The position numbers and the translations under genes are program-made. A DNA stretch of 64,000 nucleotides from Candidatus Methanomethylophilaceae archaeon. GTDB taxonomy: Archaea; Thermoplasmatota; Thermoplasmata; Methanomassiliicoccales; Methanomethylophilaceae. The notes below the pieces were generated by a model. That model did not search any database. It saw only the letters and a program-made list of their open reading frames with translations, and was not told the DNA's origin. Shown one piece after another: positions 1 through 64,000 of this stretch (the stretch's first letter is position 1; every line of letters starts with the position of its first letter). The stretch is from assembly GCA_017507885.1 (NCBI GenBank), contig JAFVZY010000117.1, forward strand, positions 1 through 64,000. Direction: 5' to 3'.

Positions 1-1
1 A

Positions 2-109
2 GTCGTCCCCGTGGAGGTCAAGAAGAGGGGTAGACCCAAAGGCAGCAAGGATACGAAACCCCGCAAGACCCGGTCCGACAAGGGTGTCCCGAAGGTTCCT
101 GGGAATTGA
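2..109 (+). CDS. C-terminal end of an AT-hook-like protein, probably a transposase (partial)
   Basis: Only the last 35 codons are inside the window, ending at TGA 107-109. The tail is strongly basic and contains an AT-hook-like core (KKRGRPKGSKD, residues 7-17 of the visible part), a minor-groove DNA-binding motif seen at the ends of several archaeal transposases and regulators. The stop codon lies inside a 35-base sequence that recurs at 9059-9093 next to a truncated gene, so I infer that this is the 3' end of an insertion-sequence transposase. The family cannot be told from so short a tail. An unrelated DNA-binding protein is the alternative. Confidence 0.5.
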   Translation, partial: VVPVEVKKRGRPKGSKDTKPRKTRSDKGVPKVPGN

Positions 110-141
110 GCGGGTATAGTGCATTTTCAGGGAAACTTAAG
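107..141 (+). mobile_element. Probable insertion-sequence end
   Basis: These 35 bases begin with the stop codon of the preceding gene and end in AGGGAAACTTAAG. They match 9059-9093 at 29 of 35 positions with no gaps, and both copies have the TGA at the same place. One copy abuts a truncated hypothetical gene and the other a truncated cobY, which is how an IS terminus would behave. The outer border is probably at CTTAAG, because the similarity stops there. Confidence 0.6.
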
Positions 142-152
142 ATTTCGGAGGC

Positions 153-440
153 ATGGATTTCTTCGAAGATGTCATTGGTTCGGACTATGTGACATACAGA
201 ATGTTTTCCGGGGATCCCAGAGGCGAAGATTGGACCTATGTGATAGATTTCGATTCGAACACATTCGAAACATACCGGGGATTGTCACATACACCTCCTG
301 ACAAGGGCGAACGCTTCTACGATGGAGAAACCGTTGACGAAGACAGATGGTATCCTCCAAAATTGATGTGCATATTCTCTTTAGATGACCTTCCATCCAA
401 CATGGAATATATCGAAAAAACAGAAGAGAAATATTATTAA
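153..440 (+). CDS. Hypothetical protein, probably a 5'-truncated fragment
   Basis: This is an acidic 95-residue product. The frame is open from base 141, right at the inferred IS border, so the natural N-terminus may have been replaced by the element. The central part (WTYVIDFDSNTFETYRG, from about residue 27) resembles the C-terminal half of a widespread family of uncharacterised 170-200 aa proteins in bacteria and phages; I recognise the pattern but can assign no function. It ends with TAA at 438-440. The intact ATG at 153 and a GGAG-like sequence just before it mean it could still be translated. Confidence 0.5.
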   Translation: MDFFEDVIGSDYVTYRMFSGDPRGEDWTYVIDFDSNTFETYRGLSHTPPDKGERFYDGETVDEDRWYPPKLMCIFSLDDLPSNMEYIEKTEEKYY

Positions 441-468
441 ACGAAATATATTTTGGAATCATGCAATG

Positions 469-508
469 CGATGGGGGTCCGATGCACGCCCCTTCTGGAC
501 ACCCATCG
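469..508 (+). other. Strong stem-loop before crcB
   Basis: A 12-base-pair stem (469-480 with 497-508) with one G/A mismatch and a 16-base loop lies just before the crcB promoter. It could end transcription of the upstream fragment. It does not show the conserved fluoride-riboswitch core. Confidence 0.5.
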
Positions 509-515
509 TACCATT

Positions 516-527
516 GAATTATATTTA
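516..527 (+). promoter_or_regulatory. TATA box of crcB
   Basis: AATTATATTTAC is centred about 28 bases before the crcB ATG at 550, the spacing expected for a leaderless archaeal transcript. Confidence 0.6.
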
Positions 528-549
528 CACAAACCGGATATGGCTCACC

Positions 550-903
550 ATGTTGCCTTTCCTTGCAGTCGCAGCCGGCGGTGCAATCGGAGCCGTCCTC
601 AGATACTCCGTCTACAGGATGATCGAATCGGATTTCCCATGGGCGACGTTCATCGTCAACATCACGGGATGCGTCCTGGCCTCGTTCCTGATGTTCCGTT
701 ACGGATTGGACATGCAGAACACGTTCAGGACGTTCCTCTTCGTTGGCATATTCGGGGCGTTCACCACCATGTCCACATTCTCGATCGATACGGTCAACCT
801 CATCGCCGACGGGTCCGCAACGACCGCGTTGTTCAACATCGTGCTGAACTCCGTGGTGTGCGTTGCAGGGGCCCTCCTTGGAAGATGGTTGGCACTCCTC
901 TGA
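550..903 (+). CDS. crcB: Fluoride efflux channel CrcB/Fluc
   Basis: Small membrane protein of 117 residues that exports fluoride ions from the cell as a dual-topology dimer. The sequence shows the family hallmarks in order: an N-terminal GGAIGAVLRY segment (about residues 9-18), the PWATFIVNITGC segment (about 29-40) with its conserved Asn, and GAFTTMSTFS (about 67-76) lining the pore. Four hydrophobic helices are visible and the length is typical. The ATG at 550 is chosen because it follows the TATA box at leaderless distance and starts exactly where family homology begins; in-frame upstream codons add an unrelated stretch. The gene stands alone, so single-gene dual topology is expected. Confidence 0.93.
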   Translation: MLPFLAVAAGGAIGAVLRYSVYRMIESDFPWATFIVNITGCVLASFLMFRYGLDMQNTFRTFLFVGIFGAFTTMSTFSIDTVNLIADGSATTALFNIVLNSVVCVAGALLGRWLALL

Positions 904-982
904 CCTGGGGACCGACGGACGGCTGAAAAACCGGCTTGATGCCATCCGCGGCCCGATTCGTTCGTTTTACGGCCTATGACGA

Positions 983-1126
983 TCACTGGGGGGTTATCAT
1001 GAACCTCAGACAGAACGGAATCTTGTCGGAATTCGCCTTGTGGAACTCCACGCATTCCATGCAGTTTCCATGACGGGGGCAATCGACCTTGGGGCAGTTG
1101 CAGTTGGGATTCAATTCCTGAGCCAT
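983..1126 (-). CDS. Small cysteine-rich protein, DUF6485-like
   Basis: A 47-residue protein with seven cysteines in the order CxC, C, C, C, C and a final C, including CPRHGNCMEC in the middle. The pattern is that of DUF6485, tiny probable zinc proteins of unknown function in anaerobes. The start at 1126 is preferred because a TATA-like TTATAAA (1148-1154 on this strand) sits about 25 bases upstream. A longer start at 1162 would overlap the end of ybaK by 14 bases and add 12 residues. It is the downstream neighbour of ybaK on the same strand. Confidence 0.6.
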   Translation of the reverse strand: MAQELNPNCNCPKVDCPRHGNCMECVEFHKANSDKIPFCLRFMITPQ

Positions 1127-1148
1127 GGCATGGCATCGTATCGGGCAT

Positions 1149-1631
1149 TTATAACCGTTCATCGGGCCTGCGGATGTCCGCGAAAACGGCACCGGTGGCC
1201 TTGACGATATCGGAGGAGGCCATCTCCAACTGATACCCTATCCTCCCCGCGGAGACATAGAACCTCTCGTTGTCCAAAGCGGTGGAATCCACCACGACCT
1301 TCATGGGACGCTTGATGCACATGGGGGAACAACCTCCATGGACATAACCGGTCAACGGCAGGAGTTCCGCGGATTTGATCATCGACACGGACTTCTCGCC
1401 CACGGATGCGGCGGCCTTCTTCAGATCCAACCCTCCCGTCACGGGAACCACGAACACATAGTACGCATTGGACTTCCCTTTGGTGACCAGGGTCTTGAAG
1501 ACCTCCTCGGGCTTCTCGCCCAGGGTCTGTGCGACCTCCATCCCGCCGAGGGCGACATCGCCGTAGGTGTGAACGGTGTAGGGGATTCCGAGCTTGTCCA
1601 GGTGCCTCATGGGATTGGTCTTGACTTCCAT
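1149..1631 (-). CDS. ybaK: YbaK/EbsC-family Cys-tRNA(Pro) deacylase
   Basis: A 160-residue single-domain trans-editing protein of the YbaK/ProX family, which hydrolyses cysteinyl-tRNA(Pro) or related misacylated tRNAs in the cytoplasm. It shows the EEVFKTLVTKG segment (about residues 42-52), with the lysine typical of YbaK, and the GGCSP motif (about 99-103), followed by the usual C-terminal GRIGYQLEM segment. The length matches stand-alone family members. A TATA box (1651-1660) lies about 25 bases upstream, suggesting a leaderless mRNA. Substrate choice within the family cannot be told from sequence alone. Confidence 0.88.
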   Translation of the reverse strand: MEVKTNPMRHLDKLGIPYTVHTYGDVALGGMEVAQTLGEKPEEVFKTLVTKGKSNAYYVFVVPVTGGLDLKKAAASVGEKSVSMIKSAELLPLTGYVHGGCSPMCIKRPMKVVVDSTALDNERFYVSAGRIGYQLEMASSDIVKATGAVFADIRRPDERL

Positions 1632-1650
1632 GATTGTGCATTATAGTACC

Positions 1651-1660
1651 ATTATATAAC
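1651..1660 (-). promoter_or_regulatory. TATA box of ybaK
   Basis: GTTATATAAT on the minus strand is centred 24 bases before the ybaK start codon at 1631. Confidence 0.6.
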
Positions 1661-1714
1661 AACTGTGGAATAGGGACCGTCATGAACATCTAAACGGTCG
1701 ACCATGCACCCTTC

Positions 1715-3874
1715 ATGAGGTTCACAGTGAGGGGGGTCGTCCAGGGCGTCGGATTCAGGCCGTCCGTCTACAGAGCGGCCATGGAATGCGGTGCTTCGGG
1801 CACCGTGGTCAACAACGGTTCCGATGTGGTCATCGACACCGACAGGAAGGGGATCATGGATGTCCTGATGGACAACCTGCCCCCGCTGGCACGTGTGGAT
1901 TCGGTGGAATTCGAGGATGTCCCGTACACCGGTGGAACCGGTTTCCGCATAGCCCCGTCCGGCGAAAGGGGCAGAGGTGTATCAATCCCCGCGGACAGCG
2001 CCGTGTGCGACGAATGCCTCAGGGAGATCGCCGGGACGGGACGCAGATCGGGATATCCCTTCACCACATGCACATCCTGCGGACCCCGTTTCACGCTTCT
2101 CGAAGGGATGCCCTACGACAGACCCCTGACCACCATGTCCAGGTTCCCTCCCTGTCCCGAATGCGGAAGGGAGTACTCCGACCCGTCCGACCGCAGATTC
2201 CACCATCAGACGCTTTGCTGCCCCGCATGTGGCCCGAGGTACAGGCTGGTGATGCCCGATGGTACGGAGACATTCGAGGACCCCATCGGCAAACTCGCGG
2301 GGATGCTCGATTCCGGTTCCATCTGTGTGGTCAAGGGATGGGGCGGCATGCACATATGCTGCAACCTGGACGTTCTCCCTAGGATGAGGGAATGGTACGG
2401 TCGCAGGAACAAGCCCTTCGCCGCCATGGCGAGGGACATGGATTCCCTGCGCAGGTATGCGGATCCGACCGAACGGGAGGAATCGGAACTGACCTCCCCT
2501 CACAGACCCATAGTCCTCGTGAGGAAGATCGAATCGGAGGTCACGGAACTCCTCTCCCCCGGATTGGACAACGTCGGGATGTTCCTGCCTTATACGGGGA
2601 TGCACCACATCCTGTTCTCTAAACTGGAACACGACGCCCTGGTCATGACGTCCGCCAACATCCCGGGTGAACCGATGCTCATAGACGATTCACAGGTGTT
2701 CGAACTGAACGCCGATGCATATCTCCTGCACGATCAGCCCATATCCAATCGTGCCGACGATTCCGTGGTGAGGATGTTCGGGGACAGGACCCAGTTCATA
2801 CGCAGATCCAGGGGACACGTGCCCTTCGGCATAGATCTGGGCATGAAGGGGGATGCCGTGGGACTGGGTGCACAGGAGAACCTGACCGGATGCGTCGCAT
2901 CGGACGGTATCCTGTGGCCGACGCAACACATCGGGAACGGGGAGAACCTGGGTGTACCCGAATATCTGGAGGAGGCGGTGCTCACGCAGATGTCCATGAC
3001 GGGGTGCGAACCCCAGGCCGTGGGTATCGACCTCCACCCCGCCTATGCGAACCGCAGATTCGCGAAGAGGTTGGCCGAGGAGCACCATTCGGAGATTATG
3101 GAGATCCAGCACCATTGGGCCCATGCGGCCGCACTGATGGCGGACAACCGCATCGATTCCTGCATAGCGTTGACCGTGGACGGTACCGGACACGGTGACG
3201 ACGGCGAGGCCTGGGGAGGAGAGGTCATGCGGACGGATTTCGACGGATACAGGAGATGCGCCCATCTCGAATACATCCCCCTCCTGGGAGGGGAGAAGGC
3301 CGTCTACGACATCAGACGTCTGAAATTCGCAATCGATTCGATGAACGGTGTGGAGAACCACGACTTCAAGGATGGAGAGGCGGCGATCCTGGGGAAGATG
3401 ATGGACCGCAGCGTAAGGACATCCTCCCTGGGCAGGATCCTGGACGCCCTGTCCTACACGCTGGGTGTGTGCGGGGAACGCAGCTACGACGGGGAACCCG
3501 CCATGAGGCTGGAACCCCTTCTCTCACGTGGAAGGCTGGTCGACGGTTTCGAAACCGAGACCGTGAACGGGGTCATCAGGACCGCACACCTCTTCGACCG
3601 CATCGGGAATGTCAGGAGGGAGGATGCCGCATATTCCATAGTATATAACATACTCAGGGAAATGGTTGATACATCCATCGATGTCGCCGATGAAGAGGGC
3701 ATAGAACACATCGGAATCACAGGAGGAGTGTCCTACAACTCCGCCATCTCGCGTATGTTCGGGGATATGGTTAAATCATCCGTCCATGTAGGTGTCCTCC
3801 ATAGAGACGTTCCCAACGGGGACGGAGGCGTATCGGTCGGTCAAACGGCCATCGCAATGAGGAGGATTCAATGA
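1715..3874 (+). CDS. hypF: Carbamoyltransferase HypF ([NiFe]-hydrogenase maturation)
   Basis: HypF converts carbamoyl phosphate to carbamoyl-AMP and passes the group to the HypE C-terminal cysteine, the first step in making the cyanide ligands of [NiFe] hydrogenases. Domains in order: acylphosphatase (1-85, GVVQGVGFRP at 7-16); two zinc-finger units with CxxC pairs at 98/101, 119/122, 147/150 and 169/172; a YrdC-like domain (about 190-370); and a Kae1-like domain with the metal-binding QHHWAHA motif near residue 465. The 719 residues are close to the usual 750. The last four bases (ATGA) overlap the next gene, so the two are translationally coupled. The presence of hypF implies that hydrogenases are encoded elsewhere. 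Confidence 0.96.
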   Translation: MRFTVRGVVQGVGFRPSVYRAAMECGASGTVVNNGSDVVIDTDRKGIMDVLMDNLPPLARVDSVEFEDVPYTGGTGFRIAPSGERGRGVSIPADSAVCDECLREIAGTGRRSGYPFTTCTSCGPRFTLLEGMPYDRPLTTMSRFPPCPECGREYSDPSDRRFHHQTLCCPACGPRYRLVMPDGTETFEDPIGKLAGMLDSGSICVVKGWGGMHICCNLDVLPRMREWYGRRNKPFAAMARDMDSLRRYADPTEREESELTSPHRPIVLVRKIESEVTELLSPGLDNVGMFLPYTGMHHILFSKLEHDALVMTSANIPGEPMLIDDSQVFELNADAYLLHDQPISNRADDSVVRMFGDRTQFIRRSRGHVPFGIDLGMKGDAVGLGAQENLTGCVASDGILWPTQHIGNGENLGVPEYLEEAVLTQMSMTGCEPQAVGIDLHPAYANRRFAKRLAEEHHSEIMEIQHHWAHAAALMADNRIDSCIALTVDGTGHGDDGEAWGGEVMRTDFDGYRRCAHLEYIPLLGGEKAVYDIRRLKFAIDSMNGVENHDFKDGEAAILGKMMDRSVRTSSLGRILDALSYTLGVCGERSYDGEPAMRLEPLLSRGRLVDGFETETVNGVIRTAHLFDRIGNVRREDAAYSIVYNILREMVDTSIDVADEEGIEHIGITGGVSYNSAISRMFGDMVKSSVHVGVLHRDVPNGDGGVSVGQTAIAMRRIQ

Positions 3875-4878
3875 GCAACACACTCTTCGTGCTCCTGGAC
3901 GGGGCCGAAGACCACCCGAACCCACTGATGGATGGAATGAAACCCTATGAGATAGCGGACATGCCCTTCCTGAAGAGCAGGGCACCGCACAGACTGAAAA
4001 CCACCGGCAGGGGATACACCCATCTGTTTCTCAACGAGTTCTTCACGGGGATGCCCCCGGAGATCCCCAGAGCGGCATTGGAGGCCATGGGTCTCGGGAT
4101 GGACGTGCGCAATCCCAGAAGAACCGCATACAGACTCAGCCCCGCGGTCATATCCGAAGGGATGATAAGGTGGTCCTACAACGCGACCGAATATACCAGG
4201 AGACTCATCCCCACCGTGGAGAGCCACATGGACATCCTCGCCCCATACAACCCCGAGATCAAATTCTTCATAGGGGGCAGGGCGATCCTCACCATGGAGT
4301 GCGACGACGTCCCCGACCTCCCGGCACCGCCGGTCGATGCACCCTTCGTACCGGTTCCGGGGGACCTGGGAAGACTCGTCATGGCCGTTGCGGAGGATCT
4401 GGACGGAACCACGGACTATCCCTGGGGATGCGGTAAATTCGGAAGACAGTATCCGCCCGTCAAAGGAATGGGAAGGATGACCGCGATCTCCAACAGCCCC
4501 ACCTCCCTAGGCATATGCTCGTCACTCGGACACGACATCCGCCTGATAGACGACCTGGAGGAGAGGTTCCCGGTCGCAAGGGAGGCGTTGAAACACGGAG
4601 ACGTGTTCCTGCATGTGGACGAGGTGGACGAATACAGTCACATGAAGGACCCTTTCAAAAAGAAGGCCGTCCTCGAACTCACGGACAGGCTCATGGCCGA
4701 ACACTTCGACGACGTGGATAACATAATCTATTTCGTAGACCATGGCACCTCCTGCGTGACCGGTGAACACATCCTGATGGATGTGCCACTGTGGACCAGC
4801 ATAGACATCGGTGTACCGGATGACACCATGATTCCATTAAACCGCGTCGTGGAGACGCTTCTCGAAAACAAGATGTGA
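3871..4878 (+). CDS. Alkaline-phosphatase-superfamily protein related to archaeal phosphoglycerate mutase, probably divergent
   Basis: A 335-residue protein with the overall order of the archaeal cofactor-independent phosphoglycerate mutase family (ApgM): an N-terminal LFVLLDGAED segment, a C-terminal VDEVDEYSH metal site (about residues 249-257) and a VDHGT segment with a second His. The family is usually about 400 residues. Where active members have the catalytic serine in PPGSD, this one reads MPPEIPRAAL (about 55-64) with no serine, so mutase activity is doubtful. It overlaps hypF by four bases and is followed six bases later by cobT, so the three form one transcription unit. A phosphatase or a non-catalytic role are alternatives. 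Confidence 0.7.
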   Translation: MSNTLFVLLDGAEDHPNPLMDGMKPYEIADMPFLKSRAPHRLKTTGRGYTHLFLNEFFTGMPPEIPRAALEAMGLGMDVRNPRRTAYRLSPAVISEGMIRWSYNATEYTRRLIPTVESHMDILAPYNPEIKFFIGGRAILTMECDDVPDLPAPPVDAPFVPVPGDLGRLVMAVAEDLDGTTDYPWGCGKFGRQYPPVKGMGRMTAISNSPTSLGICSSLGHDIRLIDDLEERFPVAREALKHGDVFLHVDEVDEYSHMKDPFKKKAVLELTDRLMAEHFDDVDNIIYFVDHGTSCVTGEHILMDVPLWTSIDIGVPDDTMIPLNRVVETLLENKM

Positions 4879-4884
4879 TACAAA

Positions 4885-5997
4885 ATGACAGATTTCAAAC
4901 TGCCACCATCCCTGAGTGTTTACGGAAACGAAGAGACCGCCAAAGACATCCTTTCCCGTGCATGGGGCAAGAGGGGGGTCTTCACGTGCACCGTCGCCAA
5001 CACCCTCACATCGACCATACCCGGGGTATCCGAAGCAGGGGACACACCCGAACTGACCATGTTCACCCCTCCCGCGGATGCGGAGCTCCTCATCAGCGGC
5101 AAGACCACCTGCATGAAGGGCATACCGATCAACCCCGGAGGAATCCCCACCCCCGCCACCCTCACCAAGGCGGCGTTGGAGCTCTCCGGAATGCCGTATT
5201 ACATCGTGAACGGCGGATCCAAGATCAACCCCCACGTGCCCTACTTCGACATGGGCGGCGAGTGCGGTGACTACATCACCACCGGAAAGGCCGTCGCCAA
5301 CGTCAGGCAGATCTACGAGAGAGGATTCATGCTCGGACAGATGCTTGCAAGAGCCTACGATTTCGTCGTGATCAGCGAGAGCTGCGCAGGAGGAACCACC
5401 ACCGCACTCGCGGTCCTGACCGCAATGGGCGTCCTGAAGGAGAACCTCGTCAGCAGCAGCTCCCCCAACAACCCCAAGGAGCTCAAGAGCAAGCTCGTGG
5501 CCGAGGGACTCGCCGCGGCCGGAGTGAAACCCGGAGACCTTGCGGACGACCCCCTGAAGGCCATCGAGTGCGTCGGAGACCCCATGATGCCCGCCAACAT
5601 CGGAATCATCGCCGGAGCAGCGACATCCGTGCCCGTGGTCATCGGCGGAGGAACCCAGATGGGTGCCGTCATCGCAGGTGTCGTGAAGATGCACCCCGAG
5701 GTCATCGGCAACATCTTCCAGGGAACCACCAGATGGCTCATGAACGATCCCAACTCCAGCATGAAGAAGATCATGGATTGCATCGGAGCAGACGTCCCGA
5801 TCGTGTACGTCAACGTGGACTATTCCGAAAGCCCCTACGAGGGACTCCAGGCCTATGAATGGGGATTCATCAAGGAGGGCGTCGGATGCGGAGGATCCTC
5901 CGTCGGTGCCATCATGATGACCTCCGGAGAGGTCACCTGCGAGGCTCTCGTGGACAAGGTCCATGAGATCTACAGGGGAATCATGGGATTCGAGTAA
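4885..5997 (+). CDS. cobT: Nicotinate mononucleotide-dependent phosphoribosyltransferase, archaeal CobT family
   Basis: A 370-residue protein of the archaeal CobT/UPF0284 type, which activates the lower-ligand base of cobamides with nicotinate mononucleotide to give the alpha-ribotide. Recognisable segments are GKTTCMKGIPINPGGIPTPA (about residues 72-91), the glycine-rich SESCAGGTTTAL loop (about 167-178) and VVIGGGTQMGAV near 252. The length is typical. The ATG lies six bases after the upstream stop. It complements the cobD-cbiB-cbiZ-cobS-cobY operon downstream, completing nucleotide-loop assembly. A rho-independent-like hairpin follows. Confidence 0.9.
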   Translation: MTDFKLPPSLSVYGNEETAKDILSRAWGKRGVFTCTVANTLTSTIPGVSEAGDTPELTMFTPPADAELLISGKTTCMKGIPINPGGIPTPATLTKAALELSGMPYYIVNGGSKINPHVPYFDMGGECGDYITTGKAVANVRQIYERGFMLGQMLARAYDFVVISESCAGGTTTALAVLTAMGVLKENLVSSSSPNNPKELKSKLVAEGLAAAGVKPGDLADDPLKAIECVGDPMMPANIGIIAGAATSVPVVIGGGTQMGAVIAGVVKMHPEVIGNIFQGTTRWLMNDPNSSMKKIMDCIGADVPIVYVNVDYSESPYEGLQAYEWGFIKEGVGCGGSSVGAIMMTSGEVTCEALVDKVHEIYRGIMGFE

Positions 5998-6014
5998 ACA
6001 CGTTTCCGATAAAA

Positions 6015-6052
6015 GACGGTCCCGTCCCGCGGGGCCGTCGCTTTCCTTTTTT
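6015..6052 (+). terminator. Terminator after cobT
   Basis: A 10-base-pair GC-rich stem (6015-6024 with 6030-6039, one G/T pair) with a 5-base loop is followed by a T-rich run to 6052. It ends the hypF-cobT unit and also separates it from the convergent ATPase gene. Confidence 0.8.
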
Positions 6053-6067
6053 GTCACAGATTAATGT

Positions 6068-7333
6068 TCATGGCCCGAGACAGTCTATGGGTACGACCCA
6101 TACGCCTTCGGGTGTGAGTGAGACGTATCCATTCGATACGATCACCATCATGAATGATGGATCTGGATATTCTGATTCCTCTACCGTCCTCTTCAGCGAG
6201 AGAAGATTCTCCACACCCTCCTTGATTCTGGATGCACCGGTCTTCACCTCGATGCACCCCCATCTGCCATCCCTCAATTGAACTATCAGGTCAGCCTCTA
6301 AATCGTTGGAATCATGGTAGTGGTGAACCGTCCCTCCAAGAGGTTGGGAATAGATGCGCAGATCCCTCACACAAAGTGATTCCAAAAGGAAACCGAACGT
6401 GTTCAAATCGGAAAGAAGACGGTTTTGGGACAGGTTCAATGCCGCAACAGCCAATGACGGATCCGTAAAATGCCTCTTTGATGATTGCCTTATCGACTTT
6501 TTGGAACGTATGGCGGGGGACCACGCGGTGACATCCTCGATTATATACAACCTGCGTAACGCATCCATATAATCCAATACCGTGGGCATGGAAACCTTCT
6601 GTTCCGCCATCGTGACATCGGACACGATGGTTTTGTTATCTACCATAGTGGAAATGTTGCGTGAATACGAACGCATGAGACGGTCCACCACTTCGACATC
6701 CTTCTTCCTACCATCTACGCGGAATACGTCTATCCCTATCGTGGCGTTGTAGTAGTTCTCCACGATATCCGGCACATACTCCATGTCCGCATCAATGGTT
6801 CTGGGCCATCCCCCACGCACTACCAGATCAACAATTCCACGAAGGTTGTGTTCTGAAGAGACTGAAGGTACGATTTGAGTGCCATCGAATAGTCTCTTCA
6901 AGGAAACCACCCCGCTTGAATCATTGGATTCGAACAGGGACATGGTATGCATCCTCAATTCGGCGATACGTCCCACACCGGAATGTCTGAAACCATCATC
7001 CTGAGGAACGGAAGATCCCGTAAGGATGAACTGACCCATGTCATAACGTCTATCCACTTCGTTGCGAACCACGTCCCATAGATTGGGTGCCATCTGCCAC
7101 TCATCAATCAAACGAGGAACAGGACCTTCCAAAATTTGCAATGGATTGTTCCTTGCCACGTAGATTGTGTCATCAGCCTCACCTTGTAACATTATGCTAC
7201 TAGATGAATTGACGAGTCCTGTGGTGGTTTTACCACACGCTTTAGGGCCAGTAATCAACACTGCACCAGAGGATTTCAATTTACGTTGTAAAACTGAATC
7301 AATCAGACGCGGATGGTATCTATTATGTCCCAT
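6068..7333 (-). CDS. DUF4143-type AAA ATPase with C-terminal PD-(D/E)XK-like domain
   Basis: A 421-residue ATPase. From the chosen start, Walker A is GPKACGKT (residues 29-36) and Walker B is RLIDEW (74-79). The C-terminal part carries LEADLIVQL followed by CIEVKTG, the D...ExK pattern of a PD-(D/E)XK nuclease-like fold typical of DUF4143 proteins. Cellular function of the family is unknown; such genes are abundant and mobile in gut methanogens. The start at 7333 is preferred because a TATA box is centred 25 bases upstream; an ATG at 7342 is possible. Two copies of an 11-bp palindrome lie farther upstream. Three relatives occur in this window at 9134, 23767 and 40704. Confidence 0.85.
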   Translation of the reverse strand: MGHNRYHPRLIDSVLQRKLKSSGAVLITGPKACGKTTTGLVNSSSSIMLQGEADDTIYVARNNPLQILEGPVPRLIDEWQMAPNLWDVVRNEVDRRYDMGQFILTGSSVPQDDGFRHSGVGRIAELRMHTMSLFESNDSSGVVSLKRLFDGTQIVPSVSSEHNLRGIVDLVVRGGWPRTIDADMEYVPDIVENYYNATIGIDVFRVDGRKKDVEVVDRLMRSYSRNISTMVDNKTIVSDVTMAEQKVSMPTVLDYMDALRRLYIIEDVTAWSPAIRSKKSIRQSSKRHFTDPSLAVAALNLSQNRLLSDLNTFGFLLESLCVRDLRIYSQPLGGTVHHYHDSNDLEADLIVQLRDGRWGCIEVKTGASRIKEGVENLLSLKRTVEESEYPDPSFMMVIVSNGYVSLTPEGVWVVPIDCLGP

Positions 7334-7350
7334 AAGCACCATACTATTTT

Positions 7351-7365
7351 ACCATTATATAAAAG
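7351..7365 (-). promoter_or_regulatory. TATA box of the DUF4143 ATPase
   Basis: CTTTTATATAATGG on the minus strand is centred about 25 bases before the ATG at 7333, which favours that start over 7342. Confidence 0.65.
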
Positions 7366-7386
7366 AAACGAAATTAGTAAAAAAAA

Positions 7387-7424
7387 TTTTCAGGATTCCT
7401 GTAAATTTTCTTTCAGGATTCCTG
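7387..7424. repeat. Two tandem palindromic operator-like repeats
   Basis: The 14-mer TTTCAGGATTCCTG occurs twice, ending at 7401 and 7424, 23 bases apart. Each copy contains the odd palindrome CAGGA-T-TCCTG. They lie between the divergent ATPase and amidase genes and could control either. Confidence 0.7.
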
Positions 7425-7490
7425 CTATCCACAATTTTGACCACAGACTCCAAATCGGAACCCATTCAATTGAACCCAAGGTCATGAAAC

Positions 7491-7502
7491 CAAAATTTAA
7501 AC
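7491..7502 (+). promoter_or_regulatory. Probable TATA box of the amidase gene
   Basis: An AAAATTTAAACC element lies about 30 bases before the ATG at 7527, compatible with a leaderless start. A perfect TTCAATTGAA palindrome sits a little farther upstream near 7466-7475. Confidence 0.45.
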
Positions 7503-7526
7503 CAATGCTCGACTCTTCCCTCGAAC

Positions 7527-8612
7527 ATGAATCTCGATCCCGGTGTGAAGAAGGGTTTGGCGGTGGCGTTCGTCATCTGCCTGATACTCGCATCCTGTCT
7601 CGCACTGTTGCATGTCGGAAAGGGGAACGAATCATCGGGACCCCTGACCTCCACCATATTCGACATCTACGAGGAGGACGGGATGGTCCATTTCAACTAC
7701 GAGTCGGACTACATGTTCGACGAGTATCTGAAGAAGGGTTCCGTGTATTCACAAGGCCTCACGGATTACCTCGCGGACAACATCACCGTCGGCAAGTCGA
7801 TCCACATCCACAAGAACCAGTTCTGTTCCGCCCTCATGGTGGAAAAGGAGACGGGAGACGGCTTCTACACCGGACGCAACTTCGATTACTTCTATTCGGA
7901 ACCGGCCATCGTCCACACATCGCCCGAAGGCGGCTACAGTTCCGTTTCGATAGTGGACATGTCCATGGCCGGGGATATCGGTGAAAGTATCGATGACAGG
8001 GCGAAGAACACGGTGTACAACGCACTCCCATACATCCCGTTGGACGGGGTCAACGAGAAGGGCGTGTTCGCTTGTATAAACGTGGTCCACAACGCCGATC
8101 CGATCAACGAATCAGAATCCATCAAGACCCCGATATTCATCACCTCCACGATCAGATTGATCCTTGACAACGCCTCAACCACTCAGGAGGCGGTGGACCT
8201 TGTGATGGGATACAACCTCAACTACGAGGTCAACTGTCACCTCTTCGTCTGCGACAGGTCGGGCGATTCGAGGTCGATAGAGGTCGTGGACAACAGGACC
8301 GTGGTCACCCCCACCGAAATCATGACCAACCATTACATCACCGTCGAAGGGGCGGATACGCCCATCAGCGAGAGCAGCAGGGAGAGATACGACACCCTCG
8401 AAGCCGCGTTGGAATCCAAACCCGCCATGTCCGAAGACGATGTGAAGGCCGCCCTCATATCGGTTCAACAGACCGATTCCGATAGGATGCACTTCACCCG
8501 CTGGTCCAGCGTATACAACCTCGATTCCTGTTCCGCCGTGGTGTGGATAGTCTCCCCTCAGAACGAGGAGGGCGAGATGGATTACGACACGCCGCATCGT
8601 TTCTCGATCTGA
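7527..8612 (+). CDS. Membrane-anchored or secreted linear amide C-N hydrolase (bile-salt-hydrolase/penicillin-acylase family)
   Basis: A 361-residue Ntn-type amidase. An N-terminal hydrophobic helix (about residues 10-30) should anchor or export it. The catalytic region starts at Cys100 (NQFCSAL), with Arg117 and Asp120 in TGRNFD, the same Cys-Arg-Asp spacing as in choloylglycine hydrolases (Cys2, Arg18, Asp21). In this superfamily the cysteine becomes the N-terminal nucleophile after cleavage, so removal of the first 99 residues would be expected. Gut methanogens are known to carry bile-salt hydrolases, but acyl-homoserine-lactone or penicillin-type amides are equally possible substrates. 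It is divergent from a DUF4143 ATPase with palindromes between them. Confidence 0.8.
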   Translation: MNLDPGVKKGLAVAFVICLILASCLALLHVGKGNESSGPLTSTIFDIYEEDGMVHFNYESDYMFDEYLKKGSVYSQGLTDYLADNITVGKSIHIHKNQFCSALMVEKETGDGFYTGRNFDYFYSEPAIVHTSPEGGYSSVSIVDMSMAGDIGESIDDRAKNTVYNALPYIPLDGVNEKGVFACINVVHNADPINESESIKTPIFITSTIRLILDNASTTQEAVDLVMGYNLNYEVNCHLFVCDRSGDSRSIEVVDNRTVVTPTEIMTNHYITVEGADTPISESSRERYDTLEAALESKPAMSEDDVKAALISVQQTDSDRMHFTRWSSVYNLDSCSAVVWIVSPQNEEGEMDYDTPHRFSI

Positions 8613-8682
8613 TTCGATGGAACGATCTCAGACGGATGTCACATCCACCCCTCTGCATCATGTCGATGGTGGTGTCGACGGA

Positions 8683-9048
8683 TCATTCCCTGAAATAACT
8701 GCGGGCGGGATCCAATTCCCTCGGGGTGTTCATGTTGACCGATAGCTCGACCCAATTGGTCTGGGAAAGGTACTCCTCGAGGTATTCCCCACGGAGGGTC
8801 CCCTCACGGTTCATGATGCATATTCCCGAGAGAACCCAGTTCCTACCGCCGTCCCCACGTGTGTATGACGACTCGATGCCTATCCTTCCGACTGTCTGCT
8901 CGTCCACGACCGCAAGGGCGGACTGCATGACATCGGGCACGAAGTACTCGATGAACGAATCCACGACCTCGGTTGTGAGAAGGGGAAGATCCGAAGGGCA
9001 TGTGAGGACGTAGTCACCGTTCATGATGGAGAACGACTCGTGGAGATC
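8683..9048 (-). pseudogene. 5'-truncated copy of cobY
   Basis: The last roughly 120 codons of an adenosylcobinamide-phosphate guanylyltransferase gene, closely matching the intact cobY at 10724-11329 up to and including the stop and the bases beyond it. Homology to the intact gene ends at the DLHE codons (9046-9048), where an IS-like end begins on the other side. The N-terminal half with the nucleotide-binding GGKGSRMG loop is missing, so the product would be inactive even if translation began at the internal ATG at 9024. It looks like one arm of a duplication broken by a mobile element. Confidence 0.85.
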
Positions 9049-9058
9049 AGTCCTTGTT

Positions 9059-9093
9059 TGAGGAAGTATAGTTCATTTCAAGGGAAACTTAAG
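9059..9093 (+). mobile_element. Solo insertion-sequence end at the cobY break
   Basis: 35 bases matching 107-141 at 29 positions without gaps, beginning with the same TGA and ending in AGGGAAACTTAAG. No transposase is attached here, so this is a scar left by partial loss of the element. Confidence 0.6.
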
Positions 9094-9103
9094 TTGACGG
9101 CGA

Positions 9104-9116
9104 ATTATAATTATAA
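9104..9116 (+). promoter_or_regulatory. TATA box of the interrupted ATPase
   Basis: The AATTATAATTATA element is about 25 bases before the ATG at 9134 and lies just outside the IS end, so the promoter survived or was created by the insertion. Confidence 0.6.
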
Positions 9117-9133
9117 CGAACGGATGCACCCCC

Positions 9134-10573
9134 ATGGAGAGGTACATCGCATCCGACCTGAAAGCATGGAAGGAGTCCCCCGACAGGAGACCCCTGATTC
9201 TGAAAGGCGTCCCCCAATGCGGAAAGACACATGTCGCCATGGACTTCGGCATCGGGAATCATATTGACCTCACCTATTTCGACGTTCCGGAACACCCCGA
9301 ACTGGAGGATTCGTTCGAATCCGATGTGGACGACATGTTTCGTGAGATGTCCCTCATCAACGGTACCCCTCCGGGAAACGGCACCCTTCTGGTATTGGAT
9401 CATGTGGAACACTGCGACGGGATATGGGATGCCGTATCGCGGCTCCATCACGGACACCCCGGGATCCACATCATGTGTGTGACATCCAGGGGAGGCCCGA
9501 AGGATGACGACGGATTCGACACGATCGTCATGAGACCCATGTGTTTCGGCGAGTTCGTACTCGCCTGCGGATAGCAGCGCCTGCACCTCGCATTGAAGGC
9601 CATGGAAATCGGCATGAGACCCTCCAAGGCGGACCTGAGGACCCTGGACAGACTCTACATCGACTATCTGATGGTCGGAGGAATGCCGGAAGCCGTACTC
9701 GCCTGGGTCAGGACGGGGGACATGTATCGGGTGGAGGGGATCCACGGAAGGATCATCGACATGTACGAATCCGAAATCCGTGCACATTGCCCCGATCCCG
9801 AACGTGGATTGGATCTGTTGTCATCGGTGCCGATTCAAATGGTGGAACACAAGGGCAGATTCAGACTGTGTGATGCAGGGGGAAGAACCAGCACCCTGTC
9901 CAGGGCGATGGAATGGATGTTGGACTCGGGCATGATTCAACGCTACTGGGGGCTGACCGATTCCGAACACCCTCCGAAACCACGCAAGGGGATCTATTTC
10001 AGACTCCTTCTTTCGGACGTCGGCCTACTGAGCACCATCCTCGGAGCGAACAGAAACCTGTTGACATCCGAAGAGGGCGACCCTTCGGGAATCAAGGATG
10101 CCGTCATCAGGAACTACATCTACAACGAACTGGTCGCATCTCCTGGAAATGGGGAGGGGCCATACTACTGGAGGAACGTCAGGAATCAATCCAATGTGGA
10201 CTTCCTGTTGGATTTCGACGGAGGGATGATCCCCATGGTCATCAGAAGCAGGAAGGGAGGCAGGATCATGAATCTGGAGGCATACTGCAGGAGATACGGA
10301 CCGGATTCGGCGATTGTGACCTCCCGCACCCGCTACAAGAGCATATCGGACGAATGGATCCATGTCCCTCTGTCCCTGGTGGGAAGATTCGACGACATCA
10401 TGAGGGCGGTTCAGAATCCGGGACAATCGATAGATACCCCCTGGACACCTTCTGGCGTCCTCGACACATGCCCGCTGGATACGATGGTCGTCATGAACAT
10501 GGGCGAGGCATGCCTCGACTTCCTGACGAGCTCCTTCAGGGAAAGGAGGTTCCTTATTCCATCCTCCGGCTGA
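9134..10573 (+). pseudogene. DUF4143-type AAA ATPase with one in-frame TAG (pseudogene or UAG read-through)
   Basis: One reading frame of 480 codons with a single TAG at 9572-9574 (codon 147). Walker A is GVPQCGKT (residues 25-32). The region around the TAG (FGEFVLACG, then QRLHLALKAME) matches the same place in the ATPase at 23767, and similarity continues through MVGGMPEAV near residue 175, so the two halves are one gene. In Methanomassiliicoccales UAG can be read as pyrrolysine, but here Walker B has Asp-His instead of Asp-Glu (LLVLDH) and the nuclease ExK site reads IRSRKG, so decay of an unselected gene is at least as likely. The promoter looks intact. Confidence 0.75.
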
Positions 10574-10723
10574 ATCATCGATACGGAGGATCCATGGAAT
10601 CACCCGGATCAGACCGGGATATTGGATGATCGCTTCCGAATCGAACGGGACCCCGCTTGGAACGGATCCGAAGCCATCCCCATCGGATGGAGGAATCCGT
10701 CATACGGGTGCACGGACCTGCAT

Positions 10724-11329
10724 TCATTCCCTGAAGTAACTGCGGGCGAGATCCAATTCCCTGGGTGTGTTCATGTTGACAGAGAGTTCAACCCAATTGG
10801 TCTGGAAAAGATACTCCTCGAGATAATCCCCGCGCAACGTCCCTTCACGGTTCATGATGCAGATTCCGGAAAGAACCCAGTTCCTTCCGCCATCCTCGCG
10901 TGTATAGGACGGTTCGATCCCTATCCTCCTGACGGTCTTCTCATCCACCACGGCGAGAGCGGATTGCATTACCCCGGGTACGAAGTATTCGATGAAGGAA
11001 TCCACCACCTCCGTGGTCAGAAGGGGGAGATCCGAGGGACAGGTCAACACGTAATCGCTGTTGAGAACCGAGAACGCCTCATGAAGGTCGCCCATGAAAT
11101 CGTCACCGGAGGTACGGATGGTCTCCACACCCATGTCGTTGAGATACTTCTCCGTACAAGGGGTGTTGTCACTGACGGATACAAGGAGGCGATCGATGTG
11201 GGTGGATGTGAGCAATGCGTCCACGACCCTCCTGACCGTGGGAACCCCTCCGACCAGCTGCATGGGTTTCTCTATACCGCATCTTCCCATACGGGAACCC
11301 TTTCCTCCGGCATTCACGAGAGCCTCCAT
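10724..11329 (-). CDS. cobY: GTP:adenosylcobinamide-phosphate guanylyltransferase CobY
   Basis: A 201-residue nucleotidyltransferase (MobA/GlmU fold) that transfers GMP to adenosylcobinamide phosphate, the archaeal replacement for CobU. The N-terminal loop ALVNAGGKGSRMG with GIEKPM (residues 3-24) binds GTP, and TCPSDLPLL in the middle supplies the conserved Asp. Its ATG (11329-11327) overlaps the TGA of cobS by one base, so it is the last, coupled gene of the corrinoid operon. A truncated second copy lies at 8683-9048. Confidence 0.9.
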   Translation of the reverse strand: MEALVNAGGKGSRMGRCGIEKPMQLVGGVPTVRRVVDALLTSTHIDRLLVSVSDNTPCTEKYLNDMGVETIRTSGDDFMGDLHEAFSVLNSDYVLTCPSDLPLLTTEVVDSFIEYFVPGVMQSALAVVDEKTVRRIGIEPSYTREDGGRNWVLSGICIMNREGTLRGDYLEEYLFQTNWVELSVNMNTPRELDLARSYFRE

Positions 11330-12174
11330 CAGATCACCAGCAGAAACACGATAGACATCACGAAAACCACCACGGGCCTGCTTATCTCGTTGGTCGCACC
11401 GAGGATGTCCCCGTTGACCATTCCGAAATTCCTGTTCGCCACACGTGCCATGAGCACACCGACGATCGCAGAGGAGACGATTCCGGCGATGAGCACGGAA
11501 ACGATCTGAACGATGAGATCGGAATCGTCCAAGGACATCGGGACACCGACGAGATCGGCCACCACGGACGCGAGGATGCAGAGCACCGCTCCGAATACGA
11601 GGGAAAGCATCACGGACTTGACCGCGGAGGCCTTGGTGGTCCTCTCCACCTGTCTTCCGGCCATCCCCTTGCCGGCGATCCCCCATGATGCCGCGAACAC
11701 CTGTGCGTTCTTGACCATGACTTCGACGACGGGGACGATCAGGAACATGGCAAGCCATCCGGGTATGGACGAATACAATGCGAAGGATGTGAACGTCACC
11801 GCAAGGGCCACACCGATTCCACCGGCACCGACGAGGGTGTCCTTGAGGGCACGGAGATGGGACTCCGGAGGACCGGATACGATCATCCCGTCACCGAAAT
11901 CGGTGAGTCCGTCGAAATGCAGGAACTTGCTTCCCACATAGACGGTGAGCATGGCCATCACGGCCACCATCATGGCGGAACCGTATCCCAACGACTCATG
12001 CATGTGGAAGAACAATCCGAGCTCGACTGTCAGCAGGATTCCGAACAGGAGTCCCACCACGGGAACCATGTGGAATCTGGTCTCCATGGCATCCATGTCC
12101 TCCTGTGTTATGTCCATGTGCCAAAGCGTGAAGAAGGAGATCATCCCCTTCATCGCGGACAATGCGCCTCCCAT
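11329..12174 (-). CDS. cobS: Adenosylcobinamide-GDP ribazoletransferase CobS
   Basis: A 281-residue polytopic membrane enzyme that joins adenosylcobinamide-GDP to alpha-ribazole or its phosphate, the last joining step of cobamide assembly. The family signature FLHFDGLTDFGDG (about residues 84-96), with its Asp-rich metal site, and the GKGMAGRQ loop (about 170) are present, with about seven hydrophobic segments. The length is normal. The ATG directly follows the cbiZ TGA, and the stop overlaps the cobY start. CobT supplies the activated base. Confidence 0.94.
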   Translation of the reverse strand: MGGALSAMKGMISFFTLWHMDITQEDMDAMETRFHMVPVVGLLFGILLTVELGLFFHMHESLGYGSAMMVAVMAMLTVYVGSKFLHFDGLTDFGDGMIVSGPPESHLRALKDTLVGAGGIGVALAVTFTSFALYSSIPGWLAMFLIVPVVEVMVKNAQVFAASWGIAGKGMAGRQVERTTKASAVKSVMLSLVFGAVLCILASVVADLVGVPMSLDDSDLIVQIVSVLIAGIVSSAIVGVLMARVANRNFGMVNGDILGATNEISRPVVVFVMSIVFLLVI

Positions 12175-13200
12175 TCAGAAACGCCTCCCCGCTTCGGTGG
12201 CCATGGACATGATGAGACCGTCCATGATCCCCTTCTCGAAATCCGGTACGAAACCGAATTCGGAGACACTGAGGTCTTCGAAAAGCTGGATTATGCACTC
12301 GTCACCGTCCGCATACAGCGAATCTGCACGGTCGGAGACGTAATGGAACATGTCCAGAACGGTCCTCGTACGTGGATATGAAAGATACTCCCTGAGGGAT
12401 TCGGAATACTCCTCACGGGTCATGCCGGTACCGGACATGGTCCAAAGGACCTCCTCGTCGTAACCGAGCTTCGAAAGCAGTTTCATTGGATCCTCGGGTT
12501 CGGGGAACTCGCCCCTGACGCACAACGCATGACCCACGGCCGCTCTGACGGCCCTTCCACCGGCGATTCCCAAATCGGAACCGGTTCCGGTGTATGTCAG
12601 AGGTCCGTCGCCCTTGGGGGATATTATCGCCACGGAATCGGATGTCGTTCCGGTCTCCTTGAACCCGCGATCCGCCAATGCCGCGGATTTTCCTTCGATG
12701 ACAGGCATGAAAAGATTGACCTTCCCCTCCATGGTCAGAGGGGACTCCACCACCAATGCTACGTTGATGGTTCCGGCCATCATCCTGGCCGCCCTTTTGA
12801 GGGAGGTCACATGACGGGATTCCCAATCCTCGAGGACATCACCCGCCATGACGTGATTGCTCAATCCGGCGGTGGCCACGGCGGTGACGAACGTTCCGTT
12901 GCGCTCGGCCTCCTGAACGTTGAACACGTAACCTACCTCTGCGGCGGTCATCATCCCCACGGTGTTCCCTGGAAGACCGAGGGCATCCCTTACCTCTGCG
13001 GCATGGGCACGGGGATCGTCGTGATCGTAATCATGGGGGACCTGCATGATGAAATAAGCGTCGGCTTCGGAGAGACCGCCGTTGAGCACGGCGCAACTGA
13101 GGACCTCCATGGTCTCCGTGAACCTCACGACACCCACGGCCAGTCCGTCCACCTCCTCCAAACCACATGATTCTATGTATCTCAAAACAGAGCCTCCCAT
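12175..13200 (-). CDS. cbiZ: Adenosylcobinamide amidohydrolase CbiZ with an unassigned C-terminal domain
   Basis: CbiZ cleaves the aminopropanol side chain of imported (pseudo)cobinamides and cobamides to adenosylcobyric acid, the key remodelling enzyme of archaeal corrinoid salvage. Family motifs are TAGLSNHV (about residues 110-117), GTINVALVVE (about 140-149) and GTTSDSV (about 185-191). The first 230 residues cover the CbiZ domain. A further 105 or so residues (from about 236), rich in acidic and aromatic residues with no motif I recognise, follow without a break. The ATG at 13200 overlaps cbiB by 19 bases; longer starts lie inside cbiB and have no homology. Confidence 0.9.
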   Translation of the reverse strand: MGGSVLRYIESCGLEEVDGLAVGVVRFTETMEVLSCAVLNGGLSEADAYFIMQVPHDYDHDDPRAHAAEVRDALGLPGNTVGMMTAAEVGYVFNVQEAERNGTFVTAVATAGLSNHVMAGDVLEDWESRHVTSLKRAARMMAGTINVALVVESPLTMEGKVNLFMPVIEGKSAALADRGFKETGTTSDSVAIISPKGDGPLTYTGTGSDLGIAGGRAVRAAVGHALCVRGEFPEPEDPMKLLSKLGYDEEVLWTMSGTGMTREEYSESLREYLSYPRTRTVLDMFHYVSDRADSLYADGDECIIQLFEDLSVSEFGFVPDFEKGIMDGLIMSMATEAGRRF

Positions 13201-14201
13201 ACCGCGAGGAACCAACCCTCGCAGAACAATTGGATGTGTATGCCCACCAGGGCATATAATATGAACGAGACTGTGACGACGAAAAGCACGGATGCGAGTT
13301 CCACCAACCTGCTGCACCTCCTGACGTCGGAGGGGGTGGGCATCGGACCGTGTCCCATCACATAGACGCCGTCCTTCACCATGCTTATGTCCATCACCCC
13401 TGCCACGGCGGTCATGGAATATCCGCTGTTGGGGCTGGGGGTCAACCCGTGCTGCTCCCTGGCCATGGGGACCGCCGCCCTCCAGTTCATCTTCTTGAAC
13501 ACGGCGGCGAGTGCGATGAAATAAGGCGATATGCGGGCGGTCGGGAATCCCAGGACATCGTCGAACTTTGCAGGGAAGTACCCTATGCGGGCGTATTTCT
13601 CGTTGAGGTATCCCCACATGGCATCCATCAGATTCGCACAACGGAACATCACCGCTCCGGGGAGTCCGAAGAGTCCGAAGAAGAACGTGGGGGAATAGAC
13701 ACTGTCAACCAGGTTCTCGGAGATGGTTTCGCAACAGGATGATGCGATGTGGTCCGCATCCATCCCTTTGGTGTTCCTGCTGACGATCATCTGGACCTTG
13801 TCGGCGGCATCCTCGATCCTTCCCGCCTCCAGGTCATCGGCGATGGGGTCGCAGTGGTGCCTGAAAGAGAACACGGCGAAGGTTATCTTGAACAGGAACG
13901 CGGTGGCCACGATCCATGCGATCTCTCCTGCGAGCGGGTCCACGAATCTGCCGAAGGCGTATCCGGCAAGCGTGGTGATGAACATACCCAAGGATGCGAA
14001 CAGGATGAAAACAAAAAGATACGAAAGGAAACCGATGACGGTTGCACTGAAAGACGTGCGGTTCTTGACGCGCCTGTTGATGGCATCCAGTATGTTGCCC
14101 ATCCATCTGAGCGGATGGACGGAGTTCGGAGGCTCACCTACGAAACGGTCGAAGAGCAACGCCAATGCTATGATAAGGAATGCATCCAACCAGAGGGGCA
14201 T
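13182..14201 (-). CDS. cbiB: Adenosylcobinamide-phosphate synthase CbiB
   Basis: A 339-residue membrane protein that attaches (R)-1-aminopropanol phosphate, the product of CobD, to adenosylcobyric acid. The family N-terminus DRFVGEPPNSVHPLRWMG (about residues 18-35) and the SRNTKGMD and CCETISENLVDS segments (about 145-170) are clear, and four to five transmembrane helices are visible. Together with CbiZ it closes a remodelling cycle: CbiZ removes the old side chain and CbiB adds a new one. It overlaps cbiZ and lies four bases downstream of the cobD stop. Confidence 0.95.
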   Translation of the reverse strand: MPLWLDAFLIIALALLFDRFVGEPPNSVHPLRWMGNILDAINRRVKNRTSFSATVIGFLSYLFVFILFASLGMFITTLAGYAFGRFVDPLAGEIAWIVATAFLFKITFAVFSFRHHCDPIADDLEAGRIEDAADKVQMIVSRNTKGMDADHIASSCCETISENLVDSVYSPTFFFGLFGLPGAVMFRCANLMDAMWGYLNEKYARIGYFPAKFDDVLGFPTARISPYFIALAAVFKKMNWRAAVPMAREQHGLTPSPNSGYSMTAVAGVMDISMVKDGVYVMGHGPMPTPSDVRRCSRLVELASVLFVVTVSFILYALVGIHIQLFCEGWFLAVWEALF

Positions 14202-14205
14202 CCTT

Positions 14206-15315
14206 TCACCCGTTGATGACCGAATCCACGGCGGCCACGAATCTGCAGTTGCGCTCCCTGTCCTTCACACTGTAACGGACGTATCCCTTGAACCTGTCCC
14301 CGAACGAGGAACAGTCCCTCACCATGATTCCGCGGGTGAGCATCCTCTTCTTGAATTCGGCGGCGTCCATGCCGAGAGGCTCGAGGGAATTGAAATAGAA
14401 GAACGAATCCGAAACGGGTCCAGCCGGGAACTCCACCTCCATGAGCATGGAGTTCATGACCTCCGACTCCTGGGCCATCACAGCCGCGGCGTGGTCGACG
14501 TAATCCATCCTGTCCCTGATGAGGACGTTGGCGACGTTCTGCTCCACCTGGCCCACGTTCCATGTCATGCGGACCTTCTCCATCTCGGAGATGAGGCCGT
14601 CGTTGGAGAATCCGAATCCGATCCTGATTCCAGGGATAGCGAAGGATTTGGTCAGGGATGATGCGACGATGAGATTGGAGAACCTGTTGACCATTCCCGA
14701 AAGGGTGACATCACAGTATCCGGGAACCAGCTCCAGAAGCGTCTCGTCGAGGAACACCAGGATGCCCAGATCCTCACACTCCCTCACGATGGATACGATC
14801 TTGTCACGAGGCTCGATCCTTCCGGTGGGGTTGTTGGGATTGCATATGTACAGGGCCCTGGCACCGGGAAGTTTCTCCGAGAGTTTATCGACATCTATAC
14901 GGAAATCATCCTCGGAGAGGAGATCGTTCCAGTCTATGTCGGCACCGACGATCCTGCACTGCTGTGCATACTCCGCGAAGGACGGCCTGTTGAGGATCAC
15001 CCTGTCGCCCCTGTCGAAGAATGTGTTGGGAACGTTACGGATTATGTCCGACGAACCGGCACCGATGGTTATGCACTCTGTGTCGATGTTGAACGCCTTG
15101 GATATCGTATCCTTCAACTCCGCACACGAATCGTCGGGATAGTGGCCGATGTCCCCTACCGCGGTGGCGATGATCTCACCCAGATCCTCGGGGGGACCGA
15201 AGGGGTTGAGGTTGTGACTGTAATCCTCTATGTCCTGCATCTTCCAGGCCTGGCCACCATGGACGGTGTCGCCGAGACCTATCAACTCTTTCCTAGGTTG
15301 AATGCGCCCCTTCAT
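14206..15315 (-). CDS. cobD: L-threonine-O-3-phosphate decarboxylase CobD
   Basis: A 369-residue PLP enzyme of the fold-type I aminotransferase family that makes (R)-1-aminopropanol O-2-phosphate. It shows VHGGQ near the N-terminus (CobD-type, where His-P aminotransferases differ), YICNPNNPTGR (about 152-162) and SSLTKSFAIPGIRIG (about 220-234), whose Lys binds PLP. Start 15315 is chosen because a TATA box at 15336-15347 is about 26 bases upstream; longer in-frame starts lie upstream of that promoter. It is the first gene of the operon. A histidinol-phosphate aminotransferase is the fallback, made unlikely by the neighbours. Confidence 0.88.
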   Translation of the reverse strand: MKGRIQPRKELIGLGDTVHGGQAWKMQDIEDYSHNLNPFGPPEDLGEIIATAVGDIGHYPDDSCAELKDTISKAFNIDTECITIGAGSSDIIRNVPNTFFDRGDRVILNRPSFAEYAQQCRIVGADIDWNDLLSEDDFRIDVDKLSEKLPGARALYICNPNNPTGRIEPRDKIVSIVRECEDLGILVFLDETLLELVPGYCDVTLSGMVNRFSNLIVASSLTKSFAIPGIRIGFGFSNDGLISEMEKVRMTWNVGQVEQNVANVLIRDRMDYVDHAAAVMAQESEVMNSMLMEVEFPAGPVSDSFFYFNSLEPLGMDAAEFKKRMLTRGIMVRDCSSFGDRFKGYVRYSVKDRERNCRFVAAVDSVING

Positions 15316-15335
15316 CGTTTTAGGATTGACGTTTA

Positions 15336-15347
15336 TGATTATATAGT
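15336..15347 (-). promoter_or_regulatory. TATA box of the cobD-cobY operon
   Basis: ACTATATAATCA on the minus strand is centred about 26 bases before the cobD ATG at 15315. No cobalamin-riboswitch-like sequence is visible between it and the gene, as expected for a leaderless mRNA. Confidence 0.65.
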
Positions 15348-15410
15348 GTTGGTTGGATGAGAAAACCATAGCACTCCGCAACTACAGGAATCGATGGGTT
15401 CGACAAAACG

Positions 15411-15480
15411 ACATTTCAATAAAACGGTCCGTATTTCAATAAACATTTCAATAAAACGGTCCGTATTTCAATAAACATTC
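15411..15480. repeat. Tandem 32-bp repeat, two copies plus a partial third
   Basis: Perfect 32-base units start at 15411 and 15443, and the first bases of a third start at 15475. Each contains the odd palindrome ACGG-T-CCGT flanked on both sides by TTTCAATAA. The block is 64 bases upstream of the cobD TATA box and just past the stop codon of the next gene. Same architecture as the arrays at 25168 and 42118, but no ATPase gene follows. Confidence 0.85.
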
Positions 15481-15486
15481 AAACCG

Positions 15487-16815
15487 TCATCTGACGGAGT
15501 CAAGCGAATAACAGGCATTGCGGGTCCTACCGATTGTGACTATCCTGCCATCCTTCTTCAAATCGGATATCAGATTCTGAACCTTGATTATTCTTCTTTT
15601 TTCATCATAATCCTCGGGAAATGCATCCGAAAGAGCCTCCACGATTTCCTTCTTGTTCATAGGCCCCCTCTGCCTCAACAAATCCATCACGAGTTCCCTG
15701 TAATCGGAATTCTTGAATCCCGCCTGATTTTCCGAACCCTCCTGTGGGACTTCTTCCGATTCTTCTTGTCTTTCAGGGACTCCATCTGTTTGATTCCCGA
15801 ACACGGATGACAGGATTTCATAGTCCATACCGTTGAACTCAATCAGCCCCTTCGTCACCAAACGGGCTGACACCTCATCTGAAATCCTTTTACCCTTTTG
15901 TATGGCATCCAAGGACAATATGTCTTCGAATGGCAAACCCGGGTTGTTTAGAAGGAGGTTTTTGAATCCCTGGTTGATGACTTTTCCGTGAAGAGTCACT
16001 TGAACATGGTCATCGGACAAATCGTACTCGGGCAAAGGAAAAAACCTTGCAATCTGTGATTTAAATATGCGTATGATTCCTCCACCCGCAACATCCACCA
16101 TTCCCAGGTTCTTCATCGCCTGAGCCAACACGGCATTGCGATAGTATGACGAGGGCGAATCGGACGACAATACGTTTTCCAAGGTTCCAGGGATGAAATA
16201 TCCTGCATTCTTGAACACCAATCTATCGCGATCATACTCCACGACAGTGATGAATTCCCTTTTACGGTAGTCCTGGTGGGCTATGCAATTGTACAGGATT
16301 TCACGAAGAATGGAAGTATCGTATGTATCCATACGAAATGGGATCAAAGAACCCCCTTTGTAATACTCGTAACTAAGATTGCGTATCCTACCACACAGTT
16401 CATCCACCGCTTTGATGAACGGTATGTTGAACATCCGGTTGTCCAGAGTCGTCCTTTCCTGATCACGGAGAATCCATCTCATGGCCAAAACGGAATCGGG
16501 AACCAGATACGAACAGTCCGATTTTCCCAGAAGAACCATTGCCGCATGGGTCACCACACCCTTGTTGGTCAACCCGATCTTATTGAGAAAGACCTCATCG
16601 GACCAGGATTCACAATCCGACCTACGTTCCGGACGTGATTTTATAAAATACCTGCGTGCAATCAAAATGGCTTCGGGATCGAGAACATCATCCACGGACA
16701 CTCCCTTGATGATCTCGGCACTCCAATCCGGAATGGATGCATATGAGGGCATATGCTCCATGATGGAATCCGCATCCTTCCTCATATGAACCACAGAACG
16801 GACACCCCATTGCAT
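15487..16815 (-). CDS. AlbA_2/HATPase-type putative transcriptional regulator, N-terminally short
   Basis: About 442 residues resembling the COG2865 family of predicted ATP-binding regulators. Visible are a VVTHAAMVLLGKSD segment (about residues 85-98), a divergent HATPase-like motif LREILYNCIAHQDYRKREF (about 170-188, the usual NAxxHRDY), a GGGI loop, and a C-terminal winged-helix region (about 375-440). Typical members begin with an AlbA_2 DNA-binding domain of about 120 residues, which is missing: homology starts in the middle, and an in-frame TGA at 16849-16851 closes the frame. The gene abuts tRNA-Arg, so it may have been cut during insertion at the tRNA. A GTG at 16818 is another possible start. 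Confidence 0.7.
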   Translation of the reverse strand: MQWGVRSVVHMRKDADSIMEHMPSYASIPDWSAEIIKGVSVDDVLDPEAILIARRYFIKSRPERRSDCESWSDEVFLNKIGLTNKGVVTHAAMVLLGKSDCSYLVPDSVLAMRWILRDQERTTLDNRMFNIPFIKAVDELCGRIRNLSYEYYKGGSLIPFRMDTYDTSILREILYNCIAHQDYRKREFITVVEYDRDRLVFKNAGYFIPGTLENVLSSDSPSSYYRNAVLAQAMKNLGMVDVAGGGIIRIFKSQIARFFPLPEYDLSDDHVQVTLHGKVINQGFKNLLLNNPGLPFEDILSLDAIQKGKRISDEVSARLVTKGLIEFNGMDYEILSSVFGNQTDGVPERQEESEEVPQEGSENQAGFKNSDYRELVMDLLRQRGPMNKKEIVEALSDAFPEDYDEKRRIIKVQNLISDLKKDGRIVTIGRTRNACYSLDSVR

Positions 16816-16865
16816 CACGGCAATTAAACCTAACCTTCGTGAGCGTATTCAAAAAAGAAGATGAG

Positions 16866-16939
16866 CGGGCCCGTCGGGATTCGAACCCGAGCCCGAGGCT
16901 CCGGAGGCCCCTATTCTGTCCAAGCTATACTACGAGCCC
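16866..16939 (-). tRNA. tRNA-Arg (anticodon CCG)
   Basis: A 74-nt cloverleaf: acceptor GGGCTCG pairs with CGGGCCC (one G/T pair), T arm TCGGG-TTCGAAT-CCCGA, anticodon stem GGGGC/GCCTC with loop CTCCGGA, giving CCG for codon CGG. The D stem is weak, with one A/A mismatch. The discriminator is G and no CCA is encoded. A TATA-like GTTTAATATC lies upstream on the minus strand (about 16952-16962). Confidence 0.93.
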
Positions 16940-16983
16940 AATTGATGATATTAAACAAATTAAGAATGGGAAGAGAGGGTTTT

Positions 16984-17006
16984 GCCGGGGTTAGATGGAC
17001 CCCGGC
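16984..17006 (-). terminator. Terminator after rps27ae
   Basis: A perfect 7-base-pair GC stem (16984-16990 with 17000-17006) lies about 50 bases past the rps27ae stop. A second stem with arms GGCCTCC and GGAGGC lies just before it (about 17013-17039). Confidence 0.6.
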
Positions 17007-17057
17007 GATCCTGAGCCTCCAAATGAGAGGGAGGAGGCCGAATGAAGTGCTCTCTTC

Positions 17058-17237
17058 TCAGTTCTTGAACTCGGTGTATCCGCAGCATCCACAGGCCACA
17101 CGGTCCTTGTGGGTTGCCATGAAGACACCGGGGCCGCACTTGGGGCAGACGGGCTTGGTCCTGCTGACCTTGTCGCCCTCGACCTTGTATGCGTCCTTCT
17201 TGCAGATAGATCCCTTCTTAACAGGTGCTTTTGCCAT
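17058..17237 (-). CDS. rps27ae: 30S ribosomal protein S27ae
   Basis: A 59-residue zinc-ribbon ribosomal protein of the small subunit. Two cysteine pairs, CPKCG and CGCCGY, coordinate zinc, and the basic N-terminus (MAKAPVKKG) contacts rRNA. Length and order are typical of archaeal S27ae (without the ubiquitin fusion of eukaryotes). It follows rps24e by five bases at the end of the RNA polymerase/ribosome gene cluster. Confidence 0.96.
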
Positions 17238-17242
17238 TAGAA

Positions 17243-17566
17243 TCACTCCTGAGCTTCCTCTGCGGCGGGCTCCTCAGGCTTGGGGGCCTCGATGCCGTTC
17301 CTCTTGAGCAGGTACTCGCGGTCGAACTCGAGGGCTGCCTCGAGGCTCTCGTAGACCTTTGCGTATCCCTTGGACTGTCCCTTTCCGTAGATGGACTCGA
17401 TGTTGTCGACGACGACGCAGTTCCTCTTGGACTGCATCTGTTTGGCGACCTCCTCGGCCACGGCGTTCCTTCCAGGGGTGCTCTCTCCGTTGTGATCGAG
17501 GACGAAGTAGACCTCGACTCTCTTCTGCAGAGGGTTCTCTTTAGTCTGTGTGATTTCCATCTTCAT
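17243..17566 (-). CDS. rps24e: 30S ribosomal protein S24e
   Basis: A 107-residue archaeal/eukaryotic-type small-subunit protein. The core starts [17 protein letters not shown] and contains GYAKVYES, both usual in S24e. The C-terminal tail (from about residue 92) is an acidic Glu/Ala/Pro extension, common in archaeal ribosomal proteins. The ATG overlaps the TGA of the upstream dephospho-CoA kinase gene by four bases. Confidence 0.95.
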
Positions 17567-18069
17567 TCTTTTTCCTCCATTCTGGCCACCAATCCGGCGA
17601 CCTTCTTTTTGGTGAGCTCATCAGTGGTTATGAGCATCATGCACTTCCCGGGCCATCCGTAGACCACGTTGGATCCGATGGGCGCGTAATGGATGACCGG
17701 CAACAGCGCCAGGTCCTCCTCCCCGTCCACACGGATCAGTCCCGTACCGGACCCTTCCATGCTTTTGCGGATCATGTCCGCCATTTCCGCGGTTATGGTT
17801 CCCGCGGGGTTGGACACCTCGTCCTTGGGCTCCTCCGAAACGAGCTCCGCGAACTCGGTCATGGAACGACGCTCGGTGACCCCGTCGTATATCGACAGGT
17901 CCGGCTTCACGCCGTTCATCCTGAACGTCAGGGATACCACGTCCCCGACGGTTATCAAAGGGGTTTGTCTGTTCAGAGACGGGATGTCGCTTTCGGGAAG
18001 TTCCCTTCCCAAGGGCTCCTTGAACGCCTCCCTTTCGGAGGGTGGCAGTGTCAAAGCCCTCCCGAACAT
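17563..18069 (-). CDS. GTP-dependent dephospho-CoA kinase
   Basis: A 168-residue member of the archaeal UPF0218/DUF359 family, shown in other archaea to phosphorylate dephospho-CoA with GTP as the last step of CoA synthesis. Typical segments are TVGDVVS, KPDLSIYDG, NPAGTIT and IRVDGEEDLALLPV (about residues 115-128), ending with VVYGWPGKCMM. The start at 18069 (MFGRALTLP) gives the normal length and lies four bases after the spt4 stop. Its position between spt4 and rps24e is conserved in many euryarchaea. Confidence 0.9.
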   Translation of the reverse strand: MFGRALTLPPSEREAFKEPLGRELPESDIPSLNRQTPLITVGDVVSLTFRMNGVKPDLSIYDGVTERRSMTEFAELVSEEPKDEVSNPAGTITAEMADMIRKSMEGSGTGLIRVDGEEDLALLPVIHYAPIGSNVVYGWPGKCMMLITTDELTKKKVAGLVARMEEKE

Positions 18070-18073
18070 CCTA

Positions 18074-18268
18074 TCAACGGACCTTGAGTGCGTATCTTCC
18101 GTTGCTGGAGATTCCCATCTTCTTGGCGATCTCGGACCTCTCGTAGTCGATGATCGCAAGGAATCCCTGCCACTCCTTGGAGGTGGGGTTGCCGCAACGG
18201 GGACAGCTGTCGCTTTCGGAGAGGAAGCTGCAACTCTTGCATGCCTTGAGTATCGGGCCTGCCATCAC
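18074..18268 (-). CDS. spt4: Transcription elongation factor Spt4 (RpoE'')
   Basis: A 64-residue zinc protein, the partner of Spt5, that keeps RNA polymerase processive. It carries CKSC and CPRCG pairs for zinc and the conserved WQGFLAIIDYERSEIAKKMG segment, ending in GRYALKVR as in other archaeal Spt4. The ATG overlaps the rpoE' stop, so the two are coupled. Confidence 0.95.
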   Translation of the reverse strand: MMAGPILKACKSCSFLSESDSCPRCGNPTSKEWQGFLAIIDYERSEIAKKMGISSNGRYALKVR

Positions 18269-18831
18269 TCATCCCCTCCGTGCCTTTTCTTGGCGTCCTC
18301 CTCGATCCACTGGACCTTGCCGAGACCGGGCTGACGCATGGTGAGTCCGATCTTGCTGTCCTGGGGGTTCTTCTCGTTCAGGTCTATGCTGACGATCCTC
18401 GCCCTGACGACGTCGCCCACGGCGAGGAACCTTCCGCTGTCCTTTCCGACGAGCCTCTGGTTCGCCTCGTCGATGTCGACGCGGTCGTCCATGACCTGAC
18501 TGATGTGAAGGAGTCCGTCGAGAGGACCGAATCTGACGAAGGCTCCGAATTTGAGGATCTCGACGACGACACCCTCGACGACCTCGTTCTCCCTGGGTTT
18601 GAAGACCACCTGGTCGAACTTGACGGTCTGGTAGACTGCGCCGTCTCCGTGGACGATGCGTCCGGGACCGACGGTCCTGACGTTCCTGATAAGGAGCGTG
18701 AAGGTCTTGTCCTCCGAGAGTCTTCCCTCGTAGGTCTCCCATGTGAGATTGTCGATGACGGAGTCGATGTCCTCTTTGAGGTCGACCGGCGGAATGCGGA
18801 CGACCTTCTCAACTTCAGTTAGCATATACAT
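18265..18831 (-). CDS. rpoE: DNA-directed RNA polymerase subunit E' (Rpo7)
   Basis: A 188-residue stalk subunit of archaeal RNA polymerase (Rpb7 homologue), which with Rpo4 binds nascent RNA and helps open promoters. The N-terminal RNP-like domain (to about residue 80) is followed by an S1/OB domain with GAFVRFGPLDGLLHISQ (about 105-121). A TATA box (18861-18874) lies upstream. ATGs at 18831 and 18825 differ by two codons; I chose the outer one, about 12 bases after the predicted transcription start. Confidence 0.95.
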   Translation of the reverse strand: MYMLTEVEKVVRIPPVDLKEDIDSVIDNLTWETYEGRLSEDKTFTLLIRNVRTVGPGRIVHGDGAVYQTVKFDQVVFKPRENEVVEGVVVEILKFGAFVRFGPLDGLLHISQVMDDRVDIDEANQRLVGKDSGRFLAVGDVVRARIVSIDLNEKNPQDSKIGLTMRQPGLGKVQWIEEDAKKRHGGDE

Positions 18832-18860
18832 GACGGGTCCTCGAAAAAGAGCAATAAACA

Positions 18861-18874
18861 GGTTGTATATAAGT
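18861..18874 (-). promoter_or_regulatory. TATA box of the rpoE'-spt4-rps operon
   Basis: ACTTATATACAACC on the minus strand lies about 37 bases before the first start codon, leaving room for a short leader. Confidence 0.6.
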
Positions 18875-18954
18875 ATGTCCGACTCGGCCACACTTATTCG
18901 CACACGTGCGCGTGTATAATAATAAGGGGAAGGGGTTCACGACCCCCTCCGGTT

Positions 18955-19485
18955 TCACATGTCGGGGAATTCCTGGGCGTACCTGTCGATACAGGTCTGG
19001 ACCATGTCCCTTGCGGCGGCGGCGTCGAGCATCTCCTTGGCCTCGGTGACCTTGCCCTCGAGTGCCTTGTAGACGCAGAAGAAGTGCCTGAGCTCCTCGA
19101 CGAGGTGTGCGGGAAGCTGGGAGACGTCCTCGAAATCCTTGAAGTGGCGGTCCTTGGTGGGAACGGCGAGGACCTTGTCGTCGATGTCCCCTCCGTCGAC
19201 CATCTTCAGAAGTCCGATGGGCTTGCACTCGACGAGGCAGTTGGGTACGAGGGTCTCGGAGCACAGGAGGACGACGTCCAGAGGGTCGCCGTCGAACGCG
19301 AAGGTGCGGGGGATGAAACCGTAGTTCCAGGGGTACTCGGTGGATGTGGAGAGGATCCTGTCGAGTGCCAGCATGCCGGTCTCCTCGTCGATCTCGTACT
19401 TGACCTTGGATCCCTTGGGGATCTCGATGACGGCGGTGAACTTGGCAGGGGTGACCCTGTCCTTGGAAAGCTCGTGCATTATCAT
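18955..19485 (-). CDS. ppa: Soluble inorganic pyrophosphatase (family I)
   Basis: A 176-residue enzyme that hydrolyses pyrophosphate with Mg2+. It has the family I signature: EIPKGSKVKYE (about residues 21-31), the active-site DGDPLDVVLL (about 65-74), and KDRHFKDFEDV near 113. Length is typical of archaeal and bacterial hexameric enzymes. I chose ATG 19485; a GTG at 19494 would add three residues. A TATA-like AGATAAATAAG sits near 19518-19528. Confidence 0.96.
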   Translation of the reverse strand: MIMHELSKDRVTPAKFTAVIEIPKGSKVKYEIDEETGMLALDRILSTSTEYPWNYGFIPRTFAFDGDPLDVVLLCSETLVPNCLVECKPIGLLKMVDGGDIDDKVLAVPTKDRHFKDFEDVSQLPAHLVEELRHFFCVYKALEGKVTEAKEMLDAAAARDMVQTCIDRYAQEFPDM

Positions 19486-19521
19486 GGTTTTCACTGGTCC
19501 CCCGTTAGAGTGACGACTTAT

Positions 19522-19947
19522 TTATCTATACGGGCCGAGGAACGGATCCTCCAACGGCCCGCCGGACGGGAGCAGGGGCGTGCCGTCCGCGGAAAGGATG
19601 CCGGGACACACGGTGACCACGGGATTCAACACCTCGGACCCGAGACAACGGGATGCGCACAGGGCCCCCATGTCACAGCACAGGGCCACCACCAGGTCCG
19701 TATCGGGATGGACTTCCGATGCGCACCGCTTCGCCTTGGACATCAGACAGGATGCGGACGTGGACACCGTCCCCAACACGTCCACGCCGTCCGAGGAGAG
19801 GGCGTCGGCTAGACGCGACGCGGATTCGGAACCCCCTATGCCCCCGCAAAGTCTGGCACAGGTGTTGCAGGTCCATACGGTGACCCTCCTCCCCCTCACC
19901 CTCTCGAGGAGCCCGGGGTAATCCGAATCGCGTGTCATGAGAATCAT
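19522..19947 (-). CDS. MetV-like zinc/cysteine protein related to the MTHFR C-terminal domain
   Basis: A 141-residue cytoplasmic protein with eight or more cysteines. The N-terminal TCNTCARLCGGIGG motif (about residues 25-38), the following helix (SASRLADALSS) and the LCCDMGALC segment (about 89-97) follow the plan of MetV, the zinc-binding partner of methylenetetrahydrofolate reductase in acetogens, and of MTHFR C-terminal domains. No metF is adjacent. The assignment rests on motif layout only; a role in C1 metabolism is inferred. It is divergent from tmk. Confidence 0.55.
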   Translation of the reverse strand: MILMTRDSDYPGLLERVRGRRVTVWTCNTCARLCGGIGGSESASRLADALSSDGVDVLGTVSTSASCLMSKAKRCASEVHPDTDLVVALCCDMGALCASRCLGSEVLNPVVTVCPGILSADGTPLLPSGGPLEDPFLGPYR

Positions 19948-20009
19948 GGACGTGCATGGACGGGGACGTAGATAACGGGTTCCCGAAGGGGCCGCCACGC
20001 ACCCGAATG

Positions 20010-20019
20010 CGATATATAC
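20010..20019 (+). promoter_or_regulatory. TATA box of tmk
   Basis: CGATATATAC is about 26 bases before the ATG at 20041, the classic leaderless spacing. Confidence 0.65.
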
Positions 20020-20040
20020 CCGTACCCATCCACCCGTATC

Positions 20041-20607
20041 ATGCTGTGCGCCATAGACGGCCTCGACGGGAGCGGCAAGACCACCGTGTCCCGCCTCGTG
20101 GCCGACATACTCAGGTCCCACGGATACGACCCCGTGGTCAGGGAGCATCCCGGAGAGGGGATCCTCGGAAGGGCCTGCAGACGCATGCTTCTGAAGGAGG
20201 GCAACCTGGCTTTGGCCGGCGCCTCCGCCCTGATGGTGGCGGAGTTGCTGGTGAGCGGGATGCGCATACGCATGGATCCCGACGGATGCCACGTGGTGGT
20301 GAGATACGACCTCTCCGCGTGCTTCCTCCCCGACCGTGTATCGGGATTCGCCCTGAGGGCGATGAGGGTCATGCTCCCGAGACCGGACATGACGGTGATG
20401 ATCGACGTGGAACCCGATGTGGCCCTGGGAAGGATAGACGGTCGCGGGGGTGATACGGAGATGTTCGAGAACGCGGAATCCATGAAGAGGGTGAGACGCA
20501 GGATGGCCTCCGCCCCGGGTGTGGTCGTACTCGACGGGTCCCGTCCGCCGGAGGAGACCGCCATCGAGATAACATCCATGCTCCTCGATCCCGACGACGC
20601 GGAATGA
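20041..20607 (+). CDS. tmk: Thymidylate kinase family protein
   Basis: A 188-residue P-loop nucleoside-monophosphate kinase, expected to phosphorylate dTMP to dTDP. Walker A is GLDGSGKTT (residues 8-16), followed by the VREHPGEG segment (the usual REPGG) and a VVVRYDLSA stretch in place of DRY. The LID region (GRGGDTEMFEN) has the normal position. It is divergent enough that another NMP-kinase specificity cannot be excluded. It shares its upstream region with the divergent MetV-like gene. Confidence 0.8.
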   Translation: MLCAIDGLDGSGKTTVSRLVADILRSHGYDPVVREHPGEGILGRACRRMLLKEGNLALAGASALMVAELLVSGMRIRMDPDGCHVVVRYDLSACFLPDRVSGFALRAMRVMLPRPDMTVMIDVEPDVALGRIDGRGGDTEMFENAESMKRVRRRMASAPGVVVLDGSRPPEETAIEITSMLLDPDDAE

Positions 20608-20669
20608 ACCGTTTTTATGGGAACATATATGAACGTAATCAAGTTCGTGGGTATCAGAAGGCTTAGATT

Positions 20670-21614
20670 ATGAGTGAACTGGAACTTATACCCGTAGAGG
20701 ACATCAAAATCACCAAGGGAATGACCGTCGACGAGCTTCTCCGCGCAATGGGAAGGGCCGGGGGTTTCACCGCACAGAAACTCTCCGACGCCACCGACAT
20801 CGCCGAGGCCATGATCAGGGACAAGGACTGCTTCAAGATCCTGTCCTTCCCCGCATGCATCATGGCCACCGGAACCCGTGGCGTCATCATCGACATGGTC
20901 AAGAACGGCATGGTGGACCTCATCATGACCACCTGCGGAACCCTGGATCACGACATCTCCAGGACCTACGAGGACTATTTCAAGGGCGACTTCCACATGG
21001 ACGACGCGAAGCTCAGGGAGGAGTACGAGATCAGCAGACTCGGAAACGTCCTGGTCCCCGACTCCTGCTACGGAGACGTCCTCGAGGGCATCATCCTGCC
21101 CATGTTCGACGAGATCTTCGCGGATACCGAGTCCCTGCCCACCCACAAGATCATCGACGAGGTCGGAAAGAGGATGGACAACGAGGACTCCCTCCTGTAT
21201 CAGTGCCACAAGCACAACGTCCCCATCGTGGTCCCCGGGATCACCGACGGATCCTTCGGATGCCAGCTCTGGATGTACTACCAGACCCACAGGAAACTCA
21301 GGATCGACCTCTTCGCGGACGAGCAGATGCTGTCCGAGGTCACCAACCACGCCGAGAAGACCGGTGCACTGATGATCGGTGGAGGCATCTCCAAACACCA
21401 CGTCATCTGGTGGAACCAGTTCCGCGGCGGACTCGACTACTGCGTCTACCTCACCACCGCGCAGGAGTTCGACGGATCCCTCTCCGGTGCACGCATCAGG
21501 GAGGCCGTGTCCTGGGGAAAGGTCAAGGCCGAAGCCAAGAAGATGACCGTCGAGGGCGATGCCACCATCACCCTCCCGATGATCTACGCCGGTCTCGCCG
21601 AGAGGCTGCTCTGA
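20670..21614 (+). CDS. dys: Deoxyhypusine synthase
   Basis: A 314-residue NAD- and spermidine-dependent enzyme that makes deoxyhypusine on translation factor aIF5A. Family motifs are TTCGTLDHDI (about residues 90-99), VPGITDGSFG (about 187-196) and the catalytic-lysine motif GGGISKHHVIWWNQ (about 236-249). The length is typical. The downstream gene starts three bases after its stop. Confidence 0.96.
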   Translation: MSELELIPVEDIKITKGMTVDELLRAMGRAGGFTAQKLSDATDIAEAMIRDKDCFKILSFPACIMATGTRGVIIDMVKNGMVDLIMTTCGTLDHDISRTYEDYFKGDFHMDDAKLREEYEISRLGNVLVPDSCYGDVLEGIILPMFDEIFADTESLPTHKIIDEVGKRMDNEDSLLYQCHKHNVPIVVPGITDGSFGCQLWMYYQTHRKLRIDLFADEQMLSEVTNHAEKTGALMIGGGISKHHVIWWNQFRGGLDYCVYLTTAQEFDGSLSGARIREAVSWGKVKAEAKKMTVEGDATITLPMIYAGLAERLL

Positions 21615-21616
21615 CC

Positions 21617-22606
21617 ATGAAGAGGGTCCTGGTCCTCCCGGGGGACGGTCAGGGTCCCGCACTCGCGGACATCGCGTGCAGGATCATATCCGAGGCCACC
21701 GATCAGGTGGAATTCGTGGAGTCACCGATAGGAAGGTCCGGTTACGAACTGACCGGACTCAACCTCCCCCACGAGACCATGGACCTGGCTGACGAATTCG
21801 ACACCATAATATGCGGACCGGTCCAACTGGACGAGAAGGACAGGGGCACCAGCAGGGACCCCCTGCACACCCTCAAGACCCAGTTGGACCTGTTCGCGAC
21901 CATCCGCAACTACGTGGGACTGTCCCCCGACCTGGGATGCCCCGACATGCGCGTATCCCTGTGGTGCTGCAACTCCGTCCCCGGCAGGGACATCGTGGAG
22001 GAATCGCACCTGGAGGGTGTGGACCTCATCAAATACGTCAGGAACTCGTCGTACCGCAGGATGATGGAGAGGGCCAGCTCCGAGGCGGCCACCAGGGATT
22101 CCAAAAAAGTGGCATGCGTGGTCAACGACGAGATGTTCCCCGAATCCAGCAGGATGTTCAGGGAGGTCTTCGAAGAATGCTTCACGCCGGACAGATTCGA
22201 CACCACCGTGGTGGATGCGGACTGCTGGGCGTCCTGGGTCATCAGGAGGCCGGACCTCTTCGACACGGTGGTGTGCGTCGATCTCTACGGACCCATGGCC
22301 GGCGGGATCCTGTCGGGACTCATGGGGGGCAGCAGACTCAGCCCCTACGTGTACGCGGGGGACGAGACCTCGCTCATAGAGCTCATACACGGGAACGACC
22401 ACGCCACCGTGGACCCGTCCCGCCTGAACCCCACATCCGCGATCCTCGGGGCGTGCATGACCCTTCTTGACCTGGACATGCCCGAGGAGTGCGAACGCAT
22501 CTACAGGGCCCTGAGGGATTGCTACGGCGACGGCGAACGCACCCCCGACGTGGGTGGTTCCATGACCACGTCCGAGTTCGTCGACGCGGTCGTATCCCGC
22601 ATCTGA
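21617..22606 (+). CDS. Isopropylmalate/isocitrate-dehydrogenase-like protein lacking metal-binding residues
   Basis: A 329-residue protein with the fold and order of the beta-decarboxylating dehydrogenase family: an N-terminal LPGDGQGPA, KKVACVV in mid-sequence, VVDADCW, FDTVVCVDLYGPMAGG and a C-terminal LNPTSAILGACMTLL. Active enzymes have Lys in a KANV-type motif and two Asp in GDILSD; here these read VVND and YGPMAGG, so the general base Lys and two of three metal-binding Asp appear lost. I infer a pseudo-enzyme or a new activity rather than leucine or TCA metabolism. It is coupled to dys. Confidence 0.7.
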   Translation: MKRVLVLPGDGQGPALADIACRIISEATDQVEFVESPIGRSGYELTGLNLPHETMDLADEFDTIICGPVQLDEKDRGTSRDPLHTLKTQLDLFATIRNYVGLSPDLGCPDMRVSLWCCNSVPGRDIVEESHLEGVDLIKYVRNSSYRRMMERASSEAATRDSKKVACVVNDEMFPESSRMFREVFEECFTPDRFDTTVVDADCWASWVIRRPDLFDTVVCVDLYGPMAGGILSGLMGGSRLSPYVYAGDETSLIELIHGNDHATVDPSRLNPTSAILGACMTLLDLDMPEECERIYRALRDCYGDGERTPDVGGSMTTSEFVDAVVSRI

Positions 22607-22645
22607 GCGATTGTTTTTCTAATACGGCGGGCATAACGCACCCTC

Positions 22646-23692
22646 ATGAAAGACGAGGGACACAGGGCATGCATCGAAGCGGCCCTGAATCATGAACAGA
22701 CCGACAGGGTTCCTGTCAACAACTTCGCACTCGTGACCGCCGCACGCAGCGCGGGATACAAGGTCGATGCGGCCCGTTGGAACCCCACCCTATCCGCGAA
22801 GGTGTCCATCGACTACGCCGTCAAGACGAAATCCGACTTCATCAAGCCGATTCTGGATTCCCAGGTGCCTTTCACGGATCTGGGGATGGAGGTCGCCTAT
22901 CCCGAGGACGACTACGGTCACATCTCCAAGAACCTCGTGGACACCGAGGAGGACATAGACGCCCTCGCGGTCTTCGACCCCTACAAGGCTGAGGAGTGTC
23001 CCAACTTCACCAAGGTGTTCGTGGAGAGTCTGAACGAGACCTCCAGGATCCTGCCTGAGGACCTGCACATCTGCGGACTGTCCTGGGGACCGATCACCAC
23101 CGCCGGATATCTGATGGGTACCGAGAACATGATCCTCAACACCCTGATGGAACCGGATCTGGTGAAGAAGCTCGTGAGGAAGATCACCCCGTTCGTGTCG
23201 GAGATCCAGAAATGCATGATCGATGCGGGTGCCACCGTCATGTGGATGGCGGACCCGACATCCTCCGAGGACCTCATCTCCTCGGACATGTTCGCGGAAT
23301 TCTCCAAGGATGCGATCACACAGGTGGTCTCGGACGTCAAGGCCATGGATTCGGAGATTCCGGCCTTCGTCCACATCTGCGGGAACACCCTGAACACCCT
23401 GGAACACCTCAAGGACACGGGAACGGACTGTCTCAGCTTCGACCATGCCGTGGATCCGGGTGAAGCCAAACGCAGGGCCGGAAAGGACATCGCGATCATG
23501 GGCAACATCGACCCCGTGAGGCAGATCATGATGGGAACCCCCGAATCCATCACCGCGGAATGCAACAGGATCATGGATGCGGCCGCCGGAAACGGCGGAT
23601 TCATCCTCGCACCCGGTTGCGAGACGCCCCTCACCAGCCCCGACGAGAACGTCCTCGCCATGGGCATGGCTGCACGCAACTGGAGGGCTTGA
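22646..23692 (+). CDS. Methylcobamide:CoM methyltransferase family protein (MtaA/MtbA-like)
   Basis: A 348-residue member of the uroporphyrinogen-decarboxylase superfamily. Unlike UroD it has the zinc site of CoM methyltransferases: HICGN (about residues 242-246) and a later Cys in APGCETP (about 323-329). Such enzymes move the methyl group from a corrinoid protein to coenzyme M in methylotrophic methanogenesis. No corrinoid protein or substrate methyltransferase lies next to it, so its methyl donor is open. It sits alone, followed by a strong hairpin. Confidence 0.82.
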   Translation: MKDEGHRACIEAALNHEQTDRVPVNNFALVTAARSAGYKVDAARWNPTLSAKVSIDYAVKTKSDFIKPILDSQVPFTDLGMEVAYPEDDYGHISKNLVDTEEDIDALAVFDPYKAEECPNFTKVFVESLNETSRILPEDLHICGLSWGPITTAGYLMGTENMILNTLMEPDLVKKLVRKITPFVSEIQKCMIDAGATVMWMADPTSSEDLISSDMFAEFSKDAITQVVSDVKAMDSEIPAFVHICGNTLNTLEHLKDTGTDCLSFDHAVDPGEAKRRAGKDIAIMGNIDPVRQIMMGTPESITAECNRIMDAAAGNGGFILAPGCETPLTSPDENVLAMGMAARNWRA

Positions 23693-23697
23693 AACCT

Positions 23698-23740
23698 GAA
23701 GGGAGTGGGCCGACGGTGTATCCGTCGGTGCCTTCCCTTC
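23698..23740. terminator. Bidirectional-looking terminator hairpin
   Basis: Nested perfect arms, GAAGGGA with TCCCTTC and CCGACGG with CCGTCGG, form a long stem between two convergent genes. Confidence 0.7.
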
Positions 23741-23766
23741 GTCTTCCCGTCACACCGGATTCCCGG

Positions 23767-25125
23767 TCAAAGGCGTCTTCTGTTCAGAAACCCCGTCATG
23801 TAGATGGGGATGTTCAGGATGTCACCAATCATCCTGATGTTCTTCGTCGAGATCATTATGGGTATGTCGATGACCTTGCCGTACTTCTCAATGAATTTGT
23901 CCAGTGACTTGTGCGGGTTTATCCTGGACGATTTCACCTCTATGGGACATATCCTCTCACCGGACGGTATGATGAAATCGACCTCGTAGCTGTGTTTCCC
24001 GTCGTCCTTCAGGAATGTATGGTAGAACGCCTTGTAACCGGCGGCGGTCAAGGCCTGGGCGACGGCGTTCTCAAAGACGAAACCGAGATTCGCAGGCAAT
24101 CTTCCGGAAACCAGATGTTCGTAAATGATGTTGTCGGAAACATCCTTGTCCATGAAACACAAGGTCACGAACAATCCCGTGTCCTCCAGATACATTTTGA
24201 AAAACTCGCGATCGACGGTCATACTCATACCAACACGGGGGTCGTGGACATGATGGTTGACGATCACGGTCTTGGAATCCTCGAGCTCCGCGAACAATTC
24301 CAACTCCTTCTTCCTACCGACGGTGGCTTCGATGTATGTGGTCCTGTAACGGGTGGTACCTCTGGACAATTCCGATGGGGTCCTGACGAAATAACTGCCG
24401 ATCATGCCACTCTCATCGATCTTCCTGAAATCGTCGATGTAGAGTTTGATTATACTCCTCTTGACCCTGTCTATCTCCTGATAACTCATACCGTTGACGA
24501 AAGCCTCCACGGCCTGGGGCATCCCACCCACCGCCATGTATTCCATATAACGTTTCATCATCACGGAGTGCGTATGATCGTCCAAACCCCCTCTGTCTAA
24601 AAATGCATCCTCGAGAAGTCCGAACGTTTCATCCCCGTTGGCCCACAGGAATTCCTCGAAATCCATGGGATGAAGCGTGAATGATTCCTCCTCGCTGGGA
24701 ATCAATATGCCTGCCACGTTCTTTTTTATCGATATGAGTGAACCGGTTTCGATGTAATCGTATCTGCCATCCTGGACCAGTGCCTTTATCGATTCCCTGG
24801 CGCGGGGGAACCTCTGAACCTCGTCGAAGATTATCAGAGTGTCCCGGTTTTTGAAAACCCGCTTGGTATGAAGTTGCAATCCCCTCAGTAGTGAATCGAT
24901 ATCCTCCAGATCATCAAACAGAGCCTTCACCGTCGAGGATACCTTGGAAAAATCGATCAGAACGCATACGGAATACTCGTTGTTTCCGAAATTATTCACG
25001 AGAGTGGATTTGCCGACCCTCCTGGAACCTTCGACGAGCATGGCAGTGGAACCGTTGGAACGCCGCTTCCACTCTCTGAGGACGTCGTATGCTTTGCGCC
25101 TGTAGATCACAACATCTTTCCCCAT
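23767..25125 (-). CDS. DUF4143-type AAA ATPase with C-terminal PD-(D/E)XK-like domain
   Basis: A 452-residue ATPase. Walker A is GSRRVGKST (residues 33-41) and Walker B is LIIFDEV (about 98-104). The middle has FEEFLWANG and AVGGMPQAV, and the C-terminus has YEVDFIIP and CPIEVKSS, an intact D...ExK site. The ATG at 25125 follows a TATA box (25154-25164). Directly upstream of that box are 33-base tandem repeats. An in-frame ORF continues through the repeats to 25335, but that stretch lies upstream of the promoter and encodes only repeat-derived peptide, so it is not used. Confidence 0.87.
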   Translation of the reverse strand: MGKDVVIYRRKAYDVLREWKRRSNGSTAMLVEGSRRVGKSTLVNNFGNNEYSVCVLIDFSKVSSTVKALFDDLEDIDSLLRGLQLHTKRVFKNRDTLIIFDEVQRFPRARESIKALVQDGRYDYIETGSLISIKKNVAGILIPSEEESFTLHPMDFEEFLWANGDETFGLLEDAFLDRGGLDDHTHSVMMKRYMEYMAVGGMPQAVEAFVNGMSYQEIDRVKRSIIKLYIDDFRKIDESGMIGSYFVRTPSELSRGTTRYRTTYIEATVGRKKELELFAELEDSKTVIVNHHVHDPRVGMSMTVDREFFKMYLEDTGLFVTLCFMDKDVSDNIIYEHLVSGRLPANLGFVFENAVAQALTAAGYKAFYHTFLKDDGKHSYEVDFIIPSGERICPIEVKSSRINPHKSLDKFIEKYGKVIDIPIMISTKNIRMIGDILNIPIYMTGFLNRRRL

Positions 25126-25153
25126 GGTATCTGGACATGTATGTGAAAAGGTC

Positions 25154-25164
25154 GATATATTAAA
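25154..25164 (-). promoter_or_regulatory. TATA box of the 23.8-kb ATPase
   Basis: TTTAATATATC on the minus strand lies about 33 bases before the ATG at 25125 and abuts the tandem repeats. Confidence 0.55.
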
Positions 25165-25167
25165 TTT

Positions 25168-25246
25168 CCCGTTTTTCAAAATGCCTGGAATTGGCATTTT
25201 CCCGTTTTTCAAAATGCCTGGAATTGGCATTTTCCCGTTTTTCAAA
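25168..25246. repeat. Tandem 33-bp repeat, two full copies plus 13 bases
   Basis: Identical units start at 25168 and 25201, and a third, cut after 13 bases, starts at 25234. Each unit contains the inverted repeat AAAATGCC-7 nt-GGCATTTT. The array sits immediately upstream of the ATPase TATA box, where an archaeal repressor or activator would act. Confidence 0.9.
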
Positions 25247-25380
25247 CATCGATTGCCAGGTATGGGTTTCGACAACCCACGACACGAACCAGATGAACAA
25301 CTCGACACCTCACAATGATTGGATGAAAAACACACCTAACAACAAACTATTCCTTACAATTATATCATTTTTATAGAAAG

Positions 25381-25390
25381 TATTATATTG
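25381..25390 (+). promoter_or_regulatory. TATA box of tRNA-Leu
   Basis: TATTATATTG in a very AT-rich stretch is about 28 bases before the mature 5' end. Confidence 0.55.
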
Positions 25391-25414
25391 TAGTCCTTCT
25401 ATACTGGAATTACT

Positions 25415-25498
25415 GCAAGGGTAGTCAAGCATGGCCAACGACGCAAGGTTGAGGGCCTTGTCCTTAGTGGTCCGTGGGTTCAAATCCCATCCCTTGCA
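25415..25498 (+). tRNA. tRNA-Leu (anticodon GAG)
   Basis: An 84-nt class II tRNA with a long variable arm. Acceptor GCAAGGG pairs with CCCTTGC, the T arm is GTGGG-TTCAAAT-CCCAT, and the anticodon stem CAAGG/CCTTG has loop TTGAGGG, giving GAG for CUC/CUU. The discriminator is A, and CCA is encoded (25499-25501), unlike tRNA-Arg in this window. Confidence 0.95.
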
Positions 25499-25608
25499 CC
25501 ATTCTTCTCCATTATCATTCTCCTCGTCTCATGTCATCTCACTATTCGGAATGGTTTCGATTTTGTAGCATGTGTGACAAACGCCCATGATGCCGTGATC
25601 AACCGATT

Positions 25609-26565
25609 TTACAGGGTCAACGAGGGGACGGCCGCCATCACCGCCACGTATGCCGCATAGATAGCCAACATGGATAAGGCCACGGGACGGGACACGGAAT
25701 TTCTGAAACGGACTGACAGAAGAAGCACCATGGACAGCAACAACATCACAGGGAGATGGAAATACAGCACCGTGGAAGGGATGGGTATGTCCACGAACAG
25801 GGAACCGACAGCCAGGACGAAGATCACGTTGAAGATGTTGCTGCCGACGATGTTGCTGACGGCCAGGTCGTTCTCACCGCGACGGGCGGCGAGTATGCAT
25901 ATGCAGATCTCCGGCAGGGATGTCCCCACCGCGACCACTATGAGACCCACCATGAGGTCGGATATCCCCATGGCCTTCGCAAGCTCTGTGGCACCGTCGA
26001 TGAACGATGTGGCACCGAAATACAACAGCACCAATCCCGCCGACACCATCGTCACGAGGATCGGATACCCGCGGACCCTGCCCCCGTCATCGACCGGTTG
26101 GACGGCCTCCCCGTCGCCCTTCTTTACCCTGTAAAGGAACACCAGGAAGATCACGAGGCCCACCAGCATCAGGACCCCCTCCAGGGGACCCACACGACCC
26201 ATGACCGCGAAGACCACCAGAAGGAGGGCCGCACCGATCATGACGGCCAGTTCCACCCTCATGGACGTGTATCTGGCCACCAGAGGGGACACCATGGCCG
26301 CCAACGCGATGGCCAGACCGATGTTCGCAATGTTGCTGCCGACCACGTTTCCGAGAATCAGGGACGGATTGTCCATACTGACGAGAGATGTTATGCACTC
26401 GGGCGCGGAGGAGCCGATGGCCACGACAGTCAGACCTACAACGAACGGGGATATCCCCAACCGCAGAGCGAGACCCTTGGCACCCTTGACGAGCCAATCG
26501 GATCCGAAGTAAAGGAGTACGATCCCGAACGGGATTCCGAGCACAATCCAATCCATGCCGTTCAT
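25609..26565 (-). CDS. CaCA-family sodium/calcium (cation) exchanger
   Basis: A 318-residue inner-membrane antiporter with about ten helices in two inverted halves. Each half has the alpha-repeat ion-binding motif: GSSAPE (about residues 51-56) and GTSLPE (about 205-210), with paired VVGSN and IVGSN segments. It is like YrbG of bacteria and NCX_Mj of Methanocaldococcus. A cytoplasmic loop separates the halves at about residue 150. Ion specificity (Ca2+/Na+ against another cation) is inferred from the family. Confidence 0.92.
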   Translation of the reverse strand: MNGMDWIVLGIPFGIVLLYFGSDWLVKGAKGLALRLGISPFVVGLTVVAIGSSAPECITSLVSMDNPSLILGNVVGSNIANIGLAIALAAMVSPLVARYTSMRVELAVMIGAALLLVVFAVMGRVGPLEGVLMLVGLVIFLVFLYRVKKGDGEAVQPVDDGGRVRGYPILVTMVSAGLVLLYFGATSFIDGATELAKAMGISDLMVGLIVVAVGTSLPEICICILAARRGENDLAVSNIVGSNIFNVIFVLAVGSLFVDIPIPSTVLYFHLPVMLLLSMVLLLSVRFRNSVSRPVALSMLAIYAAYVAVMAAVPSLTL

Positions 26566-26618
26566 CTTCCCCCTCCGGAGTTCATGAACCCGTCGGGATC
26601 ATCAACCCGGATGATGCT

Positions 26619-27620
26619 TCAATGGAACTCCGTGGTCATGGTGCACGCCCCGTCCCTGACGTCGAAGGTCGTGACGGCGCCGTTGACGAAGGTCATCCTG
26701 GGGGCCTTGTGACCCACGTCCGCATCGAACACCTTGGGTACGTCGAACCGGGAGAGTGCGTCGCAGACGGTATCCATGTAATCGGGACCCTGGTAGAACA
26801 ACGGTCTTCCGAACACGAATCCTGTCGCACCGTCGAACCATCCGTCGTCGGCCATGCCGTCCAACATCGTCCTGATGCGATCCCCGTCCATGTCGTAGGT
26901 CTCCATGTACCACACGATGCCCTCCCCGGAATACCTCGAGACGAATCCCGAGGGATCGGCGGTACCCTTGCGATGGAACCACTCCAGGACGTCCATGCAT
27001 CCGCCGATGAGCCTTCCCTTGAAGGAGCAGTCGCCGCAATCGGACCTCCATACCGTGGGTTCCTCCTCCCTTATCCCCTCCAATCCGGTGATGCGGTCGG
27101 CGAATCCCACCTCGTGGTACGGGAACGAACGTTGGACCGTCCTCCTCCCCTCGACCAGTTCTATGTTCGCCAGGATGCTGTCGTGCCACGGATACATGCC
27201 GTAGTCTCCGAAGTTGCCCCCGTAGATGGTGGCGATATCGTGCTCCGCGGTTATCTTGAACAGGAGCGTGGTGTTGTCCGAGTACCCCTGGATCCATTTG
27301 GGATTGTCCTCCAGGAGGCCCCAATCCATCAAGGGGAGCATCTCGAACTGGTAATCGCCGCCCTTGGCGGACACGATGTACCCCACATCGGGATCGGCGA
27401 GAAGGGAGTTCAACTCCTCCACCCTGACCTCCGCGGAGGCGCTGCGACCGGTCTCGTCGGCGGTGAAGACGTCGGGGGTCATGATCACGGGATGTCCGCG
27501 TTCCCCCAATCTCAGGACGGCGTTGTCGAAGCGTGCGACGTCTGTGGGGTCCGTGACTCCGAAGGAGGGTGCCGTGACACCGATGGAATCGCCATCGGCC
27601 AGAATGCGGGGGATTATCAT
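26619..27620 (-). CDS. S66-family LD-carboxypeptidase/MccF-like serine peptidase
   Basis: A 333-residue protein of the S66 peptidase family, whose members cleave muropeptide L,D bonds or microcin-type amides. The nucleophilic serine is in QGYSDNT (about residues 107-113), preceded by YIVSAKGGD; a C-terminal DVGHKAPR supplies the catalytic His, and a Glu lies between. There is no signal peptide, so it should be cytoplasmic. Start 27620 is chosen where homology begins. Archaea of this group lack murein, so detoxification of peptide antibiotics or use of bacterial wall fragments is more plausible than recycling. Confidence 0.88.
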   Translation of the reverse strand: MIIPRILADGDSIGVTAPSFGVTDPTDVARFDNAVLRLGERGHPVIMTPDVFTADETGRSASAEVRVEELNSLLADPDVGYIVSAKGGDYQFEMLPLMDWGLLEDNPKWIQGYSDNTTLLFKITAEHDIATIYGGNFGDYGMYPWHDSILANIELVEGRRTVQRSFPYHEVGFADRITGLEGIREEEPTVWRSDCGDCSFKGRLIGGCMDVLEWFHRKGTADPSGFVSRYSGEGIVWYMETYDMDGDRIRTMLDGMADDGWFDGATGFVFGRPLFYQGPDYMDTVCDALSRFDVPKVFDADVGHKAPRMTFVNGAVTTFDVRDGACTMTTEFH

Positions 27621-27678
27621 GAGGGGATGTAACACCGGGACCGTCATAACCGTTTGGGACGGCCCCGGGAAGCGGTTT

Positions 27679-29073
27679 TCAACGGGTTCCGTACCTCTTC
27701 AACGATTCCATGGCCTCGGGATCGTCGACAATGTACACGGAATCGGCATCGGGACCGTCCATGGTTCCGGGTTCGTCCGCGGCGTTCAGGAACAGCTGTC
27801 CGATGACGGTCTGACCGTTGACGGTTCCGATGGAGCATCCGACGATGAAATCCTCGGTTCCGGAATCTGTGTTGCAACTGACGGTGCCCTTCACGTAGAA
27901 GATGTATCCGCCCTCGGCCTGGGGGCGGTTCTGGATGCTGAACTGGGATGCGGACCACGTTCCGTCGTATCCCTCGGACAGGAGGTGCATGCGGACGTCG
28001 AACAGGGTCTCGGTGTAGTAATCGGGCCCGTCGATGGAATCGATGTCGCACACCCAGGACATGATCGTCCTGAAGGTGTTCTTGACGGCCCATCCGGAGG
28101 GCTGGTCGGGGATCCCGATGTACCCGTCCTCCACCAGGAGGTAGACGATGTCCCCGGAACCCGCGTCCCTGAGATATGCGCCGGTGAGGGTCGTGGCGAC
28201 ATGCCCCTCGGATGCGTCCCCGTCGACGAGGGCATCCCTCCTGTCGGGGAACGTCTCGAAGTTCTTGCCGGGATGGAATATGGAATTCTGCCCCCACCAG
28301 TCGTCGAAGGCGTCGGGAAGGGCCTCGAGTCCCATCCGGGAAAGGGTGGGGACGTCGAGTTGGTCGATGTGGATGTATCCGGGCATGGGGAGGTTCACGG
28401 AACGGTCCCTGGTCAGGGCGGCACCGGTGAATCCGTGGTGGACGGTCACATCGTCGGGATCCGTACCGACGGGTACCTGGAACACCACGATACCGACCTC
28501 CCTCGTGTCCTCGGCGACGGACGGTGCGACGGGCTGCAGGGCGAGGGTGGCTTCGGAGTCGACAGGGTATGCGGTCCCGTCCACTTCGAGGGTCCAACCG
28601 ATCACGGACGGGTCCAACGACAAGGGGGTGTCGAGGGAGTCGTTGATGACGGCGACGGAGACCTTCGCGAACACCCTGCCCTCGTCGGGAACGAGGTCCC
28701 CGCCTCCGGTGGAAAGGGTGTCGCGATGGATCGTTACGAACGGGTTGTAGCGGGCCTCCGATTGGACCTCGACGATGTTCACATCGGAATCGGCGGACTT
28801 CAGGATGAAATCATCGTATCCGACAAGGAACACGCCCTTTTCGGAGAAGGACACATCGCCGACATCGGCGTCGCCCACATGGACGTCCGCCACGAATCCC
28901 GCATGGGTTTCGGTGATGCATATCAGGGTGCCATCGGAAACGGTGTCCATCACATAGTAACGGACATCGACGGGGTCGTCGGGGGAATCGCCCGGGATCA
29001 GGAACACCGCCGCTCCTGCGACGGCGGCGACCGCCACCGCGACCACGACTATCGACATGATTCTCGTATTCAT
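27679..29073 (-). CDS. Membrane-anchored extracellular protein of unknown function
   Basis: A 464-residue protein with one N-terminal hydrophobic helix (about residues 5-27) and an acidic, Asp-rich exterior, as in exported proteins of this genome. Around residues 30-190 it has beta-rich sequence with a pattern like DUF4352 immunoglobulin-fold domains; the second half, with many Trp and Tyr, has no motif I recognise. No C-terminal anchor is seen. It is divergent from dcd across a short AT-rich promoter region. The function is unknown. Confidence 0.7.
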   Translation of the reverse strand: MNTRIMSIVVVAVAVAAVAGAAVFLIPGDSPDDPVDVRYYVMDTVSDGTLICITETHAGFVADVHVGDADVGDVSFSEKGVFLVGYDDFILKSADSDVNIVEVQSEARYNPFVTIHRDTLSTGGGDLVPDEGRVFAKVSVAVINDSLDTPLSLDPSVIGWTLEVDGTAYPVDSEATLALQPVAPSVAEDTREVGIVVFQVPVGTDPDDVTVHHGFTGAALTRDRSVNLPMPGYIHIDQLDVPTLSRMGLEALPDAFDDWWGQNSIFHPGKNFETFPDRRDALVDGDASEGHVATTLTGAYLRDAGSGDIVYLLVEDGYIGIPDQPSGWAVKNTFRTIMSWVCDIDSIDGPDYYTETLFDVRMHLLSEGYDGTWSASQFSIQNRPQAEGGYIFYVKGTVSCNTDSGTEDFIVGCSIGTVNGQTVIGQLFLNAADEPGTMDGPDADSVYIVDDPEAMESLKRYGTR

Positions 29074-29145
29074 TATTTTGACATAACAATAATGGTAAAT
29101 AAACACACCACGTGGATTATATCGTCGTCGGGGAATCGGGGTGAC

Positions 29146-29637
29146 ATGGCAATACTTTCGGACAAGGACATCGTCGAGAGCATGATGACCGGATACATCG
29201 GCATCAGCGACTACCACGAGAGGGGACTCACCCCCAACGGATACGACCTCAGGATCGCGGAGATCTCCGTCAGGGGCGACCCGGAGATCAAAAGGGAGGG
29301 TGTCGTCACCATCCCGCCGAGGACCATGTTCTACGTGTCCACCATCGAAAGGGTCAGGATGGCCGACGACATCTGCGCCCAGCTGTGGCTCAGGACCACC
29401 TGGATCAGGAAGGGCGTCATAGGTGCCTTCGGCAAGATCGATGCGGGATTCGAAGGGACCCTCACCCTCGGTGCCTACAACGCCACCGACGACCCCGTGG
29501 AGATCCCCATAGGGGAGAGGTTCTGTCAGATGGTCCTGGAGACCCTGAACTCCGTGTCCCTCAAGGACTACTCCCAAAGGTCCGGGAACTACCAGGGACA
29601 GACCGGAATCACCCTCGAACCCGTGAAGAAGGATTGA
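29146..29637 (+). CDS. dcd: dCTP deaminase
   Basis: A 163-residue trimeric enzyme of the dUTPase/dCTP-deaminase fold that makes dUTP from dCTP for thymidylate synthesis. It shows NGYDLRIAEI (about residues 27-36), LRTTWIRKGV (about 82-91) and the catalytic-Glu segment DAGFEGTLTLG (about 97-107). The C-terminal GNYQGQTGI lies where the family closes over the substrate. It is slightly shorter than the bacterial enzyme. The bifunctional dCTP deaminase/dUTPase is the alternative. Confidence 0.92.
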   Translation: MAILSDKDIVESMMTGYIGISDYHERGLTPNGYDLRIAEISVRGDPEIKREGVVTIPPRTMFYVSTIERVRMADDICAQLWLRTTWIRKGVIGAFGKIDAGFEGTLTLGAYNATDDPVEIPIGERFCQMVLETLNSVSLKDYSQRSGNYQGQTGITLEPVKKD

Positions 29638-29887
29638 AGGCACCGAACTCCGCAAGGGGTTCGTAACAGGACGGGACACGGGGCAGCGGCTTCACCGCGG
29701 CCTCCCCCGTCTCCACATCCCATTCCCCCGTGGCGTGGTACCTTTTCGGGATGAACTCCCTCGTCTCCACGTCCACGCGACCTATCATTATCCTGTCGGA
29801 ACGGGGCCTTCCGTACTCGTCCCTGTAGCTCCTGCACTCGTAGAGGTACTCGTACCTCCCCCTGACCTGTCTCGCCACATACACCAT
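29609..29887 (-). CDS. Short protein resembling the N-terminus of IS-type transposases, probably a remnant
   Basis: A 92-residue product. Residues 1-48 (start MVYVARQVRGRYEYLYE, then IGRVDVETREF) match the N-terminal pattern of IS4/IS1634-type transposases, which reads YxxESxSYxDxxGKPRxxRxxIGxxDxETGE. There is no catalytic domain. The last nine codons overlap the end of dcd on the other strand. It is best seen as a leftover of an element, though short stand-alone copies may be expressed. Confidence 0.5.
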   Translation of the reverse strand: MVYVARQVRGRYEYLYECRSYRDEYGRPRSDRIMIGRVDVETREFIPKRYHATGEWDVETGEAAVKPLPRVPSCYEPLAEFGAFNPSSRVRG

Positions 29888-30008
29888 GGTAGAAGGTGTC
29901 CCCGAGGTGGTAGAAGTCCTTTGCCCGGAAAAAGTGCGAAACGTGATTGTAGTAACTTCAATGGTGGTGGTATCGAACGTTCATGCATCCAATTGATGTA
30001 CATCTGGT

Positions 30009-30023
30009 GTTTTTTATAAATAC
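30009..30023 (+). promoter_or_regulatory. TATA box of the RNA ligase gene
   Basis: TTTTTTATAAATAC lies about 60 bases before the ATG at 30076, implying a leader of roughly 30 bases. Confidence 0.5.
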
Positions 30024-30075
30024 ATGAATCCAATCGGACGGACCCGCGGCATCGAATGCCGAGGAGAAATGAAAG

Positions 30076-31026
30076 ATGGTATTCATCAGATATCAGCACG
30101 TGGAACGCCTCGACGCCGACGATACGGAGGGGCTGACCGAGGGGATATGCCACATATTCCCCAAGATGGACGGGGCCAACACCTGCGCTTATTCCGAAGA
30201 CGGGGAACTCCGTACAATGAGTCGCAACAGGGAGACGTTCCCTCCGGACGAATTCCCGGTGTTCGCCATGAACCATCCCGGGATCCCGAGGATCGTGAGG
30301 GACCTTCCGGGAATCAGACTGTACGGGGAATGGATGAAACCGCACACCGTCAGGACGTACCTTCCCGAGGTGTGGGGAAGATGGTTCGTGTTCGACGTGT
30401 GCACGGAGGATCCGGATGCGGTGTTCCGTTACATCGATTCCGAGGGCGTTGAGAGGACGATAGAATGCGCCGGAAGGACCTACCTGTCCTACGAGGAGTA
30501 CGAACCCCTGCTGAGGGCCTACGGCATCGAATACATCCCTCCACTGGCGGTAACGGAGAATCCGGAGATGGATTTCCTGAGGAACCTCGCCGACGTGGAG
30601 AACAGGTGGATGATGGGCGACGGTTGCGGGGAGGGGATCGTGGTGAAGCGCTACGGTTTCGTCAACAGGTACGGACGCACCGTCTGGGCCAAGCTGATCG
30701 GAAAGGACTTCTCCGACAGGAAACTCCTCGGAAGAAGGGAGAGGCACATGGAGAAGGGGGAGACGTGCGTGGAGTACGAGATCGTCCGCAGATACGTGGA
30801 CCCCAACCTGGTGGCCAAGGAGTTCTCGAAGATCGAGGATGAAAACGGGAGGGTGAATCCGGGACAGCTCCTGGGAACCGTATGGCACTGTCTGGTGACC
30901 GAATGCATGTGGGATGCCATCAAGAGACACAGGAACCCGAAGGTGGACTTCGGTGTCATGAGGAAGGAATGCGACCTCATGGTGAAGTCCATCGTACCCC
31001 ACGTGTTCGGTTTGAGGGAATCGTGA
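30076..31026 (+). CDS. ATP-dependent RNA ligase, Rnl2/DRB0094-like nucleotidyltransferase
   Basis: A 316-residue member of the covalent nucleotidyltransferase superfamily. All motifs are visible: motif I KMDGAN (residues 30-35) with the Lys that takes AMP, motif III RWFVFDV (about 96-102), motif IV GEGIVVKR (about 188-195) and motif V WAKLIGKDF (about 205-213). The C-terminal 100 residues are helical and basic, unlike the OB fold of DNA ligases. It should seal 5'-phosphate/3'-OH RNA nicks. Physiological role (tRNA or rRNA repair, or reply to anticodon nucleases) is open; it stands alone. Confidence 0.85.
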   Translation: MVFIRYQHVERLDADDTEGLTEGICHIFPKMDGANTCAYSEDGELRTMSRNRETFPPDEFPVFAMNHPGIPRIVRDLPGIRLYGEWMKPHTVRTYLPEVWGRWFVFDVCTEDPDAVFRYIDSEGVERTIECAGRTYLSYEEYEPLLRAYGIEYIPPLAVTENPEMDFLRNLADVENRWMMGDGCGEGIVVKRYGFVNRYGRTVWAKLIGKDFSDRKLLGRRERHMEKGETCVEYEIVRRYVDPNLVAKEFSKIEDENGRVNPGQLLGTVWHCLVTECMWDAIKRHRNPKVDFGVMRKECDLMVKSIVPHVFGLRES

Positions 31027-31044
31027 TGGAAGGTCCGGATAAGC

Positions 31045-31092
31045 CCCGCAGGGGAGGTTGCCGAAGGATGGCCATCAATACCTGCGGGCAAC
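31045..31092. other. Stem-loop region between the convergent ligase and trm5 genes
   Basis: CCCGCAGG (31045-31052) can pair with CCTGCGGG (31081-31088), and a GATGGCCATC palindrome sits in the loop. It is probably a shared transcription stop region. Confidence 0.4.
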
Positions 31093-31186
31093 GGATGTTC
31101 CATCACAGGCCGTTCGTCACCGTGTCGCATGAACGGGTGCCGGATTTCGGAATCGCATGGAAGTGGACCCCGACATGAGGTACCGC

Positions 31187-32188
31187 TCAGGACGTGCGGA
31201 CGACATCCATGGAGTAGACGCTCATGGTGGGGGAATAGGTCTTCAGCTCGGACACGTTGATCACTATTCCGAATCCCAGTTCGGCCATCCTCCACACCAG
31301 GTCGTCGCAGAACCTCTCCAGATCCGCCCTTTCCAGGATCTTGTACATGTACGCCGTGCCACCGACCTTGAGACGGTCCATAGCGAACCCCAGGAAACGG
31401 TCCGCAATCTGAGGGAGGTTCATGACTATGCGGTCGGCCATCGGAAGGTCGTATATCAACACGGAGGAATCCCCGGTCATCGCCACTATCCTGTCTATGT
31501 GGTTCCTCTCGGCGTTGTACCTGGCGAAATGCTCCGCCTCGGGATTGAGATCGATGGAATAGACGACCTCGGGGGATGCGAGTTTGCAGATGACCGTTCC
31601 GAAGGGTGCCACACCTGCGAACATGTCGATGACCACGTCGCCATCCTGCACCTGGGATGCGATCCTGAACCTCTCTGAGGACAGACGGGGGTTGAAGTAG
31701 ACCCTGGCGGGGTCGGTGGTCAACACGACCCCGAACTCCTTGTGCGTGGTCTCCGAGGGGCCCTCGCCGGCCATGTGCTCCAGGTCCCTGATCCTGAAAT
31801 CGCCCTTGACCCCGTGGTCCTCGAACACTATGCGGAGGGTACGGTTCACCTTCAAAAGCGCCTTGCCGATGTCCCCGCGATACTGCTTCAGCTCATCGGG
31901 GATCTTCATCATGGCCACATCACCCACGACATCGAAGGATGTGGGAAGGAGTTCCTTCAGCTCCGGTGGGACGTCCACCAGATCCCTGTAATCGGTGACC
32001 TTCTGCTCCTGTTCCCTGAGTTCCGCATCCACGACCTCGTAGCCGTCGTATTCGTCGCAGAGGATCGGTATCAGAAGGAAATCCCCGTCGGAACCGATGC
32101 GGGCGCGGAGGTTCAACATCCCGTCAGCCATGAGACGGGACCTTGCACTCTCCCCTTCTCTCTTGGGTACACGGATGCATTTGGCCAT
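31187..32188 (-). CDS. trm5: tRNA (guanine37-N1)-methyltransferase Trm5
   Basis: A 333-residue SAM-dependent enzyme of the archaeal aTrm5 family that methylates G37 next to the anticodon and prevents +1 frameshifts. It has FGVVLTTDPARVYFNPRLSSER (about residues 155-176; family NPR motif), the SAM loop DMFAGVAPFG (about 194-203) and the catalytic MNLPQ (about 258-262, family NPP/NLP). The start at 32188 is 25 bases after a TATA box; an earlier in-frame start lies upstream of it. Confidence 0.93.
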   Translation of the reverse strand: MAKCIRVPKREGESARSRLMADGMLNLRARIGSDGDFLLIPILCDEYDGYEVVDAELREQEQKVTDYRDLVDVPPELKELLPTSFDVVGDVAMMKIPDELKQYRGDIGKALLKVNRTLRIVFEDHGVKGDFRIRDLEHMAGEGPSETTHKEFGVVLTTDPARVYFNPRLSSERFRIASQVQDGDVVIDMFAGVAPFGTVICKLASPEVVYSIDLNPEAEHFARYNAERNHIDRIVAMTGDSSVLIYDLPMADRIVMNLPQIADRFLGFAMDRLKVGGTAYMYKILERADLERFCDDLVWRMAELGFGIVINVSELKTYSPTMSVYSMDVVRTS

Positions 32189-32210
32189 GATGCGGCCATG
32201 TACGGGGATG

Positions 32211-32220
32211 TTATAAAACA
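32211..32220 (-). promoter_or_regulatory. TATA box of trm5
   Basis: TGTTTTATAA on the minus strand is about 27 bases before the ATG at 32188. Confidence 0.6.
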
Positions 32221-32287
32221 TGTCCTCGCAGGGAGGATGGTGCGGAACGGGGAGGGGTCCCTTGCGGGATCCGACCCCTTTCCGACG

Positions 32288-33109
32288 TCATTCCAAATGG
32301 TTTTCGAGGTTGTCGTGTCCGCGCCTGACCCTTTTGGGTAGGACGAACAGCTCCCCGTCGGAATCGGTACCGACGGATGCGGACACGTCGTAGACCTTCT
32401 CGATGAGTTCCTCGGTGATGACGTCCTTGGGCTTTCCGATACCCATGATCTCACCCTTCCTCATCACGATGCACAGGTCGCAGTATCTCGCCATGAGCGA
32501 GATGTCGTGCTCGGCGACGAGGATGGTCATGTCCTTCTTGACCATGGCGTTGAGATACTCCATGACGTCCAGCTTGTACTTCATGTCCAGGTGGGAAGTG
32601 GGTTCGTCCACAAGCATCAGCCTGGGCTCCTGCACATAGGCCTTGGCGATGAGCACGCGCTGCTGCTCCCCCGAGGACAATGCACCGAGCTGACGGTCCT
32701 GCAGATGGAGCACGCCGAACTTCCTGAGTGCATCGTATACGACGTCCTCGTCGTTCTCCGTCTCCCACCACACGTTCTTGAGGAACGGGTAGCGGCCCAT
32801 CATGACGGTCTCGTACACCGTCAGTCCGAAGCTGTTCCTCAACTCCGCGGGGACGTTAGCGACCTTTCTGGCCACTTCCGCGGGGGTCTTGTTCAACACC
32901 GACTCGCCGTCGATGAGGATCTCACCGGACGAAGGGTCGTGCATCCTGTTGATGCACTTCATCATGGTCGACTTCCCGCAACCGTTGGGTCCGATCAGTC
33001 CCACCAGCATCCCGGACGGGATGGTGTAGGACACTCCGCGGACCGCGTGGTATCCGTCGTCGTAGTACTTGTGGAGGTCCCTGACCTCCAGCAAAGGCGT
33101 CTCATCCAT
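32288..33109 (-). CDS. ABC transporter ATPase, BtuD/FecE type
   Basis: A 273-residue cytoplasmic ATPase that powers the neighbouring permease. Walker A GPNGCGKST (about residues 40-48), the Q loop region, the signature LSSGEQQR (about 147-154), Walker B LMLVDEPTSHLD (about 168-179) and the switch His (AEHD) are all intact. About 35 C-terminal residues follow the core. The ATG at 33109 overlaps the end of the permease gene by eight bases. The substrate is inferred from the operon (corrinoid preferred; iron complex or heme possible). Confidence 0.9.
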   Translation of the reverse strand: MDETPLLEVRDLHKYYDDGYHAVRGVSYTIPSGMLVGLIGPNGCGKSTMMKCINRMHDPSSGEILIDGESVLNKTPAEVARKVANVPAELRNSFGLTVYETVMMGRYPFLKNVWWETENDEDVVYDALRKFGVLHLQDRQLGALSSGEQQRVLIAKAYVQEPRLMLVDEPTSHLDMKYKLDVMEYLNAMVKKDMTILVAEHDISLMARYCDLCIVMRKGEIMGIGKPKDVITEELIEKVYDVSASVGTDSDGELFVLPKRVRRGHDNLENHLE

Positions 33110-35954
33110 CGTACATCCTCCCTTTCTTGATGAGGAGATATGCGAACACCGGCGCACCGATGATCGTGGTGATCGCACCCACGGGAAGCTCCATGGGGGC
33201 CATGATCATCTTGGAAAACAGGTCCGCGGCGAGCATCAGGGCACCTCCCACCACCATGGAGGCGGGCAGGACGAGCCTGTGGTCCCCTCCGAGGATCATG
33301 CGGCACAGGTGGGGCACCACGAGTCCGACGAATCCTATGATTCCGACAAACGCGACACATATGGAGGCGAGGACGGATGCGAGGACCAGCATGTACCTGT
33401 TGAACCTGCGGACGTCCAGTCCCATCTGCTTGGCCTGATCCTCCCCGAGGAGGACGAGGTTGAACTCCTTTGCCCACACCAGGGGCACCAGCGACAACGC
33501 GAACGCGGGTATGGCTATGAGGACGGTCTGCTCCCAGGAGATGCTGGCGAAGGAACCGAACAGCCAGGACATGGCGTCGTTGAGCTTGTCCCCCGCTATG
33601 CTGAGCATCAGGGTCTGCGCGGCGGAGAACACCAGTCCGATGATCACACCACCCAGGACGTAGTTGATGGAGGATCCTCCGGCCTTCTCGGCCAGGAGCA
33701 TGGTGGCGAAGAACGCGATCACTCCACCGATGATGGCGACCACGGGCGTCGCATACACGGAATTGTTCAAAAGACCGAAGAAGGTGAAATCGAACGCGAT
33801 CACGGCGACCGCTGCGACCCCCGCTCCGGCGGACACACCCATGATGTACGGATCGACCATGGGGTTCCTGATGATGGCCTGGTATATCGCTCCGGAGACG
33901 GAGAGACCCAGACCGACGAAGAACGCGGCGACGGCCCTGGCGCACCTGGATTCGAAGACGATCATCTCGTCGTGGGTCATCTCGGCACCGGAGAGGTTCT
34001 TGCCGATGGCGGAGAACAGATATGCGACCGCATCCACGGGCGAATAGTTACCGGACGGTCCGTATGAAAGGGTCGTCACGAACAGGACCGCACCGATGAT
34101 CAGTCCGAGGATGATGACCTTGACCAGCCTCTTCTTGTTCCTTCTGACCTTGGAGGTCCTCTCGTTGTTGAACCCGTTGTCCTCCTTCAACCTGGAGGAT
34201 ACGTAGGGTATGAGGGGCATCCCGGCGTCGCGCGCACCCTTGAGGAGCATGACGAACCCTATCAGGACGATGAGGACGACTATCGCAAGGACCACGTATC
34301 CCCAGGGGATGTCCGAACCGGGCTCGGCAACAGGAATCAAAGGCATCTGGCCCTCGTAGGCCATGGCACCCCCATCGGTTCCGATGAGGAACATGTCATC
34401 GACGACCGCAATCCCCGACATGCAGTATTCTTCAATCAGATCGGGCTGCTTCACGGAACCGAGGACGTTTCCGGACATGTCGAGGGTGTAGACGTTCCCG
34501 CCCCTCTTGTATTCGGCGAAATAAATGTAGGTGTCGTTGACGATGGTGTAGGGGCATCTGGTGGAGTCGTCGAATCCCTTGACGAGGGTGATGGTCCCGG
34601 CGGAATCCATCCTGTACATGCCGTCGGTCTGTGCGAAGAGGACGCCGGAGAAACCGTCGTGGACATACGGGGTGACGTAGTCCCCGATATTCCCGAGGGT
34701 GTCGTCCTTGAACACCCGTTCGATTCCGGAATCGATGATGCGATAGCATGCTATGCCGCCTTCGGTGGCGGACATTCCGAGACCGTCGTCGAACGTGAAG
34801 TAGAGCAGATCGTCCATGACCGCGACACGGTTGACGGCCCCGTACTCCCTGTCGTAGTTGTTGTAGTGCTTGGTGATGAAGAAGACCCTCTCCTCCTGGA
34901 TGACCGAACCGTCGGTCTGGTCCAGGACGGTCAGGGTGCCGTCCAGCGATCCGATGTACACCCTTCCGTCGAATACGGTCGGTGCGACGAAGTACACGCG
35001 GGATTCGAGGGGGGTGTTCCAAAGGACGTTGAGGTCGAGGTCCAGACAGTACATGCTGGCATCTGACGCACCGAAGTAGAGTACCCCGGAATCGTGGACG
35101 ATGGATGCCGCACCGGTGACGTATCCGGTCCCCTGCACCTGTCTGTCGGGGGAAACGCCTATCTCGATGGATTTCACGTTCGCATTGCCGGTTCCAGGCC
35201 CTTCGACCACGGGGATCCTGAAGAGCTCCCCGCCGGTGGTGGGAAGATAGACGTGACCTCCGACGATGGTCCCGGTGGCCGTCTCGTAACCGACCCCGCG
35301 GGGGTATTCGAAGGTCCACTCAACCTCGCCGGTGTAACGGTCGTAACAATACAGCGTGGGGACCACGGTGTTGTTGTAGCTTCCTCCGGAATTGACCAGG
35401 GCGTATTTCCCGGAGACCAGGATGGTGGAACACACGTAGCTCTCGGACCCGTCCACGGCGTAGCTCCGGGCCCAGGCAAGGGAACCGGTGGCATCCGAGA
35501 GATCCGCGGACTGCGAATTGGACGACAGGGCGTCGCCGTTCACCATGGTCCAGGACGAACGGTGCACGGGGGTCTCGGTCGGGACCACCCCCTCGGGATA
35601 GAACCCCAATGCGAAGCTTCCTCCGGAATAGACCGCGTTCGGATCGAACACGGAATCAACCCATCCGTCATTCCAGGTGTAGAACCTCCATGAGGATCCG
35701 ACGGTTCCGACGACCCTTCCGTCGAGGCCGTCCACCTCGATCCCGGAGGTGAAATCGAAATCCGTGTCGCCGAAGGAGGCGGCGAGCACCTCGGAATAGG
35801 TGGAACCGGGGGTCGCCTCCACCCACTCCGTCACCCCGTTCCCATGGTCCAGAAGGATGTGGTCCCCCTGTGCGGCCTGAACGGGTTGGGCCGTAAGGAC
35901 GACGACCAGAGCCGCCATCACGGCCAATGCCGCCATTGTCTTCTTCAGATTCAT
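33102..35954 (-). CDS. Fusion protein: DUF4430-like domain + beta-propeller + BtuC/FecCD permease
   Basis: One uninterrupted frame of 950 codons. A signal peptide (about residues 1-28) leads to a DUF4430-like domain (about 30-140), then a PQQ-type beta-propeller (about 150-540) with repeated strands of the GxVYxxxxDGxLxxLD kind, a transmembrane helix (about 550-575) and a complete FecCD/BtuC permease (about 605-950) with RCARAVAAFFVGLGLS, SGAIYQAI and GFVGLVVPH motifs. The propeller would stand outside the membrane directly on the pore-forming subunit. The start (ATGA) overlaps the stop of the binding-protein gene. Known BtuC proteins have only the permease part. Confidence 0.9.
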   Translation of the reverse strand: MNLKKTMAALAVMAALVVVLTAQPVQAAQGDHILLDHGNGVTEWVEATPGSTYSEVLAASFGDTDFDFTSGIEVDGLDGRVVGTVGSSWRFYTWNDGWVDSVFDPNAVYSGGSFALGFYPEGVVPTETPVHRSSWTMVNGDALSSNSQSADLSDATGSLAWARSYAVDGSESYVCSTILVSGKYALVNSGGSYNNTVVPTLYCYDRYTGEVEWTFEYPRGVGYETATGTIVGGHVYLPTTGGELFRIPVVEGPGTGNANVKSIEIGVSPDRQVQGTGYVTGAASIVHDSGVLYFGASDASMYCLDLDLNVLWNTPLESRVYFVAPTVFDGRVYIGSLDGTLTVLDQTDGSVIQEERVFFITKHYNNYDREYGAVNRVAVMDDLLYFTFDDGLGMSATEGGIACYRIIDSGIERVFKDDTLGNIGDYVTPYVHDGFSGVLFAQTDGMYRMDSAGTITLVKGFDDSTRCPYTIVNDTYIYFAEYKRGGNVYTLDMSGNVLGSVKQPDLIEEYCMSGIAVVDDMFLIGTDGGAMAYEGQMPLIPVAEPGSDIPWGYVVLAIVVLIVLIGFVMLLKGARDAGMPLIPYVSSRLKEDNGFNNERTSKVRRNKKRLVKVIILGLIIGAVLFVTTLSYGPSGNYSPVDAVAYLFSAIGKNLSGAEMTHDEMIVFESRCARAVAAFFVGLGLSVSGAIYQAIIRNPMVDPYIMGVSAGAGVAAVAVIAFDFTFFGLLNNSVYATPVVAIIGGVIAFFATMLLAEKAGGSSINYVLGGVIIGLVFSAAQTLMLSIAGDKLNDAMSWLFGSFASISWEQTVLIAIPAFALSLVPLVWAKEFNLVLLGEDQAKQMGLDVRRFNRYMLVLASVLASICVAFVGIIGFVGLVVPHLCRMILGGDHRLVLPASMVVGGALMLAADLFSKMIMAPMELPVGAITTIIGAPVFAYLLIKKGRMYDG

Positions 35955-38575
35955 TCTATAACGTCCTCGTTTGTTATGGTGAGATGGTCGACGTAGTCGT
36001 CGCCTATGTACTTGGGAATCACGACCCCGTCGTCGAATGCCTCGGGATGGAGGATCCTGGCGAAGAGTTCGGCGGATTGCGACAGACGCGGCCCCACACG
36101 GGAGGCGAGATCGTTGGCCTCGCCCACGAGGATGTAGACCTCGCCGTTGCGGTATGCCGTGGTGGACTTCCATTCGTCCGAAAGGGAATCCAACAGAGCC
36201 TGGTAATCCTCCGCGGTGGCGGAGTATCCGCTGTCTATGATGATCATGACCTCCGGGTCCATCTGTGCTATGGTGTCGCCGTCGACCTGGGGCCATCCGG
36301 ATTCGTATGCGAATACGTTGTCGGCACGGGACATCGTGAGGATGTCGTCTATGAACGTATCGGCACCCACGACGAAGGGCGAGGGCACGGCGGTGACCGG
36401 GACCATGACCCTTTTGTCGGTCACGGACGGGGAATCGAGGATGGCGGCGATCTCCGCCATCTGCTCTGCGGAGGATCCGATGAGGTCCGCAGCCTCGTCG
36501 GCCATGTTCAGCATCGTGCCTATCACGAAGGTGTTCTCGGGGACGGCCGCCGGAGTCTCCCCTGCGGAGACCATGACGACCGTTATGCCCGCCTCCCTGA
36601 GCCTCTCGGCCATGGAGCGATGGGAACTGGGAGAGTCCAGACATATCACGAGGTCCGGATCCTGTGCGATGATCGCATCGTAACTCGGATTGGTGTATCC
36701 CCCGACGAGGGCGACGGTACCGGCCTTCTGCCTCTCGACGATGACCGAGGGGTGGTTGCTGTACTCGTCGGTGGCGACGATGCGGTCGGTGGCGCCTATG
36801 GCGCACACGTATTCGGTGATGGCGGGTGCGAGGGTGACGATCCTCTCCACGTCGCCATGACCGTATATCGGTTCACCTGTCAGATCGACGGCGGGTGCGG
36901 GAAGGTCGTCGGGGGTACAGTATCCCCAACAGACCGCGGTGTAATCCGAGATTTCCAGGGATGACGGATCTGAGGTCGTCCTGGTCCACGTGTTGCAACC
37001 CTTCTCGACGACATACAGGTTCCATGAACGACCGTCGTACGGGTACAATCCATCGATGGCGACGACGTTCCCACCGGTCATGTCCAAGGGTACACCCATA
37101 TCGGAACATGCATGCGTCAACGCCGAAACGGGATCCCCGTATGCCAGGGGATCGACCTCGGCGTATGTGACATCGTATCCTCCCCTGTCGATGAGGATCC
37201 CCGCATCCCCTGCGACGACGGTCTCCCCGCCCACGGTTATGGGCAGATAATCGGCATAATCGCTTCCGATGTATCTGGGGACCTGCACGTCATCGTCGAA
37301 TGCCACAGGGTGGATGATCCTGGCGACCAGTTCGGTCAGTTGTGCGACACGGGGGCCGGGACGGGATGCGAGGTCGTTGGCACCGTCCACCAGCATGTAG
37401 ATGTCGCCGTTGCGGTACGCGGTGGTGGACCTCCATTCGCTGGAGAGAGCGTCGAGCATGTCGTCGTACCCGTCCTGCGTGGCGGGATATCCGCTGGTTA
37501 CTATGATGATGACCTCGGGATCCTTCTTGACCACGGATTCCACGTTTATCTGGGGGTATCCGCCCTCGTCCGCATAGATGTTCTCGGCGGACACGATGGA
37601 CAGGATGTCGCCTATGAACGTACCGGAACCGGCGACGAATGGGGATTTGACAGCGGACAGGGAGACCATGACCCTCTTGTCCCAGACGGATGCGTTGGAA
37701 TCCAGAAGATATCCTATGGAATCTATCTGTCCCATGGACGTCTCCATGACCTTTCCAGCCTCGTCGGAACCGTTCAGGGCGGCACCGACCATGAATATGT
37801 TCTCCATGACGGAATCCACGCTCTCGCCACCGGATGCGACTATGACGTCCACCCCGGCCTTTCTGAGCTTCTCGGCCATGGACAGATGTGCACTGACGGA
37901 ATCCACACAGACCACGAGATCGGGGTCCTGTTTGAGGATGGACTCGTAACTGGGATTGGTGAATCCGCCGATGAAGGATATGGAACCGTCCTCCTGACCA
38001 TCCACGACCTCCGACGGATAGTTGCTGTAGTAGTCGGTGGCGACGATGGAATCCACGGCACCCACGGAGCACACGTATTCGGTGCATGCGGGGGCGAGGG
38101 TGACGATCCTGCGGGGTTCATCGTATCCGTAGAAGCAGACCCCGGTGGAATCCACGGCGGGTGCGGGGAGTGAGCCGGGGGCGCAATAGGCCCAGCAGAC
38201 GGCCTTGTAGTCATCCATGGAAAGCGAGGATGGTTCGGAATCCGCGATTTCCCATTCCCTTCCGTCGTGATCGACGACGTAGAGTTTCCAGGACGAGGTC
38301 CCATCAGATTGCTTCCCGGATATGGAGACGACCGTGCCGTCATCCATCACCAGATCGAAATCGTTCGCCATGCAGGCGAACTCCAAGGCGGATACGGGGT
38401 CTCCGTACGCCCCCGTGTCCACACCGGTGTATGTGACGTCGTAATCCCCGAAATCCACGAGGATCCCTGATTGTTCGACGGTGTCCGATGTCGCGGGAAG
38501 AGCCAGAACGGTGGCCACGAGCCCGACGATCAGGATGACCGCCGACACCGTGATCTTCATCTTGTCATCTTGCAT
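35951..38575 (-). CDS. Tandem substrate-binding protein: two DUF4430-like + BtuF-type units
   Basis: An 874-residue exported protein made of two homologous halves (about 30-440 and 441-870). Each half starts with a DUF4430-like beta domain (GILVDFGDYDVTY / GILIDRGGYDVTY), passes through a shared CWAYC/CWGYC-LPAPAVD linker and continues into a class III binding fold of the BtuF/FecB kind (RIVTLAPACTEYVCSVGA / RIVTLAPAITEYVCAIGA; NPSYESI / NPSYDAI). There is an N-terminal hydrophobic helix and no C-terminal anchor. Start is at ATG 38575, with another six residues later (38560). It couples to the fusion permease by a four-base overlap. Confidence 0.9.
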   Translation of the reverse strand: MQDDKMKITVSAVILIVGLVATVLALPATSDTVEQSGILVDFGDYDVTYTGVDTGAYGDPVSALEFACMANDFDLVMDDGTVVSISGKQSDGTSSWKLYVVDHDGREWEIADSEPSSLSMDDYKAVCWAYCAPGSLPAPAVDSTGVCFYGYDEPRRIVTLAPACTEYVCSVGAVDSIVATDYYSNYPSEVVDGQEDGSISFIGGFTNPSYESILKQDPDLVVCVDSVSAHLSMAEKLRKAGVDVIVASGGESVDSVMENIFMVGAALNGSDEAGKVMETSMGQIDSIGYLLDSNASVWDKRVMVSLSAVKSPFVAGSGTFIGDILSIVSAENIYADEGGYPQINVESVVKKDPEVIIIVTSGYPATQDGYDDMLDALSSEWRSTTAYRNGDIYMLVDGANDLASRPGPRVAQLTELVARIIHPVAFDDDVQVPRYIGSDYADYLPITVGGETVVAGDAGILIDRGGYDVTYAEVDPLAYGDPVSALTHACSDMGVPLDMTGGNVVAIDGLYPYDGRSWNLYVVEKGCNTWTRTTSDPSSLEISDYTAVCWGYCTPDDLPAPAVDLTGEPIYGHGDVERIVTLAPAITEYVCAIGATDRIVATDEYSNHPSVIVERQKAGTVALVGGYTNPSYDAIIAQDPDLVICLDSPSSHRSMAERLREAGITVVMVSAGETPAAVPENTFVIGTMLNMADEAADLIGSSAEQMAEIAAILDSPSVTDKRVMVPVTAVPSPFVVGADTFIDDILTMSRADNVFAYESGWPQVDGDTIAQMDPEVMIIIDSGYSATAEDYQALLDSLSDEWKSTTAYRNGEVYILVGEANDLASRVGPRLSQSAELFARILHPEAFDDGVVIPKYIGDDYVDHLTITNEDVIE

Positions 38576-38731
38576 CGGATATCACCATTTCCTGTCTCGC
38601 TCATCGATGGACAATCCCATGGACGAACCCTGAATCGGGATTCTCCGAACAGACGGTCCAGATAGTATGTTGGATGGGTCAACCACCTGAATACATTAAA
38701 CAGTTTCTGAAAAGTTCGGGATGAAAGGGTT

Positions 38732-38762
38732 TGTCCGGGTCCGCCCCGAGATGGGACGGACA
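38732..38762 (-). terminator. Hairpin between the DUF4430 gene and the binding-protein gene
   Basis: TGTCCG (38732-38737) pairs with CGGACA (38757-38762), with further GC pairing inside. It may lower transcription of the downstream uptake operon relative to the first gene. Confidence 0.45.
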
Positions 38763-38768
38763 CCTGGA

Positions 38769-39554
38769 TCAGAAGACGAAGGTCGCGTACACGATCTTGA
38801 AGACGGGATGATCGGAACTGTCCAGCTCACCCATTCCCTTGGGTGCATCCACCCACTCTCCGGCATCCATCACCTTCTGGACCCAGTAGGTCCATGCGGA
38901 GGGGTTGTCCGGATCGTTGACCATCTCCAGACCGAAGAGGGAGTTGATTCCCTCCATTCCGGTTGTGGGGACGAAGGGGATGTCGTAGTCCCCGACCGCA
39001 TCGGTGAAGGCGTCATAGACGGTGGCACCGGTACCGTTGACCTTGAACCACATCCCGGTGGAGGATTCGATGGTGAACACGGTGCCGTCGGTGTCCCTGT
39101 CCCAGACCTCGCAGTCCTCGGGCTCCACGAGTGCGGGATTGCTTCCGTCGCCGTAGACGATGGCGATGTATCCGTGGACATCGGAGGGGGAGAGTCCGTT
39201 CATGCTGACGGTGTTGGAGACCCAACCGGATCCGTCCCAACCGTACTGGGACCACCAGAACCAGTCCGTTCCGGACTGACGCATCTCGAGTCCGAACATC
39301 TTCTGGATGCCGTTCTCCTCGCCCTGGTACACGGAGTACTCGACGGGGATGCCGTAATCGACGGCCGCATCCTTGAACGCATCCAGCACGGTGTCCCCGG
39401 ATCCCTCGATCCAGAAGTACACGCCCGCATCATCCTGTATGAGGAACTTCACCTCGTTGTCTTCGCCGGAATCCTGGTTGAGGAACACCGCCGCCGCACC
39501 GATTGCGACGATGGCGACCACGGCCACGATTGCTATGATCTTGACATTGGACAT
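38769..39554 (-). CDS. Membrane-anchored protein with two DUF4430 (transcobalamin-like) domains
   Basis: A 261-residue protein with an N-terminal helix (about residues 4-24) and two homologous halves. Each half has a V...D-F-D-A...YGIP / DYDIPF segment and a WxKVN/YFWIEG strand, ending in a Trp-rich stretch, as in DUF4430, a fold related to the C-terminal beta domain of transcobalamin and intrinsic factor. A Shine-Dalgarno-like AGAAGGT lies eight bases before the ATG. It probably delivers a corrinoid or other ligand to the downstream transporter; the ligand is inferred. Confidence 0.78.
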   Translation of the reverse strand: MSNVKIIAIVAVVAIVAIGAAAVFLNQDSGEDNEVKFLIQDDAGVYFWIEGSGDTVLDAFKDAAVDYGIPVEYSVYQGEENGIQKMFGLEMRQSGTDWFWWSQYGWDGSGWVSNTVSMNGLSPSDVHGYIAIVYGDGSNPALVEPEDCEVWDRDTDGTVFTIESSTGMWFKVNGTGATVYDAFTDAVGDYDIPFVPTTGMEGINSLFGLEMVNDPDNPSAWTYWVQKVMDAGEWVDAPKGMGELDSSDHPVFKIVYATFVF

Positions 39555-39866
39555 GGTTATACCTTCTATACAGTTGGATGAATTATCCTTCTTGGTATTA
39601 ATAATATTGGATGGGTAGTACAACATGAATCTACAGTATATATTCCTATAGAAACGCGCAAGTAGTACGTATCATCCCACTTGAATCAGAATTGTCAGAA
39701 ATGTGTATAACAATGACAATATGCACATTAATTAATATTTATGATACAAAATATATAATTTAAAAATGAACTATTCCATATTATGTGGATGATGGAGCCT
39801 ATGGAATACACATCCAACATGATGTTGAGAAAACAGGGGGATGTACCCCCGATGGTTTGTCCGGAC
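39555..39866. other. AT-rich intergenic region, uptake-locus promoter
   Basis: 312 bases without a gene, far richer in A and T than the neighbours. It holds the AATATTATTAATACC promoter element (39595-39610, minus strand) of the DUF4430 gene and an inverted repeat at 39691-39720. The rest shows many short ATATA runs. I see no riboswitch core. Confidence 0.5.
39691..39720. promoter_or_regulatory. Inverted repeat, possible regulator site
   Basis: ATTGTCA and TGACAAT form perfect arms 16 bases apart, about 140 bases upstream of the DUF4430 gene. The form suits a dimeric metal- or corrinoid-responsive repressor, but none is encoded next to it. Confidence 0.4.
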
Positions 39867-40664
39867 TCACTCGTCCTCGATGATGCTCTCGGGTGCACCC
39901 GCGAACTTGACCAACGCGTAGGCCTCCATGAAGTGGAGGTTTCCGGGGAGGACGACGGTGTGCAGGGGTTCTCCGAGATCCATCTCGAGGAGGTCCCTGG
40001 GGTATCCCGCGAAGATCCTCTCCTCGGGGGATCCGACCTTGGATGCGACGCACAGGAGGGTGTCGTCGGTGACCAGACCCTCGCCCCACTTCTCCTCGCC
40101 CAGAAGCAGCCACTCGATGGCCTGCTTGGCGGTCATGTACCTGAGCTCGTCGGCACGGATGTCCAGAAGGATCATGGTGTGCAGTCCGCGGTCCTTGTTC
40201 TCCTTGATGTGGTCGTAGGGGGACTTGGGGTGGTACCCCATCTCGATGAACGGGAGGGTGACGGTCCTTCCGAACTTGTAGTTCTGGAGCCCGAGGGATG
40301 TGGGGCATCCGGAGAAGATGGTGATTCCGTGGAAGAACCTCACTGGGATTCCGGCCTCCACGGCCTGGATCCTCAGGTCCACATGGGTGGTGGCGGACAT
40401 GGTGTCCCCTGCGGTGACGAAGGCCACCCTGTTGCTCAGTGCATCCCTGATGATGTCGTCGCACTCCTCGACCTGCGCCCTGTGGAGGACCTTGACGGGT
40501 TTGCCGATGGCCTCCTCCAGATCGGCGACGGAGGTTCCGATGAGGGTGGATGTGTAGAATTCAGCGTAGATGATGTCGCATTCCTTCAGGGCCTTCAGGG
40601 CCTTGACGGTCATTCCGTCGGTGCCGCTGAGGCCGAGACCTACGAACACGAGTTCCGATGTCAT
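39867..40664 (-). CDS. dph5: Diphthine synthase
   Basis: A 265-residue SAM-dependent methyltransferase that trimethylates the diphthamide precursor on elongation factor 2. The tetrapyrrole-methylase fold shows LVFVGLGLSGTDG (residues 5-17), VTAGDTMSATTH (about 83-94; family GDPLxATTH), and HGITIFSGCPTSLGLQNYKFG (about 113-133). Length is typical. The TATA box at 40681-40694 is at leaderless distance. Confidence 0.96.
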   Translation of the reverse strand: MTSELVFVGLGLSGTDGMTVKALKALKECDIIYAEFYTSTLIGTSVADLEEAIGKPVKVLHRAQVEECDDIIRDALSNRVAFVTAGDTMSATTHVDLRIQAVEAGIPVRFFHGITIFSGCPTSLGLQNYKFGRTVTLPFIEMGYHPKSPYDHIKENKDRGLHTMILLDIRADELRYMTAKQAIEWLLLGEEKWGEGLVTDDTLLCVASKVGSPEERIFAGYPRDLLEMDLGEPLHTVVLPGNLHFMEAYALVKFAGAPESIIEDE

Positions 40665-40680
40665 GGGGACCGCATATTGA

Positions 40681-40694
40681 TATCATTATAAAAG
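40681..40694 (-). promoter_or_regulatory. TATA box of dph5
   Basis: CTTTTATAATGATA on the minus strand is centred about 24 bases before the ATG at 40664, just past the stop of the upstream ATPase gene. Confidence 0.6.
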
Positions 40695-40703
40695 AAAGGG
40701 ACG

Positions 40704-42098
40704 TCACGCATCCAGATCGTCCCATCCCGTGTCCCACACATCCATGAAGGCGGCCGCGAACAGGGGGTAGCATTCCACATCCCCTTCGCGGGAGATGTTG
40801 CTCAACCCCAGAAGGATCTTGCGGTCCACCTCGAATACGGAATCCACCTTCGACAGGGACGGATGTTCGCGGCGCCTTCCGGATTTCACCTCCACGACCA
40901 CGGTCCTTCCACCCAAATCCAGGACGAAATCCAACTCCATGCGATCCGATCCGCTGTTCTTGCGATATGTCATGGGTTCGATTCCGGATTTGACCAGGCA
41001 TTCCATGACTATGTTCTCGGCCAATGCCCCGAAATTGTAACTCACGTCGCCTTCGACGAGGGCTTTTGCCGAACCGGGACCGTAATGATGCATGAGCAAT
41101 CCGGTGTCATAGAAATATACCTTGAACGAATCGCGTTGGATCCTGGAAACCAGGGGTTTGGACAGGTCGTTGAGGAACATGCAGAAATTGCCGTACCCCG
41201 CACCCTTGATCCAAAGGAGGTTCTCCGAATACGTGGATGCGGCCTTGCGTGACAATTGGCCATCGATTCTGCTGAAGTGGAACTTCTTGTTGGATTCCGA
41301 AAGTTGATTGGGAATGGAGTCGAAACAGAACGAGGTTTTCACGACCTGGGACGAGGGGGCGTATTTCAGTATGTCCCCTCTGCAATCCTCCAGGATGCGG
41401 TCATGGATGTTCTGATACGATTTGTGACTACCCGTATCAACATATCTCTGAACAGCCTCGGGCATACCACCCACGATCATGAAATCGAAGAACAGACGGT
41501 TGATCTTATCCAGGATCACCTCGTTGAAAGGAACCCCGTTGCGGATGTTGTCACGGATTTCGTCCACGGTCTTCGGATTGATCCCCCTGGCCCATAGGAA
41601 CTCCTCGAAATCCATGGCATGCATGGTGATCGATTCCTCGTATCCGAGCGGTATGCAGAGGTTGGTGCTGTCGGATTCCGTGGAATCGCCTGTACAGAGG
41701 CGGTGTTTGACACCGAGGAGGGAGCCGGATGCGATCACATGATACCTCTTGTCCAGAGAGAAGTACTTGAGGGATGCGCGGGCACGGCTGCATACCTGTA
41801 TCTCGTCGAAGAACAACAGTGTCCTCCCGGGTTCGATGCCCCTATCGAAATACATCTCCAAACGCGGAATCAATCTGTCCGGTTCGATCGAACCTTCGAA
41901 AAGACCGGCCAATTCGGGATTGCTGTGGAAATCCAGACGGAGACAATCATCGTAATGGTCCTTGGCAAACCGCTCTATGATGTAGGTCTTACCGATTTGT
42001 CTCGGACCCTTGATGAGAAGACTCAACCGGTCCGGATCGTCCTTCCACCGGACCAACCTGTCATAGACCTTCCTACGAAGCATGATGACCTCGACCAT
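40704..42098 (-). CDS. DUF4143-type AAA ATPase with C-terminal PD-(D/E)XK-like domain
   Basis: A 464-residue ATPase. Walker A is GPRQIGKT (residues 31-38), Walker B LLFFDEIQ (about 94-101). The middle contains FEEFLWARG and VGGMPEAV, and the C-terminal site is MELDFVLD with VVVEVKSG, an intact nuclease-like core. ATG 42098 and ATG 42083 are both possible; the AATTAATAAT promoter element (42103-42114) fits the inner one for a leaderless mRNA. A four-copy palindrome array starts just upstream of the promoter. Very similar in order to the ATPase at 23767. Confidence 0.87.
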   Translation of the reverse strand: MVEVIMLRRKVYDRLVRWKDDPDRLSLLIKGPRQIGKTYIIERFAKDHYDDCLRLDFHSNPELAGLFEGSIEPDRLIPRLEMYFDRGIEPGRTLLFFDEIQVCSRARASLKYFSLDKRYHVIASGSLLGVKHRLCTGDSTESDSTNLCIPLGYEESITMHAMDFEEFLWARGINPKTVDEIRDNIRNGVPFNEVILDKINRLFFDFMIVGGMPEAVQRYVDTGSHKSYQNIHDRILEDCRGDILKYAPSSQVVKTSFCFDSIPNQLSESNKKFHFSRIDGQLSRKAASTYSENLLWIKGAGYGNFCMFLNDLSKPLVSRIQRDSFKVYFYDTGLLMHHYGPGSAKALVEGDVSYNFGALAENIVMECLVKSGIEPMTYRKNSGSDRMELDFVLDLGGRTVVVEVKSGRRREHPSLSKVDSVFEVDRKILLGLSNISREGDVECYPLFAAAFMDVWDTGWDDLDA

Positions 42099-42102
42099 GT
42101 CG

Positions 42103-42114
42103 CATTATTAATTG
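42103..42114 (-). promoter_or_regulatory. TATA-like element of the 40.7-kb ATPase
   Basis: CAATTAATAATG on the minus strand lies 25 bases before the inner ATG at 42083 and abuts the first repeat copy. Confidence 0.5.
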
Positions 42115-42117
42115 TTT

Positions 42118-42245
42118 TTCATTCGTACATCTGTAAAAATGAAATGAAGTTCACTTTTACACCTGTAAAAATGAGTTTTAATTCACTTTTACAGGTGTAT
42201 TATTGAATTAAAATTCACTTCCACACCTGTAAAAATGAATTCGTG
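42118..42245. repeat. Array of four palindromes at exact 32-bp spacing
   Basis: Copies start at 42118, 42150, 42182 and 42214. The best one (42150-42175) is a 26-base near-perfect palindrome with core TTTTACA-CC-TGTAAAA and outer TTCA/TGAG arms; the first copy has a changed left arm and the third a changed right arm. Six to seven bases separate copies. The array runs from the ATPase promoter outward. Confidence 0.88.
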
Positions 42246-42435
42246 ATCCATCACCCCGATTGTGGATTGGAAAACGGAATGGCACCACTGAATCGATTCC
42301 GTTATCGAATAACGACCAATGGACAATCATTCAAACCATGTTCACCGGGAAAGGGTCGTTCGACGACCCTGGAACAGAAAACAAGACGTTTTTGAGGGGA
42401 GGGGTGGAACCCCCTCCCGGTTGAAAGGTTTGAAA
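42246..42435. other. Gene-less spacer with two hairpins, 3' of acetyl-CoA synthetase
   Basis: AGGGTCGT-TCG-ACGACCCT (42352-42370) is a perfect 8-bp stem with a 3-base loop, and GGGAGGGG/CCCCTCCC (42397-42418) is a second one just past the acdAB stop. Together they probably end that transcript; no clear T run follows either. Confidence 0.5.
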
Positions 42436-44538
42436 TCACTCCTTGACGAGGGTGACCAGTGCGTCGACCGCCCAGCAGCCCTTGCCCTTGAGACCGACGA
42501 TGACGGGGTTGATCTCGAGCTCGTGGATCTCGGGGTTCTCGATGGCGACCATGATGATCCTCTTGATGGTCTCCTTCATGGCTGCGACATCGGCCTCGGG
42601 AAGTCCCCTGGCACCGGACATGAGCTTGTACGCCTTGGTGCTGGTGATCATCTCGTCGAGCTGCTGCTCGGACATGGGGACGTGGGCCTGGGAGATCTCC
42701 CTGAGGATCTCGACGTAGATTCCACCGAGTCCGAAGGAAACGACGGGTCCGAACTGGTCGTCGCGGATCATGGAGAGGATGACCTCCTGTCCGGAGACCA
42801 TCTGCTGGATGGACACACCGTCGATCCTGGCGTCGGGACATGCCTTGGTGCAGGAGTCCATGATCTTGTTGTATGCGGCCCTGGCCGCATCGGCGTCCTT
42901 GACACCGACGACCACACCACCGACATCGGTCTTGTGCTTGATGTCGGGGGAGAGGATCTTCATGACCACGGGGTAGCCGATCCTGTCGCACTCCTTGACG
43001 GCGTCGTCCGCGGAGGTGACGGTTCCCTCACCGGGGGTGGGGATTCCGTATGCGGCGAAGATCTCCTTACCCTCGGCCTCGGTGAGGGAGTCCCTTCCCT
43101 CCGCCCTGGCCTTCTGGATGACCTTCTCGGATGCCGCCCTTCCGGCACCGGTGACGGCGGGGAAGACCATGGGGTCCTGGGCGGCCTGGGAGTTGACGGT
43201 GTACCTCCTGAGGATGGAGAGTGCACGGACGGCCCTGTCGGGGGTGGGGTAGGAGGAGATTCCGCCCTCCCTGAGGATGGCGTTGGTCTTCTCGCACTTG
43301 TATCCGCCTGCGAAACAGCAGGTGAAGGGCACGGTGATCTCGTCCTTCATCTCGACGATGATCCTGGCGACGTTCTCGAGGTCTGCGGTGTCCAGGGGGG
43401 ATCCCATGATGACGAGTCCGCCGACCTGGGGGTCCTTCATGACGCAGCGGATGGTCTCCCTGAAGTACTCGGGCTTGGCGTCTCCGCGGACGTCGATGGG
43501 GTTGGTGAGACCGGCGACGGTGGGGACGCGGGTCTTGATCTCGTTGATGGTCTCCTCGGAGAACTTGACGGCGTGGATTCCGGGGGCGTCGAAGGTGGCG
43601 TCCGCGGACATGACGCCGAGTCCACCGGCGTTGGTGATGATGGCGATTCCGTCCTTCTCCATGGGCTTGCAGGTGGAGAAGACGCTCAGCGCGTCGAACA
43701 TCTCGTCCAGGTCCAGTGCCCTGTGGATGTTGAGCTTCTTGAAGATGACGTTGTTGACGGCGTCGGAACCGGCGAGGGATCCGGTGTGGGAGGATGCGGC
43801 CGCGGAACCCGCCTGGGTCCTTCCGGACTTGAAGACCACGATGGGCTTCTTCTGGGGCATGTTCTGGACGGCCTCGACGAACTTCTCACCGTTGCTGATA
43901 CCCTCGAGGTACATTCCGATGACCTTGGTGTTGGGGTCCAGTGCGAGGTCCGCAAGGAGGTCCGCCTCGTCGACGTCGGCCTTGTTTCCGAAGGTGACGA
44001 AGTTGGCCATTCCCATCTTGCTGTTGTAGGCCCAGTCGATGATCGAGGATCCGACCGCTCCGGACTGGGAGAAGACGCTGATGTTTCCCGCCTCGGGAAG
44101 GAGGTGTGCGAAGGTGGCGTTCACACCGGCTCCGGGGTTCATGAGTCCGAAGCAGTTGGGTCCGAGGAACCTGACGCCGTTCTCCTTTGCGGCTGCGATG
44201 AGCTGTTTCTCGAGGGCTGCCCCCTCGGGGCTCTCCTCCTTGAATCCGGCGGTGAGGATGGAGGCGTATTTGATTCCGGCGGCCTTGAGGTTGGCCATCT
44301 CGCCCACGACGAAGGTGTTCTTGACGGCGATGACGGCGAGGTCGACGGGCTCCCCGATCTCGGTGACGGAAGTGTACGCCTTGAGTCCCTGGATCTCCCC
44401 TCCCTTGGGGTTGACGGGGTACAGGCGTCCCTTGAATCCTGCGTTGATCATGTTCTTGACGAGCATTCCACCGAGCTTGGTCTCGTCGTTGGATGCTCCT
44501 ATGATTGCGACCGAAGTCGGGCTCAACATTTCCTTCAT
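42436..44538 (-). CDS. ADP-forming acetyl-CoA synthetase, alpha and beta subunits fused
   Basis: A 700-residue enzyme that makes ATP from acetyl-CoA (or another acyl-CoA), ADP and phosphate. The alpha part (to about residue 460) has the CoA-binding SVAIIGASND near the start, GPNCFGLMNP and the phosphohistidine site SSHTGSLAG (about 246-254). The beta part (about 480-700) has the ATP-grasp GIPTPGEGTVTS and IKHKTDVGGVVVG segments. A TATA box is 27 bases upstream of ATG 44538. In a non-acetoclastic methanogen it may recover energy from acyl-CoA or work in reverse to activate acetate. Confidence 0.93.
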   Translation of the reverse strand: MKEMLSPTSVAIIGASNDETKLGGMLVKNMINAGFKGRLYPVNPKGGEIQGLKAYTSVTEIGEPVDLAVIAVKNTFVVGEMANLKAAGIKYASILTAGFKEESPEGAALEKQLIAAAKENGVRFLGPNCFGLMNPGAGVNATFAHLLPEAGNISVFSQSGAVGSSIIDWAYNSKMGMANFVTFGNKADVDEADLLADLALDPNTKVIGMYLEGISNGEKFVEAVQNMPQKKPIVVFKSGRTQAGSAAASSHTGSLAGSDAVNNVIFKKLNIHRALDLDEMFDALSVFSTCKPMEKDGIAIITNAGGLGVMSADATFDAPGIHAVKFSEETINEIKTRVPTVAGLTNPIDVRGDAKPEYFRETIRCVMKDPQVGGLVIMGSPLDTADLENVARIIVEMKDEITVPFTCCFAGGYKCEKTNAILREGGISSYPTPDRAVRALSILRRYTVNSQAAQDPMVFPAVTGAGRAASEKVIQKARAEGRDSLTEAEGKEIFAAYGIPTPGEGTVTSADDAVKECDRIGYPVVMKILSPDIKHKTDVGGVVVGVKDADAARAAYNKIMDSCTKACPDARIDGVSIQQMVSGQEVILSMIRDDQFGPVVSFGLGGIYVEILREISQAHVPMSEQQLDEMITSTKAYKLMSGARGLPEADVAAMKETIKRIIMVAIENPEIHELEINPVIVGLKGKGCWAVDALVTLVKE

Positions 44539-44560
44539 GGGCGACGGTATCTGTTAACAT

Positions 44561-44570
44561 TTGATAAAGC
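44561..44570 (-). promoter_or_regulatory. TATA box of acetyl-CoA synthetase
   Basis: GCTTTATCAA on the minus strand is about 27 bases before the ATG at 44538. Confidence 0.5.
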
Positions 44571-45032
44571 TTTGCGAAGTTGCGACGATATGCGAAGGAC
44601 ATTTTACGAAAATCGTAGAAAAAGCAAGATTTTAATGCTGAATCAGTAAAAATACGTCAATAGACGTAGTTTAGCTCGTACGAACGCGCCTGTCGTGGAC
44701 AATCAACGGCGAACGTCGATTCGGGATGGACGCGGAGGGAACCGTTTAATAGGTGGCAGGGGGGTGAGGGGATGCCGGGCCGGCGAAGGGGCGCGATCCA
44801 GTGAACGCCATGTGCACGGAACGGCGTACAGCGGTCCGGATCCCATTTCATTGGGGCCCTCGCGGGAGCGGCCGACGCGTCGTCGGAGCCATGACCGGGA
44901 GACAACGCCGGATCCGACACACACCCCCCATGTAAGTCAGTGCCCCGAGATCGGCGTCATCGTCGCTACCGTGAAAGGGCGTGTTAGCGTGCGGGGGACA
45001 CTTCTCCCCCATCCCCCGCACGGATATGACGT
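44571..45032. other. Gene-less stretch with a GC-rich core
   Basis: 460 bases without a convincing reading frame. The first part is AT-rich and includes TACGTC-AATA-GACGTA (44652-44667). From about 44690 to 44940 it is very GC-rich with several short inverted repeats (for example CCGAC/GTCGG near 44872-44886). I looked for SRP RNA, RNase P RNA and tRNA cores and saw none. A structured non-coding RNA is possible but not shown. Confidence 0.4.
44989..45021 (-). terminator. Strong hairpin after the 45.0-kb gene
   Basis: GTGCGGGGG (44989-44997) and CCCCCGCAC (45013-45021) form a perfect 9-bp stem just downstream of the TGA at 45033-45035. Confidence 0.55.
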
Positions 45033-45713
45033 TCAGGGGCTGAGGCCCAGGGTCAGGAGCTCCTCCTCGCACGCCTGGCGTCCGGGGTAGAGCGCCAGGA
45101 GGTCGTCGTACTCGGGGCAGTACACCGGTTTGTCCGGACGGAAGCCCAAGGCGATGTGGCATATCTGCGAGTACAGGGCGTAGTCCACCGCATCCCTGGA
45201 GACTTCGGGGGTGTCGAGCCTGGAGGACATGGCGATGGTCCTCATCAGGACGCTGGACCTCCCCACGCAACCCCCGCGTGCGCGGGTGTTCCATCCCATG
45301 AACAGGTGCGGGTCCTCCTTCACCAATCCCGAATCCACGAGCCTGCGGTAGGAGTCCGCCAGGTCCCACTGCTCCCCCGCGGTGCCGAGGCTGAGGCCCC
45401 TGGTCCTGCGTATGAACAGGGGCTGCTTGACCTCCACGAAGCGGTCGGAGGTCAGCCATGCGGTGACGGCCTCCCCGTACCCGGAGGTGATGTCCCCGTT
45501 GATCTTACGGAAAAGGGTGTCCGCGATGGATGTCAGCACCTCCGAGGGGGCGTCCATGAGGTAGTCGCTGACATAGAACCTGGCCCAGACGTGGCTGCGG
45601 CTCCATCTGACCTTGAAGTCCTTGAAGGCCACGAACTCAGCCGTGACCTCCTCGTATCCGTATCCCTCGCCGGCCGCCCGGAAGGCGTCCGTCAGAATGT
45701 CGTTGTCGTTCAT
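45033..45713 (-). CDS. Conserved-looking protein of unknown function
   Basis: A 226-residue soluble protein with no recognised domain. The stretch from HVWARFYVSDYL (about residues 41-52) through APSEVLTSIADTLFRKING (about 55-73) recalls the helix region of SprT/DUF45 metallopeptidases, where a His-Glu pair is expected, but no HExxH is present, so any such kinship would be with a dead enzyme. A Cys-rich end (CPEYDD, CEEELL) follows. It stands alone, with a strong hairpin downstream. The function is unknown. Confidence 0.65.
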   Translation of the reverse strand: MNDNDILTDAFRAAGEGYGYEEVTAEFVAFKDFKVRWSRSHVWARFYVSDYLMDAPSEVLTSIADTLFRKINGDITSGYGEAVTAWLTSDRFVEVKQPLFIRRTRGLSLGTAGEQWDLADSYRRLVDSGLVKEDPHLFMGWNTRARGGCVGRSSVLMRTIAMSSRLDTPEVSRDAVDYALYSQICHIALGFRPDKPVYCPEYDDLLALYPGRQACEEELLTLGLSP

Positions 45714-45806
45714 TTCCTGTTTCCTGCGGGAAACGGGTCCCGCATCGGTGAACAGTCGGGTCGTGGAGATAAAGGGGGGACGGTGCGGTCACGTTGCGGC
45801 ATTCCC

Positions 45807-45817
45807 GTTATATAAAA
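45807..45817 (+). promoter_or_regulatory. TATA box of the CMD gene
   Basis: GTTATATAAAA is centred 26 bases before the ATG at 45838. Confidence 0.65.
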
Positions 45818-45837
45818 CAGACGGATTACGACGGGAC

Positions 45838-46224
45838 ATGCAGGAGAATCCCGAACAGAGGGCGGTGGCGGACAAGATCCTCGCCGCCATCGAGAAGAGA
45901 TACGGCTTCGTGCCGATCGTGAACCAGGTGATGAGCGAGAGACCGGACCTGTTCATACCCATGGCCAACCTGGGGAAGGCGGTGTTCGAGGGCGAGGGGG
46001 ACCTGGAGCAGAAGACCAGGTACCTGTGCGCGGTGTCCGCCGCGGCCTCGTCCGGTGCGGAGTACTGCCTGTCGGTGCAGATGAAGCACGCCGTGGAGGC
46101 CGGTGCCACCAGGGACGAGGTCCTGGAGGCCATCGTCATCGGATGCCAGATAAGCATGACCAGATCCCAGTCCTACGCGCTGAGGAGGTATGCGGAACAG
46201 TTCGACATAGAACTGAAGGAGTGA
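45838..46224 (+). CDS. Carboxymuconolactone decarboxylase/AhpD-family protein
   Basis: A 128-residue all-helical protein of the CMD family. The conserved stretch CAVSAAASSGAEYCLSVQMKHA (about residues 63-84) holds the Glu, Cys and His of the family. AhpD-like members have CxxC; here there is one Cys with Ser-Val following, so a peroxidase role is uncertain and a lactone or redox role is open. Leaderless promoter; lone gene before hesB. Confidence 0.82.
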   Translation: MQENPEQRAVADKILAAIEKRYGFVPIVNQVMSERPDLFIPMANLGKAVFEGEGDLEQKTRYLCAVSAAASSGAEYCLSVQMKHAVEAGATRDEVLEAIVIGCQISMTRSQSYALRRYAEQFDIELKE

Positions 46225-46247
46225 CCCCCGGGATGGGTTTTTAAACA

Positions 46248-46258
46248 ACGTTATATAA
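46248..46258 (+). promoter_or_regulatory. TATA box of the HesB/IscA gene
   Basis: ACGTTATATAA is about 33 bases before the ATG at 46286. Confidence 0.55.
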
Positions 46259-46285
46259 CAAACCGACAATCGCAGGACGATAAAC

Positions 46286-46612
46286 ATGGTTCAGATTTCA
46301 GCAGATGCGGAGAAGTTCATCAACGACCTTCTCGAGAAGAACAACAAGGTCGGCTTCGGAATCAAGATCTACCTCTCCGGATTCGCATGCTCCGGACCCC
46401 AGTTCGGCATGTCCTTCCAGGAGAAGGCCAACGAGGGCGAGATCGTGGACACCACCGCGAACGGCTTCGAGATGTACTACGACTCCGAGACCGAGGAGGC
46501 CCTGAGCAAGTGCGTCATCGAGTTCATCGACGACCCCAACTTCGGAACCGGCCTGACCATCCGCGACCCCAGCTTCGAGGGATGCTCCTCCTGCGGCGGG
46601 GGATGCCACTAA
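46286..46612 (+). CDS. HesB/IscA-like iron-sulfur protein
   Basis: A 108-residue member of the HesB-like family, A-type carriers for iron-sulfur or metal cofactor assembly. It begins ISADAEKFINDLL and has FACSGPQFGMSF (about residues 34-45), holding the first Cys, and ends with CSSCGGGC (about 100-107), two to four further Cys. The layout matches the short archaeal HesB proteins common in methanogens. A terminator follows directly. Confidence 0.85.
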   Translation: MVQISADAEKFINDLLEKNNKVGFGIKIYLSGFACSGPQFGMSFQEKANEGEIVDTTANGFEMYYDSETEEALSKCVIEFIDDPNFGTGLTIRDPSFEGCSSCGGGCH

Positions 46613-46622
46613 ACCGATCGCG

Positions 46623-46657
46623 CGTCGGGAGGAGGGACCTCCCGACGTTCCCCTTTT
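46623..46657 (+). terminator. Terminator after the HesB gene
   Basis: CGTCGGGAGG (46623-46632) and CCTCCCGACG (46638-46647) make a perfect 10-bp stem followed by TTCCCCTTTT. Confidence 0.85.
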
Positions 46658-46688
46658 ATAATATCCATATTCTATCCATATCCTATAA

Positions 46689-48242
46689 TTGGGGGCTTCT
46701 GAACTGGAGACGGTTTCCCATCCCCGCATAGCACCCGGAAGGGTGGAGGAGCGCAGATACCAGACCGCCATGGTCGAGGGGTGCCTGAGGGAGAACACCC
46801 GCGTCATACTCCCCACCGGTCTGGGGAAGACCGTCGTGGCCCTGAGGGTCATGGCGGAGATGCTCTCCAGGGGGAGGGTCCTGATCCTCGCCCCGACCAA
46901 GCCCCTGGTGGACCAGCACAGTCGCTTCTTCAGGGAGATGATGGTGGACACCACCGTCGCCGTGATGACCGGGACCATGCCGCCGGAGAAGAGGGCGGGG
47001 GTGTTCCACGGATCGGACGTGATCGTGAGCACGCCGCAGTGCGTGTCCAACGACCTGGAGACCGGAAGGTACACCCTGGACGGGTTCTCGCTGGTGATCT
47101 ACGATGAGGCCCACAGGGGCGTGGGGAACTACTCGTACGTGACCGTGGCCGGACACTGCGTCAGGGGCATCAGGTGCATGGGGATGACCGCATCCCCCGG
47201 AAGCGACACGAAGAGGGTGGAGGAGGTGTGCAACAACCTCTCCCTGTTCAGGATAGACATGAGGTCCGACGACGACCCGGACGTGTCCCCGTACGTGTTC
47301 GACACCTACGTGAACAGGATCGAGGTGAACCTTCCCGAGGACCTGACGGACGTGGTGAGGCTGCTGAGGTTCAACCTGGACAGGCACGTGAACGAGCTGG
47401 TGGGTCTGAGGATGATGGACCGGGGGAGACCCCCGTCCACCAAGCACATGCTGGCGGTGGGTGCGATGCTGCAGTCCCGCCTGGCCAGGGGTGAGAAGAC
47501 CGCCATGGTGTTCAGGGGACTGTCCCTGCAGAGCATGTGCATCAAGCTGCTCCACGCGATCAACCTGGCGGAGACCCAGGGCATGAGCGCCCTCAGGGTG
47601 TACATGGAGAAGCTGATCGAGGAGTCCAGACAGCAGAAGGGTGGCAGGAGCGCGAAGGAGATCGTGGACAGTGCGGAGTTCCAGGGCGCGTACGGGATCG
47701 TGATGAGGACCCGTGTGGAGCATCCGAAGGTCTCCAGGGTCATGAGCCTGGTAAGCCGGCTGCTGAACGAGGACCCGTCCAACAAGGTCATCGTGTTCTC
47801 CCAGTACAGGGACACCTGCGAGATGCTGGTGTCGAAGCTGTCGTCCGTGCAGGGCGCCAGGGTCGGGAAGCTGGTGGGACAGTCCAAGGGCGGGTTGAAG
47901 CAGAAGGAGCAGGTGGAGCTTCTGACAAGGTTCCGTTCGGGGGAGTTCAACGTGGTCGTGTCCACGTCGGTGGGCGAGGAGGGGTTGGACGTCTCCAGCA
48001 CGAACGCGGTGATATTCTACGAACCGGTGCCGTCGGAGATAAGGACCATCCAGCGTCGCGGAAGGACCGGCAGGAAGAACGACGGGGAGGTCTTTGTGAT
48101 GATAGCCCGCGGAACCCTGGACGAGGTCTTCGACAGGTCCAGCAACGACAAGGAGGAGGCCATGAGGGAGGGGTTGGAGAGGTTGAACAGGGAATTCAGG
48201 ATGTCGGGGCGGGGAAGACAGTCCCGCCTCGACGGTTTCTGA
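46689..48242 (+). CDS. Hef/Mph1-like SF2 DNA helicase without a nuclease domain
   Basis: A 517-residue superfamily 2 helicase of the Hef/FANCM/Mph1 group, which remodels stalled replication forks. Motif I LPTGLGKT (about residues 41-48), Ia APTKPLVDQH, motif II YDEAHR (about 138-143), motif III MTASPG, motif V STSVGEEGLD and motif VI QRRGRTGR (about 459-466) are intact, with the family helical insert between the two RecA folds. Euryarchaeal Hef usually carries an ERCC4 nuclease; this one stops after the helicase. The start is a TTG at 46689 about 30 bases after a TATA box; a GTG at 46743 is possible. Confidence 0.88.
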   Translation: MGASELETVSHPRIAPGRVEERRYQTAMVEGCLRENTRVILPTGLGKTVVALRVMAEMLSRGRVLILAPTKPLVDQHSRFFREMMVDTTVAVMTGTMPPEKRAGVFHGSDVIVSTPQCVSNDLETGRYTLDGFSLVIYDEAHRGVGNYSYVTVAGHCVRGIRCMGMTASPGSDTKRVEEVCNNLSLFRIDMRSDDDPDVSPYVFDTYVNRIEVNLPEDLTDVVRLLRFNLDRHVNELVGLRMMDRGRPPSTKHMLAVGAMLQSRLARGEKTAMVFRGLSLQSMCIKLLHAINLAETQGMSALRVYMEKLIEESRQQKGGRSAKEIVDSAEFQGAYGIVMRTRVEHPKVSRVMSLVSRLLNEDPSNKVIVFSQYRDTCEMLVSKLSSVQGARVGKLVGQSKGGLKQKEQVELLTRFRSGEFNVVVSTSVGEEGLDVSSTNAVIFYEPVPSEIRTIQRRGRTGRKNDGEVFVMIARGTLDEVFDRSSNDKEEAMREGLERLNREFRMSGRGRQSRLDGF

Positions 48243-48252
48243 AAACGTTTCG

Positions 48253-48519
48253 TCACAATATGTTTGCCACCTTGCTCAGGTGTTCGGCGACCCTCCGCCC
48301 CTTGTCAGTGAGGTCGAGGAACGTCGCCGAAGAGTCCTCACGGGACTCCATGGTTACGAGTCCCATGGACACCAGGAGCTCCAGCTTCTGGGGCATGCGG
48401 GGGTTCTTGGACACCGCGGGATAGAGCTCCGATTTCTTGCATCCGGGATGATCGCGGATGTAGAGCACGGTGGAGATCACGTGCCTCTCCTCGAGAAGCC
48501 TGATGTCCTCCTTCGACAT
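48253..48519 (-). CDS. Winged-helix transcriptional regulator
   Basis: An 88-residue one-domain wHTH protein. The pattern HVISTVLYIRDHPGCKKSELYPAVSKNPRMPQKLELL (about residues 13-49, quoted in parts: DHPGCKKSELY, then PRMPQKLELL) is that of MarR/PadR-like small archaeal regulators that detect one strand end of a gene with a wing (TDKGRRVAEHL). No ligand domain. It is convergent with the helicase and upstream of the surface-protein genes, and could control either; the target is unknown. Confidence 0.8.
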   Translation of the reverse strand: MSKEDIRLLEERHVISTVLYIRDHPGCKKSELYPAVSKNPRMPQKLELLVSMGLVTMESREDSSATFLDLTDKGRRVAEHLSKVANIL

Positions 48520-48580
48520 GTACGATCACTTTCGATTCAGGTCGGGTAAGGGGTTTGGGTGGGCCAGATGGCCCGTTTGT

Positions 48581-51418
48581 TCAGGCCTGACTCACGGTCC
48601 AGATGCCATCGTCATTGGTGGCCTTGTAACCGCTAGAAACCCATGCGGAGGGATCGAATCCAAAGGTTCCACCAGTGATGATAATCGTTCCATTGCCGAG
48701 GATACCTGCGGTATAACCTTCCCTGACGGATGCCTTACCGAATTCACCTCCGGTAATGTAAACCGTGGTTCCCTCCCCAGCATATACATATGCACGTTTC
48801 TGATTATCTTTAGGATCCCATGAGAATTTGCCACCATTGATGGTGAGCTCGGAATCGGCACCTTCGAGATAGAACACGTATCTTCCAGATGTGGAGGCGG
48901 TATCCACGTACACGGAACCACTATTGAATGTGGCCTTTGCACCATTCGCGACACCTACCCCTCCACCATTGGATACGATATCCACATCAGTGAATTCTGT
49001 AACAGAACCTCCATAGAGGATGTTTCCATAGGATGTGGCCGAACCTCCAGTTATACTTACTCCCTCGAGAGTGGCATTACCATAGTTTTCGAAAGCCACG
49101 GGACGACCGCTGGCGGTATCGGCGGTTATGGATCCTCCCTTTATACTGACATCACCCTCATTGACAAATCCTACGATATTCAATGAATCCGAAAACGGAT
49201 ACATCATCGGCTTAATGTCGCACTGGACATTATCGATTGTGAGATGTTTGCCTTTAGCCACCTTCACTTCTCCGATGACACCTGCACAATAATCGGTTCC
49301 GCTGGACACGGTGCCGGTGATTTCACAATCCTTGATGGTTATGTTCTTGCCATACGCCGTTCCGTTACCGGCAACCCATGCGGCCCAACCATGATTGACC
49401 GTTGAACCAATGAAACCACCTGCGACATCCGTACCGGTTACGACACCGGAAGCCTTACAACCATTGAAAATTACATCCGTGGTGTAGCCATGCTCGGTGA
49501 GACGACCTGCGAAACCACCAGCGGTGCTTGCAGTCACATCTCCTTTTGCCTCACAGTTGATGTAAGTCACAGTGGAATTGTGGTTTCCTACAAATCCTCC
49601 CGCGATGTTGGAACCAGTGACATCGACATCAGCCACGCAATTGGTGTAGGTCTGCATGGCGTACTCGTAGGTCCTTGCAACGAAACCTCCGACCTTGGCA
49701 TGATAGTTTACAGGGTTGGAACTATCACTGCAACGCTCGACGATCTTACCGGATACGGAACAGTCAATGTATTTTGTGTTGGGACTCTGAGAGGTACCGA
49801 CCACACCTCCGATACGGGTCTCACCGAGATAATCGGTCGTCACATCGAAATCGATTCCAGTGATGTGGACATTGTTAACGGTATGGCCATTGTCACTTCT
49901 CCAGAAGTAACCGATGAGTCCACCCACGAATGCCTCATGGGCATCGACAGTTATCTTGAGATTGTCGATTGTACCATCATTCAGAGTTATGTAACCATAA
50001 TAGGTGTAGGGTGCATAACTGCCTGCAAAAACAGTGTATGCATCAGCCTCGATACTCACATCCCTGACATCGAATGCATCGACTTCAAAAGCCATCCTTG
50101 TATTACCATCATTGCTGATATTCTGACCACACACATAACCATTGATGGCTGCTGCGCGTACTTCATTGCCCTCTGCTTTAGCTACTATATCGAGATCGGA
50201 TACGGAAATCTCCTTCATGTTGGCAGGATAACTGTATCCCACCACACCACCGATCAACGAGGAACCAGACTTGGATTCCGCATTTATGGTCAGATTTTCA
50301 ACATTGATGTTCTCAAAGGCCAATTCAAGAACAAGGGGTGTCGTCTTGTCACTGTCCGCGATACCGACCACGGCGGCAGCACGGACCTTCTTACCGACAA
50401 CATCGATGTTCGAATCGGTAACGGTCAGATTCTTTACGGTTGCATTCTTGATTGCACCGAACAATGCGGCGAACTGATCAGCATCAGGCGTATTTGCTGA
50501 GATGAACATGTTGCTAATCGTATGGTTCTGACCATCGAAATCACCTCTGAAATAATTGGTTGTGCTACCGATGGGGGTCCAGGGGATATTGTTGAGATTG
50601 ATGTCATTGGAAAGCCTGACGGTGACGCCAGCATAATCATTACCAGAGTTAACGTCCTTGGCGAAGGCTGCAAGCTCAGAGGCTTTTTCAATATACATCA
50701 CGTTGTCAGTAATTGCAGGAAGCTGACCCACTAGCCCATTCCAGTAATCGGAATCGTTGAGCTCCTGGGTGATGATGTTGACGACGGAGACGTGGGCGTC
50801 GACGTAACCCTCGGCGTCGCCGAGGTATCCGTCGCCAGACACGGGTTTCTGGGGTGCGTTGTCGAGGATTGTTATGGTGACGAGGACGCGGGCATGCGAG
50901 GCGTAGACCCCGTCGAGGGGGGAAACCTTTGATCCGGGCAGAGGCGTCCATTCGGACAGTTCGACTCCTGAGATGTTCTCCTCCGCGACGGATCCGTTGT
51001 AGGTGAGCGTGACGTCGTCCACGGTCTCGACGCCGACCTCGATCCAGTCGACGTCGGTCTCGACCTGGACCATGTACTTGGAGTAGATGGTGGTGGAGAA
51101 GGTGACGTCGTACTGCAGGAGGTACTTGTCGCGAGGGGCGACGTTGTCGATGTTCGTCATGAGCGAGAGGGAGGTCGCCTCCTTCCCGTTCGCACTGTCG
51201 GTCTGGAGGGGGGTCTCGTCCACGGTGAAGGAACCGGATGCACCGGCCCCGACCCAGTATTCTATCCCTCCAACGTCGACGTCGAGGTTTCCGGTGCCCA
51301 CGGTTATGTCCGTGTTCTCCGAGTCGGACCACCAGGAGTAGGTGACCCCGCTGACGGCGGAGAGGGCGACCGCCATTACCACGAGGGACGCGAGGATCGC
51401 TTTCGTTTGCGCTTTCAT
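48581..51418 (-). CDS. Surface protein A: SipW-type signal, TasA/camelysin-like head, GLUG/beta-helix tail
   Basis: A 945-residue exported protein. The N-terminus (helix to about residue 22, then TYSWWSDSENTDITVGTGNL) is the pattern of SipW-dependent signal peptides, TYAYFTDSxxxxxNTFTxGTLDL in Bacillus TasA. Residues 25-225 form a beta-rich TasA/camelysin-like head ending at NIITQELNDSDYWNG. From about 240 a tail of GLUG-like repeats (FDGQNHTISN, AGGFVGNHN, GGFAGRL) should fold as a right-handed beta-helix of adhesin type. No C-terminal anchor. A GGAAGG sequence lies before the ATG, and the mRNA carries a structured leader. Donor-strand polymerisation of the head is inferred from TasA. Confidence 0.85.
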   Translation of the reverse strand: MKAQTKAILASLVVMAVALSAVSGVTYSWWSDSENTDITVGTGNLDVDVGGIEYWVGAGASGSFTVDETPLQTDSANGKEATSLSLMTNIDNVAPRDKYLLQYDVTFSTTIYSKYMVQVETDVDWIEVGVETVDDVTLTYNGSVAEENISGVELSEWTPLPGSKVSPLDGVYASHARVLVTITILDNAPQKPVSGDGYLGDAEGYVDAHVSVVNIITQELNDSDYWNGLVGQLPAITDNVMYIEKASELAAFAKDVNSGNDYAGVTVRLSNDINLNNIPWTPIGSTTNYFRGDFDGQNHTISNMFISANTPDADQFAALFGAIKNATVKNLTVTDSNIDVVGKKVRAAAVVGIADSDKTTPLVLELAFENINVENLTINAESKSGSSLIGGVVGYSYPANMKEISVSDLDIVAKAEGNEVRAAAINGYVCGQNISNDGNTRMAFEVDAFDVRDVSIEADAYTVFAGSYAPYTYYGYITLNDGTIDNLKITVDAHEAFVGGLIGYFWRSDNGHTVNNVHITGIDFDVTTDYLGETRIGGVVGTSQSPNTKYIDCSVSGKIVERCSDSSNPVNYHAKVGGFVARTYEYAMQTYTNCVADVDVTGSNIAGGFVGNHNSTVTYINCEAKGDVTASTAGGFAGRLTEHGYTTDVIFNGCKASGVVTGTDVAGGFIGSTVNHGWAAWVAGNGTAYGKNITIKDCEITGTVSSGTDYCAGVIGEVKVAKGKHLTIDNVQCDIKPMMYPFSDSLNIVGFVNEGDVSIKGGSITADTASGRPVAFENYGNATLEGVSITGGSATSYGNILYGGSVTEFTDVDIVSNGGGVGVANGAKATFNSGSVYVDTASTSGRYVFYLEGADSELTINGGKFSWDPKDNQKRAYVYAGEGTTVYITGGEFGKASVREGYTAGILGNGTIIITGGTFGFDPSAWVSSGYKATNDDGIWTVSQA

Positions 51419-51448
51419 TTTTCATTCCTTCCTTTAAATAGTTTGGAA

Positions 51449-51542
51449 GGGGTTTGCGTCCCTCGCGGGACGTTTGATGAACAGACCGCGCCCCGCCGTG
51501 GTTTGGAAGATCGGGTGGGGTCTCCGACATCGTGGATGTCGC
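51449..51542 (-). ncRNA. Structured 5' leader of surface gene A
   Basis: A 94-base leader that differs from 58562-58655 at only two positions. On the minus strand it can form, in order, GACATC/GATGTC, AGACCCCGCC with GGCGGGG...GGTCT, and CGTCCC-GCGA-GGGACG. A TATA-like CTTTAATAATG (about 51553-51563) lies upstream, so it is transcribed. It may be a cis-acting RNA or a translation control element. Confidence 0.6.
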
Positions 51543-51567
51543 GGCCTTAAGGAGCATTATTAAAGAA

Positions 51568-51584
51568 ATCCCTCGACGAGGGAT
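51568..51584 (-). terminator. Terminator of surface gene B
   Basis: ATCCCTC-GAC-GAGGGAT is a perfect 7-bp stem, followed on the minus strand by TTTCTTTAAT. It ends gene B; its tail merges with the promoter of gene A. Confidence 0.7.
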
Positions 51585-51701
51585 GTTTGTGTATGAATCT
51601 TGATTATACGGAATGTGCGTGGAAAACCAACCACATTACAATTGTTAATAAAATTGTACATATAGCGGAATCGTTCCCATATGCCGTATCCAATAAAGAC
51701 A

Positions 51702-53420
51702 TCATTTGTTGTTGTAGATCACAGTCACACCGTCATGAGTGGCTGTACCATATGTGCAGTATCTGTCGCCGGTGGATCCACCATAAAGTTGATCGAAGAT
51801 GATCATTTTCTGATGCTCTTCATCCTCATTATGCACATGGTTGACGTCGACAACCGTATTCCCATTGGCATCGATCGGATGACCGTATCTCGGATTGGAA
51901 TACTCGCCTGTGCTGACACCGGCCTGCTCCCTGACCCAGGGATATTCCATGGCTCCGAATTGGCAATAAGTGTAATTCGCCCAATCATCGTATATCACGG
52001 TGACGTTCTCACACGTAAGATACGAAGCGGTTGCGTTACCCACATTATTCCCATCGGGATCATCCATTTGTTCAGAGTCGCCGATCAACATACCGCAACG
52101 GCGATACGAATACCACTCGTATGCAGAGGTGACGTCGTTGAATGCATCGATACGACATGCCACGGTACAATCCTTCATCAGAATTTCAGTATCGGAATCC
52201 GCACTCGCACCACCGATGATGCCACCGCAGGCGTTGTTGAAATCGCCCCACTGTGCCGCAACGGTTGTGGAAGCCTCGACGTTTATGCCGGTGTATGTAT
52301 GCTTTCCGGAAGCGTAACCCACGACGCCACCGGCATGGTACTGGTAGTCAGCAACCTCGGAATTCCTGACCGTAATGTTCTCGAACCTACATTCACCGGA
52401 AGCCACCGCAGCCACGGTTCCGCACAATCCGGATTCACCGGATATGGATGCACCATCCATCACGAGGTTCTTGATGGTGGCGTCCTCAACCTTTCCGAAC
52501 AGACCGAGTCCCAAATCATCATAATAATAACCATTGTCAAGAGCCCATGTATTCTGACTCAAATTGTATATTGTATGGCCTTGTCCATCGAATGTTCCTT
52601 TGAAAGCCAAATCTTTCCTACCAGAACCGATGGGATCGAACAATTCGTTCTGGAGATCCATATCGGATGTCAACACCACGGTTTTACCTTCGAAGGTGTT
52701 TCCACCATCCACAAGTTCCCTGAGACCTGCCAATTGATCCGCAGAATCCAATTCGAATTTGTCATCCGTATCATTGTACCAAGAGACGTCCGAGACACCA
52801 TGCCAGAAGGAAATGTCGTTCATATACTGGGTGATGATGTTGGTGATGGTCATCTTCGAACTTCCCACACCCATATTGAGGGAGTCGATGTTTATGACGA
52901 CCTTGTATGTGACTTCGAGTTTCGTGAAATTGGAGATGTCATCGAGAGAGGCCCATTCGCCCACCTTGACCTCATCAGGGTTTCCAATAGGATTATCCAA
53001 AGACGTAATTGATGATACGTCTCCATTCACATTATCGGGAAAAATGACGTCTATAAGGAATCTGTAATCCAAATCGCTTGTGAATTTCACATTGTACCCG
53101 ATTTCGACATCGGCATCGTCCCCTACATTCCCGGACAATATGAGTTTCGAGACGTCCCCATACCAACCTGTGATGGAGTCCCTGTCCCCATCGTATTCAA
53201 TCGTGAAGGATTCGGGCACATCCATACCTTCATCGGTCAAAACCTGATTCCCCTGTTTGATATAGAATCCGGAGGTGCTCACATCCAGGAATCCGGTGGT
53301 CACGCTTATCTCCGTATTCTCAGAATCGGACCACCATGCACCGGTGACCCCGTATATCATGGAAACGGACATCATGACCACTACCAAGGATGCGATGATC
53401 GCTTTTGTTTGTGATTTCAT
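51702..53420 (-). CDS. Surface protein B: SipW-type signal, TasA-like head, GLUG/beta-helix tail
   Basis: A 572-residue protein with the same architecture as A: a helix, then TGAWWSDSENTEISVTTGFLDV (about residues 25-46), a beta-rich head to about 195 and a tail starting LASDMDL-like VVLTSDMDLQNELFD with FKGTFDGQGHTIYNL (about 285-299). The head is clearly homologous to A, C and D but not near-identical. A strong AAGGAGGG Shine-Dalgarno sits six bases before ATG 53420, unusual among the mostly leaderless genes here. Start is fixed by the signal peptide. Confidence 0.85.
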   Translation of the reverse strand: MKSQTKAIIASLVVVMMSVSMIYGVTGAWWSDSENTEISVTTGFLDVSTSGFYIKQGNQVLTDEGMDVPESFTIEYDGDRDSITGWYGDVSKLILSGNVGDDADVEIGYNVKFTSDLDYRFLIDVIFPDNVNGDVSSITSLDNPIGNPDEVKVGEWASLDDISNFTKLEVTYKVVINIDSLNMGVGSSKMTITNIITQYMNDISFWHGVSDVSWYNDTDDKFELDSADQLAGLRELVDGGNTFEGKTVVLTSDMDLQNELFDPIGSGRKDLAFKGTFDGQGHTIYNLSQNTWALDNGYYYDDLGLGLFGKVEDATIKNLVMDGASISGESGLCGTVAAVASGECRFENITVRNSEVADYQYHAGGVVGYASGKHTYTGINVEASTTVAAQWGDFNNACGGIIGGASADSDTEILMKDCTVACRIDAFNDVTSAYEWYSYRRCGMLIGDSEQMDDPDGNNVGNATASYLTCENVTVIYDDWANYTYCQFGAMEYPWVREQAGVSTGEYSNPRYGHPIDANGNTVVDVNHVHNEDEEHQKMIIFDQLYGGSTGDRYCTYGTATHDGVTVIYNNK

Positions 53421-53457
53421 GTAATTCCCTCCTTGTGTTGGATTGAATTGATTTGAA

Positions 53458-53512
53458 ACCCATCGGGACTGCACCGATTGATACAATCACTATTTTCTAT
53501 GAAACGATGGGT
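53458..53512 (-). promoter_or_regulatory. Inverted-repeat leader of surface gene B
   Basis: ACCCATCG (53458-53465) and CGATGGGT (53505-53512) can close a long stem 40 bases upstream of the Shine-Dalgarno. The sequence is unlike the leaders of A and D. Confidence 0.45.
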
Positions 53513-53527
53513 GTAAAAGGTTTGATT

Positions 53528-53541
53528 CCCTCCGAAGAGGG
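53528..53541 (-). terminator. UUCG-loop hairpin after surface gene C
   Basis: CCCTC-TTCG-GAGGG on the minus strand, 17 bases past the stop of gene C. The UUCG tetraloop makes a very stable stem. Confidence 0.6.
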
Positions 53542-53558
53542 TATTTTTGAGAATCGAA

Positions 53559-56306
53559 TCACTGCACCTCGTTACCATTGATGATCAATTTTCCAGTCGA
53601 ATTTGGTACAAAACGACCATAGAGGTTACTCTGACCGTCAGGTGCAGTCTTATCGCCCTGGGTGAGGGTGTTTCCACTCTCGGTTATGTTGTCGATGGTG
53701 ACCTCTCCGGAATTCGCGGTTCCGACGACGACTCCAACCCTCCATCCGCCGTTATCGGTGGATATCAGTTTGTTCTCCTTGACCGTACAGTCCTTAATGA
53801 TCGTATATGTCCAATCACTGGCACCGGCATGACCGTTGATTCCGCCAACGGAGGAACCGGTGATGGTACACCCTATGACAGAACAATCCTCGATTGTGAC
53901 ATAGGTCTTGACTGGGCCATCATTTTGATTGCTATATCCCGAAGTCCAACCGATTAAACCTCCGGTCCTGCTTCCTGAGACGGTAGAATTGATTAGGTGA
54001 CAGTTGATCAACTCAATTTTATCCATGGAATCGGAAGATTCGATGAATGCACCAGAACCCGTCGCATTGGAGCTCTCGATTGCCGAATCTTTGATTGTCA
54101 GATTCTTAATGACGATTCCGGAACCTCCAGCAAACCCTCCTTTGAAAAGAGGGGCCGTGAGGCCGGTGATGATGTGATTTTTACCGTCGAGCGTGACTAT
54201 GTCCGCACCGTGATACCCATCGACATATATGGGGGTCCAAGAAACACCGGTTAAGTCGATATCTGAATCCAAGGCCAAGAATGTATCCCTGGCCCCTGCA
54301 GAACCAGCTTCGATCAACTTGTTTGCCAGTTCATCCGCAGTGGATATCGAATGAATCATGGTGACTGTGGCACCATCATTTATCTTGCCGACGAAATCGA
54401 CCGACTCGTCGTGGACACGACACGTGTCAATGGTGATTTCATCAACAAGATATTCGCGCGTTCCTGCAGGATACCTGTTATCGTATTTCGGTATGACATC
54501 CTTTATCAGACCGACGAATCCCCCTGCAATGGATCCGGAAACCTGTCCGGAGGCGCTACACGAAGTGTAGACCCCCCTATCCATATCACCTGCAAATCCG
54601 CCTGCACAACCATTCAGATTAGTTACATCACCCGTGGCGGAACAGTTGGTGAATTCTGCATACATGCTGTTGTTGTTAGAATTGGTGGCGCTTCCTACAA
54701 ATCCTCCTGCGGGAGCCCCACCGGAAACGATATCGACATCGGCAGTACAATTCGTAATCGCATGACCCTTCTTTCCCAAGTCGGCATTCCAACCGAGATT
54801 ACCGAAGAACCCGCCTACGAAATTACTTTTACCAGTGACACCTGTGGCATCTATTCTTCCCTGTGTGGTACAATTATCCAATATCGTATGTCCACCAGGC
54901 CAAGCCATGAAACCACCAATATCGATGTTTCCAGTGGCGACGATATCGATTCCTTCGACATCACAGTTGATGAGTTTCGGATCCTCCCAACCCCTTTGAG
55001 TCTGAGTAACAAGGCCTCCGACTCCACATCCATCGGCTGTTGTGTCACTGACCGTTACCTTGAATCCCTTCACATCGAGATTATCGAATACCATGTTGGA
55101 ATTCTTCTGAAGAATAGGTGAAAAACCGGCAATCAAATATGCACCATCGGAAGCATCGACGATCATGTTCTCTACAGTACAGTCTTTCATCCATGGCCAA
55201 TCCATGAAAGCACACATGCCTCCGACCCATGCTGCTGCATCGGTAGTGGTGACATTGACATTCCTCACAGTAACATCATTCACGATACCCTTGACAGAGT
55301 TGGCGAGAGTTCCGAAACGATATGCTCCAACAGTTGCATCGACATCCTCGATGATGAGATCATGGACACGCTCACCCTCACCAGCTTCGATTGTTCTGAA
55401 TAATCCTCCATTTTGTTTTGTGGCATCGACTTTGAAATTGCTGATCGAATGGCCGTTACCATCGAATTCTCCGGAAAAACTCGTGATTGGTGTCCATTCC
55501 AATCCGTTGAGATCGAGATCTGCACCCAATTCAACTTTATATGTCCTGTATTCGGAATTCGAATTTGCATTCACCTTGTCTCTGAACAATGCGAATTCGG
55601 AAGCGGATGTGATATGAAGAGTATTGTTAGCTGCGTCTTCGGAAGTAAATGCAACAGCCGCCTTTCCATCCCATATGGAAACATCGTTCTGGAACTGGGT
55701 GATGTAGTTGTTGATGACTATGAGGGATCCCTCGAGATCCTCCGACAAAGAATCTATCGTGATGGTGACGTCGTAGGAAACTTCAAGAGATACACCATCA
55801 CCGAGCTCGGAATCGTCGAGGTACACCCATTCATTGACGGGAATAGTATCGGGTTCCTCCCCTACTGGGACCACTTCCTTGACAAGTACGGAACCTTCGA
55901 CACCCTCCGGGAATGTGACCCCGATATAATATCTGTAATCGAGATCGCTTATGAACGAGACCCTGTATCCGATTTCTATACAGGCCTGACTGGGATTTCC
56001 TGCTACATACAGTGTACCGACATCGTTGTCGACCCACCATACCCTGTCCATACTCTCGCTCAACCTGACATCGTCGTACACGATGGAGAACTCGCTCGGA
56101 GCCGAATCCGACTCCCCAAACACCTTCGAACTGAGAACATCCTTGATGTAGAATCCTGAAGTAGATGATTCCATGGAACCGGTGGTGACGGTTATCTCCG
56201 TGGATTCCGAATCGGTCCACCAGGAATAGGTTGCTCCGGATACGGTGCAGAGAGCGAGAGCAAGAACCACGAAAGAGGCTGTGATCGCCTTGATGTGAGA
56301 ATTCAT
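53559..56306 (-). CDS. Surface protein C: SipW-type signal, TasA-like head, long GLUG/beta-helix tail
   Basis: A 915-residue exported protein. The signal reads ATYSWWTDSESTEITVTTGSM (about residues 25-45) and the head runs to about 210 (NNYITQFQNDVSIWDG). The tail has at least a dozen GLUG/beta-helix elements (FDGNGHSISNF, AGGFVGSATN, AGGFAGDMD, GGFVGLIK, GGLIGWTSG, GGINGHAG). A weak GGTGG precedes the ATG. It lies 48 bases after gene D with a UUCG hairpin between them, so D and C are probably cotranscribed. Low GC in the tail contrasts with neighbouring metabolic genes. Confidence 0.85.
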   Translation of the reverse strand: MNSHIKAITASFVVLALALCTVSGATYSWWTDSESTEITVTTGSMESSTSGFYIKDVLSSKVFGESDSAPSEFSIVYDDVRLSESMDRVWWVDNDVGTLYVAGNPSQACIEIGYRVSFISDLDYRYYIGVTFPEGVEGSVLVKEVVPVGEEPDTIPVNEWVYLDDSELGDGVSLEVSYDVTITIDSLSEDLEGSLIVINNYITQFQNDVSIWDGKAAVAFTSEDAANNTLHITSASEFALFRDKVNANSNSEYRTYKVELGADLDLNGLEWTPITSFSGEFDGNGHSISNFKVDATKQNGGLFRTIEAGEGERVHDLIIEDVDATVGAYRFGTLANSVKGIVNDVTVRNVNVTTTDAAAWVGGMCAFMDWPWMKDCTVENMIVDASDGAYLIAGFSPILQKNSNMVFDNLDVKGFKVTVSDTTADGCGVGGLVTQTQRGWEDPKLINCDVEGIDIVATGNIDIGGFMAWPGGHTILDNCTTQGRIDATGVTGKSNFVGGFFGNLGWNADLGKKGHAITNCTADVDIVSGGAPAGGFVGSATNSNNNSMYAEFTNCSATGDVTNLNGCAGGFAGDMDRGVYTSCSASGQVSGSIAGGFVGLIKDVIPKYDNRYPAGTREYLVDEITIDTCRVHDESVDFVGKINDGATVTMIHSISTADELANKLIEAGSAGARDTFLALDSDIDLTGVSWTPIYVDGYHGADIVTLDGKNHIITGLTAPLFKGGFAGGSGIVIKNLTIKDSAIESSNATGSGAFIESSDSMDKIELINCHLINSTVSGSRTGGLIGWTSGYSNQNDGPVKTYVTIEDCSVIGCTITGSSVGGINGHAGASDWTYTIIKDCTVKENKLISTDNGGWRVGVVVGTANSGEVTIDNITESGNTLTQGDKTAPDGQSNLYGRFVPNSTGKLIINGNEVQ

Positions 56307-56326
56307 TTTACCACCATAATTGGAGA

Positions 56327-56340
56327 GTGGCCGAAGCCAC
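56327..56340 (-). other. UUCG-loop hairpin between surface genes D and C
   Basis: GTGGC-TTCG-GCCAC on the minus strand in the 48-base gap. Same loop as the hairpin after gene C; it may be a processing or attenuation site rather than a full stop. Confidence 0.5.
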
Positions 56341-56354
56341 CCTTGTTAAAATGA

Positions 56355-58535
56355 TTAGAGATCTGCCTCTACGATGGAACCGGTACCTGAAACATTGTAC
56401 AAATCTTCCATATCTCCGTTCACATTGGTGTTGTTGGAAACATAGATTGTACAATCTACCGAATGAATACCATCCTGATAGACATCCGTGGTGTTGACAT
56501 TGTTTACATCAAAGGTACAGTTTTTAATCTCACCAGGACTGTAAAGCCTTATCACACCATAGGTGCCATTCCCTTTGATGGTACATCCGTCAAAAGTGAC
56601 TTTTTCGGCACCATGACCAATGGCGACCCATCCGACAATGGTACAATTCTTATATGTGATATTTGCACCGTTCAGACCATCGAAATGGATTGCATAAACG
56701 CTGGTTGCTGTGAATGTACAGTTTTCAAACACAAGCGTTCCGTGAGCGTATGCCCATCTCTGAGCATTTCCAGCAGACAGTTCGATATTCTTAACAGTGA
56801 CGTTTTTCAAAGTACTGGTGAGTGTACCCTTGAAAACCACACCAGGCTGACCAATAAGGGTCACTCCTTCAGCAATTGAGTAATTGCTGCTAAAGGTGTA
56901 TTCTCCCTCGGGAACATAAACCGTAGCATTTTTGATTTTCAAAGACTGCTTGACAAAGGAATCCAAATCGTTTTCGGAAAGTCCAGTTGACCTATACTCA
57001 ACGGTTCCAACAACAATATTGGAAGTATCGAGTTTATTATTGACACATTTTCCTACAACATCAGCGACACAAAAATCCTTCTTCTCCTTGTAAGCATCAT
57101 CAACATCGGGCAAGGATCTGTTCACTTTAATGGTATTGATACCTTCTATCGTATTACCCGTCACATGAGTTGCATCGTTGACACAACCTGCAATACAACC
57201 CATGTCACGATATCCGGCGATGTTGACATCTTTCACAACATTGTTGGTAAGGTAATTATTTCCTTCACCACAATAACCAACAATTCCTCCAACTTTATCA
57301 CCATTGTCATAAATGTTGTCGGTTACTTCGTTGGGAGTAGCTGTAAGAAGGGCATTGGTTACCGAACAACCGGTCACAGAACCATATGCATATCCAGCAA
57401 TACCTCCAACATAGTGATTTCCTTCAACTACAACGTCAGAAACTGAAGAGCCAGTAACAAGACCAGTGTTGAATATGGAACCAGCAATAACTGCAGCTCC
57501 ACCAGAAGTGAGTGCATAAACCTTGGCGCCGACGACATTGAGGTTCTCTACTGTACCATTGAGAACACCGAACAGACCAGCAGCCTTGTCGGTCGAATCC
57601 TTTGTTACATTGAGATTATAGATGGTATTGCCCTGACCATCGAAAGTCCCTTTGAACCTATCCTTATCTGAATTGATTCCAAGTCCGATGGGAGTCCAGG
57701 CAATGTTGTTAAGATCGATATCATTGGAGAGCCTCACAGTGATACCGGAATAATCGTTACCGGAGTTGACATCCTTGGCGAAGGCGGCGAGCTCTGCAGC
57801 GGTTTCGATATACATGATTCCGTCAGAAACGGCGGGAACCTGACCCACGAGTCCGTTCCAGATGTCGGAATCGTTAAGCTCCTGGGTGATGATGTTGACG
57901 ATGGAGACGTGGGCGTCGACGTAACCCTCGGCGTCGCCGAGGTATCTGTCGCCGGACACGGGTTTCTGAGGTGCGTTGTCGAGAATAGTGAGAGTAACAA
58001 GGACGCGGGCCTGGGAGGCGTAGACACCGTCGAGGGGGGACACGTCCGAACCGGGCATCGAGGTCCATTCGGACAATTCGACTCCGGAGAGGTTATCCTC
58101 AGCGACGGATCCGTTGTAGGTGAGTGTGACATCGTCCACGGTCTTGACGTCGACCTTGATCCAATCGACGTCGGTCTCGACCTGAACCATGTACTTGGAG
58201 TAGATGGTGGTGGAGAATGTTACATCATACTGCAGGAAATACTGGTCGCGGGGTGCGACATTGTCAATGTTCGTTATGAGCGAGAGGGAAGTCGCATCCA
58301 CACCATTCGCGCTGTCGGTCTGGAGCTGTTTCTCGTTCACGGTGAAGGAACCGGATGCACCGGTTCCTGCCCAATATTTGATTCCTCCAACATCGACGTC
58401 GAGGTTTCCGGTGCCCACGGTGATGTCCGTGTTCTCCGAGTCGGACCACCATGAGTAGGTGACCCCGCTGACCGCGGAGAGGGCGACCGCTATGACCACG
58501 AGGGACGCGAGGATCGCTTTCGTTTGCGCTTTCAT
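56355..58535 (-). CDS. Surface protein D: head near-identical to A, different beta-helix tail
   Basis: A 726-residue exported protein. Residues 1-250 (signal with TYSWWSDSENTDITVGTGNL, head to NDIDLNNIAWTPIG) match protein A at almost every position, and the DNA matches too, including the 5' leader. After that the tails have nothing in common beyond fold: D has a GLUG block (AGYAYGSVTG) and then a pectate-lyase-like beta-helix (NCTFTATSVYAI, DGCTIKGNGTYG). Ends with TAA. It seems to be a head-plus-leader copy joined to another tail by duplication or gene conversion. Confidence 0.85.
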   Translation of the reverse strand: MKAQTKAILASLVVIAVALSAVSGVTYSWWSDSENTDITVGTGNLDVDVGGIKYWAGTGASGSFTVNEKQLQTDSANGVDATSLSLITNIDNVAPRDQYFLQYDVTFSTTIYSKYMVQVETDVDWIKVDVKTVDDVTLTYNGSVAEDNLSGVELSEWTSMPGSDVSPLDGVYASQARVLVTLTILDNAPQKPVSGDRYLGDAEGYVDAHVSIVNIITQELNDSDIWNGLVGQVPAVSDGIMYIETAAELAAFAKDVNSGNDYSGITVRLSNDIDLNNIAWTPIGLGINSDKDRFKGTFDGQGNTIYNLNVTKDSTDKAAGLFGVLNGTVENLNVVGAKVYALTSGGAAVIAGSIFNTGLVTGSSVSDVVVEGNHYVGGIAGYAYGSVTGCSVTNALLTATPNEVTDNIYDNGDKVGGIVGYCGEGNNYLTNNVVKDVNIAGYRDMGCIAGCVNDATHVTGNTIEGINTIKVNRSLPDVDDAYKEKKDFCVADVVGKCVNNKLDTSNIVVGTVEYRSTGLSENDLDSFVKQSLKIKNATVYVPEGEYTFSSNYSIAEGVTLIGQPGVVFKGTLTSTLKNVTVKNIELSAGNAQRWAYAHGTLVFENCTFTATSVYAIHFDGLNGANITYKNCTIVGWVAIGHGAEKVTFDGCTIKGNGTYGVIRLYSPGEIKNCTFDVNNVNTTDVYQDGIHSVDCTIYVSNNTNVNGDMEDLYNVSGTGSIVEADL

Positions 58536-58561
58536 TTTTCATTCCTTCTTTATATCTTGAA

Positions 58562-58655
58562 TGGGTTTGCGTCCCTCGCGGGACGTTTGATGAACAGACC
58601 GCGCCCCGCCGTGGTTTGGAAGATCGGGCGGGGTCTCCGACATCGTGGATGTCGC
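58562..58655 (-). ncRNA. Structured 5' leader of surface gene D
   Basis: Second copy of the leader at 51449-51542 (two differences in 94 bases, one of them in the central stem, where T becomes C and keeps pairing). It lies between the stop of the small gene E and gene D. Confidence 0.6.
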
Positions 58656-58673
58656 AGTCCTTTGGAGAATGAA

Positions 58674-59066
58674 TCAGGGTATGGGAGTAAGGACCAGCGT
58701 CCCTTCAACAAGAAGGGCGGACCCATCGGTCATCTGCAGAATGTTGTCCGAAACAGATGCGTTCTCCTTCACGGAGAATGTGCAATCTGATGAATCCACT
58801 TGGAATTCAATTGATTCACCATTGAAAATGAACGTGGAACCATCCTCACCGACGGATGTCAACGACACGACGGAACCCTCGATGAATATCATACCGCCAT
58901 CAACACTACTGAAGGGGGATGCATTCTGATTGGAACCTGTGACGATGACAACGTCGAGACGTTCGGAATCCGAATACCAGGAATCTGTGACCTCGAAATG
59001 GGTCATCGACAACGATGCCGTTGCAATCACCACCAATACAGCAACGATGCGAACACTACCCTTCAT
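58674..59066 (-). CDS. Small SipW-signal surface protein E
   Basis: A 130-residue exported protein. After an N-terminal helix it reads VTDSWYSDSERLDVVIVTGSN (about residues 27-47), the same SipW-type pattern as A-D, but the head is only about 80 residues and there is no tail. It overlaps the giant gene F by four bases (ATGA), so the two are coupled. By size and position it could be an initiator, cap or adaptor of the fibre; this is inference. Confidence 0.75.
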   Translation of the reverse strand: MKGSVRIVAVLVVIATASLSMTHFEVTDSWYSDSERLDVVIVTGSNQNASPFSSVDGGMIFIEGSVVSLTSVGEDGSTFIFNGESIEFQVDSSDCTFSVKENASVSDNILQMTDGSALLVEGTLVLTPIP

Positions 59067-62000
59067 GAAATCGCCCTCCCCGCACCGGCCTCCAGGTTGA
59101 AAGTCACAGAGGAACCCATCAGTCCGGAATTATCGTTGTCCAGGATGGAAACCGAGACAACTACATCCATACCACTGCCTGGAAGGGTGCCGAGACCGAT
59201 GACACGACCGGACCACAGTTCGGATAATGTCGCAGAATCGACAACGGAACCTCCCGAAACGACCTCGATATTCACATACTCGGCCAACCCGGTGTCCCCC
59301 TTGAGTCCCGCAAGTCTCACGAACGCATCCAGACCGGACGCACCATCGGCCTGTATCCTCAGAGAAAGGGTACGGACGTCGCCAGGGGCCATGTTAGATG
59401 TGTCGAATGGGAAGTCGGTGAGATGGGTGCCATCAGGGACCGTAGAACCGTTGTGCGCCGTGACAAATATGTCTACTCCTCCGACAGGTTGGACAGAAAC
59501 GTTGAATACAGCGGTCTTCACATTGCCCTCGGGGCCGTACGAAACTGTGACAGACTGGACACCGACAGATGTGAACCTGGATGGAGTCAAATCATAGTTG
59601 GTGACGACTATGGATTCCCCATATGAGTAATGGGCGGTGACGACGAGCCCCGTCCTGTCGAACGAATCCCCGACCGTGTAGACCAGGTTCGCATCGGTCG
59701 TGTCCACGGTTATTCCTGTCAGATTCGCAGGATCTCTCTCGAACACCACGGTCAGTTCATGGTCCGATGATACATTGAGAAGGGTGAACGAATCGGATTC
59801 GGAGATCTTCCTTCCATCCAGCAGGGAATGCAACACATGCCATCCGTCGGCTGGGAACAGGTTGAAAACCTGGGAACCGCCAGATTTGACCGACACCATC
59901 CCCGAGGGCTTCACGAGTCCCTCACCTTGGACTGATACCTCGATGACATACAGTCTGATGAACGATACGACCACCGTATGATTGGCATCCATGGATATGG
60001 TGTATGGGGATTGGAACCCTTCCACGACCTTCCCATCTATTTTGACGTGTTCGATTGCATATCTATCGTTAGCTTGAACGTTGAGGTCCACGGTGGAACC
60101 ACGAGAGTATTCGTTGACACCGGATGGTGAGACCCTTCCACCCTCGTTGTGAGTCACGGTCAGGGTCAACGGAATCTCCGAGAACACGGCCTTCACGGTC
60201 GCATCCCTCTTGATCGTGACCTGGAACGAGGTCTGCGCACCGATGGACGAACCGTCGACGAGAACGTCCGCGAGCCTGTACCCGTCGGCGGGGACGACCG
60301 TGAACGACACGGTGGTCCCGTACGCGTACTGCTTGGATGCCGCATCCGAAACGACGTCGCCGACGCCGTGGGTGACGGTTCCGTTCCCGGTCTTCCCCAC
60401 GGTCAGGGTGTGCATGGTCTGCGAGAACACGATCTCCACCGTGTGGTCCGCATCCATGAGGACGGTGAACTGGTTGGACGGGGTCTGCGACTTGCCATCT
60501 ACGACGACCTCCGACAGGTACCATCCCTCCCCGGGGGATGCGGAGATGTTCACATGGGTCCCATGGGGGTATTTTCCGGTCACGGGGGAGTACGAACCCT
60601 CCCCGCTCTTGACGATGGTGAGGGTGTGCTCCGCCTCGACGAAGACCACCTTCACGACATGGTCCGAATCCATCAGGACGTCCAGTTCCGACACCGGACC
60701 CTTCGAGACGCCGTCCAGAAGGACGTTGTCGACGATGCATCCGGAGGAGGGTGTGAAAACCACCTTCACGGAGGTGCCGTCGATGTACCTGTTCGACCCG
60801 TACGGATTCGCGGAACCGGGACCCTCGACGATGACGTTCAACGTCCGACTCTTGACCGGTTCGATCTCCTCGAACGCCACGGAGACAGTGTGGTCCGCGA
60901 GCATCGTGAAGTCCACGGACGTGGCGTTCTGAACGGCATTCCCATCCAGCTTGAGCTCGGCGACCCTCCAACCCTCGTCGGGGGTGGCCACGAAGTGGAT
61001 CTCCGTGCCGTACGCGTACCCGCCGGCCGGATGGGACGCCGTTCCGTTTCCGGTGACGTCGACGGTCAGGCGGAACTCGATCTGCGAGAACACGACCTCG
61101 ACATCGAGGTCCCCCGTCATCGTCACGGTGAAGATCTCGGATGCCCCGATGGACCCGCCGTCCAGGAGGACGTCGGAGACCTCCCAGCCGATGGCGGGGA
61201 TCGCACGGATGGTCACCCTGGTATCATGCACATACCTTCCGCCGGCGGGATCCACCGAACCGGAACCGGAGTGCGACACCGACAGGGTGTACTCGTACTG
61301 CCTGAAGACCACGTGCACCCTGTGGTCGTCGACGACGGTGAATTTCCTGTCGTCGTCCTCCACGTCGTCGACGGAGAACGAATGGACGTACCATCCCTCC
61401 TTCGGGACGACGACGAACGACAGTTCGGTCCCGTGCAGGTGGTCGTCGGTGGAGGGCGTGACGGTTCCGCTGCCCTCCCGGGTGACGGTGACGGTGTGCG
61501 ACATCTGCGAGAATGTCACGGTGACTCTGTGGTCGCCCTTCATGACGACCGTGCGGGCGTCGAAATCGACGCCGTCGATCCTGAATTCCGTGAGCTCCCA
61601 GCCCTCGTCGGGGACGACGGTGACACCCACGGACGTGCCGTGGGTGTAGCTTCCACCGGCAGGGGTCAGCGTGACGGTCCCCTTCCCGGTCTTCTCCACG
61701 GTCAGGGTGTACACGGACTCGACGAAAGTCACATGGACGGTGTGGTCGCGATCCATGACTATTTCTAACTGGGTGATGGCACCCTTCGAGACCCCGTCCA
61801 CCTTGAAGTCGGAGACCTCCCAGCCGGTGGCGGGGGTCGCAACGACGGTGACCCTGGAACCCGTGTCGTGACGGGTCTCGCCCGCGGGGGCGACGGTTCC
61901 CGTTCCGACGGACGACGTCTTCAGGACGTTCTCAGTCGCCGGAGGGGTCTGTTCGGTGAACACCACGTGGACGGTGTGATCCCCATCCATGACGATCTCG

Positions 62001-64000
62001 AACTGTGCGATCGCACCCTTGGAGACCCCGTCGACCCTGAAATCCTCGACGGTGTTGCCGGATGCCTCGACGGTCACCACGGTTCCGTGGTCGAACAGCG
62101 TGGAACCGCCGTTGGTCACGGTTCCGATCCCCTCGGAGGTTACGGTCAGGGTGTGCTTCTCCCTGACGAACTCCACCTCGACGGTGTGATCGTCGTCCAT
62201 GGTCACGGTGAACTGTGGGACCGCACCCTTGGAGACCCCGTCGACCTTTATCGCGGAGACCTCCCAGCCGGTGTCGGGTGTGGCGGTCACGGTGACCTGC
62301 GCACCGTCCGTATGCTGGGAGGAACCCAGGTTCGTCACGGTTCCGTTACCGGATTTGACGACGGTCAGGGTGTGCACGACCTCCGTGAAGGTCACATCGA
62401 CCGCATGGTCGCGGTCCATCGTCACCGTGTACTGCATCCTCGCACCCTTGGACTCGCCGTCCACGAGGATGTCAGACACCCTCCAACCGTCGGAGGGGGT
62501 CGCCGTGACGGTGACCCTCTGGTTGTACCCGTACTCCCCGCCCGAAGGGTCGAGGGACACGGTTCCGTCCCCCGTCTTCGTCACGGAGAGGGTGTAGACG
62601 GGTTGTGTGAATGTGATCTGGACCGTGTGGTCGCGGTCCATGGTGATGGCATACTGGGTGACCGCACCCTTGGAGACGCCGTCGACCTTGAAATCGGAGA
62701 CCTCCCAGCCGGTGGCGGGGGTCGCACGGACGGTCACGGTGGTCCCGTGCACGTAGCCGTTGGTTCCGTCGGGGGACGCCGAACCGGAACCCTGCGTGTT
62801 CACCGTCAGGGTGTGCCTGATCTGCGAGAACACCACCTCCACGGTGTGGTCGCGGTCCATGGTTACGGACACCTCGTCGTCCGCACCCTTGGAGACGCCG
62901 TCGACCTTCACATCGGAGAGTTCCCAACCGGAATCCGGCGTGGCTGTGACGGTCACGACGGTTCCGTGGGCATAGGAGTTGATTCCAGAGGGCGAGACCG
63001 TTCCGGATCCCGTCTTCGAAACCGTCAGCGTCTTGGACGGTTCGGGCTGCTGCGTTTGCACGAACACCACCAGGACCGTGTGGTCCGCATCCATCGTGAT
63101 TGTATACTGGGTGATCGCACCCTTGGAGACGCCGTCGACCTTGAGATCGGAGACCTCCCAGCCGGTTGCCGGGGTTGCGGAGATGTTCACGGTGGAACCC
63201 TCGTCGAACTGCCTCGTGGAGGGCGATACGGAACCCTCCCCCTGCTTCAGGACGGTGAGGGTGTGGGTCACCCTGGAGAAGGTGACGTCCACGGTGTGGT
63301 CGGCATCCATGACGACCTCGAACTGGGTGATCGCACCCTTGGAGACGCCGTCTACCTTGAAGTCCGAGACCCTCCAGCCGTCGGAGGGGGTGGCGGTCAC
63401 GGTGACGACGGTTCCCACGGGATATGCCGTGCTGGAACCGGGCGTGACGGAGCCCATTCCCGAGGAGGACACCGTCAGGGTCTTCTGGGAGACGGGGGGT
63501 GCTACGCCCGCGAAGGTGACGACCACGACGTGGTCGGCATCCATGGTTATCGTGAACTGCAAGACCGCGCCCTTGGAGACGCCGTCGACCTTGAAGTCGG
63601 AAACAATCCAACCGTCGGAGGGGGTGGCGTTGAGGGTCACGGTGCTTCCGTGAACGTACTCGTTGGTTCCGCTGGGGGTGACCGAACCGGAACCCTGCGT
63701 GTTGACCGTCAGGGTGTGCCTGATCTGCGAGAACACCACCTCGACGGTGCGGTCGCCGTTCATGACGACCAGGTATTGCGTGACGGCACCCTTGGAGGAG
63801 CCGTTCACCTTGAAATCTGAGACCTCCCAACCGTCATCGGGGGTCGCCGTGACGGTGACGGTCTCGCCATAACCGTATGTCCCGTTGCCGGGGGACACCG
63901 TTCCGTTCCCGCTGTGGGAGACGGTCAACGACACGGGTACAGGGGTGAAGACCACGGTCACGGTGTGATCGGAATCCATGGTCACCGTCAACCAGGACGA
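59063..64000 (-). CDS. Giant repeat protein F with at least 19 InlB-B-like repeats (5' end outside window)
   Basis: 1645 residues are visible and the frame is open at the window edge. From the N-terminal side come at least 19 repeats of 70-80 residues, most with the core TPxxGWEVSDFKVDGVSKGA and ending DADHTVEVVFS, the divergent InlB B-repeat type. Repeats near the edge are most alike and those toward the C-terminus drift. Then follow a Big_3-like Ig domain (LTGITVDTTDANLVYTVGD) and a C-terminal TasA-like strand region (PGDVRTLSLRIQADG). It is probably a long stalk or adhesin on the cell surface. Coupled to E. Confidence 0.85.
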   Translation of the reverse strand, partial: SSWLTVTMDSDHTVTVVFTPVPVSLTVSHSGNGTVSPGNGTYGYGETVTVTATPDDGWEVSDFKVNGSSKGAVTQYLVVMNGDRTVEVVFSQIRHTLTVNTQGSGSVTPSGTNEYVHGSTVTLNATPSDGWIVSDFKVDGVSKGAVLQFTITMDADHVVVVTFAGVAPPVSQKTLTVSSSGMGSVTPGSSTAYPVGTVVTVTATPSDGWRVSDFKVDGVSKGAITQFEVVMDADHTVDVTFSRVTHTLTVLKQGEGSVSPSTRQFDEGSTVNISATPATGWEVSDLKVDGVSKGAITQYTITMDADHTVLVVFVQTQQPEPSKTLTVSKTGSGTVSPSGINSYAHGTVVTVTATPDSGWELSDVKVDGVSKGADDEVSVTMDRDHTVEVVFSQIRHTLTVNTQGSGSASPDGTNGYVHGTTVTVRATPATGWEVSDFKVDGVSKGAVTQYAITMDRDHTVQITFTQPVYTLSVTKTGDGTVSLDPSGGEYGYNQRVTVTATPSDGWRVSDILVDGESKGARMQYTVTMDRDHAVDVTFTEVVHTLTVVKSGNGTVTNLGSSQHTDGAQVTVTATPDTGWEVSAIKVDGVSKGAVPQFTVTMDDDHTVEVEFVREKHTLTVTSEGIGTVTNGGSTLFDHGTVVTVEASGNTVEDFRVDGVSKGAIAQFEIVMDGDHTVHVVFTEQTPPATENVLKTSSVGTGTVAPAGETRHDTGSRVTVVATPATGWEVSDFKVDGVSKGAITQLEIVMDRDHTVHVTFVESVYTLTVEKTGKGTVTLTPAGGSYTHGTSVGVTVVPDEGWELTEFRIDGVDFDARTVVMKGDHRVTVTFSQMSHTVTVTREGSGTVTPSTDDHLHGTELSFVVVPKEGWYVHSFSVDDVEDDDRKFTVVDDHRVHVVFRQYEYTLSVSHSGSGSVDPAGGRYVHDTRVTIRAIPAIGWEVSDVLLDGGSIGASEIFTVTMTGDLDVEVVFSQIEFRLTVDVTGNGTASHPAGGYAYGTEIHFVATPDEGWRVAELKLDGNAVQNATSVDFTMLADHTVSVAFEEIEPVKSRTLNVIVEGPGSANPYGSNRYIDGTSVKVVFTPSSGCIVDNVLLDGVSKGPVSELDVLMDSDHVVKVVFVEAEHTLTIVKSGEGSYSPVTGKYPHGTHVNISASPGEGWYLSEVVVDGKSQTPSNQFTVLMDADHTVEIVFSQTMHTLTVGKTGNGTVTHGVGDVVSDAASKQYAYGTTVSFTVVPADGYRLADVLVDGSSIGAQTSFQVTIKRDATVKAVFSEIPLTLTVTHNEGGRVSPSGVNEYSRGSTVDLNVQANDRYAIEHVKIDGKVVEGFQSPYTISMDANHTVVVSFIRLYVIEVSVQGEGLVKPSGMVSVKSGGSQVFNLFPADGWHVLHSLLDGRKISESDSFTLLNVSSDHELTVVFERDPANLTGITVDTTDANLVYTVGDSFDRTGLVVTAHYSYGESIVVTNYDLTPSRFTSVGVQSVTVSYGPEGNVKTAVFNVSVQPVGGVDIFVTAHNGSTVPDGTHLTDFPFDTSNMAPGDVRTLSLRIQADGASGLDAFVRLAGLKGDTGLAEYVNIEVVSGGSVVDSATLSELWSGRVIGLGTLPGSGMDVVVSVSILDNDNSGLMGSSVTFNLEAGAGRAIS

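Follow-up and report, generated by a model that had tools for sequence, protein, structure and literature searches.

A candidate TasA-derived surface-adhesin module with a giant B-repeat protein in a gut Methanomassiliicoccales genome

Gene organization of the locus

The window, i.e., the whole 64,000-nucleotide stretch analysed in this study, corresponds to bases 1-64000 of the 64,694-base contig C92 of a 1.64-Mb, 89%-complete MAG consisting of 135 contigs. Five consecutive co-directional genes (A-E) are located downstream of a giant repeat gene, all on the minus strand. The gene order on this strand is giant repeat gene (its 5′ end is off the contig), E, D, C, B, A, and a small winged-helix gene, and the intergenic gaps are -4 (giant/E), 138 (E/D), 48 (D/C), 138 (C/B), 283 (B/A), and 61 nt (A/winged-helix). 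The features are as follows.

48253..48519, minus strand: small protein of 88 aa with a winged helix, immediately 3′ of A; may act as a local regulator
48581..51418, minus strand: gene A, 945 aa; SipW-type signal, head, and GLUG/beta-helix-type tail
51419..51542, minus strand: leader of A; noncoding stretch that could form three hairpins, with homologues in the D leader and in the leader of a C118 gene
51702..53420, minus strand: gene B, 572 aa; borderline SipW-type signal, head, and beta-helix-type tail
53559..56306, minus strand: gene C, 915 aa; SipW-type signal, B-type head, and GLUG/M26_N-type tail
56355..58535, minus strand: gene D, 726 aa; SipW-type signal, A-type head, and GLUG/pectate-lyase-like tail
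58536..58655, minus strand: leader of D; homologues are the A leader (93%) and the leader of the C118 gene (89%)
58674..59066, minus strand: gene E, 130-aa mini-protein; SipW-like N-terminus and a beta-rich domain of ~90 residues
59063..64000, running on to the contig end at 64694, minus strand: giant B-repeat protein, of which the window covers the C-terminal 1645 aa; stalk/anchor candidate
59066..59527, minus strand: TasA-like C-terminal domain of the giant, without a donor segment of its own; candidate acceptor

Besides this locus on contig C92, the MAG has two paralogous clusters, on contigs C118 and C35, and the order giant, mini-protein, and tailed heads was found in all three. In the preliminary description made from the DNA letters, E was coupled to the giant; the ATG of E overlaps the stop codon of the giant gene, and the same 4-nt overlap is present in C118, C35, and the related genome G087. 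A 2350-aa open frame with B-repeats on another contig (G000:C22, around 2726-3067) is apparently a further adhesin unlinked to the three clusters. The winged-helix protein gave weak EarA/HTH_27/ArnR1-like matches, all below the cut-offs. A homologous stretch (283 nt, 71% DNA identity) lies 3′ of the heads in the C35 cluster (L024, about 9964-10228). Two of the three clusters have such a winged-helix gene after their heads, and it is a possible local regulator.

A and D are near-copies over 975 bp (87% DNA identity), which run from ~120 nt before the start codon through the heads and into the first part of the tails (residue ~283); after this point the two are unrelated. By this comparison, the two genes appear as a head-plus-leader cassette with exchanged tails. 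A stretch of ~120 nt with three potential hairpins is common to the leaders of A, of D, and of the head gene that comes first in C118 (L023 11440-11562); two compensatory pair changes were observed in the C118 copy and one broken pair in A. The purine-rich AAGAAGGAATGAAAA precedes the ATG in all three leaders. Elsewhere in the genome, the leader was not found except for its 3′ end before the second C118 gene, and an Rfam scan of the locus gave no match.

The four tails had been described as GLUG or beta-helix type, and the domain searches bore this out: GLUG was over the cut-off in the D tail, and weaker matches were obtained for GLUG in C and for IgA-peptidase-type (M26_N) or pectate-lyase-like domains in B, C, and D, those of GLUG and M26_N in the C tail falling just under the cut-offs. 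The GLUG part of the D tail (56355-58535) has relatives with about 30-40% identity in gut phage records, indicating that this tail type is common to archaeal adhesins and phages of gut bacteria. In relatives of the MAG, the same tails are carried by proteins with an ordinary N-terminal membrane segment (sometimes together with a B-repeat) or with an ordinary signal. A-D contain no strongly hydrophobic stretch after the signal and hence no other visible anchor. Therefore, if the signal is cleaved, these proteins would need a partner to stay on the cell.

SipW-type signals, head domains, and the giant protein

We searched for SipW-type signals using the NCBI model TIGR04088 (cut-off 19). A, C, and D passed with 22.5, 23.1, and 25.3 bits, respectively, and B was borderline (14.4 bits alone and 19.5 bits with its neighbours in the frame). 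E gave no match to the model; it carries VTDSWYSDSE, in which W, S, and D are invariant across four aligned mini-proteins. The SipW-type signal attributed earlier to all five genes is thus firm for A, C, and D, borderline for B, and, in E, present only as a motif. The whole MAG contains eight TIGR04088 matches, all inside the clusters on C92, C118, and C35. In the alignment of heads A-D, the signal is followed by a first-strand motif (SxFSDxE...GxLDV), so that the donor-like segment is conserved beyond the hydrophobic core.

The camelysin model PF12389 matched A-D with 17.8, 17.6, 13.1, and 17.5 bits, respectively, against a gathering score of 22.5 and over the first ~50 residues only. We also compared head profiles using hhalign and our own profile test, whose Z values are relative to column shuffles with a reversed control. 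With the signal and first strand included, the A/D and B/C heads matched related heads at 99% in hhalign. The A/D heads were similar to the B/C heads (Z 10.2), the B/C heads to the tailed heads of other genomes (Z 7.7; 23.2 bits vs 17.4 reversed), and the latter to the C-terminus of the giant (85%, Z 12.5). In contrast, the A/D heads did not beat the reversed control against related heads (21.4 vs 20.7) and had no signal-free similarity to canonical TasA (Z 0.2). A PDB sequence search with the head and giant profiles gave no relevant match. These profile comparisons tie the A-D heads firmly to TasA only through the signal and first strand; beyond this region the tie is transitive and weakest at A/D. 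A-D thus likely belong to the TasA family (NF046066/PF12389), by an indirect route. The TasA/camelysin-like heads proposed for these four genes hold for the signal and first strand, but PF12389 stayed below its cut-off and A/D showed no signal-free resemblance to canonical TasA.

AlphaFold models of the D head (pLDDT 50, pTM 0.52; shallow alignment of 4 sequences) and B head (pLDDT 71, pTM 0.69; 5 sequences) were beta-sandwiches of low to moderate confidence with an unpaired donor-like N-terminal segment (first 19-36 residues); the alignments were drawn from the window sequences and one related locus. In the B model, strands begin at residue 20 and the first 19 residues are unpaired. This is how a lone donor-strand subunit would look; however, such a free N-terminus is weak evidence because N-terminal segments are often disordered in shallow-alignment models. 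Foldseek searches with both models found no TasA, CalY, or AbpA among the best 50 matches, and none of these matches was below E 0.01. Donor-strand pilins listed for the D head (4hji, 7pnb, 5iqo, and 1n12) were rejected as evidence (E >= 0.016, probability <= 0.4). A TasA-like fold of the heads would be compatible with a beta-sandwich and a free N-terminal strand at pLDDT 50 and 71, but neither model had TasA or AbpA as a structural match. Outside the window, several tailed heads possess a second domain that ends in a T-x-HFSxY/F motif (L023 5952-11439, L024 6028-9954, and the head genes of L046, L048, and L050), and none of A-D has this motif. We take it to be reminiscent of the HFS self-cleavage sites of ZU5-type domains.

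The giant protein contains 17 Flg_new_2 (PF18998) stretches and Big_3; the giant of genome G112 has MBG repeats instead of PF18998. The start of the window giant is off the contig, and an N-terminal transmembrane segment was found in a giant fragment on contig C54 of the MAG and in the homologues of G078, G112, G087, and G115. The C-terminus of the giant was compared with canonical archaeal TasA with no signal involved, and the two matched at 94.5% over 111 columns in hhalign (Z 13.9 in our test). The earlier assignment of a TasA-like C-terminus is upheld by this result, and by sequence comparison this domain is the best-supported TasA-like domain of the system. It has the TasA core and is preceded by Big_3 at the position where the donor segment would be, suggesting that it could accept but not donate a strand.

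E aligned with the heads in the signal/first-strand region only, and the rest of the protein is beta-rich. The earlier view of E as a head-only mini-protein was rejected on this ground. Judged from its sequence, E appears more TapA-like (a putative donor strand on a small beta domain) than head-only, and it is a candidate for a TapA-like initiator or cap.

SipW-like peptidase and co-occurrence of the gene set

The preliminary description had made its proposal depend on the presence of a SipW-class signal peptidase in the genome. Two close copies of a SipW-like peptidase were found in the MAG, both at contig ends (C54:23000-23608 and C14:1-591), and directly after the C54 copy begins a B-repeat giant whose N-terminus contains a membrane segment. 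The catalytic Ser-His-Asp is conserved, and SGSM, VTHRI, and GDS..DD are invariant in the alignment. The best model for this peptidase was Bacillus SipW (NF046067; 67.6 bits, E 9.8e-19) compared with 53.7 bits for an archaeal SPase model, the former score being below the Bacillus equivalog cut-off of 190. Since ER-type signal peptidases are normal in archaea, the class of the peptidase alone proves little, and more weight goes to its linkage and co-occurrence.

In the window's own MAG, the peptidase is tied to the clusters by contig-end position only; the window contig has no peptidase gene, and no suffix-prefix overlap was found between C54 or C14 and C92, C118, or C35. In G078 (a complete genome) and G112 (SIG6), the peptidase gene is directly upstream of the giant gene, followed contiguously by a tailed head. 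These are the smallest versions of the operon, with one giant and one tailed head, and there is no E between the two. In G087, an overlap of exactly 141 nt between two contigs joins peptidase, giant, mini-protein, and head; the two contigs of G115 showed no overlap. The peptidase gene and the giant gene, and likewise the giant gene and the mini-protein gene, abut or have an overlap of a few bases. The G078 operon has insertion-sequence-like genes on both sides as judged by eye (L046 13213-13902 and 18618-19208), which suggests mobility.

The peptidase subfamily (E<1e-80; next best 6.5e-28) was found in five of 102 family genomes (G000, G078, G087, G112, and G115), the tailed heads in the same five (a sixth head match, in G032, was marginal at 6e-4), and, among 147 genomes of the order, the giant's C-terminal domain in these five and nowhere else; the queries are found by construction, the information being in the absence elsewhere, and the five carriers represent two genera with kinship uncorrected. 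The set is wholly present or wholly absent in related gut genomes, as expected of a transferable colonisation module. No canonical tail-less TasA (190-250 aa) was found beside the system in the five carrier genomes, and SipW-signal proteins over the threshold were frames of ~590-1370 aa in the carriers compared with ~200-380 aa in other genomes of the phylum. A fibre in these organisms would therefore bear a tail on every subunit.

A search of genome contigs with the peptidase alignment gave three loci, under the names RGIG4274 (roe deer colon), SIG6, and RGIG5541 (sheep colon). The peptidase region of G087, which belongs to the same genus as the window's MAG, is the same as that of 'Candidatus Methanomethylophilaceae archaeon RGIG4274' from roe deer colon, indicating that the MAG is a gut Methanomassiliicoccales genome. 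The peptidase alignment had no match in viral contigs, and thus there was no sign of viral origin. The head alignment matched neither genome contigs nor viral contigs.

Proposed assembly and comparison with known systems

Each subunit of a TasA fibre is completed by the free N-terminal strand of a neighbouring subunit, and TapA gives the first strand while its own domain is complete (PMC9674648, PMC10151520). In TasA, which is cut by SipW, an ER-type enzyme, the P2′ residue is phenylalanine (PMC10269814). We propose, as an even call, that the genes described here constitute a TasA-derived surface-adhesin module with a dedicated peptidase, a membrane stalk, and donor-strand joining. The dedicated SipW-class peptidase would cut the signals of A-E just before the aromatic donor segment (...TYS↓WWSDSEN..., a site inferred from TasA) and free the N-terminal strand. 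This site would have aromatics at P1′ and P2′. The giant would be held by its N-terminal transmembrane segment, extended by the B-repeats, and terminated by an acceptor-only TasA-like domain. Heads A-D would donate their strands to a following head or the giant, and this would tether the otherwise anchorless adhesins; the tails would display interchangeable GLUG/beta-helix adhesin domains. E may start or cap the chain as TapA does; the C-terminal domain of the giant would be the natural membrane-side end of the chain and E the other end.

Whether this module polymerises is a further step. A heteropolymeric donor-strand fibre, in which each subunit bears a large exchangeable beta-helix tail and which has a giant-stalk anchor and its own SipW peptidase, is a possibility that we hold tentatively. 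A precedent comes from B. cereus, in which two TasA paralogues form heteropolymers and a third protein is chaperone-like (PMC13082335). Donor-strand fibres in archaea also include the Sulfolobus thread, which is unrelated (PMC11607397). Such a fibre, with a large adhesin tail on every subunit in a gut-type methanogen, would be new if true.

A rather unlikely arrangement is a stalk and adhesin without polymerisation, in which the strand of a head plugs into the end of one giant to give a 1:1 membrane-anchored pair and E occupies or primes the site. The minimal operons of G078 and G112, the strength of the TasA-like match at the giant's C-terminus, and the lack of a tail-less fibre subunit in the carrier genomes all suit this arrangement, but four heads per operon would compete for one acceptor, and related TasA proteins polymerise (PMC9674648). 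It is doubtful that A-D are independent secreted or membrane-held adhesin-like proteins, with the SipW-type segment serving as a signal or uncleaved anchor and the heads as spacer beta-sandwiches. Although the same tails on N-terminally membrane-held adhesin-like proteins are common in relatives and the head models lack a TasA match, two observations argue against this explanation: they occur either together with a dedicated SipW-like peptidase and a giant that has a TasA-like end or not at all, and the donor-like segment is conserved past the hydrophobic core. It is very improbable that the locus is an ordinary fibre operon of the archaeal TasA/bundling-pilus kind in which the tails are minor decoration: canonical tasA-sipW operons do exist in the same order, but no TasA-sized subunit was found in the five genomes and their SipW-signal frames are far longer.

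The proposed module resembles the Bacillus tapA-sipW-tasA and B. cereus sipW-tasA/calY/capP loci (PMC9674648, PMC10151520, PMC13082335) in its dedicated ER-type peptidase, SipW-type signals with aromatics after the cleavage point, several TasA-like proteins per locus, and small accessory protein with a donor-like N-terminus. In contrast, the subunits here carry beta-helix tails of 350-1100 residues, the heads are far diverged, and the accessory/anchor roles would be split between the mini-protein and the giant membrane-anchored B-repeat protein with its TasA-like end. The bundling pili of Pyrobaculum, built from AbpA (work of Wang et al. 2022 as described in PMC9674648 and PMC10151520), are donor-strand fibres of an archaeal TasA relative, a likeness to the system proposed here. 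The window head models differ in having had no structural match to AbpA among the best 50 Foldseek matches. The AbpA subunit is small and tail-less.

The imaged strain of M. alvi, Mx-05, showed no S-layer and has unexplained surface fibrils of up to 300 nm (PMC10673518), tentatively ascribed to Flg_new/B-repeat adhesin-like proteins. These proteins share the repeat family of the giant and the same kind of tails; however, they are described as membrane-bound single proteins, and no SipW-type peptidase or TasA-domain coupling is mentioned for them. Our literature search, which was incomplete and did not extend to long Gram-positive SipW-signal proteins, retrieved no tailed TasA-like heads, no SipW-type processing in Methanomassiliicoccales, and no B-repeat protein ending in a TasA domain. 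The operon is a concrete gene set for how gut Methanomassiliicoccales could build or anchor surface fibres or displayed adhesins, and the proposed module would carry the TasA/SipW principle beyond matrix fibres, into the modular display of adhesins.

Canonical tasA-sipW operons were found in other families of Methanomassiliicoccales, in which a TasA of 190-240 aa adjoins a SipW-like peptidase gene. PF12389 was well over its cut-off in the three canonical archaeal TasA proteins scanned. These operons share the order of archaea, the SipW-type signal, and the adjacent SipW-like peptidase with the present system; unlike the window locus, their subunits are tail-less, no giant stalk was seen, and the peptidase belongs to another subfamily. 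Compact three-gene operons in other families of the order (L055, L060, L056, and L062) consist of a tasA-like gene, a sipW-like gene, and a gene for a third protein. The third protein has a signal-like N-terminus (ASASYFDSE, FAIFYDTE) and may be a further SipW substrate.
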